Assembly: GCF_023822045.1 (NCBI RefSeq)
Contig: NZ_CP084712.1
Span: forward strand, 2,480,001 to 2,544,000
From: Sphingopyxis sp. USTB-05
GTDB taxonomy: Bacteria; Pseudomonadota; Alphaproteobacteria; Sphingomonadales; Sphingomonadaceae
Direction of reading: 5' to 3'
Length of the DNA stretch: 64,000 nucleotides
Shown: one piece after another, positions 1 to 64,000 of the stretch
Position numbering within the stretch: position 1 is the stretch's first letter
How the letters are laid out: every line of letters begins with the position of its first letter
Notes under the pieces: model-generated
Told to the model about the DNA's origin: nothing
The model's input: the letters and a program-made list of their open reading frames with translations, nothing else
Databases searched by the model: none
Made by a program: the position numbers and the translations under genes

Positions 1-1
1 C

Positions 2-2149
2 CGGCATATCCCCGTCCTGCGGCTCGACAAGGCAAGCCTCATCCAGCTCGGCACCGGCCACCGCCAGCGCCGCATTCGGGCGAGCGTGACCGGCGCGACA
101 TCGCTGATCGGCGCCGAACTCGCCGCGAACAAGCAGGCGGCGAAAGAGATGCTCGCGAGCATCGGTATCCCCGTACCGCGCGGCGAACTCGTGCGGACGG
201 TGTCGGAGGCGGAACGCGCTGCCGCGAAGCTCGGCTGGCCGGTCGTTGTAAAACCGCTCGACGGCAATCAGGGCCGCGGTGTCACCACGAGCGTCGCCGA
301 CGATGGAACTCTTTGCGACGCCTTCGAGCGAGCGCAAGCCATCGCACCGCGTGTCATCGTCGAGCAGCAGCTCGTCGGAGCCGATCACCGCATTCTCGTC
401 GTCGGCACAGCCATGGTCGCGGTCGCCGAGCGCGTCGCCGCGCATGTGGCCGGCGATGGCAGGAACAGCATCGCGGATCTGATCGAGGCGGTTAACAACG
501 ATCCACGCCGCGGTGTCGGGCATGAGGCCGTTCTCACCCGGATCCGCATCGACGCCGCGCTCGAGGCCTTTCTCGCCGAGGCGAACTTCACTCTCGCGAG
601 CGTGCCCAAGGCAGGCGAGATCGTGACGCTCCGCGGCGCCGCCAACCTCTCGACCGGCGGGAGCGCGATCGACCGGACCGATGTCATTCATCCCGAAAAT
701 GCGGCGATCGCGATCGACGCCGCCGCCGCGCTCGGACTCGACGTCGCCGGCATCGACATGATCGTCCCCGATATCGCGCAAAGCGTCCGTGCGTCGGGGG
801 GCGGCATCGTCGAAGTCAATGCCGCACCCGGGCTTCGCATGCATCTTGCTCCATCGGAAGGGACGCCGCGCGACGTTGCGCGGCCGATCATCGCCTCGCT
901 CTTTCCGAAAGGCCAAAAGAGCCGTATCCCCATCTTCGCGGTGACCGGAACGAACGGCAAGACGACGACGGTGCGCATGCTCGCGCGAATCCTCGAACAC
1001 CATGGCCTCACGACCGGCTTCACCTGTACCTCGGGCGTCTATGTCGGCGAGACCCGCAGCGCCGGGGGCGACGCGAGCGGTCCCAAGAGCGCGCGCATGC
1101 TGCTGCGCCACCCCCGCGTCGAAGCGGCGGTTCTCGAGACCGCGCGCGGCGGGATGTTGCGCGAGGGGCTCGCCTTCGACGCGTGCGACGTGGGGGCAGT
1201 CCTCAACGTCACGCCCGACCATCTCGGCCTCAAGGGCGTCGAGACGCTCGCCGACCTGGGGCGCGTCAAAGCGATCGTTGCCCGCAACGTCAAAAAGAGC
1301 GGCGCCTGCGTTCTCAACGGCGCCGACCCGCTCACCGTGCGGATGGCACGCCGAGCCCGCGGACGGATCGTCTGGTTCACCGGCGGAGCGGTAGCGGACG
1401 CGTTGGCACCGATCCAAGCGCATCTCGATAGTGGCGGACTGGCGGTAAGCGGCGAGCGCGGAACGCTCATGCTGCACCGGGGCAGCGAATCCATGCCGAT
1501 CATTCCTATCGCGAATATTCCGGTGACGCTGAACGGCGCAGCCCGGTTCAATGTCGAGAATGCCGCCGCGGCCGCGGCGATGGCCGCCGCCTACGGGATT
1601 GCTCCGGGTATGATCGCCTCGGGCCTCGCATCCTTTCGCCCGAGCTTCGAGGATTCGCCTGGGCGTCTCAGCCTTGCCGAGGCGCACGGGGTGCGGATCG
1701 TCGTCGATTATGCCCATAACCGCGCCGCGCTCACCGCGCTCGCCGAGTTGCTCGGCTCGATGCGCGGCGACAGCGATGCCCGTGTGATCGGAATGATCGG
1801 CATTCCGGGGGACCGGCGCGATTGCGATCTCGTCGATATCGGCGCTCTCTCGGGCGGGATGTTCGATGTCCTGATGCTGCGCGAGAATGTCGACCTCAGG
1901 GGACGCCCACCCGGCGAAGCCAATGCCTTGATGCGCAAGGGCGCCCTCGCCGCGGGGCTCCATGCGGCCGCGATCGGCATGCACGATGGTGAGTATGACG
2001 CTGCCTCGGCTTGCCTTGCGGCCGCGCGCCCCGGCGATATCGTGGTGCTCACGCCGACCGACGTCGACGGAATATGGAGGATCGTCGAAGCCTGGGCGGC
2101 GGGCGCCGGTCCTGAGGACGCCCGGTTGCTGGAGGCGGCGCATGGCTGA
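2..2149 (+). CDS. cphA: Cyanophycin synthetase, 5' end outside the window
   Basis: This enzyme polymerises aspartate and arginine into the storage polymer cyanophycin using ATP. The reading frame is open from base 2, upstream of the first ATG at 86, and the residues before that ATG (LGTGHRQRRIRASVTGATS) match the family, so the start lies left of the window. About 715 residues are visible. The ATP-grasp domain comes first. The Mur-ligase-like domain follows, with P-loop GTNGKTTT near visible residue 315 and the family segments ETARGGMLREGL and VLNVTPDHLG. Full-length family members are about 870-900 residues, so only the N-terminal domain is missing. The stop overlaps the start of the isoaspartyl peptidase gene by 8 bp, showing translational coupling. 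Whether it is the CphA1 or CphA2 type cannot be settled without the missing N-terminus. Confidence 0.92.
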   Translation, partial: RHIPVLRLDKASLIQLGTGHRQRRIRASVTGATSLIGAELAANKQAAKEMLASIGIPVPRGELVRTVSEAERAAAKLGWPVVVKPLDGNQGRGVTTSVADDGTLCDAFERAQAIAPRVIVEQQLVGADHRILVVGTAMVAVAERVAAHVAGDGRNSIADLIEAVNNDPRRGVGHEAVLTRIRIDAALEAFLAEANFTLASVPKAGEIVTLRGAANLSTGGSAIDRTDVIHPENAAIAIDAAAALGLDVAGIDMIVPDIAQSVRASGGGIVEVNAAPGLRMHLAPSEGTPRDVARPIIASLFPKGQKSRIPIFAVTGTNGKTTTVRMLARILEHHGLTTGFTCTSGVYVGETRSAGGDASGPKSARMLLRHPRVEAAVLETARGGMLREGLAFDACDVGAVLNVTPDHLGLKGVETLADLGRVKAIVARNVKKSGACVLNGADPLTVRMARRARGRIVWFTGGAVADALAPIQAHLDSGGLAVSGERGTLMLHRGSESMPIIPIANIPVTLNGAARFNVENAAAAAAMAAAYGIAPGMIASGLASFRPSFEDSPGRLSLAEAHGVRIVVDYAHNRAALTALAELLGSMRGDSDARVIGMIGIPGDRRDCDLVDIGALSGGMFDVLMLRENVDLRGRPPGEANALMRKGALAAGLHAAAIGMHDGEYDAASACLAAARPGDIVVLTPTDVDGIWRIVEAWAAGAGPEDARLLEAAHG

Positions 2150-3005
2150 CGGTCGTTGGGCGATCGCGGTCCACGGCGGAGCGTGCCGGATCCCGCCAGC
2201 GCTGCAGGCACCGCGCCGCGAGGGGTGCGCGGCAGCCTTGGAAGCCGGCAGGATGATATTGGAGCGCGGCGGCAGCGCGCTCGAGGCGGTCAAGACCGCG
2301 GTCTGCCTGCTCGAGGATGATCCGCTGTTCAACGCGGGCCGGGGATCGGTGGCGAATGCCGACGGCGAGGTCGAGATGGACGCGGGTATCATGGATGGCG
2401 CCACGCTCGACGTCGGGGCGGTCGCTTGCGTGCGGCTCCTCTACAATCCCGTCGAAGCGGCGCATGCCATGCTTAGGAAGCCGCCCGTGCTCCTCGTCGG
2501 TGCCGGCGCCGAGGCGTTCGCACGATCGAGCGGTATCGCGGAATCCATGGAAGCCATGCGCCCGGCGACAGCGGGCGAGAGCGACCATGATACGGTCGGC
2601 TGCGTTGCGCGCGACCGGGCGGGACATGTTGCCGCGGCGACATCGACCGGCGGACTGGCGGGCACGCTCGCCGGGCGCGTCGGCGACGCACCGCTTCCCG
2701 GCTGCGGCTTCTATGCCGAGGACGGCATCGGCGCGGTGTCGCTTTCGGGTGACGGTGAGGCGATCGCACGGACGCTGCTTGCCGCGCGCGTGATGCGCAC
2801 GCTCGAGACAACGGGCGCCAGCGCGGCGGTTACAACGATTTTCGAGCCGATGGCGCGCCTCCGAGCCGAGGCGGGCGTCATCCTTCTCGACCGCGACGGC
2901 GCGATCGGCATCGCGCACAACAGTCCGCATTTCGCCGCCGCCTACGCCCGCGAGGGAATGCCCGCGGTTTCCGACATCGTCTGGAAGGATCACCATGCCC
3001 ATTAA
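2142..3005 (+). CDS. iaaA: Isoaspartyl peptidase / beta-aspartyl dipeptidase, Ntn hydrolase
   Basis: This 287-residue Ntn-hydrolase precursor belongs to the plant-type asparaginase/isoaspartyl peptidase family. It would cleave beta-Asp-Arg dipeptides released from cyanophycin into free aspartate and arginine. Seen in the sequence are an N-terminal AVHGGA motif, FNAGRGS near residues 63-69, and HDTVGC, in which Thr151 would be the autocleavage site and new N-terminal nucleophile. The ATG at 2142 lies inside the last codons of cphA (ATGGCTGA overlap), and the gene's 3' end overlaps cphB by 11 bp. The three genes therefore form one coupled operon for making and degrading the polymer. Confidence 0.9.
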   Translation: MADGRWAIAVHGGACRIPPALQAPRREGCAAALEAGRMILERGGSALEAVKTAVCLLEDDPLFNAGRGSVANADGEVEMDAGIMDGATLDVGAVACVRLLYNPVEAAHAMLRKPPVLLVGAGAEAFARSSGIAESMEAMRPATAGESDHDTVGCVARDRAGHVAAATSTGGLAGTLAGRVGDAPLPGCGFYAEDGIGAVSLSGDGEAIARTLLAARVMRTLETTGASAAVTTIFEPMARLRAEAGVILLDRDGAIGIAHNSPHFAAAYAREGMPAVSDIVWKDHHAH

Positions 3006-3786
3006 TCGCGGCCCCCTTTTCGTGATCGGCGGCCATGAAGACAAGGATGGCAGCCGCAAGATACTCGGTGCCATCGCTGCTGAGTTGGGCCAAGGCACGC
3101 TCGTCATTGCCACTATCGCCAGCGCGAAGCGCGATGGATATTTCGAGGCCTATTGCGAGGGCTTTGCGCCGCTTGGGATCGGCCGGCTCGTCGAGCTTTA
3201 CCTCGACGATCGGGATCAAGCACGGGATCCCGCGCGTGCACGGATGATCGACCAGGCCAAAGGTATCTTCTTCACCGGCGGCGACCAGTCGCGCCTCATG
3301 AGCCTGACCGGAGATACGCCGATTGAGGTGGCCATTCACGCGCTCCACGATCGCGGGGGACTAATCGCGGGAACGTCGGCGGGAGCCTCGGCGCAGGGCG
3401 AAACGATGCTCGTCGGCGGACGCGGTGAAGAGACGCCGCGCATCGACGATATCGAACTGGCGCCGGGGCTTGGCCTCATCCCCGATTGCATCATCGACCA
3501 GCATTTCGCGGAGCGCGGGCGCATCGGGCGGCTTCTCGGCGCGGTCAGCCGTCGTCCCGACTGTCTCGGAATCGGGATCGACGAGGACACCGCGCTCCGG
3601 GTCGAGGCCGGCACCGCGCAGGTGATCGGAAGCGGCGGCGTCACGATCGTCGACGCGTCGCGGGCGAGCCATTCCACTGCGGCGGGCGCGTCGTCCGGCG
3701 GCATCGTGTCGCTTCATGGCGCGACGCTTCACGCGCTTCGCGATGGGGAGAGTTTCGACTTGGCGCCGCGCCGCCCGGCAAAATAG
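2995..3786 (+). CDS. cphB: Cyanophycinase, serine peptidase family S51
   Basis: This 263-residue intracellular cyanophycinase is an exopeptidase that releases beta-Asp-Arg dipeptides from cyanophycin. The family signatures are present: FFTGGDQ near residues 92-98, the nucleophile elbow GTSAGAS with Ser128, and IIDQHFAERGR. Length is close to the usual 260-290. There is no signal peptide, so it is the cytoplasmic rather than the secreted CphE type. Its ATG overlaps the end of iaaA. The gene ends 15 bp before the convergent YqcI/YcgG-family gene. Confidence 0.92.
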   Translation: MPINRGPLFVIGGHEDKDGSRKILGAIAAELGQGTLVIATIASAKRDGYFEAYCEGFAPLGIGRLVELYLDDRDQARDPARARMIDQAKGIFFTGGDQSRLMSLTGDTPIEVAIHALHDRGGLIAGTSAGASAQGETMLVGGRGEETPRIDDIELAPGLGLIPDCIIDQHFAERGRIGRLLGAVSRRPDCLGIGIDEDTALRVEAGTAQVIGSGGVTIVDASRASHSTAAGASSGGIVSLHGATLHALRDGESFDLAPRRPAK

Positions 3787-3801
3787 GCTGCGCAGAGGCG
3801 C

Positions 3802-4488
3802 TCAGGGCGCCGCGTTACGTCCGGAGAAGGGACACCGCCAATCGGGTCCGACAGCCCGCCCCGAATATTGCCGTGCCTCCGACACATCGCCGTGACGGGC
3901 AAGCATGGGGTTCGCATTGCCGGCGAGGGCGACGTCGCGTGCGATGATCTTGCTGCGCATCGTCTCATAGACGTCGTTCTCGCGGAGCTTCTCGAACTGG
4001 TCGTGGAGATTGAACACCAGCGCGGGGCGTTCGAAGCGGCGAGCGGGACGGCTTGCTTGGGGGTGGAGACCGACGACGAAAAAGGCCTCGCCGCCGAAGC
4101 TGAGCGAGAAGTGCGGGTCATCAGGGCTGTGGCTGACGCGCGGATCGGGCGGCTGGCCCGCCCAGTCGTCCTTCCGGCTCAGCGAGTCGATACGCTCCCA
4201 CAGGCATGTCTCGAACGCTTGCTCGTCGAGCCCACCATCCTCCTCGAAGATCACCACGAGCGAATGGAATAGGCTCGGCGAGCGCGCATAACTCCAGGCG
4301 AGATCGAGGAGATTGGGGTAGATGCGCAAATCGTCCCAAGCCGAGCGCATGTCGCGGCCGACGACGAAGCGGATCTGGCTTCGCGCAAGCGCGGACTTCG
4401 CTCCGACACAGGGAAAATCCGTGGCGCGGATGAAGTCCCGGAAGCGTTGAGCCAGAGGATGGGAGCTGTCGTCGGTTGGCGGTAGCAT
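3802..4488 (-). CDS. YqcI/YcgG-family protein, putative heme-dependent guanidine N-hydroxylase
   Basis: This 228-residue protein carries the family signature FPCVGAKSALA near residues 26-36, followed by DDLRIYPNLLDLAWSYARSP and a histidine-containing FNLHDQFEKLR segment. Known members of this family, such as GntA of guanitoxin biosynthesis, use heme to hydroxylate the guanidine nitrogen of arginine-like substrates. The gene faces the cyanophycin operon with a 15 bp gap. Cyanophycin breakdown yields arginine, so an arginine-derived substrate is a reasonable inference, but the sequence does not prove it. The start ATG at 4488 has only a distant AGAGAGG as a possible ribosome site. Confidence 0.75.
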   Translation of the reverse strand: MLPPTDDSSHPLAQRFRDFIRATDFPCVGAKSALARSQIRFVVGRDMRSAWDDLRIYPNLLDLAWSYARSPSLFHSLVVIFEEDGGLDEQAFETCLWERIDSLSRKDDWAGQPPDPRVSHSPDDPHFSLSFGGEAFFVVGLHPQASRPARRFERPALVFNLHDQFEKLRENDVYETMRSKIIARDVALAGNANPMLARHGDVSEARQYSGRAVGPDWRCPFSGRNAAP

Positions 4489-4864
4489 GCTGCTGAAACC
4501 GACCTCTCTTGCCGCGGTTGCAGCAAGTTAACCTGGGTTGCGTCGATTCCGCCGTCATCGCCTCGCCGGCGCGCACGCTGTCTTCAAGCGGCTGGCATGG
4601 AGATGGATTCATATTGGACGAAGTTGCGCGACACTGACTTGCCCTGCCGCTACGGCGAGCTATGCTTGCCCTGCATCGGGCAAGAAGGCGCACGGTGCCG
4701 AGACGTAAGAATCTCGTTCGGAAGCCTTATGATATTCCCATCCGCTGCCGGGTGGCCGACGCGTATGTCCAGGCCCTCGGGCTAAAGGCGGCGGCGCATA
4801 TTTCCGAATATGTTCTTACCTCCCGGCACACCCGCCTCTCGGCTCGACCGGTAGGCGATGGCAA
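4489..4864. other. 376 bp divergent intergenic region with a 20 bp palindrome
   Basis: This gap separates the leftward guanidine-hydroxylase homologue from the rightward sigma-factor operon, so it should contain promoters for both. I see no convincing gene; two short plus-strand frames have no ribosome site and no recognisable product. A palindrome, CTTGCCCTGCATCGGGCAAG, lies at 4665-4684, with 7 bp perfect arms and a 6 bp centre. It is 180 bp before the sigma-factor start and could be an operator or a transcript hairpin. Confidence 0.5.
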
Positions 4865-5446
4865 ATGGATTTCGAAGACGACCCCTCAAATCGGCGCGCG
4901 CTGTCGTCGGGCGATCCGCTGCCGCCGGGCGATTGGGAAAGCGCTGGCGCGGCTGGTCGCGCGGAAGCGATCTATGCGGCCGAACGGCCTTATGTGACTG
5001 CGATCTTCCGGCGCAGCGTACCGCCGCACGAGGTGCCCGACCTCGTGCAGGAGACATTCCGCCGCCTCTTCAGCGCAAAGGGAACGGGAACAGGGCTCCT
5101 CCAGGCGTCGCGGGCCTATGTCGCGACTGCCGCACGAGCGATCCTCAAGAACCGGGCTCGTTCCGGGGTTCGCAACCAGACCCACGCCCACCATAGTTTC
5201 GAGGACCATGACGTCGCGGGTCCCGATCCCCATGCCGCGCTCGAACACCGCGACACGCTGCGCCGCGTCGAGGACGCCATCGCAAGGCTGAATCCAACCA
5301 CTCGGGATGTATTCCTGATGCAAACTTTCGACGATCTCAGCTATTCCGAGATCGCACGAATCAAAGGCATAAGCGAAAAAGCCGTGGAAAATCATCTCGT
5401 CAAAGCCCGGATGGCCATTCGCAAGGCGCGAGACACGCAATCGTGA
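4865..5446 (+). CDS. ECF RNA polymerase sigma factor, FecI-like
   Basis: This 193-residue extracytoplasmic-function sigma factor has region 2 near residues 35-70 (YVTAIFRRSV..DLVQETFRRLF). A poorly conserved linker follows, then region 4 near 140-185 (RDVFLMQTFDDLSYSEIARIKGISEKAVENHLVKARM). It is followed immediately by a FecR anti-sigma gene (4-base overlap) and a TonB receptor carrying an STN signalling domain. That is the usual FecI/FecR/FecA cell-surface signalling arrangement. It probably drives the TonB receptor and isopeptidase genes when the ligand, likely a lasso peptide or its chelate, binds outside. Confidence 0.9.
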   Translation: MDFEDDPSNRRALSSGDPLPPGDWESAGAAGRAEAIYAAERPYVTAIFRRSVPPHEVPDLVQETFRRLFSAKGTGTGLLQASRAYVATAARAILKNRARSGVRNQTHAHHSFEDHDVAGPDPHAALEHRDTLRRVEDAIARLNPTTRDVFLMQTFDDLSYSEIARIKGISEKAVENHLVKARMAIRKARDTQS

Positions 5447-6363
5447 GGTCCGTCGAGCGCGAAGCGGCCGAATGGGCCGTGCGGATGCGCGGAACACCGT
5501 CCGAGGCCGACCGCGAGGCCTTCGAGCAATGGTATGCGAAGCCCGGCAATGCCGAGGCCTTTGCTATGTCCGAGGATGATGTCGCGGTGGCTCGTACGGC
5601 ATCGCGCGCCCGTATCGATGCGAAGGCGCGGACCGAACGCAGATCGACCGGCGGTTTCCGCTGGGCCGTCGCGACGATCGCCGCGGTCGGCATCGCCCTC
5701 GGCTTCGCCTGGCACATGGCGCGGCAAAGCGACACGCCCCAGATAGCAGCTGGTCCCATGCTGCCCGGCCAGCTTCGTCTCGCCGATGGCTCCACCGTGA
5801 CCCTGATGGACGGTGCCTGGGCCGAGCCGCAATTCTCCGAGACCGAGCGCCGGATCCGCTTGCACGGCGGCCGCGCACGCTTCGATGTTGCGCACGACAG
5901 CGCCCGCCCTTTCATCGTCGTCGCCGGCATCTCCGAGACGAAAGCCCTCGGCACGGTGTTCGAGGTCGACGCGCGTTCGAACGCCCCCAAGGTCAAACTC
6001 GTGCGCGGCTCGGTGGAGGTTCGCCTCGGCGGAACGGCAAAGACTGTCCGCCTCGTCCCCGGCGAGAGTGCCGAAGTCTCGGAAAGCGGTCCACGCCTCA
6101 TCCCGGCGATGACAAGTCCGCTCCCGACAGCGGAACCGACGACGATGCTGGCGGCCGACGGACTTCCGCTCGGCGCGGTGATCGAAGCGGCGAATAAAGT
6201 GAACTCGAGACCGATCCGCCTCGCCGATCCCGCCCTGACCTCGCTCCCGGTGACAGGCCGTTTTGATGTAACCAACAGCGCAAGCCTTGCCCGCAAGCTC
6301 GCCGCGGCATTGGGACTCCAAGCGACCGACGGATCGGACGCGATCACGCTCAGCAAAAAATAA
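5443..6363 (+). CDS. FecR-family anti-sigma factor / signal transducer
   Basis: This 306-residue inner-membrane protein starts with GTG overlapping the sigma-factor stop codon. The cytoplasmic N-terminus has the DUF4880-type segment AAEWAVRMRG...FEQWYAKPGNAEAF, which holds the sigma factor. One membrane segment lies near residues 70-90 (WAVATIAAVGIALGFAWHM). The periplasmic FecR domain follows (RLADGSTVTLMDGAWAEPQF, GRARFDVAHDSARPFIVVAG), and the C-terminus has an STN-like fold segment. It would pass the signal from the STN domain of the downstream receptor to the sigma factor. Confidence 0.9.
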   Translation: MRSVEREAAEWAVRMRGTPSEADREAFEQWYAKPGNAEAFAMSEDDVAVARTASRARIDAKARTERRSTGGFRWAVATIAAVGIALGFAWHMARQSDTPQIAAGPMLPGQLRLADGSTVTLMDGAWAEPQFSETERRIRLHGGRARFDVAHDSARPFIVVAGISETKALGTVFEVDARSNAPKVKLVRGSVEVRLGGTAKTVRLVPGESAEVSESGPRLIPAMTSPLPTAEPTTMLAADGLPLGAVIEAANKVNSRPIRLADPALTSLPVTGRFDVTNSASLARKLAAALGLQATDGSDAITLSKK

Positions 6364-6380
6364 TTCCCATCGGAGAGGGG

Positions 6381-6410
6381 GGAAATCTCCTTCCCGGTGT
6401 TTTGCACCCC
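6381..6410 (+). promoter_or_regulatory. Possible FecI-type promoter before the TonB receptor gene
   Basis: GGAAAT at 6381-6386 resembles the -35 element recognised by FecI at the E. coli fecA promoter, and lies in the fecR-receptor gap where a sigma-factor target is expected. The matching -10 is not clear. The same bases can form a weak hairpin (GGAGA with TCTCC, 6372-6389). This is a suggestion from position and a short match only. Confidence 0.25.
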
Positions 6411-6444
6411 CAGACGGTCATCGGTGGCCGCTTGGGGAGGTAGA

Positions 6445-9390
6445 ATGAAGTACAAGTTTCTGGCGGCGATGCTCTCGGTGAGCACCGCGGCAATCGCGAT
6501 TCAGGTTCCGGCCGCGCACGCGCAGTCAACGTTGACTCAGCAGAGCTACAACATTGCCGCGCAGGATCTCGGCGCGGCACTGCAACGCTACTCGCAGATT
6601 TCGGGCCGCGAAGTGATCGCCTCGACGAGCCTCGTGGAAGGGAAACGGAGTGCCCGTGTTCAGGGTCGCCTGAACCCCGATACCGCCCTCTCGCGTCTAC
6701 TTGCCGGTACCGGCCTCAATGTCGAACTGGTCGAAGGGGCCTGGGTGCTTCGCTCGGGAAACGATTCTGCCGAGGAAACTGGATCGACTGACGGCGGCGG
6801 CGAAGCGATCCTCGTCACGGGCTCGCGCATCCGCGGGGCAGGCCCGACAGGTTCGCCGGTGGTGACGATCGACCGCGAGGCCATCGAGAAGAGCGGTTAC
6901 GGTACCGTCCAGCAAATGCTCCAGTCGCTGCCGCAGGCCTTTGGTGGCGGTTCGAACGAAACCACCACCGGCGCGACGACGCGCAACGGCACCGGCAACG
7001 ACGCAACACTCGGTTCGAGCATCAACCTGCGTGGCCTCGGCACCAACTCTACCCTCGTCCTGATCGACGGCGCGCGCCCGGCGCTCGGCGGCGTCGGCGG
7101 CCTCTTCGCCGACATCTCGCTCATCCCGACGACCGCCGTCGAGAGAATAGAAGTGCTGACAGACGGCGCTTCGGCCATCTACGGCGCCGATGCGGTTGCC
7201 GGCGTCATCAATCTCCGTCTCCGCAACCGCTTCGAGGGGGCCGAGACGATCCTGCGCGCCGGCACGGCGGACGGCGACATGACCGAAGTCCAGTTCAGCC
7301 AGCTTCTCGGAAAGAAGTGGAGCGGCGGACATCTCGTCCTCGCCTATCAATATTCGGATCGCGGCGCACTCGCGGCAGCCGAACGCGATTTCGCGCGCGA
7401 GGATCTCCGCCCCTTCGGCGGCCCCGACTATCGCTCGATCTATGCCAGTCCCGGCACGATCCGCGCCGCGAATGGCCAGCTCTTCGGCATTCCCACCGGA
7501 CAGAATGGCCGCAATCTGACCGCCGCGCAGCTTCTCCCCGGCGTCCAGAACCGCCGCGACAATCGCGCCGAGACGGACCTCCTGCCGCGCCAGCGCGTGC
7601 ATAGCCTTTATGCTGCGGGCGAGTTCGAGATCAACGACGGGCTGACCTTCCGTGCCTCGATCCTCGGGGCGCAGCGCAAATATCGCAAGGAAAGCAATGT
7701 CACCGCGCTGCGCACGGCGCGCGTTCCGGTGACGAACCCCTTCTATGTCGATCCGATCGGCACCCGCCAGCCCGTGCAGGTCACCTATAATTTCGTGAAC
7801 GACGTCGGGCCGCAGATCAACGAAGGCCGCGTGCGGGCACTGTCGACCTCGGCAGGCCTCGAACAGACGATCGGCGAATGGCGGATCCAGCTTGGCGGAG
7901 CCTATGGCGTCCAGAAGGGCAAGGCTCGGACGCGCAACCAGGTCAACAGCGCCCGCCTCGCGGTCGCGCTCGCCGACACCAATCCCGCAACCGCGTTCAA
8001 CGTCTTCGGCGACGGGACTGCGAACAATCCTGCGACAAGCGCCTATATCCGAGGCGGCGTCGAGACGATCGACGACTTCAAGACATGGTCCGCCGCGCTG
8101 CGCGCCGATGGTCCGATCTTCCGCTTACCCGCAGGGGACGTCCGACTCGCGGCAGGCGCCGAGTATCGCCGCGAGGCCTATGACTATTATCGTATCCTCG
8201 ACACGAGCACGCTCACGCCCTCGGCGGGATTCTATCCGGGCTTTCCGGGGCCGCGCCACGTCAAATCGATCTACGCCGAGCTGCTGGTGCCCATCTTCGG
8301 CCGCGACAATGCAATGCCGGGCTTCCACAAGCTCGACCTGACGCTTGCGGGCCGCGTCGAGGACTACAACCAGTTCGGGCGCACCGAGAATCCGAAGGTC
8401 AGCGCACGCTGGGAGCCCGTCGAGGGCATCGCGCTGCGCGGTTCCTACGGTACATCGTTCCGCGCCCCGCAGTTCGACGAGCTGATCGGCCCGGCGCTTT
8501 CGCTCTACACGACGGCGACCGTCCCCGACCCGCGCTCGCCCACCGGCACGTCGAATGTTCTCGCTCTGTTCGGCTATGCGCCGAACATCCAGCCCGAGCA
8601 GGCGACGACATGGACGGCGGGCGTGGACATCGCGCCGCCTTCGATGCCGGGCTTCCGGGCAGCGCTCACCTATTTCGATGTCGATTACCGCGATCGAATC
8701 GGGACGCTCACCGAGGATTATCTTCGCTTCCTCACCAACCGCGACGTGTTCGGCGGGGTGGTGACAGACAATCCGTCCCTCGACCTTGTGCAATTCTACT
8801 ATAATCAGCCGACCTTCACGAACCCGATCAATATCGCGCCGGGACAAGTCGTCGCGATCCTCGACGGGCAGACGCGCAACCTCGCGCGCGAGCATCAGAA
8901 GGGCATCGACTTCGACATCGGCTACGCGCCCGAGTTCGCAGGCGGAACGCTCGACGTCGGGGTCAGCGGCACCCAAATCTTCTCGATCATCAAGCAGCTT
9001 TCACCGGGATCGGCGAGCAGCGACTTCGTCGGCCTCTACGCAAGCCCGGTCAAATGGCGCATGCGCGGACGACTCGGCTGGTCGAGGGATGGCTTCGCGG
9101 TCAGCACGTTCGTCAACTACACCGATGGCTATCGCAACCAGGTCGTCGTTCCAAATGAGCGGGTGTCGTCGTGGACGACCGTCGACCTCACCCTGTCGCA
9201 GCGGATCGGCGGCAATGCCGACGATGCCACTGGGCGCGGCTTGCAGCTCGGCCTCGCGATCCAGAATTTGTTCGATCGCGACCCGCCCTATGTCCACAAC
9301 AAGAGCCAGACCTCGGCGCTCGGCTACGATCCCGAGAAGGCCAGCCCGCTTGGCCGCATGATCTCGGTCCAGGCCGTCATCCGGTGGTAA
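6445..9390 (+). CDS. TonB-dependent outer-membrane receptor with N-terminal STN signalling domain
   Basis: This 981-residue receptor begins at an ATG preceded by GGGGAGG. A signal peptide ends near AAHAQ at residue 27. An STN domain (about 30-105, SYNIAAQDLGAALQRYSQISG) follows, then a TonB-box-like ILVTGSRIRG, a plug domain (VQQMLQSLPQAF, INLRGLG, VERIEVLTDGASAIYGADAVAGVINL) and a long beta-barrel ending in an aromatic residue (VIRW). Placed between FecIR and the lasso isopeptidase, it most likely imports lasso peptides across the outer membrane and signals their presence. Its stop codon overlaps the GTG start of the isopeptidase gene. Confidence 0.92.
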   Translation: MKYKFLAAMLSVSTAAIAIQVPAAHAQSTLTQQSYNIAAQDLGAALQRYSQISGREVIASTSLVEGKRSARVQGRLNPDTALSRLLAGTGLNVELVEGAWVLRSGNDSAEETGSTDGGGEAILVTGSRIRGAGPTGSPVVTIDREAIEKSGYGTVQQMLQSLPQAFGGGSNETTTGATTRNGTGNDATLGSSINLRGLGTNSTLVLIDGARPALGGVGGLFADISLIPTTAVERIEVLTDGASAIYGADAVAGVINLRLRNRFEGAETILRAGTADGDMTEVQFSQLLGKKWSGGHLVLAYQYSDRGALAAAERDFAREDLRPFGGPDYRSIYASPGTIRAANGQLFGIPTGQNGRNLTAAQLLPGVQNRRDNRAETDLLPRQRVHSLYAAGEFEINDGLTFRASILGAQRKYRKESNVTALRTARVPVTNPFYVDPIGTRQPVQVTYNFVNDVGPQINEGRVRALSTSAGLEQTIGEWRIQLGGAYGVQKGKARTRNQVNSARLAVALADTNPATAFNVFGDGTANNPATSAYIRGGVETIDDFKTWSAALRADGPIFRLPAGDVRLAAGAEYRREAYDYYRILDTSTLTPSAGFYPGFPGPRHVKSIYAELLVPIFGRDNAMPGFHKLDLTLAGRVEDYNQFGRTENPKVSARWEPVEGIALRGSYGTSFRAPQFDELIGPALSLYTTATVPDPRSPTGTSNVLALFGYAPNIQPEQATTWTAGVDIAPPSMPGFRAALTYFDVDYRDRIGTLTEDYLRFLTNRDVFGGVVTDNPSLDLVQFYYNQPTFTNPINIAPGQVVAILDGQTRNLAREHQKGIDFDIGYAPEFAGGTLDVGVSGTQIFSIIKQLSPGSASSDFVGLYASPVKWRMRGRLGWSRDGFAVSTFVNYTDGYRNQVVVPNERVSSWTTVDLTLSQRIGGNADDATGRGLQLGLAIQNLFDRDPPYVHNKSQTSALGYDPEKASPLGRMISVQAVIRW

Positions 9391-11369
9391 GCCGAACGGC
9401 TCTGCTGATCACCCTGCTGGCCGCGGCTTCGCCCGCGGCCAGCCAGGTCACCTCGCGCGAGATCGCCGAGACGGCGGATATCTCCGGTCTAAACACTTCA
9501 CCCGACGGAACGTGGGTCGCCTATCGCATCGAACGCCCCTCGACGCTCACCAACCGGATCGACGTCGACTGGTATATCGTCGCCGCCGACGGCAAATCGC
9601 CGCCGCGCGCGCTCGGGCGCACCGGGACCGCACTTTGGAACGATGCCGGCGTCGTCGAACCGGGAGAAGCCAAATGGTCGCCAGATAGCCAGCGGCTTAT
9701 CGTTCGCGCGCTCGTCGATGGCCGGGCCGCGCTCTGGGCCAGTCCGATCGACGGGTCCGGCTTCACGCTAGCGGCGGGCGGCGATGGCGACATCGAGGCC
9801 TTCGCGCTCACCCGGGACGGCGCAATAGTCACGCGCGAAGGGCCATCACGCGACCTGATCGCACGCACCGAAGAGGCCGAGCGCGAGACCGGCATCCTGG
9901 TCGACGGCCAGACCGATCTTGCCCAGCCACTCTTCCGCGGCGCGCTGATCAACGGCCGCGTGGCGAGCCAGCGCTTTTCCAATGACTGGTTCGACCGTGC
10001 CCCGCTCCTCGCCTCGGCTCCGCGAACTCTTACTACGACCACGCCCGGCGGCAGCTCTCGCCGCGCCAGCGAGACCGAAGCCCTGTTGCTCGCCCCGCAG
10101 CCCGATCCGGTCGCGCTCCTGACGAGCGACTTGCCACCCACTCTACAGAAGGCGCTCGAGGACAGGGGCGTCTGCAAGACCAAGATTGGCTGCGCCGCCG
10201 ACCTTCCCCGCCTCTCATGGGTGCTCCCGATGAATGGCGACACGGTCGTGGCGCTGCACGACGCCGATTACCGCCAGACGCTCCTGCGCTGGTCACCAAG
10301 GACGAAGCGCCTCGAGAAGCTGGCCGCGAGCGAAGGACAGCTCGCTGGCGGACAGAAATATTATCTCCCCTGCGCCGCCGCCGGGAGCGCGATCTTCTGC
10401 GTCGAAGCTGCCGCGGCGCTTCCGCCGCGCCTCGTCCGCATCGATCGCGGCGGCGCGAAGCGCATAATCGATTCCCCCAATTTCTATCCTGACCGCGACG
10501 GGCTCATTGCCGAAACGATCGTGTGGCAGGTGAGCGGCAGCCGTGCGTCGGGCGTATTGATCCGCCCGAAGATCCCCGGGCGGCTGCCGCTCTTCGTCAC
10601 CTATTATACATGCGCAGGATATCTTCGCGGGGGCGTCGGCAATGAATGGCCGCTGCGGGCACTTGCCGCGCACGGCATCGCGGCGCTCTGCATCAATGCG
10701 GTGCCCGGCGATACCGACAAGGATGCCCGCTATAAACGCGGACTCGCCGCGATCGAGGCCGTCACGACGTTGCTCGCTGAGCGCGGCATCGTCGACCGAG
10801 CCCGTGTCGGCATGGGCGGGCTCAGCTTCGGCAGCGAGGTCACGATGTGGGCCGCGACGCACAGCGACCTGTTGAAGGCCGTCTCGATCGCCTCGGTCCA
10901 GATGGAGCCTGCCTATTACTGGTTCAATGCCCGTCCGGGCCGCGAGACCTTCGCCGACAATGTCCGGAAAGTGTGGGGCGCCGGGTCGCCCGACGAGACG
11001 CCAGAGGCGTGGAAGGAGCTCTCCCCCGCGCTCAATACCGATCGCATCACCGCGCCGATCCTGATGCAGTTTCCTGAACAGGAAGCACGTCTGTCGATCG
11101 AGTTGATTAGCAGGCTCGCCACGGCGCGAATGGGCGAGGCGCATATCTTTCCATACGCGCCGCACAACAAGGTCGAGCCCCGGCAAAAGCTTGCCGCCTA
11201 TGAGCGCAACCTCGACTGGTTTCGCTTCTGGCTGAAGGACGAGATCGATCCCGACCCCGCCAAGGCCTTCCAATATCAGCGCTGGTCCAAATTCGCGCCG
11301 GCGGAAGCGCGCGCTTCAACCGAGCGCACCCAGCGTTCGACGTCGCCGATCTCGATCAACCGGAAATAA
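9384..11369 (+). CDS. Lasso peptide isopeptidase, S9 prolyl-oligopeptidase type (AtxE2-like)
   Basis: The family linearises threaded lasso peptides by hydrolysing the ring isopeptide bond. The 661-residue protein starts at GTG 9384, overlapping the receptor stop. That gives a signal peptide (VVSRTALLITLLAAASPAASQ), which fits a periplasmic site. The typical N-terminus (SREIAETADISGLNTSPDGTWVAYR) is followed by a beta-propeller region and an alpha/beta-hydrolase domain. The nucleophile motif is GLSFG with Ser481, and His594 lies in APHNK. The acidic member of the triad is less clear, since the expected region reads FPEQEARLS. The last 94 bp overlap the 3' end of the convergent cyclase gene. 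Context with the lasso genes makes this role much more likely than general peptide hydrolysis. Confidence 0.88.
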   Translation: MVSRTALLITLLAAASPAASQVTSREIAETADISGLNTSPDGTWVAYRIERPSTLTNRIDVDWYIVAADGKSPPRALGRTGTALWNDAGVVEPGEAKWSPDSQRLIVRALVDGRAALWASPIDGSGFTLAAGGDGDIEAFALTRDGAIVTREGPSRDLIARTEEAERETGILVDGQTDLAQPLFRGALINGRVASQRFSNDWFDRAPLLASAPRTLTTTTPGGSSRRASETEALLLAPQPDPVALLTSDLPPTLQKALEDRGVCKTKIGCAADLPRLSWVLPMNGDTVVALHDADYRQTLLRWSPRTKRLEKLAASEGQLAGGQKYYLPCAAAGSAIFCVEAAAALPPRLVRIDRGGAKRIIDSPNFYPDRDGLIAETIVWQVSGSRASGVLIRPKIPGRLPLFVTYYTCAGYLRGGVGNEWPLRALAAHGIAALCINAVPGDTDKDARYKRGLAAIEAVTTLLAERGIVDRARVGMGGLSFGSEVTMWAATHSDLLKAVSIASVQMEPAYYWFNARPGRETFADNVRKVWGAGSPDETPEAWKELSPALNTDRITAPILMQFPEQEARLSIELISRLATARMGEAHIFPYAPHNKVEPRQKLAAYERNLDWFRFWLKDEIDPDPAKAFQYQRWSKFAPAEARASTERTQRSTSPISINRK

Positions 11370-12973
11370 TCGAAGTCGCCCTCGGCAAGATCGAGGGTGA
11401 GATAGGTCTCGATCCTGTCGACATCGAGCAGGCCGCGCTCGGCCAGTCTGCCGCCGAGCAGCAGGTCGCGGAGCTGCGCCCGCTGCCTGAGATAGGCGGC
11501 GGCGCAGAGCGCTTCCATCCGGCCCTTGCCTTTGCGCCACACGACCTCGGCCGGAAGCCGATCGGCGAAAGCTGCGCGCGCCACGGCGCGGTTACGCCCG
11601 CCGACAAACCAGCTCCCGCTCGGGATCGAGAGGCAAAGTTCAACCACGGGCTGCGAGAGCAATGGCGAGACGACGTCGCGGCCCTCCCAGCGCAACGGTC
11701 GGTCGAGGAAGTCGATTATGCGCCGGATGGATTCCGCATGGTTCCGCTTGGCCTGCGACACCGCGCCAGCGCCGTCATCCCAAGGATGCGGAAATGGTTT
11801 GTCCGGAAGGGCCTTGGCATCGAGGTAATCGACGTCGCGGCGCCAGCCGCGACGCGGACCCGCGCGATGCGCTCGCCAGCTGAGGCGCAACGCCTCCCAG
11901 ATCGTCGCGTCACTCGCACGCGCGACGTCGCGCAAGGTCGCAAGGGTCCGGCGCGACAAGCCCCAGCGCGCCCAACTATCGAGGACCGGCGCGACCGTGC
12001 TGTCGAAATGAAAGACGCTATCGCCGCCTATTCCGCCGAAGATCGGACGCTCGTGGTCTGGCACTGCCTCGGCGAACGCACGATCGAGACCGCCGAGGAC
12101 GCTGTAGGCGCCCGGCCTTGCCGTGAAGAGGGTCGGCAGCGAGACGAGATCGATGCCGACATCGTTATGCTCGATCTCCACAAGATCGATCGCGCATCGG
12201 TCTGCGACAGCCCGTGCGAAATAACGCTCATCGCCCTCCGCGTCGGGCGTGGCAAAGGTGATCGCCGAGACGTCGGCGCCGGCCGCTGCGAGCGCTGCGG
12301 TCACGATCGAGGAATCAAGGCCGCCCGACAGCTCGACGATGATGCCCTTCCGGGATCCGCTCCAGGCGGCCGTACAGTCGTTGATCCGCTTCTCGAGCTC
12401 TAACGGAAGTTCCTCCGGCCTAGTCGAGCGCGGCGGCGGGACATGGTCCCAAGGCGACCAGCTCGCCTCGACCGCAATCTTGAGACCATCGAACAGGATG
12501 CGTGTGCCGGCGAGGAGCTCATGCACGCCCGACAGCCCCGTCCGCTCGGTGCGAAGGTTGATATAGGCGAGCGCCCCGGCGACATAGTCCCAGTCGATGG
12601 CGATATCCTGTGGCCGGGCCCGGAGCATGGCCGGGTCGGACGCGCAGATGAGACCCGCGGGATGGCGGCTCCAGTATAGGGGCATGCCGGTGAGCGCCGC
12701 CCGCTCGATCCCAAGCGCGCCGCCATCGGCGGTGAAGGCGATGAAGTTCCCCCAGCAGAAGCGGGGTGGCCGCCCCGAGGCGGGGTAGCGCGTGAAGCAA
12801 TCACCGATGATGACGGTGCCGCCGGGCGCGCGCTGGACCGGCAGCGAACTGTTCGCAAAAATCACCCTGCCGGGCTGGATGTCCACCGCGACAAGACCGG
12901 TCCGTTCCGCCGCGGCCACGACGTCAGCGGCTCGCTCGGCATCGCCCACGAAGGCGAGGATCGCCCCTCTCAC
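11276..12973 (-). CDS. Lasso peptide macrolactam synthetase, asparagine-synthase-like (C protein)
   Basis: The family adenylates the Asp/Glu side chain of the cleaved precursor with ATP and closes it onto Gly1, forming the lasso ring. The 565-residue protein starts at GTG 12973, overlapping the B-gene stop by 4 bases; a longer upstream frame exists but runs through the B gene. The N-terminal half is glutaminase-like without a catalytic Cys at the start. The synthetase domain begins near residue 200 with the PP-loop ELSGGLDSS. Further on are FGGIGGDSVF and SPLLSQPVVE...RKGKGRME, as in asparagine synthase-like cyclases. It is co-transcribed with the B protein, and its 3' end runs 94 bp into the isopeptidase gene on the other strand. 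Confidence 0.9.
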   Translation of the reverse strand: MRGAILAFVGDAERAADVVAAAERTGLVAVDIQPGRVIFANSSLPVQRAPGGTVIIGDCFTRYPASGRPPRFCWGNFIAFTADGGALGIERAALTGMPLYWSRHPAGLICASDPAMLRARPQDIAIDWDYVAGALAYINLRTERTGLSGVHELLAGTRILFDGLKIAVEASWSPWDHVPPPRSTRPEELPLELEKRINDCTAAWSGSRKGIIVELSGGLDSSIVTAALAAAGADVSAITFATPDAEGDERYFARAVADRCAIDLVEIEHNDVGIDLVSLPTLFTARPGAYSVLGGLDRAFAEAVPDHERPIFGGIGGDSVFHFDSTVAPVLDSWARWGLSRRTLATLRDVARASDATIWEALRLSWRAHRAGPRRGWRRDVDYLDAKALPDKPFPHPWDDGAGAVSQAKRNHAESIRRIIDFLDRPLRWEGRDVVSPLLSQPVVELCLSIPSGSWFVGGRNRAVARAAFADRLPAEVVWRKGKGRMEALCAAAYLRQRAQLRDLLLGGRLAERGLLDVDRIETYLTLDLAEGDFDYFRLIEIGDVERWVRSVEARASAGANLDQR

Positions 12974-13623
12974 CGGATCACCAGGATCGGCACGAAGTTG
13001 CGGGCTTCGGCAGCCGTCCCGGTCAGTATCGCCGACGGGGACTGCAGCCAGCAATGCGCCTTGAAGGGTGACATCCGAATGCCGAACACCATCGTCGAGG
13101 CAAGCCCGCGCGCTAGTAGTATGTGGTCGAGCGCAAGCGCGTCGATCAGACAGCGCTGCGGAACGGGATTGAGCCATCGAGCGGCAGCATATCGGGCGGA
13201 AACAATCTCAATCTCGCCATCGGCAGCAGAGGGGCCCACTCCCGCCTTCCGCGCGCGGACGGCCTCGATCGTGAACCCAATCTGCTCGGGCCGCATGGCG
13301 CGACGTGCCCATCGGAGTGCAAACGCGGTCGACAAGGCCATGCGCGGGCTGAAGCTCTCGTGACTTACCGCCGCGAGGTCTCGCGTGGGCACATCGATCG
13401 CCGCGGGTTCGACCGATCCCGGGCCATTGGTCGAGACAAAGAGGCCAGTCGCAACAAGCCTCGCGATTGCGCCGCCGTCATTGGGTTCGCCACGGCGCAG
13501 GCGGTCGAACGCGGCACGGTCCTGGCCGCGGAGCGATAGATATTTGTCGCGAGCGAGATCGAGGAAGACGAGTTCCTCCGCTGTCTCGCAGAAGCCCGTT
13601 CCGGGCGCGAGCGTCAATCCCAT
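12970..13623 (-). CDS. Lasso peptide B protein: RRE plus transglutaminase-like leader peptidase
   Basis: This protein binds the precursor leader and removes it. The 217 residues begin at ATG 13623; an open frame further upstream runs through precursor A2 and is rejected. Residues 1-65 resemble the PqqD-like recognition element (TAEELVFLDLARDKYLSLRG). The C-terminal half is the transglutaminase-like peptidase, with the Cys in PQRCLIDALAL and the His in FKAHCWLQ. The usual third residue, an Asp 12 positions after the His in McjB, is Gly here (AILTGT where ILND would be expected), and no other Asp follows. The fused two-domain form is typical of proteobacterial lasso clusters. Confidence 0.88.
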   Translation of the reverse strand: MGLTLAPGTGFCETAEELVFLDLARDKYLSLRGQDRAAFDRLRRGEPNDGGAIARLVATGLFVSTNGPGSVEPAAIDVPTRDLAAVSHESFSPRMALSTAFALRWARRAMRPEQIGFTIEAVRARKAGVGPSAADGEIEIVSARYAAARWLNPVPQRCLIDALALDHILLARGLASTMVFGIRMSPFKAHCWLQSPSAILTGTAAEARNFVPILVIR

Positions 13624-13643
13624 GGCATTTTTATCCGGCAGAT

Positions 13644-13673
13644 CGGGAGACCGACCGCGAGGGCCGGCTCCCG
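13644..13673 (-). promoter_or_regulatory. RNA hairpin between precursor A2 and the B gene
   Basis: The transcript between A2 and B can fold as CGGGAG pairing with CTCCCG around a second stem CGGCC/GGTCG with a 5-base loop. It has no following U-run. It could partly stop transcription or protect the 3' end of the precursor message, giving more precursor than enzyme. This is seen from the sequence; the function is inferred. Confidence 0.5.
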
Positions 13674-13682
13674 AAGTGGCGA

Positions 13683-13805
13683 TCAGTCCTGGGTCAGTCC
13701 GGCCCAGTCTTCGCGGCCGCCCATTTCGAGGGGCAGACCATGCTCGCCGGCAGTGTCGGCGCACACGGTGCCGAGTTCGACGAGCGTGTCGGTGTCGATA
13801 TCCAT
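13683..13805 (-). CDS. Lasso peptide precursor A2
   Basis: This is a 40-residue precursor. The leader is MDIDTDTLVELGTVCADTA, with the conserved Thr at position -2. The core starts with Gly and is 21 residues long. The ring segment is GEHGLPLE, so Glu8 would close an 8-membered ring on Gly1; the loop and tail are MGGREDWAGLTQD. The start ATG has AAAGG 8 bases upstream. The leader matches A1 in VELGTVxADTA, and the core shares GG in the loop and the ending GLxQD. The gene sits directly before the B and C genes. The only other acidic ring candidates (Glu2) are too close to Gly1. Confidence 0.85.
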   Translation of the reverse strand: MDIDTDTLVELGTVCADTAGEHGLPLEMGGREDWAGLTQD

Positions 13806-13844
13806 CGTTTTGACCTTTCGACGGAGGTTGAAGTGGAAGCCGGA

Positions 13845-13860
13845 GGCCGGGAAGCCGGCC
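13845..13860 (-). promoter_or_regulatory. Short RNA hairpin between precursors A1 and A2
   Basis: The transcript reads GGCCGG CTTC CCGGCC, a perfect 6 bp stem with a 4-base loop, in the 69 bp gap between the two precursor genes. It may stabilise the upstream message. No U-run follows, so it is not a simple terminator. Confidence 0.5.
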
Positions 13861-13874
13861 CCCGACCGACCGGC

Positions 13875-13997
13875 TCAGTCCTGGCTCAGACCCTGAACCA
13901 GTTCCTTGCCGCCCGCTTCGATGCCGAAGCGTTCTTCGCCGGCGGTATCGGCGCTGACGGTGCCGAGCTCGACGATGTCGTTGGTTTCGCGATCCAT
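13875..13997 (-). CDS. Lasso peptide precursor A1
   Basis: This is a 40-residue precursor. The leader is MDRETNDIVELGTVSADTA, with Thr at -2. The predicted core is 21 residues: ring GEERFGIE (Gly1 to Glu8), then AGGKELVQGLSQD. The ATG at 13997 has GGAGG 8 bases upstream (GGAGGAAACGATCATG). The longer frame reaching 14081 is rejected because its nearer ATG lies inside this ribosome site. The ending GLSQD resembles sphingopyxin-type lasso peptides, from memory. A1 is the first gene after the GntR regulator and is followed by A2, B and C. Confidence 0.87.
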   Translation of the reverse strand: MDRETNDIVELGTVSADTAGEERFGIEAGGKELVQGLSQD

Positions 13998-14056
13998 GAT
14001 CGTTTCCTCCATGATGCCGCGGAATTGCGGCTCGATCGAAGCTAGGGCGGCGGCGC

Positions 14057-14075
14057 CGTATAGGAATTTTATACG
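14057..14075 (-). promoter_or_regulatory. Candidate GntR operator before precursor A1
   Basis: A 19 bp inverted repeat, CGTATA-N7-TATACG, lies in the AT-rich stretch between the GntR gene and precursor A1, 59 bp before the A1 start codon. FadR-subfamily GntR regulators commonly bind GTATAC-containing palindromes. The adjacent gene encodes such a regulator, so this is the best candidate operator for the precursor promoter. Confidence 0.5.
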
Positions 14076-14093
14076 ACTCATATCGTCCGAATA

Positions 14094-14717
14094 TTATCGG
14101 AGCGGCTCCGAGCGTTTGCGGATCTCGGCAGCAACGCGCCCCGCGAACCCTGCCCGGCGGCGATGGAAGCGCGTGATTTTGCTGCGCAAAGCGCTCCAGC
14201 GCCCGAAGCGGTAGTCCTCCGCCATCGCCTTGAGCGCTTCGCCAGCGTCGGCATCAACGCGGACCTCCAGCGAGCGAATTGTCATGCTGCGCTCGACAAT
14301 ATTGACGATCGCCGCGCGAAGTTCGCCGTTGGAGCTTCCGATCGCGATGGTCCTGAAGAGACTTTCGATCGCCTCGGGATATGAGTCGTGCGTCGCGAGA
14401 TCGATGAGGCCGCCGGGCAAGTCAGGCCGCGGGGACCGCCCCTTGAGCGCCATCGACAGGAGCGCGCCAGCCCAGCCGTATAGGTCAACTAGGTCGGCCT
14501 CACTCAGGAGGGGCTGCCGAAACCCCTCCTGATGCCAGCTCTCGATGATCCGCTCGCCCGAGAGACGATAGAGCGCATCGCGGACCGGAGTGGCGCTCGA
14601 GGCGAGCGATTTCGAGAGATGCGCGGCCTCGAGCCGGGTGCCCGGCGGATAGGCGCCCGACAGGATGCGCGCCTTCAGGTCCAGATAGACCCGCTCCATC
14701 GTGGCGCCCGGGCTCAT
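14094..14717 (-). CDS. GntR-family transcriptional regulator
   Basis: This 207-residue regulator has an N-terminal winged helix (YLDLKARILSGAYPPGTRLEAAHLSKSLASSATPVRDALYRLSGERII, about residues 10-58). A helical C-terminal domain of FadR/FCD type follows. The ATG overlaps the stop of the upstream dioxygenase gene (ATGA), so the two are translationally coupled. It lies directly before the lasso precursors, where a GTATA palindrome is found. It probably controls the precursor operon in response to a small acid or a peptide fragment; the ligand cannot be told from sequence. Confidence 0.85.
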   Translation of the reverse strand: MSPGATMERVYLDLKARILSGAYPPGTRLEAAHLSKSLASSATPVRDALYRLSGERIIESWHQEGFRQPLLSEADLVDLYGWAGALLSMALKGRSPRPDLPGGLIDLATHDSYPEAIESLFRTIAIGSSNGELRAAIVNIVERSMTIRSLEVRVDADAGEALKAMAEDYRFGRWSALRSKITRFHRRRAGFAGRVAAEIRKRSEPLR

Positions 14718-15631
14718 GCCGCCAACGCCCCGCGCTCGCCTTCTCCTTCCGGCCGCTGCGCGGCGACATAGTCGGCGAGGAGTGCCTGTTGATCAGGCCG
14801 CAGCGCATCGATCGCGGCTATCGGGTCCTCGGGATAGCCGCCGAACAGCACCGACGGGCATTGTCCCTCGAAGTTCCCGAGATTGGGGCGATGTTGCGCG
14901 TAACCCGCAAGCGCCGCAAGCTCGGGCGAGAATGTCCGCGCAATTTCGGGCGGATAGGCCAGCCACTGATTTTCATAGGGTTTCAGCCAGCCGAGACAGT
15001 AGCTGACGATTATCCCGCGGCGAACGTCCCCGCTCCGATTTGCGCCGGCACCGTGCAGCGTCGAGCCGAGGAAGACGATGGCGTCGCCGGGCTGCGCCTC
15101 GGCAACGATCGGGGCTTCTTTGGGCTCCTCGACCAAGGCCTCGACACCGTGGCTGCCCGGCCAGATGATCGTCGCGCCATTAGCCTCGGTAAATGGCGTG
15201 AGCGGCCACATGACATTGACGAGATATTCGACCTCGCCCAGCGCGCCTTGCCACATGTCCTGGTCGCGGTGCGGGAATTGCGCGAGCGCGCCCGGATGCA
15301 GCTCGATTGCTTGGGAAAGGTTGAGTTGGATCCGCTCGCACCAGTTGCCGAGCGCAGTCTCAGCCATTTCGAGGATCGCCGGGTTCATCACGAGATCGGC
15401 CATATGCGGCGAGCGGATCAGGAGGCGGCCGAACCGCTTGGTCCGCTCGCCATAGAAACCGCCCTCGCAGAAGGGCGTCGCCTCGTAGCGTGGTTCGAGA
15501 TCCGCAGCGATCGCTTCGATGAGCGATTCTGGGGCGGCGCCTCGCAGGATAGAATAGCCATTTTCCATCAGCGCCTGAGCGGCAGAGGATTGATGGGATC
15601 GCGCGTCGAGCGCGGCGTGGTTGATCAGCAT
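14714..15631 (-). CDS. Fe(II)/2-oxoglutarate dioxygenase, PhyH family
   Basis: This 305-residue phytanoyl-CoA-dioxygenase-like protein has the iron-binding facial triad visible as HRD in FPHRDQDMW and a distal His in GSTLHGAGANRSGD. The following Arg in GDVRRGIIVSYCLGW would bind 2-oxoglutarate. The start ATG at 15631 has GAGGAGAGG upstream; the longer frame runs into luxI and is rejected. It starts 10 bp after luxI and overlaps the GntR gene, so it sits within the quorum-sensing/lasso run. It could hydroxylate the lasso peptide or act on the homoserine-lactone signal. Both are inferences. Confidence 0.85.
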   Translation of the reverse strand: MLINHAALDARSHQSSAAQALMENGYSILRGAAPESLIEAIAADLEPRYEATPFCEGGFYGERTKRFGRLLIRSPHMADLVMNPAILEMAETALGNWCERIQLNLSQAIELHPGALAQFPHRDQDMWQGALGEVEYLVNVMWPLTPFTEANGATIIWPGSHGVEALVEEPKEAPIVAEAQPGDAIVFLGSTLHGAGANRSGDVRRGIIVSYCLGWLKPYENQWLAYPPEIARTFSPELAALAGYAQHRPNLGNFEGQCPSVLFGGYPEDPIAAIDALRPDQQALLADYVAAQRPEGEGERGALAA

Positions 15632-15641
15632 CGTCCTCTCC

Positions 15642-16256
15642 TCACGCTGCACAGGCGGCCGACGCCGCAACTGCATGGCTGACAATCCCCGCGCCAGCGA
15701 GTTTTGCGACGGTCGAGGCATCGATATCGATGCGAAGCCCAACGAGCGCTTGCCCGCGGTGGAGGACGGGCTCGCCGAGCGAGCAGCAATCCCAGCCGAA
15801 GGTCTGGATCTGGCGGAACCAGGGCAGCTCGGCGACGCCGGTATAGGTGCGGATCTCGTTGGCGAGCGCGAACTCGGCAAGCCCGACAAGCAGCGAGTCG
15901 CGGGCGATCCGCCGCTGCCGCGCGCCAATTCCGGGCGACAGACAGAAGCGGGTGATTTCGAGGACGTTGGGGCCCTGCGGCACGTCCCCTGCGACCAGCC
16001 CCGAGAAGAGGCTGTCGAGGAGCGCAGGCTGGGTGGTGAGCAGCAGGCGCGCCGAGGCGAGATGCTCGCCGTCCGGATCGGTCACGATCAGATAGGTGGC
16101 ATCGACGTCGTCGAACTGGTCCAGCTCGAAGCGATCGGCCAGCGCAGGAATATCCCATTTCAGAAGATCGATGAAGACGCGCTTGCGCGCCTCGAACATC
16201 GCGCGCATCGCCTTATGCTCGAGAGCCCGGTTGGTGGAATCGACAATAAGCAGCAT
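15642..16256 (-). CDS. Acyl-homoserine-lactone synthase, LuxI family
   Basis: This 204-residue autoinducer synthase makes acyl-homoserine lactones from S-adenosylmethionine and an acyl carrier. The invariant family residues are present: Arg and Phe in ARKRVFIDLL, Trp in KWDIP, the acidic ELDQFDD, Arg in SARLLL, and the Glu/Arg pair in LEITRFCLSP. The ATG at 16256 has GGAGG at a good distance. It lies 90 bp downstream of its luxR partner and 10 bp upstream of the dioxygenase gene. Confidence 0.9.
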   Translation of the reverse strand: MLLIVDSTNRALEHKAMRAMFEARKRVFIDLLKWDIPALADRFELDQFDDVDATYLIVTDPDGEHLASARLLLTTQPALLDSLFSGLVAGDVPQGPNVLEITRFCLSPGIGARQRRIARDSLLVGLAEFALANEIRTYTGVAELPWFRQIQTFGWDCCSLGEPVLHRGQALVGLRIDIDASTVAKLAGAGIVSHAVAASAACAA

Positions 16257-16322
16257 GGATTTGCCTCCGTTTGAAAAGAGGCGTTCCAATTGAAGGGCTT
16301 TTCGCCGCTGCACCATAGCATG

Positions 16323-16341
16323 ATCGGGGGGTGTCCCCGAT
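16323..16341 (-). promoter_or_regulatory. Candidate lux box upstream of the AHL synthase gene
   Basis: A 19 bp palindrome, ATCGGGG-N5-CCCCGAT, sits in the 90 bp luxR-luxI gap, ending 67 bp before the luxI start. On the minus strand it is not followed by a U-run, so it does not look like a terminator for luxR. Its length and place fit a LuxR-type binding site giving positive feedback on luxI and the downstream genes. Confidence 0.5.
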
Positions 16342-16346
16342 TTTTC

Positions 16347-17081
16347 TCAGCGTTTGGCGATGTCCTCGAAACTTATGTCGCCATCGTACAGCGCGCGCAC
16401 GGTGAGCGTGATACCGCCATTCGCCTCGTAGCGCTGGCGGGCATTGCGCAGATGTTCGCGCACCGTGTCCGGACTGAGACCAAGTCTTAGCCCTATTCTG
16501 GGGACGGACTCGCCCTTGGCCGCCCAGACCAGCACCTCGCGCTGCCGACGGGTCAGGCGTGGCCCGATGTGCGCGAGATCCGGATAGGCGATAAGGCGCG
16601 CCGCATCGAAAGCGGGACCGCCAATCATCCGCGCAAATTGCAGCGCGTCGGCACTCGCAGAGCTACCCGGCTTCCACGCAAACGAAACCGAGCCATGCGC
16701 ATGGCCGGGAAGATGCGCCGGCACGGTGAGACCATCACCGATGCCGTGCCGCCGCGCCTCGGCAAGAATGACTTCGTCTTCAGGCCGCTCGGTCCTCATA
16801 TCGTGCCAGAGGAAACCCGACATGTTGCGCTGGCTCTCGCGGTGGACGGGATCGGTGACCCCGAGCCGCCGCTCGTCGAACCACAGTGCCCACTCTTCCG
16901 GGTAATTGTGGACGCGAACGCCTCGGTCCGGATCGGCCATGAAGTCGATGTGGTGACTGAGCGCGAACCAGGAGCACCCCATTCGCGAGCAGGCTTCCTG
17001 CAGCAGGTCGGCAAGACCTGCCTTGTCCTTCACATGACTGACGTCGAGCGCAAATGCATGCGCGGCGTCCATCGTCGGCAT
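16347..17081 (-). CDS. LuxR-family autoinducer-binding regulator
   Basis: This 244-residue regulator has an N-terminal autoinducer-binding domain (about 15-165), which includes the family pattern of aromatic/acidic residues W..WFDERRLGVTDPVHRESQRNMSGFLWHD. The C-terminal LuxR helix-turn-helix is near 175-235 (LTRRQREVLVWAAKGESVPRIGLRLGLSPDTVREHLRNARQRYEA). It is the partner of the adjacent luxI and reads in the same direction. It would switch on luxI, the dioxygenase and possibly the lasso genes at high cell density. Confidence 0.9.
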   Translation of the reverse strand: MPTMDAAHAFALDVSHVKDKAGLADLLQEACSRMGCSWFALSHHIDFMADPDRGVRVHNYPEEWALWFDERRLGVTDPVHRESQRNMSGFLWHDMRTERPEDEVILAEARRHGIGDGLTVPAHLPGHAHGSVSFAWKPGSSASADALQFARMIGGPAFDAARLIAYPDLAHIGPRLTRRQREVLVWAAKGESVPRIGLRLGLSPDTVREHLRNARQRYEANGGITLTVRALYDGDISFEDIAKR

Positions 17082-17315
17082 TATGACCCTTGGCGCGCCG
17101 ACCGGCGTTTCCGACCTGCCGGGTCCGCGAGCCCCTCGTCAGTGCGAGCGGCCTTGCCCTCTTACAAGGCTGGCCGGCTCGCGACGGCCGATCACCGCTG
17201 GTCCAGGCGATCTTCGGAGAATCTGAAAGTGCGGGCTAAGCCCATATTATTCAAATATATTCCAGAGATAGAACCAGATTGAGGCAATTTCCGCAAAGCC
17301 GCGGAATTCCGCGGC
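17082..17315. other. Boundary gap between the quorum-sensing/lasso block and the element backbone
   Basis: I see no gene here. The first part must hold the luxR promoter, with an AT-rich patch at about 17246-17280. The last part ends in a perfect 20 bp palindrome against the stop codon of the DUF2493 gene. Confidence 0.4.
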
Positions 17316-17316
17316 T
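17297..17316. repeat. Perfect 20 bp palindrome at the end of the DUF2493 gene
   Basis: AGCCGCGGAATTCCGCGGCT is fully self-complementary. Its last base is the first base of the minus-strand stop codon of the DUF2493 gene. It may act as a weak terminator or protein-binding site; no U-run follows on the minus strand. Confidence 0.55.
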
Positions 17317-18248
17317 CAGCCGGAACCCTTGCGGAAGTCCCAGAGCGGGATGCCCATTTTTGAAGCCTTGTCGGCGAGATTGTCCTGAATTCCAGTTCCC
17401 GGAAAGACGATGAGACCAACGGGAAGTGCCTCGAGCATCCGGTCGTTGCGCTTGAACGGTGCCGCCTTCCCATGCCGGTTCCAGTCGGGCCGGAAGGCGA
17501 CCTGTGCCACGCCGCGGCTGTCGGCCCAGCAGGCGGCGGCGCGTTCGGCGCCGGTGGGCGTCGCTCCATGGAGAAGGATCATGTCGGTATGCCGGGCCCG
17601 GACCTTGTCGAGTGCGCTCCAGATGGCGTTGTGATCATCGCAGTCGCTCCCGCCGGTAAAGGCGATGCGGGTTCCTTCGGGCAGCAAGGCCGCAGCCTTC
17701 TCGCGAAGCCGCGCGTCGAGAAAGTCGCGGCTGTCGATCATCGATGCCGTCAGGTTGCGATGGTGCGCTCGCGATCCGGTACGAGGCGCCCAAGCCTTGC
17801 GGAGCAGAAGCCGGAATTGGTCGGCGGCGGCCTCGCGGAAAAATTCCATCGCGTCGCGCCGCTCGATCAGGGAGATGCCCTCGCGCGTTGCCCGCTCGAG
17901 TTCGACCGAGCGGATCTCGCTGCCATCCTGCTCGCGTTGGAGCCGTCGCTGGGTCTGCTCATTGTCGTCGAGCTGCCGCTCGACCCGCTCGCCGGCACGG
18001 TGGAAGATGTTGACGAGATTCCAGAGAAGGTCGTCGAGATCGGGCTCGATCCGGGTCTCCACGAGACACCCCGCTAGCGCATCGAACATGTCGGCGATGG
18101 CACCACCGGCAAGATGCGCATCGGGGAGCGGTCTCGGGTCGGGTTCACCCTCGAAGGGCCGATGACCGAAGAGCTGCATTTCCTGAAGCAGATAGGCCGT
18201 CGTTCCGGGTTCGGCTGGATGGTCGTGAGGGGTGGCGTCGCCGTGCAT
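17316..18248 (-). CDS. DUF2493 / YspA cpYpsA-related SLOG family protein
   Basis: This 310-residue protein has an N-terminal half rich in charged residues, likely helical. The C-terminal SLOG domain (about 180-305) has IAFTGGSDCDDHNAIWSALDKV, LLHGATPTGAERAAACWAD and VGLIVFPGTGIQDNLADKA. SLOG domains bind nucleotide-like ligands. This exact protein type is common on plasmids and integrative elements of sphingomonads, which fits the following toprim, strawberry-notch and ParB genes. Its function is not known. Confidence 0.8.
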   Translation of the reverse strand: MHGDATPHDHPAEPGTTAYLLQEMQLFGHRPFEGEPDPRPLPDAHLAGGAIADMFDALAGCLVETRIEPDLDDLLWNLVNIFHRAGERVERQLDDNEQTQRRLQREQDGSEIRSVELERATREGISLIERRDAMEFFREAAADQFRLLLRKAWAPRTGSRAHHRNLTASMIDSRDFLDARLREKAAALLPEGTRIAFTGGSDCDDHNAIWSALDKVRARHTDMILLHGATPTGAERAAACWADSRGVAQVAFRPDWNRHGKAAPFKRNDRMLEALPVGLIVFPGTGIQDNLADKASKMGIPLWDFRKGSG

Positions 18249-18556
18249 GATGGATCTCCGTCTGATTGTGCCGCGCCTCGCGCGGCCTTCGTGGCGACGG
18301 CCCGCGGCATGCGGGGTGGGTCCGCATCGCGGCGCGCCGCGACCGGAGCGCAGCGGAGGATGGGGGACGCGCGGCTATTTTGTTTCGCGATGCAAAGGGG
18401 CCGCGAGGCCCCGGCGGAAAATAGCCGCGCGTCCCCCATTGCGGCCCCCGCCCCGTCTGCCGCAGTCGCCCTCTCGCGAAGGCCGGGCGCGCACGTCGCA
18501 GCGGAAAGCCTACGCGCCCATCCGCTGCCCTGCCCCTTCCGGCGAACCCGATGCGT
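18249..18556. other. 308 bp intergenic region with a large dyad
   Basis: The gap lies between the toprim gene (ending at 18557) and the DUF2493 gene (starting at 18248), both on the minus strand. It has no credible gene. Its main content is the 80 bp inverted repeat described separately, plus presumably the DUF2493 promoter. Confidence 0.6.
18360..18439. repeat. 80 bp dyad: perfect 22 bp inverted repeat with an inner hairpin
   Basis: The arms at 18360-18381 and 18418-18439 are perfect reverse complements of 22 bp; the left arm begins ATGGGGGACGCGCGG and ends CTATTTT. The 36-base centre holds its own stem, GGGGCC-GCGA-GGCCCC (18397-18412). The arms end in A/T runs facing the loop, the reverse of a normal terminator. 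Such structures occur at transfer or replication origins, at strong RNA processing sites, or as mobile mini-elements; the sequence alone does not decide. Confidence 0.75.
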
Positions 18557-19591
18557 TCAAAGAAACTTCAAGCGATCGGCAGGCAAGAGCTGGCTGCGAA
18601 GCGAGGCCGCCATCGCAGCGCGGCCGACCGCCCTGAGGTCGCCGTTGAAATCGCCATGCCGGGGTTCGAGCGGGAGGACGTCGATGCCACATTGTGACGC
18701 GCGCTCGCTGAGCGTCGCCAGCGCAGCGTCCCCGGCGGGATCATCGTCGCGCGCGACGTAGAGCCTCTTCAACATGTCGGGAAACGCGATTGCGGCAAGA
18801 TGTGCGCCCGAGAGCCCGGAGATCATCGGCAGGGTTGGCATGACCTGCCGCAAGGACAGGATGGTCTCGATCCCTTCGCCCGCCGCCATGACCCTTCCCG
18901 ATGCTCCGAACCGCACGCCATTACCGAGCAGATGCCCCATGGCGCGGCGCGGATAGGCGATCGGCGCCTTGTCGTTCGTTTCGGGATCGAGCCAGGTCCG
19001 ATGCACACCCGTGACGGTCCCGGCGAGGTCGGTCACCACCGCGATCATCGCCGGCCACGCCGGTCGACCTCCGCGCGCATCGTCGCTGGATGCCCTGTAG
19101 TAGCAGTGCGGATGAAAGCGTAGCGGGTAGTCCGGAAGAATGTCGGTGATCGATCGGCCAACCAGATAGGCCTCACCGAGACTCGCCTTCAAGGGCTTGG
19201 TCGCAGCCAGCAGCCGACGCGCCGACTCCGGGGACCCGGTGGGAGCCTTTGCGGGTGCAGGATTTCGCGGTGCCTCGGGCGGCGGCGGCATGCTTAGAAA
19301 CCGCCGTGCTTCCTCGAGGGTTTCACGAAATGCCGTATGGCCGCAGCTCGCGGCGATGACGTCGAGGAGATCGCCATGATCGCCGCTCGCAGCGTCGGTC
19401 CATTTCCCGGGGGCGCCGCCGCCATTGGCACTGGAAGCAAGCCGCACATAGAGGCTTCGCCCCGGAGAATTGCTGATGTCGCCGACCATCCAGTAATGGC
19501 CTTCGCGGCGCCCGTTGGAGAGATAACGACGGCACACCGCCTCGGCATTCTCCCCGAGACGGCGCGCAACTTCGGATGCTGGACTGGACAT
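18557..19591 (-). CDS. Toprim domain-containing protein, mobile-element primase-like
   Basis: This 344-residue protein starts at ATG 19591 with GGAG upstream; the longer frame runs into the next gene. The N-terminal region is DUF7146-like (ARRLGENAEAVCRRYLSNGRREGHYWMVGD). The toprim domain lies near 200-310, with the acidic Glu in AAGEGIETILSLRQ and the Asp cluster in LYVARDDDPAGDAAL. No zinc-finger primase domain is visible. It is separated from the helicase/methyltransferase gene by only 11 bp. It probably acts on element DNA during replication or transfer. Confidence 0.82.
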   Translation of the reverse strand: MSSPASEVARRLGENAEAVCRRYLSNGRREGHYWMVGDISNSPGRSLYVRLASSANGGGAPGKWTDAASGDHGDLLDVIAASCGHTAFRETLEEARRFLSMPPPPEAPRNPAPAKAPTGSPESARRLLAATKPLKASLGEAYLVGRSITDILPDYPLRFHPHCYYRASSDDARGGRPAWPAMIAVVTDLAGTVTGVHRTWLDPETNDKAPIAYPRRAMGHLLGNGVRFGASGRVMAAGEGIETILSLRQVMPTLPMISGLSGAHLAAIAFPDMLKRLYVARDDDPAGDAALATLSERASQCGIDVLPLEPRHGDFNGDLRAVGRAAMAASLRSQLLPADRLKFL

Positions 19592-19602
19592 GCGGGGCTC
19601 CT

Positions 19603-22600
19603 TCAGGCGGCCTTGCGATCGGCGACCCGCACAATCGGAAACCGATCGACGAGCGCAGCGAACACATCGGCGCCAGCAGCCCCTGCCGGCACGTAGAGCC
19701 TCAGTTTCCACGAGACGATCTCGGAGATCAAGCCCATAGCCTTCAGCCGCTCGACGCCGAGATCGTTGAAGCCCGTAAGCTCGACGCGCCAGTCGTTCAT
19801 CGCCCGCACCCGACGGACTATTTGCCCCTCCGCGAGCGACAGCACGACGTCGCCCGACTGCACCATGCGCCAGGCGTCGGCGACCGGCAGCTTTGCCGGC
19901 GTCTCGCCTGTCACGGCTGCGGCCCATGCCGGAGAGACCTTGCGACCGATCAGCCGCTCGCCCGCATCGGTCTGCAGCCGGTAGACTCGCGTGGACTCCT
20001 TCGGCAGCCGCTTCCAGATCGGCAGCAACAGGCCCGCGACCATGTGCAGCGTCGAATGCTCAAACTCGGGAAGCTCGCCGAGTTCCTTCGTCCACGCCGC
20101 AGCGAAACTGTCCTCGGAACACTTCTCCCAATTCGTGCCCTCATAATCGTCGGCGAGCATATGCAGTCGCTCGAGCGGCCGCTGCAGACGGATGCGCCGA
20201 TGCACCGCGCCATCGTCATCGATGATGCTGCGCGCTCGCGACTTCACTGCTGCCCGGCAAGATCGGCTGTTCAAGACGAGAACGCCCATGCCCGTGGCCG
20301 CGACCTCTAGGGCATCGGCAAGGCTGATCGGAGACACCCGGTCCTTGCGCTGGATCGTGAGGAGCTGGGTCACCGCGCCGGTTCCGGGATGGGTGTAAAT
20401 CGTCTCGCGTGCGGCGACCGTGAAGCTTTCGGCACGCAGCGTTTCGAGACCCATCTCATATGTCCCAGACGCGATTGCCCCCTCGATCCGCTGCGACAAC
20501 AGACCCTCGAACACCTCGAACAGGATGTTCTGCAGGTCGATCGTCAGCGCGAGCATGCGGTTAAGGAAGGTGGTGATCGGCGGAAGCTCATCTTTGAGAC
20601 CGCCATCGTCGAGGAGCGAGAGTCCCGTCGCCGCTTCGAATGTGAGCAGCGAGCAGCCATCGACCTTGCCGTCGGCGAGCAGGCCGTAGAGCTGACGGAG
20701 CGCATCGCGGGCATAGGGCGATTCCAGATTGTCGAGCGGACGGAACATATTCTGCCCGCCGGTCTGCCGCTGCCCGCGCGTGATTGCACCCAGCGTGTCG
20801 AGCCGCCGCGCGATCGTCGAGATGAACCTCTTTTGCGCCTTCACATCGGTCGAGACGGGACGGAAGAGCGGGGGCTGCTTCTGGTTGGTGCGATTGGTGC
20901 GCCCGAAGCCCTGGATCGCGGTGTCGGCCTTCCAGCCCGCCTCGAGCAGATAATGGATGCGCCGCCGCTGGTTCTTCACGCCAAGATCGGCATGATAGGA
21001 TCGCCCGGTCCCGCCGGCTTCAGAGAAGATGAGGATGCGCTTCTCGTCATCCATGAAAGCATGGGTCTCGCCGAGGTTCGCGCTGCCCGGACGGTTCTGC
21101 ACCGCGAAGCGCACCGGCTCCCCTTCCCCGCCGACGGGCACGATCCGCCGCGATCGCCCCGTGACCTCAGCAACCTGTTCGGTCCCGAAATGCTGCACGA
21201 TCTGGTCGAGCGCACCCGGAACTGGGGGCAGCGATGCGAGCTTTTCGATCATGGCGTCGCGGTGGCGAGCGGCCTCGCGGTTGACGACCGGGTTGCCATC
21301 GCCGTCGAACACCGGCCGCGACGACAGATTGCCGTCGCTGTCCTCGCAAGGCTCATAGAGCTGCACGGGAAAGCTGTGCGCCAGATAGTCGAGGACATAT
21401 TCGCGCGGCGTGATGTCGACCGACACGTCGCCCCACTCCTCGGTCGGGATCTCGGCGAGCCGCCGCTCCTGCAAGGCCTCGCCGGTCGAGACGATCTGCA
21501 CCACCGCCGCATTGCCGGCATCGAGGTCGGCAGTGATGCTCGCGATCGTCGCCGGCGTCTGCATCGCGGTGATGAGATGGTTGAAGAAGCGCTGCTTCGT
21601 GCTCTCGAACGCCGAACGCGCCGCCGATTTCGCCTGCGTGTTGAGCGTGCCGTGGAGACTGCTCGTCACCCCGGACGCCTCCATCGCGGCATCCAAATTG
21701 TTGTGGATGACCTGGAAAGCGCCGGCATAGCTGTCGTAGATCCGGCGCTGCTCATCGGTCAGCGCATGTTCGAGCAGCTCATATTCGACGCCGTCGAATG
21801 AGAGCGAGCGGGCCGCGTAGAGACCGAGCGCCTTCAAGTCGCGCGCGAGCACTTCCATCGCGGCGACCCCGCCGTCCTCGATCGCCGCGACGAACTCGCT
21901 CCGCGTCGCGAACGGGAAATCGCTGCCGCCCCAAAGACCGAGCCGCTGCGCATACGCGAGGTTCTGCACGGTGGTCGCGCCGGTTGCCGAGACATAAACG
22001 ATGCGCGCATCGGGGAGTGCGTGCTGCAGCCTCAGTCCGGCACGCCCCTGCTGCGATGGCTTCTGGTCGCCCCGATCGCCCTTCCCGCCGGCGGCATTCG
22101 CCATCGCATGGGCTTCATCGAAGATAATCACCCCGTCGAAGTCGGGTCCCAGCCATTCGACGATCTGGTCGACGCGGCTGGCCTTGCCTTCACGCCCCTG
22201 GCTCCGCAGCGTTGCATAGGTGGTGAAGAGAATGCCCTCGGGGAGCTTGATAGGATTTCCCTGCCGATAGCGCGACAGCGGCGTCACGAGGAGTCGCTCT
22301 TGCCCCAGCGCCGACCAGTCGCGCTGTGCGTCTTCGAGCAGGCGGTCGGAAATCGACAGCCACACGGCGCGCTTCCGACCCTTGAGCATATTGTCGAGGA
22401 TGATCCCAGCAACCTGCCGACCTTTGCCCGCACCGGTGCCGTCACCGAGGAACCAGCCGCGGCGGAAGCGGACGGCGGCCTCATTGTCCTCACTCGCGGC
22501 AGTGACCATGTCCCACGTCTCGTCGACCGTCCACGCGCCCGAGAGATGCCCGGCATGGGCTTCGCCCGCATAAATGATCGATTCCAGCTGCGCGTCTGAC

Positions 22601-23955
22601 AGCACGCCGTCGGCGATCAGATGCTCGGGAAGATGCGGTCGATAGGATGGCTTCGGCGGCGCGACCGACGCCATCGCGGCCGATTGCACGAGCGCGGTCG
22701 GATGCGGTTTCGACGACGGAATTGCGAGCGACTGCAGCGCGTAGGGCTCGTAGATCGCCTCGGCGAGTTGGCCTTCGGGCGCCTGCCAGTCGCGAGATTC
22801 ATAACCGAGTTCGGGCGCCGCGACCGGGGCCGCAGACGACGAAAGCGTCCGGGCCGCGCCGTTCCCGGCCTGCACCAGAGCTCCGGTAGTAGCCGCGACA
22901 CCCTCACGGGCCGGCGCCTCCGGAGGTGCCGGAGGCGTCCGGGGCGGCACATCCGCACGGACCCATTGGAGCAAGGCCCCAAGGTCGCCCGCCTCACCGC
23001 GCGACGGCGCGATCGCCGAAGCATCTGCGGCAGGCATCTTATCGATCACGAGGAGGCGCGTGCTCGTCGTCGTGCCATGCTTCGCATAGACTTTGCCGGC
23101 GATCGCCGCCGAGAACAGGATCGTCCCCAGCGCCTGCAGCCGCACGAACGCATCGCGCCATGCGGGCGCGTCGGGCGAGCAGTTCGCGCTAACGATCGCG
23201 ACCAGGCGGCCGCCGTCCTGCAGCCGCGACAGTGCCGAGCCAATATGCCGGAGAGCGGCATCGCGCATCGTCCGCTCGACCTTGGCAACCGCCGAAAAGG
23301 GCGGGTTCATGAGGATGACGCTCGGACGAACGGCAGGAGGCAGCCTGTCGTCGATCGACGCGGCGTCGTGACGTGTCACGGCCGAGGGCGCGAACAGCAG
23401 ATCGAGAAGATCGGCGCGGCACTCGCCCAGCTCGTTGAGCGCGAGGCGCGCGCCAGCGAGCTCGGCGTGAATGGCGAGCATGCCGGTCCCGGCCGACGGC
23501 TCGAGGACGGTGTCGTCCGGCTGGATCGAGGCGGCGTGGGCGGCAACGAAGGCTAATGGCAGGGGCGTCGAGAATTGCTGCATCGCCTGACTCTCGGAGG
23601 AGCGGCGCGTGTGCGTCGGAATGCGGCCCGCGAGACGCTGCCACATCGCGAGCTGTGCGATCGCGGAGAGCTTGCGAACCGCGGGCGTGGCGCCGTAGCG
23701 CCGGAGCAGGAGGATCTGTGCGACCTCGCACGCGTCATAGGCGGCTTTCCAGTCCCACGCGCCCTCGGCGTCGCTTGCGCCGAAGGCACCGGCCATAGCC
23801 GCGCGCAGCGCGGCCGTGTCGAAGGGATGGCCCGCTTCGAGCAGAGGAAGGATGGCCTCACCCGCCGCAAGCAGCTGCGCTGCAAAGGGGCTGGAGGGAA
23901 CGGGCGCGGAATGAAGCGCCGCGGCTGACGCCGCGCGCGAAGGGAGGCTTTGCAT
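19603..23955 (-). CDS. Methyltransferase plus strawberry-notch helicase fusion (DarB-like)
   Basis: This 1450-residue protein combines two enzymes. An N-terminal DNA methyltransferase-like domain (about 100-290) has the SAM-binding LEPSAGTGMLAIHAELAG and the catalytic-type NPPF (ILMNPPFSAVAKVE, near 215). An SNF2-like ATPase of the strawberry-notch family follows, with P-loop GDGTGAGKGRQ near 500, IIFDEAHAMANA near 610 and, further on, ILIFSEAGGTGRSYHADLGVKNQRRR and QGFGRTNRTNQKQP. Phage P1 DarB has the same architecture and protects DNA from type I restriction on entry. An anti-restriction role for this element is therefore plausible, though bacterial homologues are mostly untested. A low-complexity Pro/Ala linker joins the domains near 330-380. 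Confidence 0.85.
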   Translation of the reverse strand: MQSLPSRAASAAALHSAPVPSSPFAAQLLAAGEAILPLLEAGHPFDTAALRAAMAGAFGASDAEGAWDWKAAYDACEVAQILLLRRYGATPAVRKLSAIAQLAMWQRLAGRIPTHTRRSSESQAMQQFSTPLPLAFVAAHAASIQPDDTVLEPSAGTGMLAIHAELAGARLALNELGECRADLLDLLFAPSAVTRHDAASIDDRLPPAVRPSVILMNPPFSAVAKVERTMRDAALRHIGSALSRLQDGGRLVAIVSANCSPDAPAWRDAFVRLQALGTILFSAAIAGKVYAKHGTTTSTRLLVIDKMPAADASAIAPSRGEAGDLGALLQWVRADVPPRTPPAPPEAPAREGVAATTGALVQAGNGAARTLSSSAAPVAAPELGYESRDWQAPEGQLAEAIYEPYALQSLAIPSSKPHPTALVQSAAMASVAPPKPSYRPHLPEHLIADGVLSDAQLESIIYAGEAHAGHLSGAWTVDETWDMVTAASEDNEAAVRFRRGWFLGDGTGAGKGRQVAGIILDNMLKGRKRAVWLSISDRLLEDAQRDWSALGQERLLVTPLSRYRQGNPIKLPEGILFTTYATLRSQGREGKASRVDQIVEWLGPDFDGVIIFDEAHAMANAAGGKGDRGDQKPSQQGRAGLRLQHALPDARIVYVSATGATTVQNLAYAQRLGLWGGSDFPFATRSEFVAAIEDGGVAAMEVLARDLKALGLYAARSLSFDGVEYELLEHALTDEQRRIYDSYAGAFQVIHNNLDAAMEASGVTSSLHGTLNTQAKSAARSAFESTKQRFFNHLITAMQTPATIASITADLDAGNAAVVQIVSTGEALQERRLAEIPTEEWGDVSVDITPREYVLDYLAHSFPVQLYEPCEDSDGNLSSRPVFDGDGNPVVNREAARHRDAMIEKLASLPPVPGALDQIVQHFGTEQVAEVTGRSRRIVPVGGEGEPVRFAVQNRPGSANLGETHAFMDDEKRILIFSEAGGTGRSYHADLGVKNQRRRIHYLLEAGWKADTAIQGFGRTNRTNQKQPPLFRPVSTDVKAQKRFISTIARRLDTLGAITRGQRQTGGQNMFRPLDNLESPYARDALRQLYGLLADGKVDGCSLLTFEAATGLSLLDDGGLKDELPPITTFLNRMLALTIDLQNILFEVFEGLLSQRIEGAIASGTYEMGLETLRAESFTVAARETIYTHPGTGAVTQLLTIQRKDRVSPISLADALEVAATGMGVLVLNSRSCRAAVKSRARSIIDDDGAVHRRIRLQRPLERLHMLADDYEGTNWEKCSEDSFAAAWTKELGELPEFEHSTLHMVAGLLLPIWKRLPKESTRVYRLQTDAGERLIGRKVSPAWAAAVTGETPAKLPVADAWRMVQSGDVVLSLAEGQIVRRVRAMNDWRVELTGFNDLGVERLKAMGLISEIVSWKLRLYVPAGAAGADVFAALVDRFPIVRVADRKAA

Positions 23956-24047
23956 GTCGGGAATTCCTCGGGAGAGCGGGCAGGAACAAGCCGCCGGCCG
24001 CTCTCTCTCGGACCCGGTGGCTCATCCCTTCCCGGCCCGTCTCTCCT

Positions 24048-24692
24048 CTATCCGAACCGCTCCCCTTGTTCGGTGAAGCTGTAGCCGTTGGCGATAATCG
24101 CCTCGTCGACCACCGCGTCGGAGCTCAGATAGTCGCTCTCGTCCTCGAGCTTGCCGTAGAGCCAGCGGGCGAGGTCGCGCAGCGCCTCGCTGAGGTCGTC
24201 CTCCGCGGTCGCGGTCATATCCTGATACCCGAGGCTGTCCCGCTGGACGCCGATTTCCATACTATACTCATGATAGTAGCGGCCGCGGTGACTGATGCGT
24301 GCTCTGAGCTGGAAAAAGTTGGGCCACTGAATCGCCGCCAGTGCATCGGCAATCCGATGGAGTTCAGTATCCTTTGGCGCATACGCGCGGATCAATGAGT
24401 CGGAACGCTTCGCGTAGCTATAGTCGCCCTCGAAGCAGGCACCGTCCCCCTGGCTCGCGAAGCCCGAGAACCAGATGCAGGGCTTTCGCCGCGTACCGCC
24501 CCCGTGGAGGCGAACAGGCACGGTCGCGAGGTCGACGCCCAGAATCTCGCATATCCGTTCGAAATCCTCATAGACGGCCCAATACCAGTCGTGGTCAAAC
24601 GCGCCCTGAAGATACCACGCCCGCGCATTCTCCTTTGCCTCCTCCGACAGTTCCTTGAGGCTGTAGACCGTCGTCTCGATAATCTCGGCCAT
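24048..24692 (-). CDS. Conserved hypothetical protein of sphingomonad mobile elements
   Basis: This 214-residue acidic protein begins IETTVYSLKELSEEAKENARAWYLQGAFDHDWYWAVYEDFERICEILGV and has many aromatic residues, including CIWFSGFASQGDGACFEGDYSYAK. I recall relatives being labelled as antitoxins of a stability system, but no toxin partner is visible here, so I do not adopt that label. The ATG at 24692 follows AGGAG. A terminator of the upstream gene precedes it, so it has its own promoter or read-through expression. Confidence 0.65.
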   Translation of the reverse strand: MAEIIETTVYSLKELSEEAKENARAWYLQGAFDHDWYWAVYEDFERICEILGVDLATVPVRLHGGGTRRKPCIWFSGFASQGDGACFEGDYSYAKRSDSLIRAYAPKDTELHRIADALAAIQWPNFFQLRARISHRGRYYHEYSMEIGVQRDSLGYQDMTATAEDDLSEALRDLARWLYGKLEDESDYLSSDAVVDEAIIANGYSFTEQGERFG

Positions 24693-24703
24693 GACAATCT
24701 CCT

Positions 24704-24736
24704 GAAAAAGAAAAGGCCCGGCGCTGCGTCCGGGCC
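24704..24736 (-). terminator. Rho-independent terminator after the 169-residue protein gene
   Basis: On the minus strand GGCCCGGAC-GCAGC-GCCGGGCC is followed by TTTTCTTTTT, a standard terminator lying 21 bp beyond the stop codon of the gene ending at 24757. Confidence 0.85.
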
Positions 24737-24756
24737 AGGTCGGGACGATGGACGGG

Positions 24757-25266
24757 TCAGGCGTTGGCCAGCTCCTCGGGCCGCAGTCGGTTCCGAACCT
24801 CGTCGAGGAATGAAGCGGTCGACATCGTCTTGATCGCATCGGCGGTGATCAGCGTCGCCATCCCGCCGAAGCCGTCGGGCCGCATCTTGGTGCAGGTCCA
24901 GGCAGCAACGACCTCCACATCATCGAGCGCATCGCAGCGTTTGACGATGTCCTGGAAGATGCCCTCATAGCCGATCACCGACATGTCGAGGGCCAGCTCG
25001 CCCTCCGCCGGATCGAGCTTGCGCAGGTGATCCCGGATCGCCGTGACGGCATAGCTGTCTGGGAAGGGATCGACCTCGAGCAGCTGATGCACCTCGGCAA
25101 GGTCGAGATGGAGAAGGTCGTTCACATAGTCCTCCGCGAAGAAATAGACTTCGTCCTCGCCTCCCTCGTGGCTGAACATCCCGATCAGGAGACGATGCTC
25201 GAGCAAGGTCATCGCGGCGCGCGGGATATCCGGGCGCACGATCGTTGGCGAATGATAGTCAGCCAT
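24757..25266 (-). CDS. Conserved hypothetical protein, 169 residues
   Basis: This is a small acidic protein without a motif I can name (SPTIVRPDIPRAAMTLLEHRLLIGMFSHEGG, FAEDYVNDLLHLDLAEVHQLL). Its ATG overlaps the stop of the upstream 162-residue gene by 8 bp (ATGGCTGA), so the pair is translationally coupled. It belongs to the backbone of the element. It has no membrane segment or signal peptide. Confidence 0.65.
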   Translation of the reverse strand: MADYHSPTIVRPDIPRAAMTLLEHRLLIGMFSHEGGEDEVYFFAEDYVNDLLHLDLAEVHQLLEVDPFPDSYAVTAIRDHLRKLDPAEGELALDMSVIGYEGIFQDIVKRCDALDDVEVVAAWTCTKMRPDGFGGMATLITADAIKTMSTASFLDEVRNRLRPEELANA

Positions 25267-25750
25267 GCGCCGTCTCCTGCCCGTCCGCCTCGGCGGGTAT
25301 GTCGGGATCGCCTTCGATGACGAGAGGCGGCACGGTGAACTCGGCCTCGTCGAAATAGCCGAGAATGCCCTCGACGCTGCCGCGCCGGACCACTTCGTGC
25401 CGATCGATCAGGACGCGATCGGATTCGTCGACGATGAAGCTGTCGGGCGTGCCTTCGCCGCGGAAGACGATCCGCTCTGCGCTCCATTCGGCGAAGAATC
25501 CGCCCGCCCAGAATCGGTAAGGCAGTCCATGATCCTGGCAGAAGGTTTCGAGCGGCTCGACCTTTCCCCAGGCGACTTCGTTCGCAAACAGTTCGAGCGG
25601 TTCGCCGACGGTACGGTGCGAAGACTCGAAGGCGGGGCCGTCCCATTCGATGGAAAGGCTCTCGCCCGCGATGACCGCCGCGAGTGCGAGCCAGGTCTCG
25701 GGCGTGAGATGGCCGCCGAGCTTGAACGATATAGAGACGCGGTCAGCCAT
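25259..25750 (-). CDS. Conserved hypothetical protein, 162 residues
   Basis: Begins MADRVSISFKLGGHLTPETWLALAAVIAGESLSIEWDG and is acidic overall, with no signal peptide or recognised domain. The start ATG at 25750 has GGGAGGT just upstream, better than the earlier in-frame ATG at 25804. It is coupled to the next gene by an 8 bp overlap. Its function is unknown. Confidence 0.65.
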   Translation of the reverse strand: MADRVSISFKLGGHLTPETWLALAAVIAGESLSIEWDGPAFESSHRTVGEPLELFANEVAWGKVEPLETFCQDHGLPYRFWAGGFFAEWSAERIVFRGEGTPDSFIVDESDRVLIDRHEVVRRGSVEGILGYFDEAEFTVPPLVIEGDPDIPAEADGQETAHG

Positions 25751-25823
25751 GATGACCTCCCGCGACGAGGACCGGCATCGCCGGCGCGTTTGCTTGAATT
25801 TCATTTCGCATCTTCAATCTCCG

Positions 25824-25860
25824 TGAAAAAGCGAAAGCCCGGCGCGATGGCCGGGCTTTC
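25824..25860 (-). terminator. Rho-independent terminator after parB
   Basis: On the minus strand GAAAGCCCGGCC-ATCGC-GCCGGGCTTTC is followed by GCTTTTTC, 40 bp beyond the parB stop codon. It separates parB from the 162-residue gene. Confidence 0.8.
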
Positions 25861-25900
25861 GAGGTGGAAGTTCGCAGGTGCCGCTATGCGCGGCGGAGAT

Positions 25901-28027
25901 TCATTCGGCGCCGATCGCTTCGGGATCGCCCGCATCCTCACCTCCTTCCTCCGCGAGAAAGGCGGGAAGCTCGCCATCCGCCTCGTCGTTGGCCGGCGCC
26001 GTTGCCTCCGGCGCCGGGATGGCAGCGCTCTCGAGTTCGGGCGTCCGCATCGGCTCGGGGAGCCAGCCAGCGTCTTCGAGCAGGCGCTCGGCCTCGCGTG
26101 CCATGTCGCCCTTCTTCAAATGGTCGATCATTCCGGCAAAATTCTCGCCGCGTGCCTCGGCAACGTCGGCAAGAATCCGCAGCTTCGGAACGCTGCTCAG
26201 ATAGCCGTCGGCGGTCGGGCGCCAGCCGGCCTCCACGACATCCAGCCCCACGGCCCGCGCGAGCACATGGCTGTGCGCCAGCCGCCGGGCGATCCCGTGC
26301 GCCGAGACGCGGCCGTCATAGCCCCGGACGATCTCCGCCTGTGCATTGACGCCGAGCGAGGCGCAATGCGCAAGAAGGCTCGCGCGGTCCTCGTCGCCGA
26401 GTTCAAGCAGCCAGTCCCAGACCTCCTTGTCGCTTTTCGGCAGGCGACCACGCCATTCGTCGATGCGTTCCGCGATCGCCTGCCCCGGGGCGCAGTGACG
26501 CAGACCTGCCGGAGCGTTGGAAAAATGGACCGAGTTGATCGACGTCTGCAGACAGCTTTCGCGGCTGTAACCGTAAAAGCAGGACAGGACGAACGCATGG
26601 AGCACAGCGATATAGGCCGTCTCCGGGCACTTCGCGAAGGCGTCCTGTAGCGCGAGCGTTCTCCACGCCGTGAGGTCGGACACGAGGCGCTCTGACATCG
26701 GCTTCAAGGCACCTTCATCGTCCTCGGGCTCGGCCGCAGATTGGCCGGGAGCCGAAGGCGCGGACTTGGAACTGCCGTCGCCGCCGCCTGCGTCGTTCGC
26801 GCCCTCGCCCGTGCCCTGATCGCCCTCCTCCGGCTCGGCTTCGGGTTCATCCTCCGGCTTCACATAGCCGCGCTCGACGCTCAGCCTCCCGTCGATCCCG
26901 ATCGAGACGAACGCGCCGGCGATGGCGATCTCGGCGGCATCGAAGACGATCGGGCGGTCGTTGATGCGGCTGATCTCGGCGTCGATCTCCTCGAGCCGGG
27001 TGTGGACCTCGTCGGGAACCTCGTCCGCATCGCTCCATTCGTTGCTCAGCGCTTCGCCCTCCGCTTCGAGGTCCGCGCCGAGCTTCTCCTCCTCTGCGCT
27101 CATCGGCACTTCGTCGCCGGCAAGGACGCGCATGCCGCGCCCCGGATTGAAGACATGCTCGATCGCGGCGTCGATCCATTTCCAGCCTTCCTCGCCGATC
27201 CGCGCCGCTTCGGCTTCGAACTTCTCGGCGACGAGCCGGTCGAGCAGGCCGACGTCGGTGAGCCAGCCGCCGTGATCGACTTCGAACAGGTCGCGAACGA
27301 CACTGCCACCCGCCTCGACATAGGCGTCGAGCCCGGCGAAGCGGACACGCTTGTCGGATACGCGGACGCTGTTCTCGGTCAGCCTCTGGCGGATGAACGA
27401 AGCGGACGGCTGGAAGTCGTGCTCGACCATCTCCCAGACCTGAATCTGGCGCTCTTCATCGTCCGTCACCGTGAAGGCCATCAGGGTCTCGAGCGACATG
27501 CCGTCGTCACCATAGATGTCGAGCAGCTTTGGCGAGACGCTCGCCAGCTTGAGGCGCTGCCTGACCACCGCCGGTGTCACGAAAAAATGTGCCGCAATGT
27601 CCTCGACGGCATTCCCCTTGGCGGCGAGCGCCTGCATGCCGCGAAACTGGTCGAGCGGGTGCAGACTTACGCGCTCTGAATTCTCGGCGAGACTGTCCTC
27701 TTCGGCCAGGATATCGTCGTTCGCAGCCCGTATCCTGCACGGGATCGGCGCATTGTTGGCGAGCCGCTTCTGCTTCACCAGCAGTTGGAGAGCGCGGTAG
27801 CGTCGCCCGCCCGCCGGCACCTCAAAGTCACCGGTAGGGTTGCCTTCGCTATCGAGGATCGGGCGGACATTCAGGTTATGCAGCAACCCGCGCCGTGCGA
27901 TGCTGTCGGCCAGTTCGGCAACTGACTGGCCGGGCTTGATCCGCCGAACATTTGCGTCCGAAAGCCTCAACCGGTCAAGCGGGATGGCCTGCGGTTGATC
28001 GAGCGTGATTTTTTGCTTGGAAGCCAT
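25901..28027 (-). CDS. ParB/RepB/Spo0J-family nuclease-fold partition protein, oversized
   Basis: This 708-residue protein has an N-terminal ParB/Srx domain (about 14-115, DRLRLSDANVRRI, ADSIARRGLLHNLNVRP, EVPAGGRRYRALQLL) and a helix-turn-helix region (about 130-195, AVEDIAAHFFVTPAVVRQRLKLASVSPKLL). Then come an acidic low-complexity linker near 395-450 and a long C-terminal region that I do not recognise. Ordinary chromosomal ParB is 280-350 residues. There is no parA next to it, so it may regulate or maintain the element rather than segregate DNA with a ParA partner. This large type recurs on sphingomonad plasmids and islands. Confidence 0.85.
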   Translation of the reverse strand: MASKQKITLDQPQAIPLDRLRLSDANVRRIKPGQSVAELADSIARRGLLHNLNVRPILDSEGNPTGDFEVPAGGRRYRALQLLVKQKRLANNAPIPCRIRAANDDILAEEDSLAENSERVSLHPLDQFRGMQALAAKGNAVEDIAAHFFVTPAVVRQRLKLASVSPKLLDIYGDDGMSLETLMAFTVTDDEERQIQVWEMVEHDFQPSASFIRQRLTENSVRVSDKRVRFAGLDAYVEAGGSVVRDLFEVDHGGWLTDVGLLDRLVAEKFEAEAARIGEEGWKWIDAAIEHVFNPGRGMRVLAGDEVPMSAEEEKLGADLEAEGEALSNEWSDADEVPDEVHTRLEEIDAEISRINDRPIVFDAAEIAIAGAFVSIGIDGRLSVERGYVKPEDEPEAEPEEGDQGTGEGANDAGGGDGSSKSAPSAPGQSAAEPEDDEGALKPMSERLVSDLTAWRTLALQDAFAKCPETAYIAVLHAFVLSCFYGYSRESCLQTSINSVHFSNAPAGLRHCAPGQAIAERIDEWRGRLPKSDKEVWDWLLELGDEDRASLLAHCASLGVNAQAEIVRGYDGRVSAHGIARRLAHSHVLARAVGLDVVEAGWRPTADGYLSSVPKLRILADVAEARGENFAGMIDHLKKGDMAREAERLLEDAGWLPEPMRTPELESAAIPAPEATAPANDEADGELPAFLAEEGGEDAGDPEAIGAE

Positions 28028-28225
28028 GACTTATCTCCGCGACGGCCGACCAAGAGACTCTCTCTCGGCCTTCGAACCGTCGCGAAGCGCCCCTTCCCTC
28101 TTGCTCTCACCCGCGCGGTTGGGGGGAGGCAGGGAAGTGAGCTACCGTTCACAACAAGGATGCGAAGTGCTTTTTGGCCCGCGATGATAACCACGTTTCG
28201 ATGCTTGATAGGGAAAACGGCTCGT

Positions 28226-29452
28226 CTACTCCGCGTCTCCGCCTCCTGTCTGTTCCCCGTCGTCCTCAACAACTTTGCGGCCGAGGCAATAACTGCCCCA
28301 CGCACCCATGAGCCTGACACGCTCGCCAGGCTTTTCCGCGGTCCCGAGGTAGGTCGTCCGACGGTAAGCGGCCTGCACTGCATCCGGCGTCTTGTGCGCA
28401 AGCGCCGCTTCCACAACGGCATCGGGGAAACCCTCGTTCGCCGCCCAATCGGTGAATGTCGACCGGAAGCCGTGGACATGAAAAGGCTCAGCCATGTCAC
28501 GAAGGACTTTGAGCAGCGTCATATCGGACATATTCTTCCCACTCGCACCGGGGAAAATCACGTCTGTGTCCGGGAGCCTGAAAGCATGCGCTTTTGCAAT
28601 CACTTCCAGCGCGGCATCGGACAGCGGCACGATATGCGACTTGCCACGCTTCATATGATCGGCGGGCACAGTCCATAGCCGCGCTTCAATGTCGAGTTCG
28701 TCCCAGGTCGCCAGACGCACCTCCTGGCTGCGCGCACCGGTCAGGATGAGTAGTTCCAGGGCAAGCCTGCTGTAGGATGGCTTTCGCTGCAGTGCAGTGA
28801 TGAAACCGGGCAAAGCCGCATATGGCATAGCCTTGCGATTCTCGGTCTTCTTGAGTTGCCGCGGCAAGCCACGCCCCGCTTTCAGGCTGCTATTACCTGA
28901 GGGAGCCTCGCGTGAACGCCAGCCCTTTGCATGCGCATAATCAAGCACGGTGCAGATCCGGTTGCGCACCTGACGGGCGGTCTCGGGTATGTCCTGCCAG
29001 ATCGGCGTGAGCACGTTTATGATGTCAGCCGCGACAATCGCACCGGTCTGCTCGTCGCCCAGTTTAGGGAAGGCATAATTCTCAAGGCTGGAAAGCCATT
29101 GGCGGGCGTAGATCTCGCTCTTCCATCCCGCCTCGTTCTCGGCGTGATATTGCCTCGCCGCCTCGCGAAACGTCACCTTGGCAGATGTCTCGTCCTTCCG
29201 CTCAGCCAATATGTCGCGCCGGTCGACCTTGACCGCCTTGCGAAGCTCGCCGGCCTTCTCGCGGACCTGCGCCAAAGTGAACAACTTCGCACTGCCAAGC
29301 CCGATGTCCTGACGCTTGCCGTCGCGCTGCAGGCGAAGGGTCCAGGACGCCCCTCCCCGCTTGTCGACCTTCAAAAACAAGCCGTCACCATCCTGGTACG
29401 TGCCCGGATTCGCGAGAGCGGCCTTGACTGCAACCGCCGTGAGTTTGCCCAT
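28226..29452 (-). CDS. Tyrosine-type site-specific integrase, P4-like
   Basis: This 408-residue integrase starts at ATG 29452. An N-terminal DUF4102 arm-binding domain (AVKAALANPGTYQDGDGLFLKVDKRGGASWTLR) is followed by a core-binding domain. The catalytic domain carries the active-site residues: Arg in LTGARSQEVR, His-x-x-Arg in VHGFRSTFTDW, His in ALAHKT and Tyr in AAYRRTTYL. The gene lies 198 bp from the 3' end of tRNA-Tyr and points away from it, the normal position of an integrase just inside its tRNA attachment site. Confidence 0.92.
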   Translation of the reverse strand: MGKLTAVAVKAALANPGTYQDGDGLFLKVDKRGGASWTLRLQRDGKRQDIGLGSAKLFTLAQVREKAGELRKAVKVDRRDILAERKDETSAKVTFREAARQYHAENEAGWKSEIYARQWLSSLENYAFPKLGDEQTGAIVAADIINVLTPIWQDIPETARQVRNRICTVLDYAHAKGWRSREAPSGNSSLKAGRGLPRQLKKTENRKAMPYAALPGFITALQRKPSYSRLALELLILTGARSQEVRLATWDELDIEARLWTVPADHMKRGKSHIVPLSDAALEVIAKAHAFRLPDTDVIFPGASGKNMSDMTLLKVLRDMAEPFHVHGFRSTFTDWAANEGFPDAVVEAALAHKTPDAVQAAYRRTTYLGTAEKPGERVRLMGAWGSYCLGRKVVEDDGEQTGGGDAE

Positions 29453-29455
29453 GGG

Positions 29456-29540
29456 AATCTTCCCCCACACTTTCTCCCCACATTCTGGGGAACACGAGTG
29501 TGGGGGAAAGACAATCTTCCCCCACACTTCCCCCACACTA
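29456..29540. repeat. Repeated TTCCCCCACACT motif: candidate integrase arm sites
   Basis: AATCTTCCCCCACACTT occurs as a perfect 17 bp direct repeat at 29456-29472 and 29513-29529. A partial third copy lies at 29528-29540 and an inverted copy, AGTGTGGGGGAAAG, at 29497-29510. The cluster lies between the integrase start and the tRNA-Tyr 3' end, where integrase or excisionase arm-type sites, or an integrase promoter operator, are expected. Confidence 0.6.
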
Positions 29541-29650
29541 CGCTCCGGCTGCAGGCAAATTGCCCCGGACGCATGCGGACGATGCGTGGATGATACGCTA
29601 GGTTTTCTGGGATTTCTAGGGGGTTCGGCGGACACCCTCGGATGGGAGGG

Positions 29651-29736
29651 TGGTGGACAGGGCTGGATTCGAACCAGCGTACGGAAACCCGGGCAGATTT
29701 ACAGTCTGCTGCCTTTAACCACTCGGCCACCTGTCC
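29651..29736 (-). tRNA. tRNA-Tyr (anticodon GTA)
   Basis: The minus strand folds as a class II tRNA with acceptor stem GGACAGG paired near the 3' end. The anticodon loop is CTGTAAA (anticodon GTA), with a long variable arm as expected for bacterial tRNA-Tyr, a TTCGAAT T-loop and an encoded CCA end. Its 3' end faces the integrase, so it is the likely attachment site. Confidence 0.95.
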
Positions 29737-29817
29737 ATTGGGGCCCGCTTTGGGAAGTGGCCCAATGGCGAAACGAGGCTTGCCTGTCAATGCCAGTCAT
29801 GGGAAAGGCGCGCCATC

Positions 29818-30585
29818 ATGCGTCAATTTTCTCGTCATCGTCGTCCGGCCGGTCAAAATCAGCGCGGACAAGCCATTCGTTTCTGGGGCCGCCACGCCGT
29901 ATTGGCCGCGCTCGCCAACCCTGAACGCACCGTAAAACGCATCTGGGGCACCCGTGAGGCGCTGGGCCAGCTCGACCTGCCGCCGGTGATTCCGATCAGC
30001 TACGCCGACGTCACCGACCTGGCGCGACTCGTCGCGCGCGATGCGCCGCATCAGGGACTGGTGGTCGAGGTCGACCCGCTCGAGGACATCTATCTCAGCG
30101 ACCTTCTGCAGGAAGAAAGCGATACGGACAGCAAGCGTCCGCTGATCATCCTCGATCAGGTCACCGATCCGCACAATATCGGGGCCGTGCTGCGCTCGGC
30201 GGCGGCGTTCGATGCTGCCGCGATCATCACGCAGGATCGCCACAGCCCGCCCGAAAGCGGCGTCATCGCGCGTTCGGCATCGGGCGCGCTCGAAACCGTG
30301 CCATGGGTGCGCGTCGTCAATCTGTCGCGCGCGCTCGAAGAAATCGCCGAGGCGCAATATTGGCGCATCGGGCTGATGGGCGACACCGAAACCACGCTGG
30401 GCGAGACGCTCGACGGCAGCAAGGTCGCGCTGGTGCTGGGGTCCGAAGGCGACGGCATGCGCCACAATGTCATGGAACATTGCGACGTGCTGGCCAAGCT
30501 CCCCATCTCGCCGCGGATGGAGAGCCTCAACATCTCGAACGCCGCGGCGATCGCGCTCTACGCGGTCGCGACGGCCGGCCAGTAA
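29818..30585 (+). CDS. rlmB: 23S rRNA (guanosine-2'-O-)-methyltransferase RlmB
   Basis: This 255-residue SpoU/TrmH-class methyltransferase has a substrate-binding N-terminal domain (FWGRHAVLAALANPERTV). The C-terminal knotted domain shows the three SpoU motifs: LDQVTDPHNIGAVLRSAAAF, VALVLGSEGDGMRH and LPISPRMESLNISNAAAIALY. It modifies G2251 of 23S rRNA in E. coli. It begins 82 bp after the tRNA-Tyr gene on the other strand and ends 3 bp from the convergent ferredoxin gene. Confidence 0.92.
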   Translation: MRQFSRHRRPAGQNQRGQAIRFWGRHAVLAALANPERTVKRIWGTREALGQLDLPPVIPISYADVTDLARLVARDAPHQGLVVEVDPLEDIYLSDLLQEESDTDSKRPLIILDQVTDPHNIGAVLRSAAAFDAAAIITQDRHSPPESGVIARSASGALETVPWVRVVNLSRALEEIAEAQYWRIGLMGDTETTLGETLDGSKVALVLGSEGDGMRHNVMEHCDVLAKLPISPRMESLNISNAAAIALYAVATAGQ

Positions 30586-30588
30586 GGC

Positions 30589-30906
30589 TCAATCCTCGGC
30601 GGCGATCCGCACGCGGAGGCCGTCGAGCGCATCGCTGAACGGAATCTGGCACGACAGGCGCGAACTGTCGTCGCGGTCGGTCGTCGAATCGAGCAGATCG
30701 TTCTCGTCTTCGCTCATCGCGGGCATCGCGGCGCTGTCGCCCGCCTCGACATGGACATGGCACGTCGCGCACGAACAGCAACCGCCGCACAGCGCGAGCA
30801 GTTCGTCAAAGCCGGCGTCGCGGATATTTTCCATGACCGTCAGGCTGGTGTCGCCCTCGATCTCATGCTCGGTCCCGTCACGCGTCACGACAATCAGCTT
30901 GGCCAT
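30589..30906 (-). CDS. 2Fe-2S ferredoxin, adrenodoxin type
   Basis: This 105-residue electron carrier has the cluster ligands in [10 protein letters not shown] (Cys-x5-Cys-x2-Cys) and the fourth Cys in RLSCQIPF, as in adrenodoxin/putidaredoxin-type ferredoxins. The start at 30906 ([11 protein letters not shown]) is preferred over ATG 30918, because it fits the family length and has GGGGA upstream. It probably serves cytochrome P450s or Fe-S assembly; no partner gene is adjacent. Confidence 0.9.
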
Positions 30907-31007
30907 GCTAGTCCCCATAGGTTTCTTGTTGCTGGCGCTATGTCGCGCGTTGCGCGGCAAATCAAGCGTTGCTAGTGATAGCCTCCGGAACAAAAGGAGA
31001 ATATGCG

Positions 31008-31625
31008 ATGGGGCTCAGCCAGCAGCAGCTGAACGCGGGAATCGACGCGCTTGCCGCGCGCGATGCCAATTTCGCACGCGCGCTCGGCAATGCCGGCTAT
31101 CCCGAGCCGCGCATCCGCGCCCCCGGCTACACCACATTGCTCCGCACCATCGTTGGCCAGCAGGTAAGCGTCGCCGCGGCGAACTCGATCTGGAACAAGC
31201 TGGAGGCGCAGTTTGGCGAGGGTTGCCCGGCGGAAACGGTTGCCGCCGCCGACTTCGACACACTGCGCGCGTGCGGGTTGTCGGGCCAGAAACAGGGTTA
31301 TGCCAAAAGCCTTGCGCAGTTGATCCTCGACGGCGAACTGAAATTCGACGCCCTCCCTGCCGACGACGAGGAAGCGATCGCGCTGCTCACCAAAGTCAAG
31401 GGAATCGGCCGCTGGTCGGCCGAAATCTACCTCCTCTTTGCCGAAGGGCGCCCTGACATCTGGCCCGCGGGCGATCTCGCGGTGCAGGAAGCCGTCGGCC
31501 GCATCCTCCAACTTGGCGCGCGCCCCGGCGAGAAGCAGGCGCGCGAACTGGCGGAGGCGTGGCGCCCGCACCGCGGCGCGGCTGCGATCTTCAGTTGGCA
31601 CTGTTACAATATGGATGTGATCTGA
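31008..31625 (+). CDS. DNA-3-methyladenine glycosylase, HhH-GPD family
   Basis: This 205-residue base-excision repair enzyme of AlkA type has the helix-hairpin-helix [18 protein letters not shown] near residues 130-147, followed by the catalytic Asp in [29 protein letters not shown] near residue 45 is also typical. The ATG at 31008 has AAAAGGAGA upstream. It removes alkylated bases from DNA. It reads divergently from the ferredoxin gene. Confidence 0.9.
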
Positions 31626-31642
31626 GGATCAGCCCTCCCTCC

Positions 31643-31720
31643 GCGTCATTGCGGGCGTAGCGAAGCAATCCAGAGTTAGGTAAACCGCGCTGGATTGCTT
31701 CGCTACGCTCGCAATGACGC
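31643..31720. repeat. Chromosomal inverted repeat, CGTCATTGCG family, copy 1
   Basis: GCGTCATTGCGGGCGTAGCG and its near-perfect reverse complement face each other around an 18 bp centre, with arms of about 30 bp. Copies also lie at 35865-35941 and 59719-59794. It may act as a bidirectional terminator after the glycosylase gene. It resembles the REP-like elements scattered in sphingomonad chromosomes. Confidence 0.8.
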
Positions 31721-31737
31721 ACTTGAAGGACGCAGAA

Positions 31738-32136
31738 ATGACCACCCGCGATATCGTCACCGCCTATTACGCCGCGTTCAACGCGGGCGACACCGACGCC
31801 ATGCTTGCGCTCGTCGCCGACGATATGCGGCATGACGTCAACCAGGGCGAACCGCGGCACGGCAAGGCGCTGTTCGCCGAGTTCAACGCGCATATGACGC
31901 GCTGCTACCGCGAGCAGCTAACCGACATGGTGATCTTTGCCGAGGGCAATCGCGCCGCCGCCGAGTTTGTCGTCAACGGCACCTATCTCGCGACCGACGA
32001 GGGCCTTCCCGAAGCCAATGGCCAGACCTATCGCCTCCCCGGCGGCGCTTTCCTCTCGGTAAATAACGCCGGGCTGATCGACCGGGTGACGACCTATTAC
32101 AATCTGCAGGACTGGCTGAAGCAGGTCGGCGCATGA
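31738..32136 (+). CDS. NTF2-like / ketosteroid isomerase-related protein
   Basis: This 132-residue SnoaL-type cone-fold protein (DIVTAYYAAFNAGDTDAMLALVADDMRHDVNQGEPRHG..FAEFNAHMTRCY..) has the pattern common to this superfamily. The family includes isomerases, dehydratases and non-enzymatic binding proteins, so no reaction can be given. Start MTTRD at 31738 is preferred over the ATG at 31714, which lies in the repeat. The stop overlaps the GNAT gene start (ATGA), and the next three genes form a tight run. Confidence 0.75.
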   Translation: MTTRDIVTAYYAAFNAGDTDAMLALVADDMRHDVNQGEPRHGKALFAEFNAHMTRCYREQLTDMVIFAEGNRAAAEFVVNGTYLATDEGLPEANGQTYRLPGGAFLSVNNAGLIDRVTTYYNLQDWLKQVGA

Positions 32137-32720
32137 CCGTAACCGTCGCGCCGGTAACGGGCAGCGGGTTGGCGGAGGTCATCCCCGCCCTCGCCCGCCT
32201 GCGCACCACCGTTTTCCGCGACTTTCCCTATCTCTACGATGGCGATGCCGCCTATGAGTCCGGCTATCTCGCCACCTTCGCGGCGGCCGACGGCGCGGTG
32301 ATCGTCGTCGCGCGCGATGGCGACGACATTGTCGGCGCCGCCACCGCTGCGCCGCTCGCCACGCAGGACGCGGCGTGGCAATCGCCGCTCGCCGCCGCCG
32401 GTTTCGACGTCGCGCGCACCTTCTATTTCGGCGAATCGGTGCTGCTCGCCAGCCATCGCGGTCGGGGCATCGGCCACGCCTTCTTCGACCATCGCGAAGC
32501 GCAGGCGCGCGCACGCGGCGCCTCGCACGCCGTCTTCTGCAGCGTGATCCGCGCCGACGATCACCCCGTCCGCCCCGCCGATTATCGCCCCCTCGACAGT
32601 TTCTGGCACGCGCGCGGCTATGCTCCGCTCGCCGGGGTCATCGCGTCCTTCGACTGGAAATGCGTCGGCGAGGATGCCGAACGCGCGCACAGTCTCCAAT
32701 ATTGGACCCGCACGCTATGA
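32133..32720 (+). CDS. GNAT-family N-acetyltransferase
   Basis: This 195-residue acetyltransferase has the acetyl-CoA-binding segment LLASHRGRGIGHAFFDHREAQARARGA near residues 109-135, containing the R/Q-x-x-G-x-G/A loop. The substrate is unknown. It overlaps both neighbours by 4 bases (ATGA), so it is coupled with the NTF2-like and carbon-nitrogen hydrolase genes and probably acts with them. Confidence 0.82.
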   Translation: MTVTVAPVTGSGLAEVIPALARLRTTVFRDFPYLYDGDAAYESGYLATFAAADGAVIVVARDGDDIVGAATAAPLATQDAAWQSPLAAAGFDVARTFYFGESVLLASHRGRGIGHAFFDHREAQARARGASHAVFCSVIRADDHPVRPADYRPLDSFWHARGYAPLAGVIASFDWKCVGEDAERAHSLQYWTRTL

Positions 32721-33601
32721 TCCGCGTCGCAAGCGCCGCCTGGCCGATCGATCGGCACCCCGACTGGGCAAGCTATGCCGCCAAGCTCGAAGCCTGGGTG
32801 ACCGAAGCGGCGGGCAATGGCGCGCGCCTGCTCGTCTTCCCCGAATATGGCAATATGGAGCTCGCGTCGCTGCTCGATCCCGCGGTCGCGCTCGATGCCG
32901 CAGCGCAGGTCGCGCCGCTTGCCGCCATGGCGGACGAGACCGCGCGTCTCCACGCCTTTCTCGCGCAGCGCCACGGCGTCCACATCCTCGCCGGGTCGAT
33001 GGTCGAACGCGACGAGCGCGGCCTGATCGTCAATCGCGCGCGCCTCTTCGGGCCGGAGGGCGGCGCGGGCTTTCAGGACAAGCTGATCCTGACGATGTGG
33101 GAACGCACCCACTGGACAATCGCCCCCGGCGAGCCGCAAGTGACGCTGTTCGATCTCGGCATTGCAAAGGTCGGCGTGATCATCTGTTACGATTGTGAGT
33201 TTCCTGCGGCCGCGCAGGCGCTCTCGGCCGCAGGCGCCGACATTCTGCTGATCCCGAGCTGCACCGACAGCCTCGCTGGCTATTGGCGTGTCCGCGTCGG
33301 CGCGATGGCGCGCGCTCTCGAAACGCAATGCTTCACCATCCAGTCGCCGACGGTCGGCGCCGCCCCCTGGTCGGCGGTGGTCGACATCAACGTCGGGGCG
33401 GCGGGCGTCTTTGCGCCGCCCGACCTTGGCATGCCCGCCGACGGCATCATCGCGCTCGGCGAACTCGACGCGCCCGGCTGGACCTATGCCGACATCGACC
33501 TTGAGGCGCTGGCCGAGTTGCGGCGCAATGGCGCGGTGCGTGGGCCAGCACATTGGAGCGAGCAGCCGCAAGCTCCGCCCCTAATGCTTCAGATTCGCTA
33601 A
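32717..33601 (+). CDS. Carbon-nitrogen hydrolase (nitrilase superfamily)
   Basis: This 294-residue amidase-like enzyme has the catalytic triad of the superfamily: Glu in LLVFPEYGNME, Lys in GFQDKLILTMWE and Cys in VIICYDCEFP. It hydrolyses C-N bonds of an unknown amide or nitrile. The arrangement GNAT then CN-hydrolase with a 4-base overlap suggests a two-step modification or detoxification of a small amine or amide. It is followed by a bidirectional terminator. Confidence 0.88.
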   Translation: MIRVASAAWPIDRHPDWASYAAKLEAWVTEAAGNGARLLVFPEYGNMELASLLDPAVALDAAAQVAPLAAMADETARLHAFLAQRHGVHILAGSMVERDERGLIVNRARLFGPEGGAGFQDKLILTMWERTHWTIAPGEPQVTLFDLGIAKVGVIICYDCEFPAAAQALSAAGADILLIPSCTDSLAGYWRVRVGAMARALETQCFTIQSPTVGAAPWSAVVDINVGAAGVFAPPDLGMPADGIIALGELDAPGWTYADIDLEALAELRRNGAVRGPAHWSEQPQAPPLMLQIR

Positions 33602-33631
33602 CGGCCCCACAGTCGCCCCCCGCGATGGAAA

Positions 33632-33670
33632 ACAAAAAGGCCGGGTGGATCGCTCCGCCCGGCCTTTTGT
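33632..33670. terminator. Bidirectional terminator between CN-hydrolase and trigger factor genes
   Basis: ACAAAAAGGCCGGG pairs with CCCGGCCTTTTGT around a short loop, with A-run on one side and T-run on the other. It can serve both convergent genes. Confidence 0.88.
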
Positions 33671-33688
33671 TTCAGCCCTGAAGTGGGC

Positions 33689-35296
33689 TTATTTCTTGGC
33701 GGCTGCCTTCTTGGCCGGAGCCTTCTTTTCGGCGGGCTTGTCTTCGGCGGCCTTCGCCGGAGCAGCCTTCTTCGCCGCAGCCGGCTTTTCTTCCGCCTTG
33801 GCTTCAGCCTTCTTGGCCGGCGCCTTCTTGGCGGGAGCTTCCTCGGCCTTGGCCTCTTCCTTCACCGCGTCCTTCTTGGCAGCCGGCTTCTTTGCGGCGG
33901 CCTTTTTGGCGGGCTTGTGGTCGTGATCATGGTCGTGGCCGCAACCCGGGCCATGGACATGGCCGTCGTCATCGGCTTCGATCGCGGCTTCGATCTCTTC
34001 GCGCGTCACTTCGCGGTCGCTGATCTCGGCCTTTTCGAACAGGAAGTCGACGACCTTGTCTTCATACAGCGGGGCGCGGATCTGCGCTGCGGCGAGCGCG
34101 TCCTGCTGGACATATTCGACGAAGCGCTGACGATCTTCGGGGCGATATTGCTGCGCCGCCTGCATGACGAGGCGCTGCATTTCCTGCTGCGAGACCTGCA
34201 CGCCGTGCGCCTGACCGATTTCCGACAGGAGCAGGCCAAGGCGGACGCGGCGGACCGCGATCGAGCGATAATCGTCGCGGTCGTTCTCGAGTTCGGCCTT
34301 CGCCGCTTCGGGATCTTCCTCGTGGCTCGCTTCATGCTCGAGCTGCTGCCAGATCTGGTTGAACTCGGCCTCGACCATCGTCGGCGGCACGTCGAAATCG
34401 TGGCTGGCTGCGAGCTGGTCGAGCAGCTTACGCTTCATATAGGTGCGCGTCAGGCCGTTCAGTTCCTGCTCGACCTGATCCTTCATCAGCTCTTTCAGCT
34501 TGTCGAGACTTTCAAGGCCGAGCGTCTTCGCGAATTCGTCGTCGATCTTCGACGCCGCCGGAACCTTCACTTCCTTGACCGTCACGGCGAATTCGGCGGG
34601 CTGGCCCTTGAGGTCCGCGACCGGATATTCGTCCGGGAACGTCACCTTCAGCACCTTTTCGTCGCCGACCTTGACGCCAACGAGCTGGTCTTCAAAGCCC
34701 GGGATGAGCTGGCCCGAACCGATTTCGACCGCCATGTCCTCACCCGTGCCGCCGTCGAAGGCGACGCCGTCGACGCTGCCGGCGAAGTCGATGATAACCT
34801 GGTCGCCCTGGGCGGCCTTCTTGGTCTTCGGCGCTTCTTCGAAGCGCTTCATCTGCGCGGCGAATTCCTCGATCTTGGCCATCACGGCCTTGTCGTCGGC
34901 GGGAACTGTCAGGCGTTCGAGCTTCAGGCCTTCGATCGACGGCGCCTTGATTTCCGGCAGCACTTCGAGGCTGACGGTCAGTTCGGCGTCCTTGCCGGCT
35001 TCATAGCCTTCGTCGAGCGACACGGCGGGCTGCAGCGCGGGGCGAAGCTTTTCCTTCGTCATCAGGTCGCGCACGCCGGCGTCGATCGCCTTGTTCAGCG
35101 CGTCGGCCGACAGCGCCGGGCCGTGCATCTTGCGGATCAGGTTCGGCGGAACCTTGCCGGGGCGAAAGCCGGGCATGCGGACGGTCGGGGCGATGCTCTT
35201 CACCTCGTCGTCGACGCGCGCGTCGATATCCTTGGCGGTGATGGTCACGCGATATTCGCGCTTCAGGCCTTCGTTCAGCGTTTCGACGGTCTTCAT
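33689..35296 (-). CDS. tig: Trigger factor with a long His- and Lys/Ala-rich C-terminal tail
   Basis: This ribosome-bound chaperone and peptidyl-prolyl isomerase is 535 residues. It has the N-terminal ribosome-binding domain with signature GFRPGKVPPNLIRK near residue 44. The FKBP-type isomerase domain lies near 155-245 (GDQVIIDFAGSVDGVAFDGG, LIPGFEDQLVGVKVGDEK), followed by the C-terminal chaperone arms. After about residue 435 comes an unusual tail: a histidine cluster (HVHGPGCGHDHDHDHK) and then about 80 residues of Lys/Ala/Pro/Glu repeats (PAKKAAAKK type). The standard protein is about 430-450 residues. The ATG at 35296 lies inside a longer frame that runs into tRNA-Leu. Confidence 0.93.
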   Translation of the reverse strand: MKTVETLNEGLKREYRVTITAKDIDARVDDEVKSIAPTVRMPGFRPGKVPPNLIRKMHGPALSADALNKAIDAGVRDLMTKEKLRPALQPAVSLDEGYEAGKDAELTVSLEVLPEIKAPSIEGLKLERLTVPADDKAVMAKIEEFAAQMKRFEEAPKTKKAAQGDQVIIDFAGSVDGVAFDGGTGEDMAVEIGSGQLIPGFEDQLVGVKVGDEKVLKVTFPDEYPVADLKGQPAEFAVTVKEVKVPAASKIDDEFAKTLGLESLDKLKELMKDQVEQELNGLTRTYMKRKLLDQLAASHDFDVPPTMVEAEFNQIWQQLEHEASHEEDPEAAKAELENDRDDYRSIAVRRVRLGLLLSEIGQAHGVQVSQQEMQRLVMQAAQQYRPEDRQRFVEYVQQDALAAAQIRAPLYEDKVVDFLFEKAEISDREVTREEIEAAIEADDDGHVHGPGCGHDHDHDHKPAKKAAAKKPAAKKDAVKEEAKAEEAPAKKAPAKKAEAKAEEKPAAAKKAAPAKAAEDKPAEKKAPAKKAAAKK

Positions 35297-35383
35297 TGCC
35301 TTGGTCTTATCCTTGCTCAAAATCTCGTATCGAACCCCGCCAGCGCGGCGGAGTTCCCTGTAATCCCGGCCTGCATTGCAGAT

Positions 35384-35468
35384 TGGTGCGGGCGAAGGGA
35401 CTCGAACCCCCACATCTTGCGATACTGGTACCTAAAACCAGCGCGTCTACCAATTCCGCCACGCCCGC
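35384..35468 (-). tRNA. tRNA-Leu (anticodon TAG)
   Basis: On the minus strand the acceptor GCGGGCG pairs with CGCCCGC. The anticodon arm CTGGT-TTTAGGT-ACCAG gives anticodon TAG. A long variable arm marks a class II tRNA, the T-loop is GTTCGAGTC, and CCA is encoded. It lies 87 bp upstream of the trigger factor gene on the same strand. Confidence 0.95.
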
Positions 35469-35580
35469 AGGTGCTTTTGGCCGGGTGCACGAAGTCGCGC
35501 GCTGCCGCGCACGCCCGTGCGGGCCGCGCGGGGCTATAGCAGACGCGTCGCCGAGGGCAAGGGCGGAAAGCCGCCCCGTT

Positions 35581-35621
35581 CCGCTGGCGGAACATGCTTG
35601 GTACCCGCTGGCGGAACATGC
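35581..35621. repeat. 17 bp direct repeat containing GGAAC
   Basis: CCGCTGGCGGAACATGC occurs at 35581-35597 and again at 35605-35621, a 24 bp period. Each copy includes the palindrome TCCGC/GCGGA or a shortened form and a GGAAC. The second copy supplies the -35 of the stress-type promoter described next. Confidence 0.7.
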
Positions 35622-35637
35622 ACCGCGCCCGTTCGTT
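35613..35637 (+). promoter_or_regulatory. EcfG-type general stress promoter of the proline-rich small gene
   Basis: GGAAC at 35613-35617, 16 bases, then CGTT at 35634-35637, an exact match to the alphaproteobacterial EcfG promoter pattern GGAAC-N16/17-CGTT. Transcription would begin near 35644, just before the ribosome site AAGGAG and ATG at 35660. Confidence 0.6.
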
Positions 35638-35659
35638 GGTTAACTCAAGGAGAGTGACA

Positions 35660-35857
35660 ATGACCAACGCAGCCGACCCGCTTCCCAAGCCGAAGCCCGA
35701 CACGATCGAACCTCAAGCGCCGCCCGAACAGCCGGTGCAGCCGACCCCGGTCGAGGACCCGGCCGGCCAGCCGACCGAAATCCCCGGCCGCCCCGGCGGC
35801 GGCGACATCGACCAACCCGGCCGCGGGCCCGACGAAGTCCCACCGCAAGAGATTTGA
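35660..35857 (+). CDS. Small proline-rich protein, probably stress induced
   Basis: This 65-residue protein is rich in Pro, Asp, Glu and Gln (PKPKPDTIEPQAPPEQPVQP..GRGPDEVPPQEI), so probably unfolded in solution. It has no signal peptide or membrane segment. The ATG at 35660 has CAAGGAGAG upstream and an EcfG-type promoter just before it. It is too small and too low in complexity to name a function, but the regulation suggests a role in general stress. Confidence 0.65.
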   Translation: MTNAADPLPKPKPDTIEPQAPPEQPVQPTPVEDPAGQPTEIPGRPGGGDIDQPGRGPDEVPPQEI

Positions 35858-35864
35858 CCTTATC

Positions 35865-35941
35865 CGTCATTGCGAGCGTAGCGAAGCAATCCACAGCAGG
35901 CGCCAACCGCACTGGATTGCTTCGCTACGCTCGCAATGACG
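35865..35941. repeat. Chromosomal inverted repeat, CGTCATTGCG family, copy 2
   Basis: CGTCATTGCGAGCGTAGCGA with its reverse complement CGCTACGCTCGCAATGACG around a short centre. It lies just after the proline-rich gene and may terminate it. Confidence 0.8.
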
Positions 35942-36010
35942 ATGGGTTGCATATGCAGACTTGACCTCACCCCGCCGAAATCGCCACGATGTGCCGCAGG
36001 GGAGAGAAAT

Positions 36011-37693
36011 ATGAAAATCGCCGCCGCCATCGCGCTGCTCTTGGCAACCACCACAGCCGCCATGGCGCAAGAGACAACTCTTTACCGCGGCGGCCCCATT
36101 ATCACGATGGATGGCGACGCGCCGCAGACAGTCGAGGCGGTCGTCACCACCGGCGACCGCATTACCTTCGCCGGCCCGGAGAAACAGGCGCGCAAAGCCG
36201 CGGGTAAAGACGCGGCGATCCGCGATCTCAAGGGCGCAACCCTGCTCCCCGGCTTCATCGATGCCCATTCGCACTTCACCGTCGCCACGATGAGCGCGGG
36301 CGGTCTGGACCTCCGCGACAAATCGCTGGGCCCGATTCCTGACATCGCTGGCGTTTCGGCAGCGATCCGCAATCATCTCGCCCGCACCCCAGCCGCCCCC
36401 GGCCGCTGGGCCACCGTGTGGCAGTTCGATCACGAGACGCTCGCCGAAAAACGCTACATCACGCGCGCCGAACTCGACGCGCTGGCGCCCGACCGCCCGC
36501 TCGTCGTGCTCCACGTCTCGCTTCACGGCGCCGTCGCGAACAGCGCGGCGCTGAAAGCCGCCGGGATCGACGAAAGCACGCCCGTCCCGCCCGGCGGCAT
36601 GATCCTGCGCGACGACGCCGGCAAGCTCAACGGCGTCCTCCTCGAAAAGGCGATGTTCCTGATGCTCGCCAAGATGCCGCAGCCGACGGCGGAGCAAAAG
36701 CTTGCCGCCCTCGACGCGGCACAGAATGCCTATTTTGCCGAGGGCTATACGCATGCGCAGGACGGCGCGACCCTGCCCCCCGACGTCGCGTTCCTCACCT
36801 CTGCGGCCGCACGCGAAAGGCTCAAGATCGACCTTGCTTTGCTCCCCTTCTCGACCGGGCTCGACGGCCTGCTCGCCCAGCCCGAGCTTAAATTCGGCAG
36901 CTACCAGGGCCATGTCAAACTACAGGGGATCAAATTCGTCCTCGACGGGTCGGTGCAGTCGCGCACCGGATTTTTCACCCGCGACTACAAGCGCGGCAGC
37001 CCCGAAGGGCATCACCCCTGGCACGGCGAACCCGTCCTCTCCGAAGCCGAGTTCATCGCGCAGGCAAGGAAAGTCCATGACCGCGGTTGGCAACTGTTCG
37101 TCCACGCCAATGGCGACGCCGCGATCGACATGGCGATCAAGGGCTTCGACGCGCTCGGGATCAAGGCGGCGGACGACCGCCGCCCGATCGTCATCCATTC
37201 GCAATTCCAGCGCCGCGACCAACTCGCCGCCTATAAACGGATCGGCGTCGGCCCCGCCTATTTCTCGAACCACACATGGTATTGGGCCGATGTCCACCGC
37301 ACCAACTTCCCCGCGGAAGTCGTCGATTTCATCAGCCCCTTTCGCTCGGCCCGCGCCGCGGGCCTGATACCTTCGAACCACAGTGACTACAGCGTCACCC
37401 CGCTCGACACGCGTTTCATGCTCTGGACCTCGATGGCACGCACCTCGCCCACCGGCGTCGTGAGCGGCCCCAGCGAACGCCTTACCGCCTATCAGGCACT
37501 ACAGGCGCTCACCACCGGCCCCGCTTGGCAGGCGTTCGAGGAAGATCGCAAGGGCCGCATCAAGCCCGGCCTGCTCGCCGATTTCGTCATTCTCGACCGC
37601 AATCCGCTGACAACGCCGGTCGACGGGATCAAGGACATCCAGGTCCGCGAAACGATCAAGGAAGGCCGCAGCGTCTGGCGCGCAAACTTCTGA
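36011..37693 (+). CDS. Exported amidohydrolase family 3 protein (YtcJ-like)
   Basis: This 560-residue metal-dependent hydrolase has a signal peptide ending near TTAAMAQ at residue 20. Metal-binding residues are visible in LLPGFIDAHSHF (His-x-His), in LFVHANGDAAID and VIHSQFQRRDQL, and in PSNHSDYSVTPLDTRF near the C-terminal Asp. LLADFVILDRNPLTT is the usual final segment. Substrates of this family are mostly unknown amides or carbamates. The signal peptide places it in the periplasm. ATG 36011 follows GGAGAG. Confidence 0.85.
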   Translation: MKIAAAIALLLATTTAAMAQETTLYRGGPIITMDGDAPQTVEAVVTTGDRITFAGPEKQARKAAGKDAAIRDLKGATLLPGFIDAHSHFTVATMSAGGLDLRDKSLGPIPDIAGVSAAIRNHLARTPAAPGRWATVWQFDHETLAEKRYITRAELDALAPDRPLVVLHVSLHGAVANSAALKAAGIDESTPVPPGGMILRDDAGKLNGVLLEKAMFLMLAKMPQPTAEQKLAALDAAQNAYFAEGYTHAQDGATLPPDVAFLTSAAARERLKIDLALLPFSTGLDGLLAQPELKFGSYQGHVKLQGIKFVLDGSVQSRTGFFTRDYKRGSPEGHHPWHGEPVLSEAEFIAQARKVHDRGWQLFVHANGDAAIDMAIKGFDALGIKAADDRRPIVIHSQFQRRDQLAAYKRIGVGPAYFSNHTWYWADVHRTNFPAEVVDFISPFRSARAAGLIPSNHSDYSVTPLDTRFMLWTSMARTSPTGVVSGPSERLTAYQALQALTTGPAWQAFEEDRKGRIKPGLLADFVILDRNPLTTPVDGIKDIQVRETIKEGRSVWRANF

Positions 37694-37746
37694 CACGATA
37701 TCATCACATTGGCGGGGTTATCTCGGCAGCAACAGGAGTCTTCGTC

Positions 37747-38514
37747 ATGCGTCATGGTTTCGCTCTTCTCCTCTTCACCGCCGCGCTCCCCGCGCCGGCC
37801 TTCGCCCAACCGGCGGCCGATGTCGCAGACCTCGCCGGCGCTCGCGCGGCAGGCGACGAAACGCAACTGCTCGCGCGGGGTTATGTTTCGCGCCGCTCCA
37901 CCACCGTCGGCGAACAAAGATATAGCTTCTGGTGGAACCAGCGCCTTGGCCGCTGCCTCTCGGTCTCCACGGTCGACGGCCGCTATGGCGCGCTGATCTC
38001 CGTGCCCACCGAAAATTGCGACAATGGCCCGGCACGTGACGCCTATCCGACGGAACAGCATTCCTATGACCGCCCGGCAGAATCCGGTTACGCCGATCCC
38101 GGCTCGCTTGTCCTTGTTTGCTATGGCGCGGGCACCCGCCCGACCGTCACCACCAAGCCGACCTATAAATGGAACCCGTGGAACCATAAGTGGGAATGGA
38201 GCAACGAGGTCGGCAACAGCGCGCAGGGCTTCAACAGCGACGTCCAGATCGAACTTTACGGCGATCAGGGCCGCATCCATCTGGGCCCAAAGCTCGTCGC
38301 GCCGATACATAGCGGCGACGATCATGGCTGGTGGGATCTCGACAATCTGGTCGTCACTGCCGACCGCATCACCGCCAGCTATCGGATCAACGGGCTGAAC
38401 AAGCCGAAACTGACGGTCGATCGCCGTTCGGGCCGCATCACGATCGACGCGATCACCAATTTCTCGGGCCAGTGCGACGCTGGCGACTGGGCCGCCGGGC
38501 AGCGGCGCTTCTAG
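37747..38514 (+). CDS. Exported hypothetical protein, 255 residues
   Basis: The signal peptide (MRHGFALLLFTAALPAPAFA) is followed by a beta-rich, aromatic protein (YSFWWNQRLGRCLSVSTVDGRYG, WNPWNHKWEWSNEVGNSAQGFNSDVQIELYG). I do not recognise a named domain; the middle resembles secreted DUF proteins of sphingomonads. The ATG has AGGAG 9 bases upstream. Its stop overlaps the end of the next, convergent gene by 4 bp. Confidence 0.7.
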   Translation: MRHGFALLLFTAALPAPAFAQPAADVADLAGARAAGDETQLLARGYVSRRSTTVGEQRYSFWWNQRLGRCLSVSTVDGRYGALISVPTENCDNGPARDAYPTEQHSYDRPAESGYADPGSLVLVCYGAGTRPTVTTKPTYKWNPWNHKWEWSNEVGNSAQGFNSDVQIELYGDQGRIHLGPKLVAPIHSGDDHGWWDLDNLVVTADRITASYRINGLNKPKLTVDRRSGRITIDAITNFSGQCDAGDWAAGQRRF

Positions 38515-39851
38515 GGGGCGGCGCGCGCCGCCGCGACGCTGTCGAGCATCGCTTTCAGCGCCGGCGCATCATACCAACGCCCGCCCGCCATCACCCCCAG
38601 CGGCGCCCGTAAGGTCGCGGGCTTTTCGAGCGGGTTCTCCGCCACCAGCAACAGGGCGGCGCGATAGCCCGGCGCGATCACGCCGAACTTCGCGGCACCC
38701 GGCACCGTCTTCGCGATAAACTCGCCGGGCGTGCGCGTCGCCGCCGACAGCGCCTGCCACGGTGTCAGCCCCGCCGTCAGCATCGCGTCGATCTCGTCAT
38801 GCAGCGCGAACCCCGGCACCAGTCCGGGAATCGACGGCGCATCGCCCCCGGCGATCAGCGGCACGCCCGCGTTGGCCATCGCCTTCACGAAACGCCCCTC
38901 GAACGCCACTCGTCTGGACAGGTCGACCGTCTTTTTCTGATAACCCGACCGGGCCCAATCGATACGGTCGCCCGGCGACAGATAGCGCGCCTCGGGCGCG
39001 GCGAGATACGCCTTCACCACCTCAGGCTTGCCGAATTGCGCCGCGATCGTGCGATAGGTGAAGAGGTCGGACGTCACGAACGTCCCGCGCGCCTTCACCA
39101 AGGCGATCGCATCGGCGATCCGCGCATCGGCGGGCGGTGCCTGCTGGTCGTCGGCGGGCGGCTGGGGAAAGAAGCCGTAAAAAAACTCCTCGACATGCGC
39201 GACCATCGCCTGCCCTGCCGAAAGCTGCTTCGCCAGACCGACCGCGGCGACATTATGCCCGACGATTCCGATGCCCTGCGCCTTGGCTTCCTTTGCCAGT
39301 GCTGCAAACGCCTCGGCCGACAAATTGGTATAGACTTTCAAGAAGCTATAGCCGTTCGACTTGGCAATCCCGACGATCGCGCGCGCATCGGTCGGCGTCT
39401 TGATCACCAGATGCCCATATTGCGGGTCGCCATCGACCGCGAGCGCGGTAAATATCTGCGGCCCCGGCACCTCGCCCTTGTTCACCGCGATCCGCGTCCG
39501 CCCGGCAAACGCGTTGGTCGCCTCGCCCATGTTTAGCATCGTCGTCACGCCATTGGCGAGCAGCAGCGACAGATCGTCGCGGCTCGTCACATGATTGTGC
39601 ATGTCGGCAAGCCCGGGCACCAGCCAGGCGCCCTTGCCGTCCACCACCGGCGTTCCGGCGGGCAGCTTCGCCATGATCCCGATGCTCGCGATCACGCCGT
39701 CGGTGACGATCACCGTCGTCCGCGGGATCACGCGTTCGCGGTCCATCGGCACGACGTTGACGTCGGTAAAGACAATCGTCTCCGCCCGCGCGAGCCCCGC
39801 GCAGGCGATTAGCAGCCAGAAGGTCAGGAGCGCGCGAAGAGCCGCGCGCAT
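38511..39851 (-). CDS. Exported amidohydrolase, imidazolonepropionase/prolidase-like
   Basis: This 446-residue protein has a signal peptide (LTFWLLIACAGLARA). Metal sites are visible in PGLADMHNHV (His-x-His), IVGHNVAAVG, AMVAHVEEFF and IAGGDAPSIPG with its Asp. It matches the amidohydrolase family that includes Xaa-Pro and Xaa-Arg dipeptidases; a peptide-like substrate is possible but not shown. Only 2 bp separate its start from the gatB stop, so it may be co-transcribed with gatCAB. Confidence 0.83.
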   Translation of the reverse strand: MRAALRALLTFWLLIACAGLARAETIVFTDVNVVPMDRERVIPRTTVIVTDGVIASIGIMAKLPAGTPVVDGKGAWLVPGLADMHNHVTSRDDLSLLLANGVTTMLNMGEATNAFAGRTRIAVNKGEVPGPQIFTALAVDGDPQYGHLVIKTPTDARAIVGIAKSNGYSFLKVYTNLSAEAFAALAKEAKAQGIGIVGHNVAAVGLAKQLSAGQAMVAHVEEFFYGFFPQPPADDQQAPPADARIADAIALVKARGTFVTSDLFTYRTIAAQFGKPEVVKAYLAAPEARYLSPGDRIDWARSGYQKKTVDLSRRVAFEGRFVKAMANAGVPLIAGGDAPSIPGLVPGFALHDEIDAMLTAGLTPWQALSAATRTPGEFIAKTVPGAAKFGVIAPGYRAALLLVAENPLEKPATLRAPLGVMAGGRWYDAPALKAMLDSVAAARAAP

Positions 39852-39853
39852 CC

Positions 39854-41320
39854 TCAGCCCAGCGCCTTCTTCAGAAGCTCGTTCACGACCTGCGGGTTCG
39901 CCTTGCCCTGCATTGCCTTCATCGTCTGGCCGACGAAGAAGCCGAACAACGCCTCTTTGCCGCCCTTATACTGCTCGACCTTGTCGGCATTGGCGGCCAG
40001 GATTTTGGCGATTTCAGCCTCGATCGCGCCGGTGTCGCTCGTCTGCTTCAGGCCGTCGCGCTCGACGATCACGCCTGCGGCGTCACCGCTTTCCAGCATC
40101 TTCTCGAACACCTGCTTGGCGATCGTGCCCGAAATCGTACCATCAGCGACAAGGCCAAGCAGTTCGGCGGCATGCTCGGGCGAAACCGGCGAGTCCGAAA
40201 TGTCGCGGCCCAAACGGTTGAGGGCGCCGAACAATTCGCTCGTCACCCAATTTGCCGCCGCCACGGGCTTCACGCCCGCTTCGAGCAGCGTGTCGAACCA
40301 GCGCGCCGCCTCGACCTCGGCGGTCAGCACGTCGGCGTTATAGGCCGAAATGCCTTCGCTCAGATAACGCGTACGCTTGGCGTCGGGCAGCTCGGGCAGG
40401 CTCGCTCGGCATTCGTCGAGGAATGCATCGTCCAGCTCAAGCGGCAGCAGGTCGGGATCGGGGAAATAGCGGTAATCATGCGCATCTTCCTTCGACCGCA
40501 TCGAACGCGTCTCGTTGCGGTCGGGGTCGTAAAGCCGCGTTTCCTGCACCACCGTGCCGCCGCCTTCGATCAGTTCGACCTGACGCTTCGCCTCGCCCTC
40601 GATCACCGCCATGACGAAGCGCACCGAATTGACATTCTTCGTCTCGGTGCGCGTCCCGAACTCATCGCCCGGCTTGCGGACCGACACGTTCACGTCGGCG
40701 CGCATCGAGCCTTCTTCCATATTGCCGTCGCACGATCCGACATAGCGCAGGATCGAACGCAGCTTGCGCACATAGGCCCCCGCTTCGGCCGGCGAGCGCA
40801 TGTCGGGGCGCGAGACGATCTCCATCAGCGCGACACCCGAACGGTTGAGGTCGACGTAGGACATCGTTGGATGCTGGTCGTGCATCAGCTTGCCCGCGTC
40901 CTGCTCGACATGGATTCGCTCGATCCCGATGCGCTTGGGCTCCGGAATGCCCGCCTTCTCATCTTCCTCGATCATCAGCGAGCCTTCGCCGACAAGCGGA
41001 TGATAAAGCTGTGAAATCTGGTAACCCTGCGGCAGATCGGCATAGAAATAATTCTTGCGGTCGAACCGCGACCATTTGTTGATCTGTGCCTCGATCGCCA
41101 TGCCCGTGCGCACCGCCTGGCGGATGCACTCACGGTTCGGCACCGGCAGCATGCCGGGCATCGCGGCGTCGACCAGCGACACCTGCGTATTGGGTTCCGC
41201 CCCGAACGCCGTAGCGGCGCCAGAGAACAGCTTGGCGTTGGAGGTGACCTGCGCATGGACCTCTAGGCCGATCACGACCTCCCACTCGCCGGTTTCGCCC
41301 TTGATGCGATAATCGCTCAT
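39854..41320 (-). CDS. gatB: Asp-tRNA(Asn)/Glu-tRNA(Gln) amidotransferase subunit B
   Basis: This 488-residue subunit recognises misacylated Glu-tRNA(Gln) or Asp-tRNA(Asn) and activates it with ATP. Seen are the N-terminal [13 protein letters not shown] and NREC, the central [12 protein letters not shown], and the C-terminal YqeY-like tail domain. It ends a gatC-gatA-gatB operon. The start at 41320 gives the family length; the upstream frame is rejected. Confidence 0.95.
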
Positions 41321-41321
41321 C

Positions 41322-42803
41322 TTACCACCACTTCTCGGCGCGCGCCGTAAAGCCCGCGCGCTCTTCAATAGCCAGCCCGGCGTTCAGCACGCCCTGCTCG
41401 TCAAATGCCTTGCCGATGATCTGCAGTCCCAGCGGCAGCCCTTCGCGGTTCAGCGCGGCGGGGACCGACATGGCAGGTAGACCCGCGAGGCTCGCGGGCA
41501 CGGCGAACACGTCGTTCAGATACATCGCCAGCGGATCGGCCATCTTTTCGCCCAACCCGAACGCCGCCGACGGCGCGGTCGGCGCCAGGATCACGTCGCA
41601 CACGCCGAACGCCTGTTCGAAATCGCGTGCGATCAGCGTCCTAACCTTCTGTGCCTGCGTGTAATATGCATCGTAGAAGCCGGCCGACAGCACATAGGTG
41701 CCGATCATGATACGGCGCTTGACCTCGGGCCCGAAACCGTCGGCACGCGTCGCGGCGTACATATCCTGCAATCCCGCCCCTTCGGGCAAGTCACGCAGGC
41801 CATAACGCACGCCGTCATAGCGCGCGAGGTTCGACGACGCTTCGGCGGGCGCGATGATATAATAGGCCGGCAGCGCATATTTGGTGTGCGGCAGGCTGAT
41901 CTCGACCACCTCGGCGCCCGCATCCTTCAGCATGGCGATGCCCGCGTCCCACATCGCGTCGATGTCGGGATCGATGCCTTCCAAACGATATTCCTTGGGA
42001 ATACCGACCTTCTTGCCCTTGAGATCGCTCGACAAAGCCGCTTCCCAATTGGGCACAGCCAGGTTCAGGCTTGTCGCATCCTTGGGATCGAAGCCCGCCA
42101 TATTCTCGAGCATGATCGCGCAATCCTTGACGTCGCGCGCCATCGGCCCTGCCTGATCGAGAGAGCTGGCGAACGCCACAATGCCCCAGCGCGAGCAGCG
42201 GCCATAGGTTGGCTTGATCCCCGAAATGCCGACAAAGGCCGCCGGCTGGCGGATCGAGCCGCCAGTGTCGGTGCCCGTCGCCGCGGGGCACAGCCGCGCC
42301 GCGATCGCGGTCGACGAACCGCCCGACGATCCGCCCGGTGCGAGCGCGGCATTGCCGCCGTCCTTGCGCCGCCACGGCGAAATCACATTGCCGAAATAGC
42401 TCGTCTCGTTCGACGACCCCATCGCGAACTGGTCGAGGTTCAGCTTGCCCAGCATCCCCGCGCCCGCGTCCCACAGCTTCGCCGACACCGTCGATTCATA
42501 ACGCGGAACAAAGCCTTCGAGCATGTGGCTCGCCGCCGTCGTCTGGACGCCATTCGTCGCGAACAGGTCCTTCATCCCGATGGGAACGCCCGACAGGGGT
42601 TTCAGCGTGCCCGCGGCGCGATCGGCGTCGGCCTGTTTCGCCGCGCTCAGTGCATGTTCGGGCGTCTCGACGATGAAGGCGTTGAGCGCCTTTGCTCCAG
42701 CAACATTGGCGTTGAACGCCTCGGCAACCTCGACGGCGCTGAAATCGCCCGCGCGGTGACCGTCGCGGATCTCGGCGACGGTCAGATTGGTAAACTCGGT
42801 CAT
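41322..42803 (-). CDS. gatA: Asp-tRNA(Asn)/Glu-tRNA(Gln) amidotransferase subunit A
   Basis: This 493-residue amidase-signature enzyme releases ammonia from glutamine for transfer to the tRNA-bound acid. The Ser-cisSer-Lys triad is visible: Lys in [10 protein letters not shown], the Ser-rich loop [12 protein letters not shown], and the nucleophile Ser in [11 protein letters not shown]. Its ATG shares one base with the gatC stop, and it ends 1 bp before gatB, as expected for coupled subunits. Confidence 0.95.
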
Positions 42804-43105
42804 TATTCGATCACCTTGGGAACGCCGAAAAAGCCATGCTGCGGCGCAGGGGCGTTCGCGAGAATATCGTCGCGGCGGTTGCCGCCGGTCAGCGGGTCGG
42901 CGTCGATCACGTCGTCGCGCAGCCGCAGCACATTCGGGATCACCGCCGTCATCGGCTCGACCCCGGTCACATCGACCTCGCCGAGTTGCTCGACCCAGCC
43001 CAATATGCCGTTCAATTCGCCTTCCATCGCGGCGGCTTCGGCATCGCTGATGGCGATGCGCGCCAGCGACGCGATTTTCCTTACTGTTGCCTGATCGATT
43101 GCCAT
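42803..43105 (-). CDS. gatC: Asp-tRNA(Asn)/Glu-tRNA(Gln) amidotransferase subunit C
   Basis: This 100-residue small subunit wraps around GatA and stabilises the complex with GatB. The pattern [34 protein letters not shown] and [16 protein letters not shown] is typical. It is the first gene of the operon, and an inverted repeat lies upstream. Confidence 0.93.
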
Positions 43106-43193
43106 GATCGCCCTAACTTTAACGAAGCCGCGCCGCTAGCATCCCGCCCCGCGCGCTTCAAGGTGCGGCTAGTAGAACTGCCCCAAAAACCTT

Positions 43194-43260
43194 CGTCATT
43201 GCCGCGAAAGCGGGAACCCAGAGCGTGGCAAACTGGGTTCCCGCTTTCGCGGCAATGACG
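43194..43260. repeat. Chromosomal inverted repeat, CGTCATTGCCGCGAAAG family
   Basis: CGTCATTGCCGCGAAAGCGG, then GGAACCCA, is mirrored by TGGGTTCCCGCTTTCGCGGC AATGACG around a 13 bp centre, giving arms of about 27 bp. It lies between gatC and the DUF4153 gene, both on the minus strand, and may terminate the latter. Confidence 0.8.
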
Positions 43261-43287
43261 AGGTGAAGAATTGCTCGCGCGGGCTAA

Positions 43288-45060
43288 CTATTCAAAAGCC
43301 CCCGATTCCGGCACCCCATCTACCAATATGCGACGTTGCGACACCGTTTCGACCTCGATGCGCGCCTTCGACAGGTCGACCGGCGACTTTTTAGCGGGCG
43401 CCGCCTTCGCCCAATCGCCCTGCACCCATTGGCCAGCGTCATTCTGCGTGACAAAATCGAAATTGAGCGACTCGCCCGGCTCATCCTGCCCCAGCACCCC
43501 GATGCGTTTGTCATCGAGCCAGATCGCGATGCAGGCCTTTGCGCGGCTGCACATATAACTTCCCGCGATCCGGTCGAGCGCCGCCGCAGGCAAGGCACGT
43601 CCCTCGGGAAGCACACGCAGCCGCTCGGCCAGCGGGCGCAACAGCAGCACGCCGCGCGGCCCGTTCAAATCCCAGCGATTCTTCGCCGCCAGCGCCGACT
43701 TGGCCGCATCGGCGCGCGCCTTTTGCGGCGAACGCTCCATTTCCTTGAGTGCCGCCCGCCCGCTCGGTCCGAAATCGAACGCCATCGCCGCCCAATCGAA
43801 CTTCTCCACCGGCGTCGTCCCCGATTTCAGCCGCGCCACCTGGTCGCGCGTCGAAATCGCCCCGAAATCGAGGATCGGCAGCGCCAGCAACAGCGCGAGC
43901 AACGCCAGCCCGATCGCGAGCTTCTGTTGCAGCGGCCGCAGCCAATCGTCGAAATCGCGCCGCCCCTTCACGACGGCCCACACGCCCGCGATGCCATAGG
44001 CCAGCGCGATCATCGCCGCGATCACGCCCCAGATGCGCTCCGGCGTCCAACCGTACTGGATCACGCGCAAATGCATCGAGTAGAAAGCGATCCCCGCCAG
44101 CGGCAGCACCGCGACGACCAGCGCCGGCGCCGCCCAGCGCAGCATCGGACTCGTCGCGCGATCGTCGCTGCCGTTGCCGATCACCGCGTTGGCGAGCAGC
44201 ACCGCGAACGCCGCAACCGCCATCATCACCGCCGCGGTGGAAAAGCCCGAATCCCAAAGCTTCTGCAGCCCCGTCCCCGCCAGCGACAGCAGGAACAGTA
44301 TCAATGCGACCGCCAGCACGGGCGCCAGCACCGCGAGCACCATCATCACCAGCCGCTGCAGGGTCGCGACCAGCTTGTCGCGCTCACGCAGCAGGCCCAC
44401 CGCGCCGCCAAATGCCGCGCCCGCGAGCATCCAGCCGAACCATTCGTCGTTCAGCAGGTCGAAGATCAGGTTGATCCCGATCAGCTTGAACATCTGCCCG
44501 ATCAGCACGGTGAGCAGGAAGGTGATCCCGACAAAGGCCAGCGCCGCCGCCCCGATCACCGCATCGGTCCACGCGTGGCTGTGAAGCCGCGCGTACGGCA
44601 TCTGCCACAGTTTCCAGAACCGCCAGTCGGGCGCGACATCGCGCCGCGTCTGGAACAGCGGCGTCGCGACCAGCACCGCCAGTATCCCCGACCAGAACGG
44701 CCATTCGACCGGATTGCCCTGAATATTATACGCCGCGGTTTGCCACGCGATCAGCCCGAGGATCACGCCCCAGCCGAGCGCGAACCCCAGCGCCCAATAC
44801 CAGCGCCGCAATTCGACCCCCAGCACGAACACCACCGCCGACGCCGCGACGCCGGTCGCCAGCGCGCTGCGCCAATCGGCCAGGGCATCGTCATAATGAT
44901 GGTCGATCAACAGGTGAAAGACGAGCCCGGCGACGGCGCAGATCGCCGCCATGATCCACGGCCGCAGCGGCCAGGGCGGATCATTGTCGTCGAGGCGCGC
45001 CGAAACATGGAGCGGACGAAGGGGCGAATCGGGGGCGGCGGGTGCGCTCGTGTCGGTCAT
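43288..45060 (-). CDS. DUF4153 multi-pass membrane protein
   Basis: This 590-residue inner-membrane protein has about eleven hydrophobic segments (for example IMAAICAVAGLVFHLLI, AVVFVLGVELRRWYWALGFALGW, LLTVLIGQMFKLIGINLIF). A soluble C-terminal domain of about 170 residues is added on the outside or inside. The central WFGWMLAGAAFGGAVGLLRERD fits DUF4153. The role of the family is unknown. Start MTDTSAP at 45060 is chosen over an ATG 36 bases upstream. Confidence 0.8.
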   Translation of the reverse strand: MTDTSAPAAPDSPLRPLHVSARLDDNDPPWPLRPWIMAAICAVAGLVFHLLIDHHYDDALADWRSALATGVAASAVVFVLGVELRRWYWALGFALGWGVILGLIAWQTAAYNIQGNPVEWPFWSGILAVLVATPLFQTRRDVAPDWRFWKLWQMPYARLHSHAWTDAVIGAAALAFVGITFLLTVLIGQMFKLIGINLIFDLLNDEWFGWMLAGAAFGGAVGLLRERDKLVATLQRLVMMVLAVLAPVLAVALILFLLSLAGTGLQKLWDSGFSTAAVMMAVAAFAVLLANAVIGNGSDDRATSPMLRWAAPALVVAVLPLAGIAFYSMHLRVIQYGWTPERIWGVIAAMIALAYGIAGVWAVVKGRRDFDDWLRPLQQKLAIGLALLALLLALPILDFGAISTRDQVARLKSGTTPVEKFDWAAMAFDFGPSGRAALKEMERSPQKARADAAKSALAAKNRWDLNGPRGVLLLRPLAERLRVLPEGRALPAAALDRIAGSYMCSRAKACIAIWLDDKRIGVLGQDEPGESLNFDFVTQNDAGQWVQGDWAKAAPAKKSPVDLSKARIEVETVSQRRILVDGVPESGAFE

Positions 45061-45136
45061 GATCGCAATCTGGGCTTGTTTCGCGGGCGCGGGCAAGCCA
45101 AAGCTGCGCGCGATTTACTGGAACCAACCCCCGGTG

Positions 45137-45218
45137 CCGTTCGTGGCGAGCGAAGTCGAGACACCCATCGGGACAACCAAGGCCGGCGGGCATCTCGACT
45201 TCGCTCGATGCGAACGGG
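45137..45218. repeat. Inverted repeat, CCGTTCGTGGCGAGCGAAG family
   Basis: CCGTTCGTGGCGAGCGAAGT then CGAGACACCC is matched by GGGCATCTCGACTTCGCTCG then ATGCGAACGG with a few mismatches, around a 23 bp centre. It lies in the divergent 200 bp gap between the DUF4153 and DUF3089 genes, so it is not a terminator there. Confidence 0.7.
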
Positions 45219-45260
45219 TAAAGATGCCCAAACGACCTCCCCCTCCCATGGAGCCCCCAT

Positions 45261-46538
45261 TTGGCCCGCAAATTTCTCTACATCATCGCTGCCATCATCC
45301 TGCTGATCGTCGCCGCCGGGGTCGTGTACCAACTATTCCCGGGCTGGATCGCACGCACCGCCTTCGTCCCGAGCACCGAATTCAAGCCGCAGGCCGCCGT
45401 CGCGCCGAACGCCTATGACGATCCGAAAATGTGGTTTGCGCGCCCCGGAATGGCAAAGGACCCATCCGCCTGGCGCCCGGCCGCCGATGGCAGCGAAACG
45501 CCGGGGACGGAGAATGCCCCGACCGGCGACCAGCTCATTCCGCCCGCCAATGCCGCAACGCCCGCGACGCCAAAGGGCGACGCCGCGGTCTTCTTCGTCC
45601 ACCCGACCAGCTATTACAGCCGGTCGAGCTGGAACGCCCCGCTAGAGGATCGCGATTCCGACCACCGCGCCAACCTGTTCGTTCAGGGCATGGCCAGCGC
45701 CTTTGCCGATGCGGGCGAAATCTGGGCGCCGCGCTACCGCCAGGCGACGCTCGGCGCTTTCCTGGCCGAAGATCGCGTCACCGCGGGCAAGGCGATCGAT
45801 TCCGCCTATCGCGACGTCGAGGAAGCCTTTGACGCCTTCCTTGCCGCGCAGCCCAAGAACAAGCCGATCATCCTCGCGGGCCACAGCCAGGGCGCGCTCC
45901 ACCTCACCACCCTGCTCAAGACCCGGATCGCGGGCACCCCGCTCGCGAAGCGCATTGTCGCGGCCTATGTGATCGGCTGGCCGATCAGCCTCGACACCGA
46001 CATCGCCGGGCTCGGCCTGCCCGCGTGCCAGACGCCCGAGCAAAAGGGCTGCATCCTCGGCTGGGCGAGTTTCGCCGATCCCGCCGATCCGATCATGGTC
46101 ACCGACGCCTATGACGGCACGATCGGTTTCGACGGCCGCCCGCGCGCGGGCACGCGGATGCTCTGCACGAACCCGCTGACCGGCATTCCCGACACCGAAG
46201 CCGCGCCCGCCGCCAATATCGGCACGCTGAAGCCGACCGAAGGGTTCAAATCGGGCTCGCTGATCGCCGGGAAGATCGGCGCCAAATGCGACGATACGCG
46301 CGGTTTCCTGATGATCGGCGATGCCGAGATCGCGAAAAATTACGTCGTCGCGGGCTATGTCCTGCCGGGCAACAATTATCACGTTTACGACATCACCCTC
46401 TTCTGGGCCAACGTCCGCGCCGATGCGCTCCGCCGCCTCGCGACGTACGAAGGCAAGCCCTCGCCGGTGCCGCCGCCCACGGCGCCGACGCCTCCTCCGG
46501 CCGCCCCCGCCGCCCCGCCTTCGTCACCCCGGACTTGA
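45261..46538 (+). CDS. DUF3089 alpha/beta-hydrolase, membrane-anchored
   Basis: This 425-residue protein has an N-terminal membrane anchor ([22 protein letters not shown]) and a lipase-like fold with the nucleophile motif GHSQG ([13 protein letters not shown]) near residue 208. [10 protein letters not shown] and a Pro-rich C-terminus are typical of DUF3089. The start is TTG 45261, with GGAG 7 bases upstream; no in-frame ATG fits. Its last codons are formed by the chromosomal repeat at 46523-46550. It probably acts on an ester in the envelope. Confidence 0.8.
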
Positions 46539-46550
46539 TCCGGGGTCCCG
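46523..46550. repeat. Short single repeat unit, GTCACCCCGG family
   Basis: GTCACCCCGGACTTGATCCG followed by GGGTCCCG folds as a hairpin CCCCGGA/TCCGGGG. It is one half of the larger dyad found at 62742-62822 and related to the one at 53194-53285. Here it overlaps the end of the DUF3089 gene and lies 5 bp before the ruvX start. Confidence 0.65.
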
Positions 46551-46554
46551 CTCG

Positions 46555-47016
46555 ATGATCACCACCGCCGTCCCCGACTTCGCCGCCAATTTCCCCAACG
46601 GCGGCCGCCTCGTTGGCCTCGACGTCGGGACCAAGACGATCGGCGTCGCCTTCTGCGACGTGAACTGGAGCTTCGCGACCCCCGACAAGACGATCATCCG
46701 CAAGAAATTCTCGGTCGATCTCGAAACGCTGAAGGCCCTGATCGCGCAGCATGATGTCGTCGGTCTCGTCGTCGGCTTGCCCCTCAACATGGACGGTACC
46801 GACAGCCCGCGCACGCAAAGCACCCGCGCCTTCGCGCGCAACCTCGCGCCGCTGGGACTTCCCCTGTTGCTTTGGGACGAACGCTGGTCGACAGCAGCGG
46901 TCGAACGCGCGATGATCGCCGCCGACGTCAGCCGCGCCAAACGTGCCGAGCGCGTCGACAGCGCCGCCGCGGCGTTCATCCTGCAGGGCGCGATCGACGC
47001 GATGACGCGCGGTTGA
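46555..47016 (+). CDS. ruvX: Putative pre-16S rRNA nuclease RuvX/YqgF
   Basis: This 153-residue RNase H-fold nuclease matures the 5' end of 16S rRNA in E. coli. Catalytic motifs are visible: Asp in [32 protein letters not shown], and the final Asp in [10 protein letters not shown]. The ATG at 46555 lies directly after a repeat unit with a weak ribosome site. It overlaps the DUF1294 gene. Confidence 0.9.
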
Positions 47017-47330
47017 ACGAATATATCCTGATCTGGCTGGGCGTTGCGAACGGCATCGCTTTCGGCCTGATGGTCGCCGACAAGCGCCGCGCCGAGGCGG
47101 GCACGCGCCGCATATCCGAAGGCACTTTGCTCGGCTGGGCGTGGCTCGGCGGCGCCATCGGCACCTATGCGGCCTCGCGCCTCGTCAGGCACAAAACGCG
47201 CAAACAGCCCTTTGCAGCAAAAATGGTCATGCTCTGCGCCGCCGAAATCGTCCTGCTCGGGCTTTGGGCGCTCGATTTGCTCGATCCGATCGTCGCCGCG
47301 GCACTTGCTTATTTACCCCCGTCTGCGTAG
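47013..47330 (+). CDS. DUF1294 small membrane protein
   Basis: This 105-residue protein has three hydrophobic segments ([57 protein letters not shown]) and the conserved [16 protein letters not shown] and RHKTRKQPF patterns of DUF1294. The start is TTG 47013, overlapping the ruvX stop (TTGA). The function of the family is not established. Confidence 0.82.
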
Positions 47331-47343
47331 ACGCTCGGCTTTA

Positions 47344-48339
47344 ATGACAAGCTCCACACTCCGACCCGCCAGCGACTATCCGCCCGGCGGCGATGCCTTT
47401 CGCCATCGCCACCTGATCGGCATCGCCCAGCTCACTCCATGGGAGATCAGCTACGTTCTCGACGCGGCCGAAGAGTGGGTTGACCTCAACCGCTCGGGCG
47501 CTGCCAAGCATGACGACCGGCTCGCGGGCCTCACGATCATCAACGCCTTTTTCGAAAATTCGACGCGCACCCTGCTGTCTTTCGAAATCGCCGGAAAACG
47601 CCTTGGCGCCGATGTCGTCAACATGCACGCGGCGCAATCGAGCGTGAAGAAGGGCGAGACGCTGATCGACACCGCGATGACGCTGAACGCGATGCGCGCC
47701 GACGCGATGGTGATACGTCACGGCAGCTCGGGCGCGGTCCAACTCATCGCCGACAAGGTCGACTGCCCCGTTCTCAACGCCGGCGACGGCCGCCACGAAC
47801 ATCCGACGCAGGCCTTGCTCGACGCACTCACCATCCGCCGCCGCCTCGGCCGCGTCGAGGGTCTGACCATTGCGATCTGTGGCGACGTCCTCCACAGCCG
47901 CGTGGCGCGCTCGAACATTCTCGCGCTCACCCTGCTCGGCAACGAGGTCCGCATCGTCGCCCCGCCGACGCTCACCCCGCCCGCGATGGAGCGGATGCAT
48001 GTGACGACCTTCACCGACATGGACGAAGGCATCAAGGACGCCGACGTCGTGATGATGCTGCGCCTCCAGAACGAGCGTATGGACGGCGCCTATCTGCCGT
48101 CGGCACGCGAATATCACGCCCTCTACGGCCTCACCCCCAAGCGCCTTGAAAAGGCGAAGCCCGACGCGATCGTCATGCACCCCGGTCCGATGAACCGCGG
48201 GGTCGAGATCGACAGCAGCGTCGCCGACGATCCGCTGCGCTCGACGATCACCGAACAGGTCGAAATGGGGGTCGCCGTGCGCATGGCGTGCCTCGACATC
48301 CTGACGCGCCGCAAGCGGGGAGTCGCCGGATGGAACTGA
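47344..48339 (+). CDS. pyrB: Aspartate carbamoyltransferase catalytic chain
   Basis: This 331-residue enzyme joins carbamoyl phosphate and aspartate, the second step of pyrimidine synthesis. The carbamoyl phosphate loop [13 protein letters not shown] and the HPTQALLD motif are present, as are [12 protein letters not shown] and [11 protein letters not shown]. No pyrI regulatory gene follows; instead it overlaps by 10 bp a dihydroorotase-like gene, as in Pseudomonas-type complexes where the two proteins assemble together. Confidence 0.95.
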
Positions 48340-49553
48340 AGCCGCTCCATATCACGAACGCGCAGTTGATCGACGGCGACGCGCCGCGCGGGGGCAGCCT
48401 GCTCGTGGTCGATGGCCGCATCGCCGCAATCGACCCGACCGAAATCCCGGGCGGCACCGAAACGATCGACGCCAAAGGCCAGTGGCTCGCCCCCGGCATC
48501 ATCGACCTCGGCGTCTTCGCGACCGACAAGCCCGCCTTTCACTTCGGCGGAATCACGCGCGCCGCACTGATGCCCGACAACGGCCCGCTCGACGGCGCCG
48601 GGCTGGTCGAACGCGCGGCGAAGGGCGGCAAACCCGACCTCTGGGTCCATCCGCTTGCCGCCGCGACAAAAGGCCTGGCGGGCGCAGAACTCGCCGAAAT
48701 CGGCCTGATGAAACAGGCGGGCGCGCGCGCCATCGCGACCGGCCGCAGCCGCATCACCGACAGCGGCGTCATGCGCCGCGTTCTCGCCTACGCCGCTTCG
48801 CTCGGGCTCGTCACGATCATCCATGCCGAGGACGAGGGGCTCACCGCCGGCGCGGTCGCGACCGACGGCGAGATGGCAACGCGCCTCGGCCTCGCCTCCG
48901 CACCCGCGATTGCCGAGGCGATGGCGATCGCGCGCGACCTCGCGCTTGTCGAGGAAACCGGCGCACCCGTCCATTTCCGGCAAGTCACGACCGCGCGCGG
49001 GTTCGATCTGATCCGCGCCGCAAAGGCGAAGGGGCTGCCCGTCCTCTGCGGCATCACCCCCGCGCATCTTTTGCTCTCCGACACCGCGATCGGCGATTTC
49101 CGCACTTTCGCCCGCCTGTCGCCGCCGCTGCGCTCGGAGGATGACCGGCACGCGTGCCTGGCCGCGATCGCCGACGGCACGATCGACATCCTCGCCTCAG
49201 GCCACGACCCGCGCGGTCCCGAGGACAAACGCCTGCCCTTTGCCGAAGCGTTGCCCGGCATGGCGGGCGCCGAAACGCTGCTCGCGCTCGGGCTTAATCT
49301 CGTGCGCGACGGCCACATCTCCCCCGGCCGCCTGTTCGAACTGCTCGCAGGCACCCCCGCCTGCCTGCTCGGCGTCGACGCCGGAAAACTCGCGGTGGGC
49401 AAGGAAGCCGACCTCATCCTCGTCGATGCGGATACGCCTTGGCAGGTCGATGCAAAGAAAATGGCGGCTTGGGCGGGCAACACTCCCTTCGACGGCATGC
49501 CCGTACAGGGCCGCGCCACGGCCATGTGGAAGGGCGGCCAGCGGATTCGCTGA
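48330..49553 (+). CDS. Dihydroorotase-like protein with lost metal ligands (PyrC' / PyrX type)
   Basis: This 407-residue protein has the dihydroorotase fold pattern ([63 protein letters not shown]). The normal His-x-His of active enzymes (PGxIDxHVHxR) is replaced by [11 protein letters not shown], and the catalytic Asp before HAP is Gly (ASGHDP). It is therefore probably inactive and needed to assemble the aspartate carbamoyltransferase holoenzyme, as known for the pyrB-linked pseudo-dihydroorotase of Pseudomonas. An active dihydroorotase should be elsewhere in the genome. Confidence 0.85.
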
Positions 49554-49624
49554 AACGGGCTTTATCTCGCTGATTTAATTCGATAGCCTTCATGCGGGGG
49601 TCGATAAACAGCGAGGTTGACCCG

Positions 49625-50182
49625 ATGCGCCGTCTTGCCCTTCCCGCTTTCGTTACTGCCGCCCTGCTTGCTCCCGCGACCGCGGCGCAGATGGCGCCGG
49701 TGCAGGGCATCCCCTGCGCGCAGGGCCTCCCCTGTAACGCTCCGCCGCCGCAGGTCCTGCAACAGATGTACGGCGGCGGCGACGTCGCCCCGCCGGGACA
49801 GGTCATCCCGTTCGCCCAGGAAAAACAGGATTATGTCGGCGGCTATATGGTCAATAGCTTCGCCGCGATCGCCTTCTGGCGCTCGGCGTCGGGCCAGCCC
49901 GGCTACTCCTATGGCGCGCTGCGCGGTGATAACCGCGAACAGGCCGAAAACCATGCAATGACGGCGTGCCGCGAAGCAGGCGGGCGCGATTGCGTCGTCG
50001 GCCTGTGGGGCGCGAACGGCCATTTCGCGATCGCGCGCGACACGGAGGGGCAATATTATGCCGGCTTCGCGGGCACGCCCGGCGGAGCGAAACGATCGGT
50101 GATGGGCAGTTGCAAGAGCGCGGGCGCCAAATGCAAGATCGTCGAGACGCTCGAAAGCATGCCCTACTTCTTCCGCTTTTGA
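49625..50182 (+). CDS. Secreted DUF4189-like protein
   Basis: This 185-residue protein has a signal peptide (RRLALPAFVTAALLAPATAAQ), two short Cys-containing loops (GIPCAQGLPC), and a C-terminal domain FAAIAFWRSASGQPGYSYGALRGDNREQAENHAMTACREAGGRDCVVGLWGANGHFAIA, which fits DUF4189. Cysteines suggest disulfides in the periplasm. Function unknown. Confidence 0.75.
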   Translation: MRRLALPAFVTAALLAPATAAQMAPVQGIPCAQGLPCNAPPPQVLQQMYGGGDVAPPGQVIPFAQEKQDYVGGYMVNSFAAIAFWRSASGQPGYSYGALRGDNREQAENHAMTACREAGGRDCVVGLWGANGHFAIARDTEGQYYAGFAGTPGGAKRSVMGSCKSAGAKCKIVETLESMPYFFRF

Positions 50183-50425
50183 TCGTCGCGCGCGCACCCC
50201 GCACAAACAAATGAAGTCCGCCGGCAAGCCGACGGACTTCAAGAGAGCAAGATGGCCTTGGTTCCACCTTCCTCGGGTCGCATCCAATTAGTGGCCGATT
50301 CGGATGATTCGTTCGCTACCCACATGGGTAGGAGACAGAATATTTTCGTTTTATCGCATTGCGCTTGCCTTCGCGCCTTTGCTCCTATCAAATGACGTTG
50401 CTGCGGGTCTTCTGGGGGGAAGTGC
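50183..50425. other. Intergenic region with a hairpin
   Basis: GAAGTCCG and CGGACTTC flank a CGGC/GCCG stem at about 50213-50240, a likely transcript end for the upstream secreted protein, though no clear U-run follows. The rest probably carries the promoter of the LuxR-type regulator gene. Confidence 0.45.
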
Positions 50426-51592
50426 ATGCAGAACGATCAGGGACCGACCTTTCCGTCCGACCATAATGCGCCGGCCGAATGGGAAGTGCTGAACGCGCTG
50501 ATTGGCGAAATCTACGATTCGGTGCTGCATCCCGAAAGCTGGAACGAAACCCTCGCACGCATCACCGGCACGCTCTGCCCGCTCAGCTGGGAAGCCGCCT
50601 TCATCCTCTGGGAATCGACTAGCCCGCCGAGCGCTCGCTTCGTCGCCGCGACCGGCCTCGCTGCGGGGGTTCAGGAAATCTACACCGCCGTATATGCCGG
50701 CAACCATCCCTGGTCGCGCAAGCTGATGCGTTACGGCAACGGCAGCGTTGTCGACAGCAACGACATCATGACGCGCGAGGAATTTCTCGAAACCGAATTC
50801 TTCCGCAACTTCCTCGCGCCCTGGGGGATCGATCGGATGATCGCCGTCCTCCTCGACCAGCGTGGCAGCGAACGGCTCGGGCTGATGCTCCCCGGCCCCG
50901 GCGACCGCGATGTCGAGCGGTTGAAGCGCGGCCTGCGGGTTCTCGCCCCGCATATGCAGCGCGCGATGCGGATCAGCGACCGCATCGCGACGCTAGACCT
51001 CGCCGCGGGCGCCGCGCGCGCCGCGACCGACGCCGCGCCCTTCGCGATCTTCAGCCTCGACGACCAGCTCAATATCCTCGCCGCGAACAGCCGGGCCGCG
51101 CGCTACGAAAGGGCGGGTTTCATCCGCACTGCGCAGGATCGCTTTGCCTTCACGCATCCGCCCAGCCAGAAAATATTGCTCGATCTGGTCAAGAGCGAGG
51201 CGCCGACGGGCGTCGCTTTCCAGGCACTCAACCCATCGGGCACCGAATGCCCCGTGCTCGTCGCGCGCGTCACGCGTCAGTCGGCGCAGCAGCTTGGCGG
51301 GGTCCGGCTCGGCGCCTCGCTGATCGTCACTCTCGGCAGTTCGCCGGGCGAAACCCCTGTGGTCGAAATCGATCGCGTTGCGCAATGGTTCGGGCTGACC
51401 CCGGCCGAAGCCCGCCTCGCGGTCGCGCTTGCCGCAGGCGACACGCTTCAGGATTATGCCGCGCTGCGCGCCGTCAGCGTGAACGCGGTACGCTTTCTCC
51501 TGAAGGGCATCTTCCGCAAGACCGGCGCCGCCACGCAGGCGCAGCTCGTCGCGCAGCTTGCCCGGCTGCCAGCTCCCGCAAGCGAAGGCTAG
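50426..51592 (+). CDS. LuxR-type helix-turn-helix regulator without autoinducer domain
   Basis: This 388-residue regulator has a C-terminal LuxR-like DNA-binding region (AQWFGLTPAEARLAVALAAGDTLQDYAALRAVSVNAVRFLLKGIFRKTGAATQAQLVAQL, about 325-383). The long N-terminal part shows no AHL-binding pattern, and its mid region resembles a PAS sensor (AAPFAIFSLDDQLNILAANSRAARYERAGF). The signal is unknown. The end overlaps the convergent antiporter gene by 4 bp. Confidence 0.8.
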   Translation: MQNDQGPTFPSDHNAPAEWEVLNALIGEIYDSVLHPESWNETLARITGTLCPLSWEAAFILWESTSPPSARFVAATGLAAGVQEIYTAVYAGNHPWSRKLMRYGNGSVVDSNDIMTREEFLETEFFRNFLAPWGIDRMIAVLLDQRGSERLGLMLPGPGDRDVERLKRGLRVLAPHMQRAMRISDRIATLDLAAGAARAATDAAPFAIFSLDDQLNILAANSRAARYERAGFIRTAQDRFAFTHPPSQKILLDLVKSEAPTGVAFQALNPSGTECPVLVARVTRQSAQQLGGVRLGASLIVTLGSSPGETPVVEIDRVAQWFGLTPAEARLAVALAAGDTLQDYAALRAVSVNAVRFLLKGIFRKTGAATQAQLVAQLARLPAPASEG

Positions 51593-52788
51593 GCCGCGGC
51601 GCGGATCATATTTGTCCGCGATGCCAGGCGGAACAGCGGCACCGTCAACGTCGTCGAAACCAGCGCCAGCGTCACCAGGACGGCGAATACGGTCGGCGTG
51701 ATCAGTCCCGCCTGCACCAGGATCGTTGCCGCGACGATTTCCATCAACCCCTTGCACTGGAGCAGCAGCCCCAGACGCGTGCGTTCCGCGGCCGGCATGT
51801 CGGGATCGGGTGGCGCCAGATGCACGGCCGCCAGCTTCGACACGCTCGCCAGCAGCAACAGCGCCAGCGCCGCGCCCACCGCCCCCGCGGTCACCACAGC
51901 CCCGTCGATACTCAACCCGCGATGCGCAAAGAACAGCGGTGACAGGCCGAATAGCGCCACTTTTCCCAGCGTCTCGGGCCGCAGACGCTCGGCGAGCGGT
52001 TGCGGCGCCAGCACTCCGGCGAAATAGGCGCCGAGCAATTCGTGGAGGCCCAGCATGCTCGTCGCCCACGCCCCTGCCGCCAGATAGGCGATGCCAAGCA
52101 ACACGCTGACGGCGATATGATCGGGAAGGCGCCGAACCAGCCCGCCCCGCGCGGCGATCATCGTCGCAAGCACGGCAATTGCACCAATTTGCGCCAGCCC
52201 ACCCGCCAACAGCGCCCCGGTCTCGCCCTTGTGGAGGAACAACAGCAGCGCGAGCCCGATCCACAGGATCGCGTCGTCCAGCGCGGCGATGCGCAGCGAC
52301 AAATTGCCCAGCGGCCGGTCGCTCATCGGCAACTCGCGCACGATACCGACGAGCACCGGCAATGCGCTCACCGCCAGACACAGCCCGATCGCGCCCGCCG
52401 ACAGCAGCGGCGACACCCCGGCTGGCCGTGCCAGAACTACATCCAGCGCGCCCGACAGTGCGACGGCGAAACCCACTGCGAACGGCACTGCCAGTGCGAT
52501 CAGCGCAGTCCGGACCACGCGTCCGCCGATCCTTGGCGCCTGCTTGGTGGTGACCCGCGTCTCAAGCCCCGCGCTGAACGCCAGCACGAGCACGCCCAGC
52601 CACCCGATCGTCTCGCCCCATTCGGAGGGACCGAGGACCGATTTGTCGAAGCCGAAGCGATCGGCTGCAATCGCAAAGGCCATCCCCGCCAATATCGGCA
52701 ACACCGCCATCGGCACCGCTCCGCGCACCAGCCGCCAGCATAGGACGGGCACGATAAGGAAGCAGACAAGATCGATCAGGAACGCCAC
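51589..52788 (-). CDS. CPA2-family cation:proton antiporter
   Basis: This protein of about 399 residues has roughly 11-12 membrane segments (VCFLIVPVLCWRLV, ETIGWLGVLVLAFSAGLETR, SPLLSAGAIGLCLAVSALPVLVGIV, IAALDDAILWIGLALLLFL). The ALDDAILW Asp pair is typical of the ion-binding core. It would exchange Na+ or K+ for H+. The start is uncertain: GTG 52788 is used here, and an in-frame TTG at 52824 would add 12 residues; neither has a strong ribosome site. Confidence 0.83.
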   Translation of the reverse strand: MAFLIDLVCFLIVPVLCWRLVRGAVPMAVLPILAGMAFAIAADRFGFDKSVLGPSEWGETIGWLGVLVLAFSAGLETRVTTKQAPRIGGRVVRTALIALAVPFAVGFAVALSGALDVVLARPAGVSPLLSAGAIGLCLAVSALPVLVGIVRELPMSDRPLGNLSLRIAALDDAILWIGLALLLFLHKGETGALLAGGLAQIGAIAVLATMIAARGGLVRRLPDHIAVSVLLGIAYLAAGAWATSMLGLHELLGAYFAGVLAPQPLAERLRPETLGKVALFGLSPLFFAHRGLSIDGAVVTAGAVGAALALLLLASVSKLAAVHLAPPDPDMPAAERTRLGLLLQCKGLMEIVAATILVQAGLITPTVFAVLVTLALVSTTLTVPLFRLASRTNMIRAAA

Positions 52789-52824
52789 GGGACCGAAGCT
52801 ATCCCGCCGGAAGGGTACGGGCAA

Positions 52825-53325
52825 GCGCTATTGTGAACGTTCCCTCATCCCGAAGCGGATGGGATATTGGGCGAGTTTGGGGCGGGGACCAGTCGTTGCC
52901 CTCTTTGGGCATCGCCCGCTGAATCCGGGATCGGGTCAGCGCAAGGGCCGCGCAATATTCCAAAGTTCAGTAAAGTTCAGCCCTATGAGCGCGCCGATTT
53001 GCAAGTCGCGGCGTGCTGGATGTGCGCGGCACGTCCGATCATGGTCGCACCCGCAAGCCAGGCAGCCACCGCCTTTTTGTTCACCGAGTGAAAGAGCCGG
53101 ATGAAGGCTGGCATAGCCGGATAATGTAGGAAAGACCTATTTGAAGGCGATGTTTGTTTTGGGGTGGGGAGCGGACATCCCGTCCCCCACGTCCGTCATC
53201 CCGGGCTTGACCCGGGATCCCGCTTTTTGACGCACTCACTGGCTTCGACCTCAAGCGGGACCCCGGGTCAAGCCCGGGGTGACGAGGAGAGAATCTGTCT
53301 GCAATTGGTCGTCAGCGCCCCCAGC
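52825..53325. other. 500 bp intergenic region with a chromosomal repeat
   Basis: No convincing gene is visible; a 74-codon plus-strand frame (52867-53091) has no ribosome site. The left part should hold the antiporter promoter. The right part is filled by the inverted repeat at 53194-53285, just downstream of the M20 peptidase gene. Confidence 0.5.
53194..53285. repeat. Chromosomal inverted repeat, CGTCATCCCGGG family
   Basis: CGTCATCCCGGGCTTGACCC then GGGATCCCG is mirrored by CGGGACCCCGGGTCAAGCCC then GGGGTGACG. Each arm also folds on itself (CCCGGGCTTGACCCGGG). It lies 40 bp beyond the M20 peptidase stop and may act as its terminator. Confidence 0.8.
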
Positions 53326-54639
53326 CTATTTCTTCGCCATCAGCTTCATCGTCATCGCCGTCAGCGCCTCGGTCGCCGTCGAAATCACCGCGGGCGCGTC
53401 GGGCGCCCAGAAGGGCGAATGGAGACTGGGCAGCGTTCGCCCGTCCTTTTTCGCCGCATCATATTCGGCCTGCGGCACCCCGCCGACCCAGACGATCAGG
53501 CTCTTGATGCTCTTGTCCTCGCGCCAGAAGCGGCTGAAGTCCTCGCCGCCCATGACCGGCGGCATCTGCACGACGCGGTCGTCGCCAAAGCTCGTTTTCA
53601 GATATGCCGCCATTTCCTCGGTGAATTCCGGGGTATTGAAGGTCGCGGGGGTATATTCGTCCTTTTGCACCGTCACGACGGGCATCTTGTCGTCAGGCAT
53701 TCCTGCGGCGATCGCCTCGCCCTTCGCGATGCGCGCGATGCCGTCGAGCAGATGATCGCGCACTTCGTCGCTATAGCTGCGCACGGTAAGCTGCAGCTTC
53801 GCTTCATCCGAAATGATATTGTGCTTCGCCCCGGCATGGAAGCTGCCGACGGTCACCACCGCGCTGTCGAGCGGGCTGATCTCGCGCGAGACAAGCGTCT
53901 GGAGCGCCCCGACGATCCGGCTCGCGAGCACGATCGGATCCTTGGTCGTCTGCGGATAGGCGCCGTGGCCGCCGACACCCTTCACACTGATGTCGACGCT
54001 GTCGACATTGGCGAGCGCATAGCCCGGCGTATAGCCGATCTTCCCTGCCGGAAACTGCGCCGCATCATGAAAGGCGAGCGCATATTGCGGCTTGGGAAAG
54101 CGCGTGTAGAGGCCGTCGGCGAGCATCATCCGTGCGCCAGCCCCGCGTTCCTCGGCCGGCTGGCCGATCATCACCAACGTGCCCGACCACTTCGCCTTGT
54201 TGGCGGCCATCAGCCGTGCGACGCCGATCCATGCCGTCATATGCGTGTCATGGCCGCATGCATGCATCACGCCGGTTTCGACGCCTTCCTTGGTGGTCAC
54301 GCGTATTTTCGATGCTCCGGGAAGCCCTGTCTGTTCGGTTACCGGCAGCCCGTCCATGTCGGCACGCACCATGACGACCGGTCCGGGCCCGTTCTCCATC
54401 ACCGCAACGACGCCGGTGCCCCCGACCTTTTCGGTCACTTTGAACCCCAGCTTGCGCGCCTCCGCCGCAAGAATGCCGGCCGAGCGAACTTCCATGAAAC
54501 TGAGTTCGGGATTGGCGTGCAGATCCTTGTAGATCGCCATCAGCGACGGCATCTGCTTTTCAACCTCGCCGCCCAGCGTTTGCGCTGCTGCGGGCGCAGC
54601 CAGAGCCAGCGCCGCAGCGCTCATCCACAAAATTCGCAT
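53326..54639 (-). CDS. Exported M20-family amidohydrolase/peptidase
   Basis: This 437-residue zinc peptidase has a signal peptide (ILWMSAAALALAAPAAAQ). Metal ligands are visible in MHACGHDTHMTAW, the catalytic Glu pair in GQPAEERGAGA, and a distal His in GGEDFSRF and SLHSPFWAPD. The dimerisation domain lies in the middle (VKGVGGHGAYPQTTKDPI). It fits the N-acyl-amino-acid or aminoacylase-type M20D subfamily. The exact substrate is unknown; AHL-acylase or peptide-deacylase roles are only possibilities. Confidence 0.88.
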   Translation of the reverse strand: MRILWMSAAALALAAPAAAQTLGGEVEKQMPSLMAIYKDLHANPELSFMEVRSAGILAAEARKLGFKVTEKVGGTGVVAVMENGPGPVVMVRADMDGLPVTEQTGLPGASKIRVTTKEGVETGVMHACGHDTHMTAWIGVARLMAANKAKWSGTLVMIGQPAEERGAGARMMLADGLYTRFPKPQYALAFHDAAQFPAGKIGYTPGYALANVDSVDISVKGVGGHGAYPQTTKDPIVLASRIVGALQTLVSREISPLDSAVVTVGSFHAGAKHNIISDEAKLQLTVRSYSDEVRDHLLDGIARIAKGEAIAAGMPDDKMPVVTVQKDEYTPATFNTPEFTEEMAAYLKTSFGDDRVVQMPPVMGGEDFSRFWREDKSIKSLIVWVGGVPQAEYDAAKKDGRTLPSLHSPFWAPDAPAVISTATEALTAMTMKLMAKK

Positions 54640-54662
54640 GCTGTTATCCCCTGTTGTTCTCT

Positions 54663-55307
54663 TCAGCTCGCCGGGACCAGTTCGATCACGTCGAGCAAGG
54701 ATTCATAAGCCGGTGCGGGCAGCACCAACCGCCAGCGATTGTCGCCGATGCGTTCGACCAGCCCCGCCATGTCACGCATCCGATCGCTGCCGTAATTGAC
54801 CGCCATCTTTTCATCGCCGAGTTCTAGCGTGCCGAGGAAAATCTGGCGCTTCAGATTATCGGGAAAGATCAGGCCGACGGGGCGCTGCGACCCCGAAATC
54901 TTGGTCAGGCTCGACAGTCCCTGTTCAGGCGCGACGCGGCACCGGAACCAGCCATAAGCGACATAGGACAGGCTGCTGCGCCCCTGCGCGCCGATCTTGA
55001 TCGTCCGGCACCGGTAATCGCCAGCGGGCAAATGCGGATTGGGAAGCGCCGCCGCCGGTTGCAGGAGCAAGCCCTCGCGATCGATATCGGCGCCAAAGCC
55101 CTTCGCCCGGGCGTCGGCCAGCGCCGCCTGCCAACTGCTGTACCAGCCGCGCACTCGCTCTTTGTCGGCGTCGGTCGCCGTCGCGCGCCAGGTGCCCGTC
55201 GCATCGGTCGGAACGTCGGCCGACGAAGGCGGCACCGGCGGCACGGTACGACAAGCACTCAAGGTGACGCCGAGCGCCACCGCCAAAACCCATATGGTGC
55301 GACCCAT
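54663..55307 (-). CDS. DUF4893 lipoprotein
   Basis: This 214-residue protein has a lipoprotein signal ending in LSAC (VTLSAC, Cys19), so it is lipid-anchored. The body (WYSSWQAALADARAKGFGADIDREGLLLQPAAALPNPHLPAGDYRCRTIKIG, SQRPVGLIFPDNLKRQIFLGTLELGDE) fits DUF4893. Function unknown. It lies 23 bp upstream of the M20 peptidase on the same strand and may be co-transcribed. Confidence 0.78.
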   Translation of the reverse strand: MGRTIWVLAVALGVTLSACRTVPPVPPSSADVPTDATGTWRATATDADKERVRGWYSSWQAALADARAKGFGADIDREGLLLQPAAALPNPHLPAGDYRCRTIKIGAQGRSSLSYVAYGWFRCRVAPEQGLSSLTKISGSQRPVGLIFPDNLKRQIFLGTLELGDEKMAVNYGSDRMRDMAGLVERIGDNRWRLVLPAPAYESLLDVIELVPAS

Positions 55308-55385
55308 GATTCTCCGTCTCTTCCCCGGCCCTATTCTTGGTTAACCTTAGGAGGGCAAAGGGGATTGCTCAAGAGCGCAGCGGTA

Positions 55386-56171
55386 TCAGGCGGCCGTCCA
55401 GCCACCATCGACACTGAGATTGGCACCGGTGATGTTCGCAGCTTCGTCGCGCGTCAGGAAAGATGCGATTGCCGCAACCTGCTCGACGGTAACGAACTGC
55501 TTGGTCGGCTGGCCCGCGAGCAGGACGTCATTGATCACCTGCTCGCGCGTCATGTTCCGCGCCTTCATCGTGTCGGGGATCTGATTTTCGACGAGCGGCG
55601 TCCAGACATAGCCGGGGCTGATGCAGTTCACCGTGATCCCGGCGTCCGCGACTTCGAGCGCGACGGTCTTGGTCAGGCCGGCAAGCCCGTGTTTGGCGGT
55701 AACATAGGCCGATTTGAACGGCGAGGCGACGAGCGAGTGCGCCGATGCGGTCGCGATGATGCGTCCCCATTTCTTCTTGCGCATCACCGGTACCGCGTGG
55801 CGGATCGTGTGGAAAGCGGCGGTCAGGTTGAGCGCGATGATCATGTCCCATTTCTCGACCGGGAAATCCTCGACCGGCGAAACGAACTGCATGCCGGCGT
55901 TGTTGACGAGAATATCGACCCCGCCGAAATCCGTTTCGGCGCGCTTGAACATGTCCTCGATCTGTTCGGGCTTCGTCAGGTCCGCGCCGTCATAGGCGGC
56001 CTTCCCGCCGCTGATCGCTTCCAGTCCCTTGCGTTCGGTTTCGATCGCGTCGGCGTCGCCGAACCCGTTGATGATGATCGACGCGCCTTCGGCGGCAAAC
56101 GCCTTGGCGATGCCAAGTCCGATGCCCGAGGTCGATCCGGTGACGAGGGCGGTCTTTCCTTTGAGGCGCAT
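55386..56171 (-). CDS. 3-hydroxybutyrate dehydrogenase, short-chain dehydrogenase
   Basis: This 261-residue SDR enzyme has the NAD-binding TGSTSGIGLGIA, the NNAG motif, and the catalytic Ser in ASAHSLVASPFKSAYVTAKHG with Tyr-x-x-x-Lys. The sequence agrees closely with D-3-hydroxybutyrate dehydrogenase, which converts the poly-hydroxybutyrate breakdown product to acetoacetate. A patatin-like protein is encoded 54 bp upstream on the same strand, a common pairing in proteobacteria. Confidence 0.88.
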   Translation of the reverse strand: MRLKGKTALVTGSTSGIGLGIAKAFAAEGASIIINGFGDADAIETERKGLEAISGGKAAYDGADLTKPEQIEDMFKRAETDFGGVDILVNNAGMQFVSPVEDFPVEKWDMIIALNLTAAFHTIRHAVPVMRKKKWGRIIATASAHSLVASPFKSAYVTAKHGLAGLTKTVALEVADAGITVNCISPGYVWTPLVENQIPDTMKARNMTREQVINDVLLAGQPTKQFVTVEQVAAIASFLTRDEAANITGANLSVDGGWTAA

Positions 56172-56225
56172 GGGTAATCCTTTCCGTGGGGGAGAATGTA
56201 AAGATGAAGGGCGGGGCCGGCCGCT

Positions 56226-57371
56226 TCAACCATCCTTTGGTCTGAGGCCGCCCGATTGCACCGCAAAACTGTCCGAGCGTCCTTCAGCGATACTCTCGGC
56301 GAGCAGATGGCCGTCCTTCATCGCCGCTTCGACCGCATCGCGGCCGAGCGCCCAGTTGACTTCCATCGTCGAGCGCGAAAATTCGAAGTCGCGCGCGCCC
56401 GTCTGCCAGGCTGGCGGCTGGTGGATCAACTGCACGACGTTCAGCGCCCTGCAATCGACCATCCGGCGAACCGCTTTCACTTCGGCGAGGTCGGCAAAAT
56501 CCTCGGGCAGCTTCGCCAGCATCCGGTCGATGAGCCGATGTTCCTTGCGCCGCCGAACCAGCCCGTCCGAGATCCGGCGCGTGCGGCTCGAATAGCGAAT
56601 ATCCTTCTCGCGCGACCAAGCTTCTTCCAGATCGTGCGGCCGTTCGCCCCGCGCGGGAAAAAGATCGACCTGAAACACCAGCATATCATCGTGCGCCGCC
56701 GCAACGACATGCTCGAGCGGCGTGTTGGAGACGAGCCCGCCGTCCCAATACCATGTGCCGTCGATCTCGACGGGCGGCAGGCCCGGCGGCAATGCTCCCG
56801 ATGCGAGGATGTGGCGTGCGTCGATCGTGTCGCATTCAGTGTCGAAATAGCGGAAATTGCCGGTCTCGACGGCGACCGCGCCGACTGACAGCCGCACCTT
56901 GCCGTGGTTGACCCGGTCCCAATCGACAAGCCGGTCGAGTGTCGCAAGGAGCGGGCTCGTATCGTAAAAGCTGATCGCCTCGGGCGTTTGCCGCGCCGCG
57001 AACGCGGGCGGCGGAAAGCGCGGAATGAAAAAGCCCGGAACACCGAAAGCCATCACCTGCCCCGCCGCCGCCATATGCGTCCATTCGCGCGCCCAGTCAT
57101 TGTCGACCACGGGCAGCGAAGGGAGCGCCGACGACACGCCTTCCCAGAATTCGCGCATCTTGCCGACCGCCTGATCGCGCTCGTTCCCGGCGATGATCGC
57201 CGCATTGACCGCACCGATCGAAATCCCGGCCACCCAGTCGAGCTCGATGCCGAGTTCGATCAGCGCCTCATAAACCCCCGCCTGAAACGCGCCCAGCGCG
57301 CCACCGCCCTGCAGGACGAGTACGACGAGATCGGGGAGCGGTAGGGCGGCGCGGACGGCTCTGCGGGGCAT
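56226..57371 (-). CDS. Patatin-like phospholipase (DUF3734 type)
   Basis: This 381-residue hydrolase has the oxyanion loop LQGGGALGAFQAGVYEAL, the nucleophile Ser in GISIGAVNAAI and the Asp of the dyad in WYWDGGLVSNTPLEHV. The C-terminal part with IRYSSRTRRISDGLVRRRKEHRL is the DUF3734 region. It sits in an apparent two-gene operon with 3-hydroxybutyrate dehydrogenase, so a role in lipid or PHB turnover is likely but unproven. Confidence 0.88.
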   Translation of the reverse strand: MPRRAVRAALPLPDLVVLVLQGGGALGAFQAGVYEALIELGIELDWVAGISIGAVNAAIIAGNERDQAVGKMREFWEGVSSALPSLPVVDNDWAREWTHMAAAGQVMAFGVPGFFIPRFPPPAFAARQTPEAISFYDTSPLLATLDRLVDWDRVNHGKVRLSVGAVAVETGNFRYFDTECDTIDARHILASGALPPGLPPVEIDGTWYWDGGLVSNTPLEHVVAAAHDDMLVFQVDLFPARGERPHDLEEAWSREKDIRYSSRTRRISDGLVRRRKEHRLIDRMLAKLPEDFADLAEVKAVRRMVDCRALNVVQLIHQPPAWQTGARDFEFSRSTMEVNWALGRDAVEAAMKDGHLLAESIAEGRSDSFAVQSGGLRPKDG

Positions 57372-57521
57372 GGACTCAAAAATCCCTGATGGATTACGCG
57401 CGTTTTGTGCACCGCAACACAGCCTATTGCAATGGCTCGATTATATGCGAACCCCCTTCCAATTGCCCGAGGCTGCTGTAACTATCGGGCGAAAGAAACG
57501 CTTTACCGCTGGAGAACTCCC

Positions 57522-58430
57522 ATGCGCCTCGACGACGATTCCGGCCTCGGAGACGATATTCGCGACCTCGGACGCGGCGGCGGCGGGTTTGGCGGCGGCG
57601 GTGGCGGCGGCCTCGGCGGTCTACTCTTTGCGTTCCTTCCGATGCTACTCGGCCGCAAGATGGGCTGCGGGACGATCCTAATTCTCGGCGCGGCCGCCTT
57701 TTTCCTTCTCGGCCCCGGCGCCAACATGCTGAGTAGCGGCGGCGGAACCGCCGATCCGGCGGTCGATAGCCGCGGCGGCCCTGCGGTCGCCTGCGACACG
57801 GATGCCGAACGCTTTGCGTGCAACGCTTTCCGTTCGACGCACAAAGTATGGGGCGAGTTAATCAGCGGCTATCAAAAACCGACACTCAATTTCTTCGAAG
57901 GCAGGAATGAATCAAAGTGCGGCCCTGCCCAGTCGGCGATGGGTCCCTTCTATTGCCCCGCTGACCAAGGCGTTTACCTCGACACCGATTTTTTCCGGGA
58001 GCTTGATCAGAAGTTCGGTGCCGCAGGCGATGCCGCGCAGGCCTATGTGATCGCTCACGAGGTCGGCCACCATATCCAGACGGTCAGCGGCATTTCGGAT
58101 CAAGTCCGCCGTGCGCAGCAGCGCGCCTCGCAGGCCGAGGGCAATGCGCTGCAGGTCCGCATGGAGTTGCAGGCCGATTGCTATGCGGGCGTATGGGCCG
58201 CTCGCGCCAGGAACAGCGCGGGCCAGCCCGTGATGGAAACCGGCGACATGGAAGAGGCGATGCGCGCCGCCAACGCAATCGGCGACGACACGCTGATGCG
58301 CTCGGCCGGGCAGCGCCCCGTTCCCGAAAGCTTCACGCACGGGACGAGTGAACAACGCATGACATGGCTGCGCCGCGGCCTGCAAACGGGGGACCCGCGC
58401 CAGTGCGATACATTCGATACCGCCATCTGA
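57522..58430 (+). CDS. Neutral zinc metallopeptidase, YpfJ family
   Basis: This 302-residue protein has a Gly-rich N-terminus, a membrane segment (TILILGAAAFFLLGPGANML) and a metalloprotease domain with HEVGHHIQT and the downstream ELQADCYAG, the zinc ligands of the family. Start ATG 57522 is preceded by GGAGA. The substrate is unknown. It overlaps the next gene by 28 bp if that gene starts at its GTG. Confidence 0.9.
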   Translation: MRLDDDSGLGDDIRDLGRGGGGFGGGGGGGLGGLLFAFLPMLLGRKMGCGTILILGAAAFFLLGPGANMLSSGGGTADPAVDSRGGPAVACDTDAERFACNAFRSTHKVWGELISGYQKPTLNFFEGRNESKCGPAQSAMGPFYCPADQGVYLDTDFFRELDQKFGAAGDAAQAYVIAHEVGHHIQTVSGISDQVRRAQQRASQAEGNALQVRMELQADCYAGVWAARARNSAGQPVMETGDMEEAMRAANAIGDDTLMRSAGQRPVPESFTHGTSEQRMTWLRRGLQTGDPRQCDTFDTAI

Positions 58431-59689
58431 TCGCGACACTCGCGGCAAGTCTATTGGCGGCATCGCCGGCGTCTGCCGAAACGCTTTATATCAAGGCGGG
58501 ACGGCTGATCGACGGCGTGTCGAACGAGGTCCGGACCGGCCAGTGCATTACGGTCGAGGCCGAACACATCAAGTCGGTCGGACCATGCGGCAAGGCGCCC
58601 GATGGTGCCACCCTGGTCGACTGGTCGGCGTTCAACGTGCTCCCGGGTCTGATCGACCTCCACACCCATCTCGCCGATCTCGGTCAAAGCGCCGACCTCG
58701 CCGCGCCGATAAAGGCTTCGCCCGCCGAAACGGCGCTCGTTGGCGCGCGCAACGCGCGCGTCACGCTCGACGCCGGTTTTACGAGCGTGCGCGATGTCGG
58801 CACCTATCGCGGGCTCACCGATGTGACGCTGCGCAACGCGATCGATCGCGGCGACGTGCCGGGCCCGCGCATGTGGGTCGCGGGCGCCTATCTCACGATT
58901 CCGAAAGGCGGCGGCGAACTCAACGGCGTCGTCCCGAACGAAGAGCTGCCGCCCGACATGCGCCTCGGCGTCGCCGCGACGCCCGAGGAGGCGGCCGCGA
59001 AGACGACGTACCTGCTCGATCATGGCGCTGATTTCATCAAGACGATCGCCACCGGCGCGGTCCTCGCAATGGGCACCGAACCCGGCGCTCCGGAACTGAC
59101 GGTCGAACAGCTCCGTGCGATCGTGAAGGTCGCGCATGCCCGCGGCAAGAAGGTTACGGCGCACGCGCATGGCGCAATCGGCATCCAGAACGCGATCAAC
59201 GCGGGTGTCGACAGCATCGAACATGCAAGCCTTGCCGACGAAGCCACGTTGCAGCTCGCAAAAAAGCACGGCACCTGGCTGGCGATGGATATCTATAACG
59301 GGACCTATATCGACGAGGTCGGCACGAAAGAGGGCTGGCCCGAGGAATATCTTCGCAAGAACCGCGAGACGACCGACGCACAGCGCGCCGCTTTCAAGCG
59401 CGCGGTCGAACTGGGGGTCAATATCGGCTATGCGACCGACGCTGGCGTCTATCCGCACGGGCTTAATGCGCGCCAGTTCCGCAACATGGTCAAATATGGA
59501 ATGACGCCGATGCAGGCTATCCAGTCGGCGACCGGCCGCGCTTCGCAGGAAATGGGACGCGGTGACGTGGGTGCGATCGTTCCTGGACGCTACGCCGATT
59601 TTGTCGCGGTAAAGGCCGACCCGCTTGCCGACATCACCGTCCTCGAAAAAATCGACCATGTGATGAAGGGCGGTACGCTCATCCGCTGA
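58403..59689 (+). CDS. Exported amidohydrolase, Xaa-Pro/imidazolonepropionase-like
   Basis: This 428-residue protein starts at GTG 58403, giving a signal peptide (YRHLIATLAASLLAASPASA); the ATG at 58364 deeper in ypfJ would add 13 residues. Metal ligands are in LPGLIDLHTHL (His-x-His), KVTAHAHG, SIEHASL and IGYATDAGV, with a carboxylated Lys candidate in DFIKTIATG. This set matches the Sgx/Cc2672-type dipeptidases that cleave Xaa-Arg/Lys or Xaa-Pro peptides. It is the third exported amidohydrolase in 24 kb. Confidence 0.85.
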   Translation: MRYIRYRHLIATLAASLLAASPASAETLYIKAGRLIDGVSNEVRTGQCITVEAEHIKSVGPCGKAPDGATLVDWSAFNVLPGLIDLHTHLADLGQSADLAAPIKASPAETALVGARNARVTLDAGFTSVRDVGTYRGLTDVTLRNAIDRGDVPGPRMWVAGAYLTIPKGGGELNGVVPNEELPPDMRLGVAATPEEAAAKTTYLLDHGADFIKTIATGAVLAMGTEPGAPELTVEQLRAIVKVAHARGKKVTAHAHGAIGIQNAINAGVDSIEHASLADEATLQLAKKHGTWLAMDIYNGTYIDEVGTKEGWPEEYLRKNRETTDAQRAAFKRAVELGVNIGYATDAGVYPHGLNARQFRNMVKYGMTPMQAIQSATGRASQEMGRGDVGAIVPGRYADFVAVKADPLADITVLEKIDHVMKGGTLIR

Positions 59690-59718
59690 CCGCTTTAGCG
59701 TCAGCCCACACCCCCGCC

Positions 59719-59794
59719 CGTCATTGCGGGCGTAGCGAAGCAATCCAGTGCGGCTTGTCACGCTCTGGATTGCTTCGCTGCGCTCGCAATGACG
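59719..59794. repeat. Chromosomal inverted repeat, CGTCATTGCG family, copy 3
   Basis: CGTCATTGCGGGCGTAGCGA with the reverse complement TGCTTCGCTGCGCTCGCAAT then GACG. It lies between the convergent amidohydrolase and HPP genes, where it can terminate both. Confidence 0.82.
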
Positions 59795-59802
59795 AAGGTA
59801 TT

Positions 59803-60501
59803 TTAGCGTCCGCCGCGCTCCGCCGCATGTACCTCGGCGCGTTCGAGCAACAGTGCCAGATCCTCTCGGCTGATGTCGAACGTCTCGCCAAGATCGTCGA
59901 GTGCCATGTCGATATCCCCCATCAGCAGCCCCGAAGCCGACGCAGGCGGCAGCGCCCTGCCTTCGACCGGCTTGGCCCGATGCGGATAGCTGTGCCCCGA
60001 AAAACGGTGGAACAGCCATCCGATGCCCACCATCAACGCCGAATTGACCAACACAACGACCAGGAAGTCGGCGACATGCGCCGAAAACAGTGCATATCCG
60101 CCGAGCACCGCGCTCAGCGCCGCCGCGCCGCCCGGCGGATGAAGGCAGCGGAGCAACGACATCGTCAGGATCGCGAGCGAAACCGCGAGCGCAGCAGCCA
60201 TTGCCGGATCGGGAACTATCCAAGCGACGATCGCACCGACAATCGCCGAAACGACATTGCCACCGCCGATCGACCAGGGCTGTGCGAGCGGGCTCGCGGG
60301 CACGGCGAACAGCAGCACCGCCGACGCCCCCATCGGCGCGACGATCCACGGCATCGATGACGGGAACAGCACAGTGCAGGTCAGTCCGACGAAACCGATC
60401 CCGATCAGCGCGCCGATGCTGGCGATTACGCGGTCGCGCAGACTCGCGCCCGCCAGCAGCGGCACGAACAAACGGCCTGTATTCATTATGGCGCGGACCA
60501 T
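59803..60501 (-). CDS. HPP-family membrane protein
   Basis: This protein of about 232 residues has four to five membrane segments (VIASIGALIGIGFVGLTCTVLF, IVAPMGASAVLLFAVP, VVSAIVGAIVAWIVP) and the name-giving LRCLHPPGGAAALSAVLGG. The acidic C-terminus is soluble. Plant and cyanobacterial relatives transport nitrite; the role here is unknown. Three consecutive ATGs follow GGAAGG. The third (60501) has the best spacing and is used. Confidence 0.82.
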   Translation of the reverse strand: MVRAIMNTGRLFVPLLAGASLRDRVIASIGALIGIGFVGLTCTVLFPSSMPWIVAPMGASAVLLFAVPASPLAQPWSIGGGNVVSAIVGAIVAWIVPDPAMAAALAVSLAILTMSLLRCLHPPGGAAALSAVLGGYALFSAHVADFLVVVLVNSALMVGIGWLFHRFSGHSYPHRAKPVEGRALPPASASGLLMGDIDMALDDLGETFDISREDLALLLERAEVHAAERGGR

Positions 60502-60656
60502 CATCATCCTTCCGGCTTCGCGAGCGGCGCGATGCAATCTTTCGAACCGGGCGGCCAGAGAGGTTTATTTGCGCGTCCGCAAGCCAGAATATTGCCGGGC
60601 GTCCGTGCGGCGCGGTTCGTCCTTGAACGCCAGCGTCGTATCGCTAAACCGCGTCC

Positions 60657-62723
60657 ATGCGTAACATGCTCCTCACCAGCGCGATCGCGCTCTCCGCCGC
60701 CCTTTCCTCTCCCGCCATGGCCCGTCCGATGACCGAGGTTGACCTTGCGACGCTGAAACGTGTCGCTGCACCAACCGCATCCCCCGACGGCCGCTGGGTC
60801 GTTTTCCAGATGACCGAGACCGAGAGCGAGACCTACAAGCGCTCGACAGGCCTCTGGCTGGTGGACCGCAATGCAAAGGGCGCAAAGCCGACGCCGATCG
60901 CCGATACGGCGGGCAAGAACGAAACCTCGCCGACTTTCGACAAGGACGGCATCCTCTATTTCCTCTCGAATGCGTCGGGCAAGGATCAGGTGTGGCGCAT
61001 CGATCCAAAGGCTGGCGGCGCCGCGACGCAGGTCACCGATACGAAGGCCGATGTTTCGGGCTTCAAGATTTCGCCCGACGCGACGAAGCTGCTCGCCTGG
61101 GGCGACATCCCCAGGGAATGCACCGATTTCGGCTGCGATGCGAAGGACAAGGGCGCGCTGACCGGTCCCGGCAGCGGCCGGCTCTATAAGGACGGCGCGG
61201 GCTTCGTTCGCCATTGGGACCAGTGGGAGACGCCCGGCACCTATAGCCGCCCCTTCATCTTCAACCTTGCGGACGGCAAGGCGAGCGCCGCGCGCCCGGT
61301 CGACGCAGGCCTGACCGGCGACAGCCCGTCGAAACCCTTCGGCGGCGGCGAGGAACTGGCGTGGGGCGCCGACAGCCGCACCATTTTCTTCACGCTGCGC
61401 AAGGCCGACCGTAACGAGCCCACCTCGACCAACCTCGATATTTATAGCTGGCTCGTCGACAGCCGGATGATGCCGGCCAACCTGACTGAAGACAATCAGG
61501 CGACCGACACCCTTCCCACCCCCTCGCCCGACGGCAAATGGCTTGCCTATGCCGCGATGGCGCGCCCCGGCTATGAGGCCGACCGGCAGGTGCTGATGCT
61601 CCGCAACCTCGAAAGCGGCGAAACGAAGAAGCTCACCGACGCGTGGGACCGCTCGGTCGCCTCGATCGCCTGGGCTCCCGACGGCAAATCGCTTTATGTC
61701 ACCGCGCAGGACACGCTCGAACATCCGGTGTTCCGCGTCGATGTGGCAACGGGCAAGGTGGAGAAGCTGAAGGCGACGACCGAAGCCTTTGAGGGCAACA
61801 TCGGCGACGTCGCGCCGCTTCCCGGCGGCGCACTGCTCTATTCGCGCAACAGCGCGCTGCTACCGACCGACCTGTTCGTTCGCGATGCGAAAGGCAAGGT
61901 CAGCCAGCTCACCAATGTCAACGCGGCGACGCTCGCCCAATTCGATCCGGTCGAACTCGACCGTGTCCAATTTGCGGGCGCAAACGGCGACAAGGTGTGG
62001 GGCATGATCGTGAAGCCCGTCAGCCCCGTGCAAAAGCTGCCCGTCGCCTTCATCGTCCATGGCGGGCCGCAGGGCAGCTTTGGCAACAGCTGGTCGACGC
62101 GCTGGAACCCGCGCGTCTTCGCGCAGCAGGGTTACGGCGTCGTCACCGTCGATTTCCACGGATCGACGGGTTACGGACAGGCCTTCACGGACAGCATCAA
62201 CAAGGATTGGGGCGGCAAGCCGCTCGCGGATCTGAAGCTCGGCCTCGCCGCGGCGGGCAAGCAGGATGCGCAGCTCGACCTCAGCAACGCCTGCGCGCTC
62301 GGTGCTTCCTATGGCGGCTACATGATGAACTGGATCGCGGGCCAGTGGACCGACGGCTTCAAATGCCTTGTCCAGCACGACGGCGTCTTCGACCTGCGCG
62401 CCATGGCGTTCGAGACCGAGGAATTGTGGTTCGACGAATGGGATCATGGCGGACCCTGGTGGGAGCGCACCGACCCCGAAAAGTGGAATCCGGTGAATCA
62501 TGTCACCAAGTGGAAGACCCCGATGCTGGTGATCACCAGCGAAAAAGATTTCCGGATTCCCTACAGCCAGGGCCTCGCCGCCTTTACCGCGCTCCAGCGC
62601 CGCAACATCCCGTCGGAACTGCTCGTCTTTCCCGATGAGAACCATTGGGTGCTGAAGGGTGCGAACAGCGTCCAGTGGCACCAGACGGTGTTCAATTGGC
62701 TCGGTAGTCACCTCAAGAAATAA
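60657..62723 (+). CDS. Exported S9-family prolyl oligopeptidase/acyl-aminoacyl peptidase
   Basis: This 688-residue protein has a signal peptide (MLLTSAIALSAALSSPAMA). A beta-propeller with TASPDGRWVVF and APDGKSLYVT repeats comes next. The hydrolase domain has nucleophile Ser in GASYGGYMMNW, the Asp in TSEKDFRIPYSQG and the His in DENHWVLKG, a complete triad. Peptides are cleaved in the periplasm. It is related to but clearly different from the lasso isopeptidase at 9.4 kb. Confidence 0.92.
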   Translation: MRNMLLTSAIALSAALSSPAMARPMTEVDLATLKRVAAPTASPDGRWVVFQMTETESETYKRSTGLWLVDRNAKGAKPTPIADTAGKNETSPTFDKDGILYFLSNASGKDQVWRIDPKAGGAATQVTDTKADVSGFKISPDATKLLAWGDIPRECTDFGCDAKDKGALTGPGSGRLYKDGAGFVRHWDQWETPGTYSRPFIFNLADGKASAARPVDAGLTGDSPSKPFGGGEELAWGADSRTIFFTLRKADRNEPTSTNLDIYSWLVDSRMMPANLTEDNQATDTLPTPSPDGKWLAYAAMARPGYEADRQVLMLRNLESGETKKLTDAWDRSVASIAWAPDGKSLYVTAQDTLEHPVFRVDVATGKVEKLKATTEAFEGNIGDVAPLPGGALLYSRNSALLPTDLFVRDAKGKVSQLTNVNAATLAQFDPVELDRVQFAGANGDKVWGMIVKPVSPVQKLPVAFIVHGGPQGSFGNSWSTRWNPRVFAQQGYGVVTVDFHGSTGYGQAFTDSINKDWGGKPLADLKLGLAAAGKQDAQLDLSNACALGASYGGYMMNWIAGQWTDGFKCLVQHDGVFDLRAMAFETEELWFDEWDHGGPWWERTDPEKWNPVNHVTKWKTPMLVITSEKDFRIPYSQGLAAFTALQRRNIPSELLVFPDENHWVLKGANSVQWHQTVFNWLGSHLKK

Positions 62724-62741
62724 CGGTGACTTCTCTCTTCT

Positions 62742-62822
62742 CGTCACCCCGGACTTGATCCGGGGTCCCACTTCTTTATTTCGATGTTGAACGCGGGGTG
62801 CCGGATCAAGTCCGGCATGACG
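62742..62822. repeat. Chromosomal inverted repeat, CGTCACCCCGG family
   Basis: CGTCACCCCGGACTTGATCC then GGGGTCCC, with the mirrored arm GGGTGCCGGATCAAGTCCGG then CATGACG. It lies between the convergent S9 peptidase and cupin genes and probably terminates both. Confidence 0.8.
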
Positions 62823-62845
62823 AAGAGATAGCGTTGTTCGAACGA

Positions 62846-63196
62846 TCAGCCCGTTGCCGCTTCGCCGCCCACCTTGCCATAGAATATGCGCCACAGCGCC
62901 AGATCGTCGCTGAAATCGGCGTAATGATGCTCGACCCCGGCCGCGACGAACAGCAGGTCGCCCGCAGCGAACGGCGTGCGCTCGCTGCCATGGATCAGCA
63001 CGCCATCACCGCGAATTACCACGTAAAGCTCGTCCTGTTCATGCGGCGTCTGGCGGTTCGGCGGAACGGGAACCGACAGGCGGACGTCCAGCGTCCCGCG
63101 TTTGAGCGCAAGCACCGATCGTTCGCCCTCAGGCGTCGGTACTTTTGCCGCATAGTCGGCCAAGCGGATGACACCGCTGCGCATCGCATAGTCCAT
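62846..63196 (-). CDS. Small cupin-domain protein
   Basis: This 116-residue single-domain cupin has the two metal-binding motifs in QTPHEQDELYVVIRGDGVLI and AGDLLFVAAGVEHHYADF. Start MDYAMRS at 63196 has AGGAG upstream. Many such proteins are dioxygenases or sugar isomerases, so no reaction is assigned. Confidence 0.82.
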   Translation of the reverse strand: MDYAMRSGVIRLADYAAKVPTPEGERSVLALKRGTLDVRLSVPVPPNRQTPHEQDELYVVIRGDGVLIHGSERTPFAAGDLLFVAAGVEHHYADFSDDLALWRIFYGKVGGEAATG

Positions 63197-63282
63197 GGCC
63201 CTGCTCCTGCAAGTCGGCGCCATCCTAAACTCTGCCGATCCGGCTTGCCAGCCCGCACCCCGGCTGGCAAAGGCGCCCGGCT

Positions 63283-64000
63283 ATGCCGATGGAAAAAACG
63301 TTCGATCCCGCCGCTATCGAAGCGAAATGGGCCCATGAATGGGAAAGCCGCGGGCTGTTTCGCCCCGCGCGTCCCGACGCGACACCCTTCACGATCGTCA
63401 ATCCGCCGCCGAATGTCACCGGCGCGCTGCACATCGGCCATGCGCTCGACAATACGTTGCAGGACGTCCTCGTCCGCTACGAACGTCTGCGCGGCAAGGA
63501 TGCCTTGTGGGTCGTCGGCATGGACCATGCCGGCATCGCGACGCAGATGGTCGTCGAGCGCCAGCTCAACGAACGTCAGCAGAAACGCACCGATTTCACG
63601 CGCGAGGAATTCGTCGACAAGGTTTGGGAATGGAAGGGCGAAAGCGGCGGTCAGATCACGCGCCAGCTCCGCCGTCTCGGCTGTTCGATGGACTGGAGCC
63701 GCGAGCAGTTCACCATGGACCCGCATTTCACCAAGGCAGTGGTCAAGGTGTTCGTCGACCTGCACAAAAAGGGCCTGATCTACCGCGACAAAAGGCTCGT
63801 GAACTGGGATCCCGCGCTCAAGACCGCGATCTCTGACCTCGAAGTCGAATCGCACGAAGTACCGGGCCATATGTGGCACTTCAAATATCCGCTCGCGGGC
63901 GGCGAGACCTACACCTATGTCGAGCGCGACGCCGACGGCAATGTCGTGCTTCAGGAAGAGCGCGACTATATTTCGATCGCGACGACGCGCCCCGAAACGA
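63283..64000 (+). CDS. valS: Valyl-tRNA synthetase, 3' end outside the window
   Basis: The first 239 residues of a class I tRNA synthetase are visible; the frame stays open at the right edge. The sequence [49 protein letters not shown] includes the HIGH motif, and MDHAGIATQ is characteristic of Val[18 protein letters not shown] begins the editing region. ATG 63283 or ATG 63289 can be the start. It charges tRNA-Val. Confidence 0.95.

Follow-up and report, generated by a model that had tools for sequence, protein, structure and literature searches.

A quorum-sensing gene module heads an isopeptidase-type lasso peptide cluster in Sphingopyxis sp. USTB-05

The window analysed here is a stretch of 64,000 nucleotides from Sphingopyxis sp. 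USTB-05 (contig NZ_CP084712.1, positions 2,480,001 to 2,544,000). Eight genes run head to tail on its minus strand (11276-17081) in the order luxR, luxI, phyH, gntR, two lasso precursor genes (A1 and A2), B and the cyclase gene C (Table 1). A sequence-only reading had described this one-directional run, and the coordinates together with the Pfam and NCBIfam matches agree with it. From the coordinates, the gaps are 90 bp between luxR and luxI, 10 bp between luxI and phyH, 96 bp between gntR and A1, 69 bp between A1 and A2 and 59 bp between A2 and B; none exceeds the 96 bp that had been claimed, the gntR-A1 gap being the largest. Overlaps of 4 bases are also present, although "several" was an overstatement, as the bases show two inside the operon, phyH-gntR (ATGA) and B-C (GTGA).

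Table 1 Features of the locus, numbered from the first letter of the window.
Feature	Position	Strand	Basis
FecI-type ECF sigma factor	4865..5446	+	Pfam Sigma70_r4_2 1.9e-15
FecR-type anti-sigma factor	5443..6363	+	Pfam FecR 1.7e-14
TonB-dependent receptor	6436..9390	+	Pfam TonB barrel 7.4e-30, Plug 7.3e-17
Lasso isopeptidase E	9384..11369	+	NF033523 Atxe2 family 493.5 bits, cut-off 400
Lasso cyclase C, asparagine-synthetase-like, ~565 aa	11276..12973	-	Pfam Asn_synthase 6.6e-26, 92.2 bits
Lasso B protein, 217 aa	12970..13623	-	NF033537 lasso_biosyn_B2, 63.7 bits, cut-off 33
Lasso precursor A2, core GEHGLPLEMGGREDWAGLTQD, predicted ring G1-E8	13683..13805	-	NCBIfam benenodin NF033522, 21.8 bits
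Lasso precursor A1, core GEERFGIEAGGKELVQGLSQD, predicted ring G1-E8	13875..13997	-	NCBIfam benenodin NF033522, 28.2 bits
Inverted repeat GCCGC-AATTCC-GCGGC, just before A1 ribosome-binding site	14016..14031	-	Stem covariation
Box GTATAAAATTCCTATA, putative GntR operator/promoter element, ~76 nt before A1 ATG	14059..14074	-	Conserved upstream box
gntR, GntR-type regulator, 207 aa, ATGA overlap with phyH	14094..14717	-	Pfam GntR 9e-14, N-terminal domain only
phyH, Fe(II)/2-oxoglutarate dioxygenase, 305 aa	14714..15631	-	Pfam PhyH 3.7e-23
luxI, acyl-homoserine-lactone synthase, 204 aa	15642..16256	-	Pfam Autoind_synth 8.3e-21
Block CACCCCCC-GATCA-TGCTATGG, putative LuxR site and extended -10	16313..16333	-	Conserved in luxR-luxI gap
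luxR, autoinducer-binding transcriptional regulator, 244 aa	16347..17081	-	Pfam Autoind_bind 5.1e-25, GerE 6.7e-10

A facing arm on the plus strand (4865-11369) encodes FecI, FecR, a TonB receptor and an AtxE2-type isopeptidase, which matched the AtxE2 structure at 1.8e-30. The cyclase and isopeptidase genes, whose start codons were read from the bases, are convergent and share 94 bp where their 3' ends meet; neither the arm nor this overlap had been mentioned in the sequence-only reading. In both precursors the residue at -2 is T, and the core begins with G and has E as its eighth residue; the cyclised, unmodified peptides have calculated [M+H]+ values of 2201.083 and 2250.024. Homologues of both are present in relatives, those of A1 at the same place, while the scores of both against the benenodin model NF033522 lie below its curated cut-off of 33 bits. 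An Rfam search of positions 4000-24000 gave no match. Precursors, B protein and cyclase, AtxE2-type isopeptidase, TonB receptor with sigma/anti-sigma pair, and a GntR gene before the precursor are thus all found together. With such a facing arm the locus is, judged by its genes, an isopeptidase-type lasso cluster whose biosynthetic arm is joined to a complete quorum-sensing module. For this class of cluster, a threaded product opened by its own isopeptidase is predicted.

The nearest solved structure to LuxR is RhlR (1.3e-12), and alignment with it shows that LuxR carries W64, D77, P78, W92 and G117, which we take to be the key residues of the ligand domain; F68, four residues past W64, stands where RhlR has tyrosine. 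LuxI, the sole luxI match detected in the genome, matched a solved acyl-homoserine lactone (AHL) synthase structure at 2.1e-22 and has D46, D49, R70, E100 and R103, each shared by 98% or more of the aligned LuxI rows. It also carries R24, F28 and W34, named as conserved LuxI residues in PMC3704786. The earlier claim that the pair keeps the key residues of its families therefore stands at eight LuxI and five LuxR positions, and these genes are predicted to make and sense a signal.

The arrangement recurs in the family. Among 249 sampled family genomes, 19 of the 104 luxI matches have a lasso B2 gene no more than 6 kb away, versus 0.34 expected, with luxI upstream and on the same strand in every case. 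Eighteen genomes from 12 genera share the layout, and the canonical order in loci L062-L080 includes gntR in 18/19 and the facing isopeptidase in 18/19. A second, partly overlapping search returned the full layout in 51 of 80 loci, with luxR and gntR in all 51 and the facing isopeptidase in 50; the same set of genes is listed in the gene table of a plasmid from Sphingomonas paeninsulae. Many luxI-dioxygenase-GntR-lasso arrangements thus exist besides this one, and the quorum-sensing pair does head the lasso genes. For the host family, the sequence-only remark that an AHL system does not usually lead lasso clusters is too strong.

The locus is two joined modules, luxR-luxI-phyH and gntR-A-B-C/E-TonB-FecR-FecI, each also found without the other. 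The phyH gene lies 3' of luxI in 75 of 100 luxI loci, and in 49 of these the fetched stretch is free of lasso B/C; lasso loci without luxI had phyH in 0/40, luxR in 0/40 and gntR in 18/40. The point of contact also varies, the quorum-sensing module adjoining the receptor arm, not A-B-C, in seven relatives (L115, L117, L121, L122, L126, L129 and L148) and likewise on Sphingopyxis indica pMC4. On a cyclase tree, the distribution of the 19 canonical rows took six changes, three or more of them forced by well supported branches, which points to several joins or losses, with long branches making the details unsure. A single origin of the join was rejected on this tree, in which lux-linked cyclases do not form one clade; in a LuxI tree made by a quick method, the lux-lasso rows were clustered, again not as one clade.

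Because luxR-luxI-phyH is found without lasso genes nearby and the lasso module without lux genes, PhyH probably belongs to the signal system, and it is most likely a member of the quorum-sensing module, not a lasso maturation enzyme. Alternatively, PhyH could hydroxylate the lasso precursor, making the operon one biosynthetic unit; CanE, an iron/2-oxoglutarate enzyme, does so for canucin (PMC9266682), and the HxD...H...R pattern of PhyH, kept in 69/69 full-length relatives, is compatible with this role. The 49 lasso-free luxI loci with phyH and its absence from every one of the 40 lasso loci that lack luxI argue the other way. Lasso tailoring was accordingly discarded as the main reading, since phyH travels with luxI and not with the lasso genes, and we regard it as very improbable.

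Two candidate regulatory sites were found. The block in the luxR-luxI gap, a putative LuxR site, has a similar version in the gaps of the compared Sphingopyxis loci and, with up to 3 mismatches allowed, occurs once in the 4.68-Mb genome. The inverted repeat ATCGGGG-ACACC-CCCCGAT that overlaps it is not beyond chance when taken alone (P = 0.235), and single-sequence palindrome tests of the gap were mostly not significant. The second site is the box upstream of A1. Of 59 distinct upstream sequences, 42 contain a related version 69-80 nt ahead of A, and with up to 2 mismatches allowed the box itself occurs once in the genome. In the window it forms the palindrome GTATA-N7-TATAC, the second arm of which differs in many relatives. 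Closer to A1, the stem columns of the inverted repeat covary across 58 sequences, 5 of 6 pairs being changed on both sides (score 0.273 versus 0.168 +/- 0.014; reached by 0/500 shuffles), while the A1 leader of the window folds no better than shuffles (z -0.87). Stable hairpins lie in the A1-A2 and A2-B gaps. A promoter and terminator scan of 11000-17400, by a weak method, returned 9 terminator-like sites where 3.8 +/- 1.5 would be expected; on the minus strand from luxI to A1 the same weak method placed only two, overlapping and inside phyH (15460-15477).

Searched for with a strict pattern, the A box turned up ahead of B in 11 of 26 lux-lasso loci, whereas the 27 control loci that have a B match gave none there; four controls, two of them lacking a B match, each matched once at another place. 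A precursor was found in 12 of those 27 lux-free loci, and among these 12 clusters a degenerate box is present in L164, L165, L179 and perhaps L200, and 7 carry, ahead of A, a perfect inverted repeat of 5 bp or more. On these upstream regions, the idea that the A box is specific to lux-linked clusters was rejected. With its own conserved upstream box and inverted repeat, of which a few lux-free clusters show degenerate forms, A is possibly transcribed without read-through from luxI, so quorum control would probably act through GntR plus read-through, with either sign. GntR is the likelier link from quorum sensing to A, as activator or repressor. The cell-density control predicted in the sequence-only reading is partly supported, through the position of the quorum-sensing pair; a rise of precursor expression with density would be one possible outcome.

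These observations are best explained, in our estimate with slightly better than an even chance, by a quorum-driven luxI-phyH-gntR unit whose GntR product sets the A promoter, together with a receptor loop to the isopeptidase. LuxI would synthesise an acyl-homoserine lactone, which PhyH may help to oxidise, and signal-bound LuxR would act at the block in the luxR-luxI gap to raise expression of luxI-phyH-gntR. Some transcripts may read through into A-B-C, and GntR, supplied mainly by this transcript, would set the precursor promoter through the A box. B and C would mature the two peptides, which would return through the TonB receptor; FecR and FecI would sense the loaded receptor and raise production of more receptor and of isopeptidase, which would open the lasso peptide inside the cell. 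The scheme builds on directly observed parts, namely the genes, their order, recurrence and modularity, the conserved sites and the single genomic occurrence of each, and predicts from these sequences that LuxR binds and the genes are co-transcribed, what GntR does and with which sign, that PhyH acts on the signal and that the receptor signals. It is favoured by the 19 same-strand luxI-B2 pairs, by the 4-base phyH-gntR overlap, kept in 27 of 31 loci, by the two genomically unique sites, and by the lasso-free phyH loci and the sole luxI match. Against it count the degenerate A boxes in 3 to 4 of 12 lux-free clusters, where A may not need the quorum-sensing operon, the chance-level repeat before luxI and unremarkable A1 leader fold, the hairpins flanking A2, the modules joined at the receptor arm and the divided cyclase tree.

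GntR proteins are often repressors. GntR could thus repress A and, accumulating with the quorum-sensing transcript, switch lasso production off at high density. The coupling of gntR to the quorum-sensing genes suits this idea, and the A box palindrome could be an operator, its variable second arm notwithstanding. Read-through from luxI into A would act oppositely, and the sign is not readable from sequence; we consider repression at high density unlikely.

The quorum-sensing module and the lasso cluster might also merely share an integrative element, with quorum sensing serving the element, for example its transfer, and A run only by its own GntR-dependent promoter. A phage-type integrase gene (28226-29635) lies beside tRNA-Tyr (29651-29736), genes for ParB, a Strawberry-notch helicase and a Toprim protein adjoin the cluster, and 19 of the 80 second-search loci, mostly in Sphingopyxis, contain relatives of a YspA-like gene that here stands beside luxR. 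On the SYK-6 plasmid pSLPG, luxRI-phyH is followed by type IV secretion genes, and the similar region upstream of A in a few lux-free clusters is likewise in keeping with an independent promoter. However, a repeat of the tRNA end, which would mark the other end of an integrative element, was looked for and not found, and the VirB4- and VirD4-type genes found are ~150 kb away or further. The phyH-gntR overlap further ties gntR, a lasso-cluster gene, to the quorum-sensing genes, and order and orientation are kept across the 12 genera. Mere co-residence has, in our judgement, a low probability, and quorum control through GntR stays the preferred reading.

More tentatively, and with well under an even chance, the locus may be a two-signal circuit on a mobile element. 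The lasso peptide would be a public, receptor-sensed signal or carrier, its production gated by a private AHL system with a single genomic target, and PhyH would oxidise the acyl chain and make the signal distinct. The quorum-sensing-PhyH unit would then be a portable density switch for varied sphingomonad cargo, which on plasmids would be conjugation genes and in other places lasso clusters. As a recurrent class, quorum-headed lasso clusters predict when their peptides are made; added AHL or deletion of luxI would be a simple lever to switch them, and the arrangement offers a way to learn when and why these puzzling peptides are produced.

The lasso half of the locus resembles known systems. 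Astexin-, benenodin- and sphingopyxin-type clusters likewise have a GntR gene before A, an isopeptidase, a TonB receptor and a sigma/anti-sigma pair (PMC9266682), an architecture that this source calls almost constant among isopeptidase clusters, with GntR before A usual. Its available text names no quorum-sensing genes in them and lacks the word "quorum", whereas here luxR-luxI-phyH precedes gntR. The sphingocin cluster of Sphingomonas BPH similarly has A-B-C with an adjoining isopeptidase and TonB receptor set; in the available account no lux genes are named, and a transposon mutant links the cluster to phenanthrene use (PMC11006600). Capistruin of Burkholderia thailandensis has a suggested indirect AHL tie via ScmR, but its cluster, capABCD with an ABC transporter, is unlike the present one and has no luxI named in the accessible text (PMC6963729). 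In Sphingomonas sp. So64.6b, antiSMASH reported a "lassopeptide-homoserine lactone" hybrid region, a lasso cluster with an AHL synthase as here, which is 50% similar to a region of Sphingomonas koreensis (PMC9716278, 2022); the word "quorum" is absent from that source, the accessible part of which tabulates the hybrid only, without gene order or control. For the quorum-sensing half, the novR-novI-phyH loci of Novosphingobium have luxR upstream of luxI and phyH next in 4 of 5 pairs, as here, and a quorum-regulated operon was suggested for them (PMC3704786); lasso and gntR genes are unnamed in the available description, whereas here the module runs into both. Our analysis proposes a role for phyH, a gene whose place next to luxI in sphingomonads has been known from 2013 at the latest. 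As far as the available text of these sources goes, the lasso-AHL hybrid region (PMC9716278) and phyH beside luxI (PMC3704786) were already known; the gene order, recurrence and modularity of the quorum-headed lasso operon are described here.

The sequence-only reading had placed a complete quorum-sensing pair at the head of a lasso peptide operon, and coordinates and profile matches confirmed the genes, their order and their strand. The genome is a single contig of 4.68 Mb; the window's GntR shares 91% identity with a protein assigned to Sphingopyxis granuli, and among named relatives those closest to the window's PhyH come mostly from Sphingopyxis, which points to Sphingopyxis or a very close relative as the host. 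Because a FecI-FecR-TonB receptor-isopeptidase arm faces the operon, the cluster belongs to the isopeptidase type. The 3' ends of the cyclase and isopeptidase reading frames share 94 bp (window 11276-11369); the annotated overlap in Sphingomonas paeninsulae is 27 bp. Between the two precursor genes (13806-13874) lies a very stable GC-rich hairpin (z -3.12, 0/200 shuffles), which possibly limits transcription or protects the A1 message.

Genes of the lux-headed lasso operon and of the facing receptor arm (window positions)
Gene	Position	Strand	Orientation
luxR	17081-16347	minus	
luxI	16256-15642	minus	
phyH	15631-14714	minus	
gntR	14717-14094	minus	
precursor A1	13997-13875	minus	
precursor A2	13805-13683	minus	
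lasso B	13623-12970	minus	
cyclase C	12973-11276	minus	
FecI	4865-5446	plus	facing lasso operon
FecR	5443-6363	plus	facing lasso operon
TonB receptor	6436-9390	plus	facing lasso operon
isopeptidase	9384-11369	plus	facing lasso operon

A genome search for luxI-dioxygenase-GntR-lasso layouts, as proposed from the sequence, yielded many, showing the lux-headed lasso operon to be a cluster type that recurs. Even sampling of the family gave 249 genomes, in which the profiles PF00765 (luxI) and NF033537 (lasso B2) had 104 matches in 78 genomes and 140 matches in 107, respectively. Eighteen genomes from 12 genera together hold nineteen luxI matches, that of the window among them, no more than 6 kb from a B2 match; in every case luxI lies upstream of B2 on the same strand. 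Chance would give about 0.34 close pairs (assuming 3.4 Mb per genome). Stretches reaching up to 14 kb downstream, some shortened by contig ends, were fetched for 100 of the 104 luxI matches, and their genes were detected by tblastn with the window's proteins. phyH follows luxI in 75 of these loci, and lasso B or C is present in 26, always with phyH; 9 of the 49 phyH-only stretches are shorter than 15 kb owing to contig ends, and four luxI matches outside the 26 have a B2 match 16-21 kb away. The order luxR-luxI-phyH-(gntR)-B-C is found in 19 of the 26, with gntR in 18, a facing isopeptidase match in 18 and a TonB receptor match in 17, while in the other seven the luxR-luxI-phyH module adjoins the receptor arm. 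At five loci (L117, L121, L122, L148 and L285), this module is followed by receptor-arm genes and isopeptidase in place of A-B-C, with gntR present in all except L121.

In a second survey, the window's PhyH was compared with one genome per species. The best 80 of 238 loci, a set biased to close relatives and including near-copies, comprise 51 full lux-lasso clusters (luxR and gntR in 51/51, facing isopeptidase in 50/51), three partial clusters and 26 loci without lasso genes. Two partial clusters (L211 and L216) are cut by contig ends; the third (L208) has A and B, with no C within 9 kb. The two surveys overlap (L251 and L271, for example, are the contigs of L066 and L063). Core peptides vary highly across loci and gene order is constant. 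The gene table of the Sphingomonas paeninsulae plasmid NZ_CP032828.1, the contig of L071, gives the same layout by name.

As controls, 40 B2 matches without luxI within 30 kb were hand-picked from 110. Here luxI is absent by selection, whereas the absence of luxR and phyH (0/40 each) is not. tblastn found B and/or C in 30 of the 40, B in 27 and gntR in 18, which assigns gntR to the lasso cluster and phyH to the quorum-sensing module. Five loci (L239, L245, L246, L259 and L275) carry luxR-luxI-phyH-gntR followed by unrelated genes, with no lasso matches, and are possible remnants after lasso gene loss. PhyH relatives (E up to 1e-40) occur on 40 plasmid records, 33 typed conjugative. On the SYK-6 plasmid pSLPG, typed conjugative, luxR-luxR-luxI-phyH lies shortly upstream of type IV secretion genes, a layout that suggests quorum-sensing control of transfer. 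A Methylocystis plasmid with a PhyH relative has no luxI listed within 9 kb, plasmid gene tables being incomplete.

Between gntR and A1 lies a box, GTATAAAATTCCTATA, with one genome occurrence at ≤2 mismatches; 42 of 59 distinct upstream sequences carry a related box, 69-80 nt ahead of A. Downstream of it, directly before the A1 ribosome-binding site, is an inverted repeat of six pairs. It was aligned in 58 sequences (the 59 minus L267, the window taking the place of its own copy, L080); of the alignment cells, 87.3% hold standard pairs, and five of the six pairs change on both sides. The covariation score is 0.273 versus 0.168 ± 0.014 in shuffles (0/500), although related sequences can beat such shuffles without structure; slid versions do not exceed 0.123. 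The number of further pair types is not exceptional (344/500 shuffles), nor is the A1 leader fold of the window alone (z -0.87). An RNA hairpin and a DNA palindrome are both compatible with these data, as a DNA operator would covary likewise. Among 12 luxI-free controls with a precursor found, three to four have a degenerate box and seven an inverted repeat, a pattern suggesting that the region upstream of the precursor is a feature of the lasso cluster itself.

Relatives share a related block before luxI in the luxR-luxI gap, in most Sphingopyxis loci roughly CACCCCCC-N-ATC-R-TGCTATGG. In the host genome, the window's block has a single occurrence at ≤3 mismatches. The window's inverted repeat at this position, taken on its own, is not significant (P = 0.235). 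Since the precursor upstream region seems to belong to the lasso cluster, quorum sensing probably acts by way of gntR and by read-through; a 4-base overlap of gntR with phyH is present in 27 of 31 loci (start codons picked by rule; some loci near-identical). The quorum-sensing transcript would thereby supply GntR to the precursor upstream region and also extend into the precursors. The predicted cell-density control of lasso production stands, from layout and conserved sites, as the best-supported prediction, and the effect may be positive or negative.

In the tree, cyclases from lux-headed clusters group strongly but do not form one clade (6 changes, 0/500 shuffles as low). Beyond luxR (17316-29736) lie integrase, ParB, Strawberry-notch helicase, Toprim/DUF7146 and YspA-like genes; the phage-type integrase (28226-29635) adjoins tRNA-Tyr (29651-29736). 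Relatives of the YspA-like gene, the neighbour of luxR, are present in 19 of the best 80 of 238 PhyH loci, often with the Toprim gene. We infer that a plasmid-like or integrative element backbone adjoins the lasso cluster. A search for the far end of this presumed element did not find it, and VirB4- and VirD4-type genes come no closer than ~150 kb. On the other side, window 86-3786 holds cyanophycin-type genes: a Mur-ligase/ATP-grasp protein like cyanophycin synthetase, a peptidase S51 like cyanophycinase and a reading frame that is presumably isoaspartyl-peptidase-like.

A 2010 metagenome study reportedly dealt with luxI-phyH. A 2013 paper placed phyH beside luxI in four of five Novosphingobium pairs (PMC3704786). 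The nearest precedent found for a lasso-AHL link is a 'lassopeptide-homoserine lactone' hybrid region in Sphingomonas sp. So64.6b from Antarctica, with 50% similarity to a region of Sphingomonas koreensis (PMC9716278); co-location is thus already listed in print, in a paper that never uses the word 'quorum'. An Erythrobacter strain has lasso and homoserine-lactone regions listed, apparently not as a single region (PMC9723273), and the accessible parts of PMC8776678 and PMC10915500 contain no such link. In the open-licence literature, as far as its text was accessible, we came across no account of the conserved gene order, its recurrence or its control. Within this scope, what appears new is the conserved order and recurrence of lux-headed lasso clusters, co-location and phyH beside luxI being known. 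Isopeptidase-type clusters usually have GntR before A, with an isopeptidase, a TonB receptor and a sigma/anti-sigma pair (PMC9266682, section 12); compared with this form, the unusual part of the window is luxR-luxI-phyH ahead of gntR.
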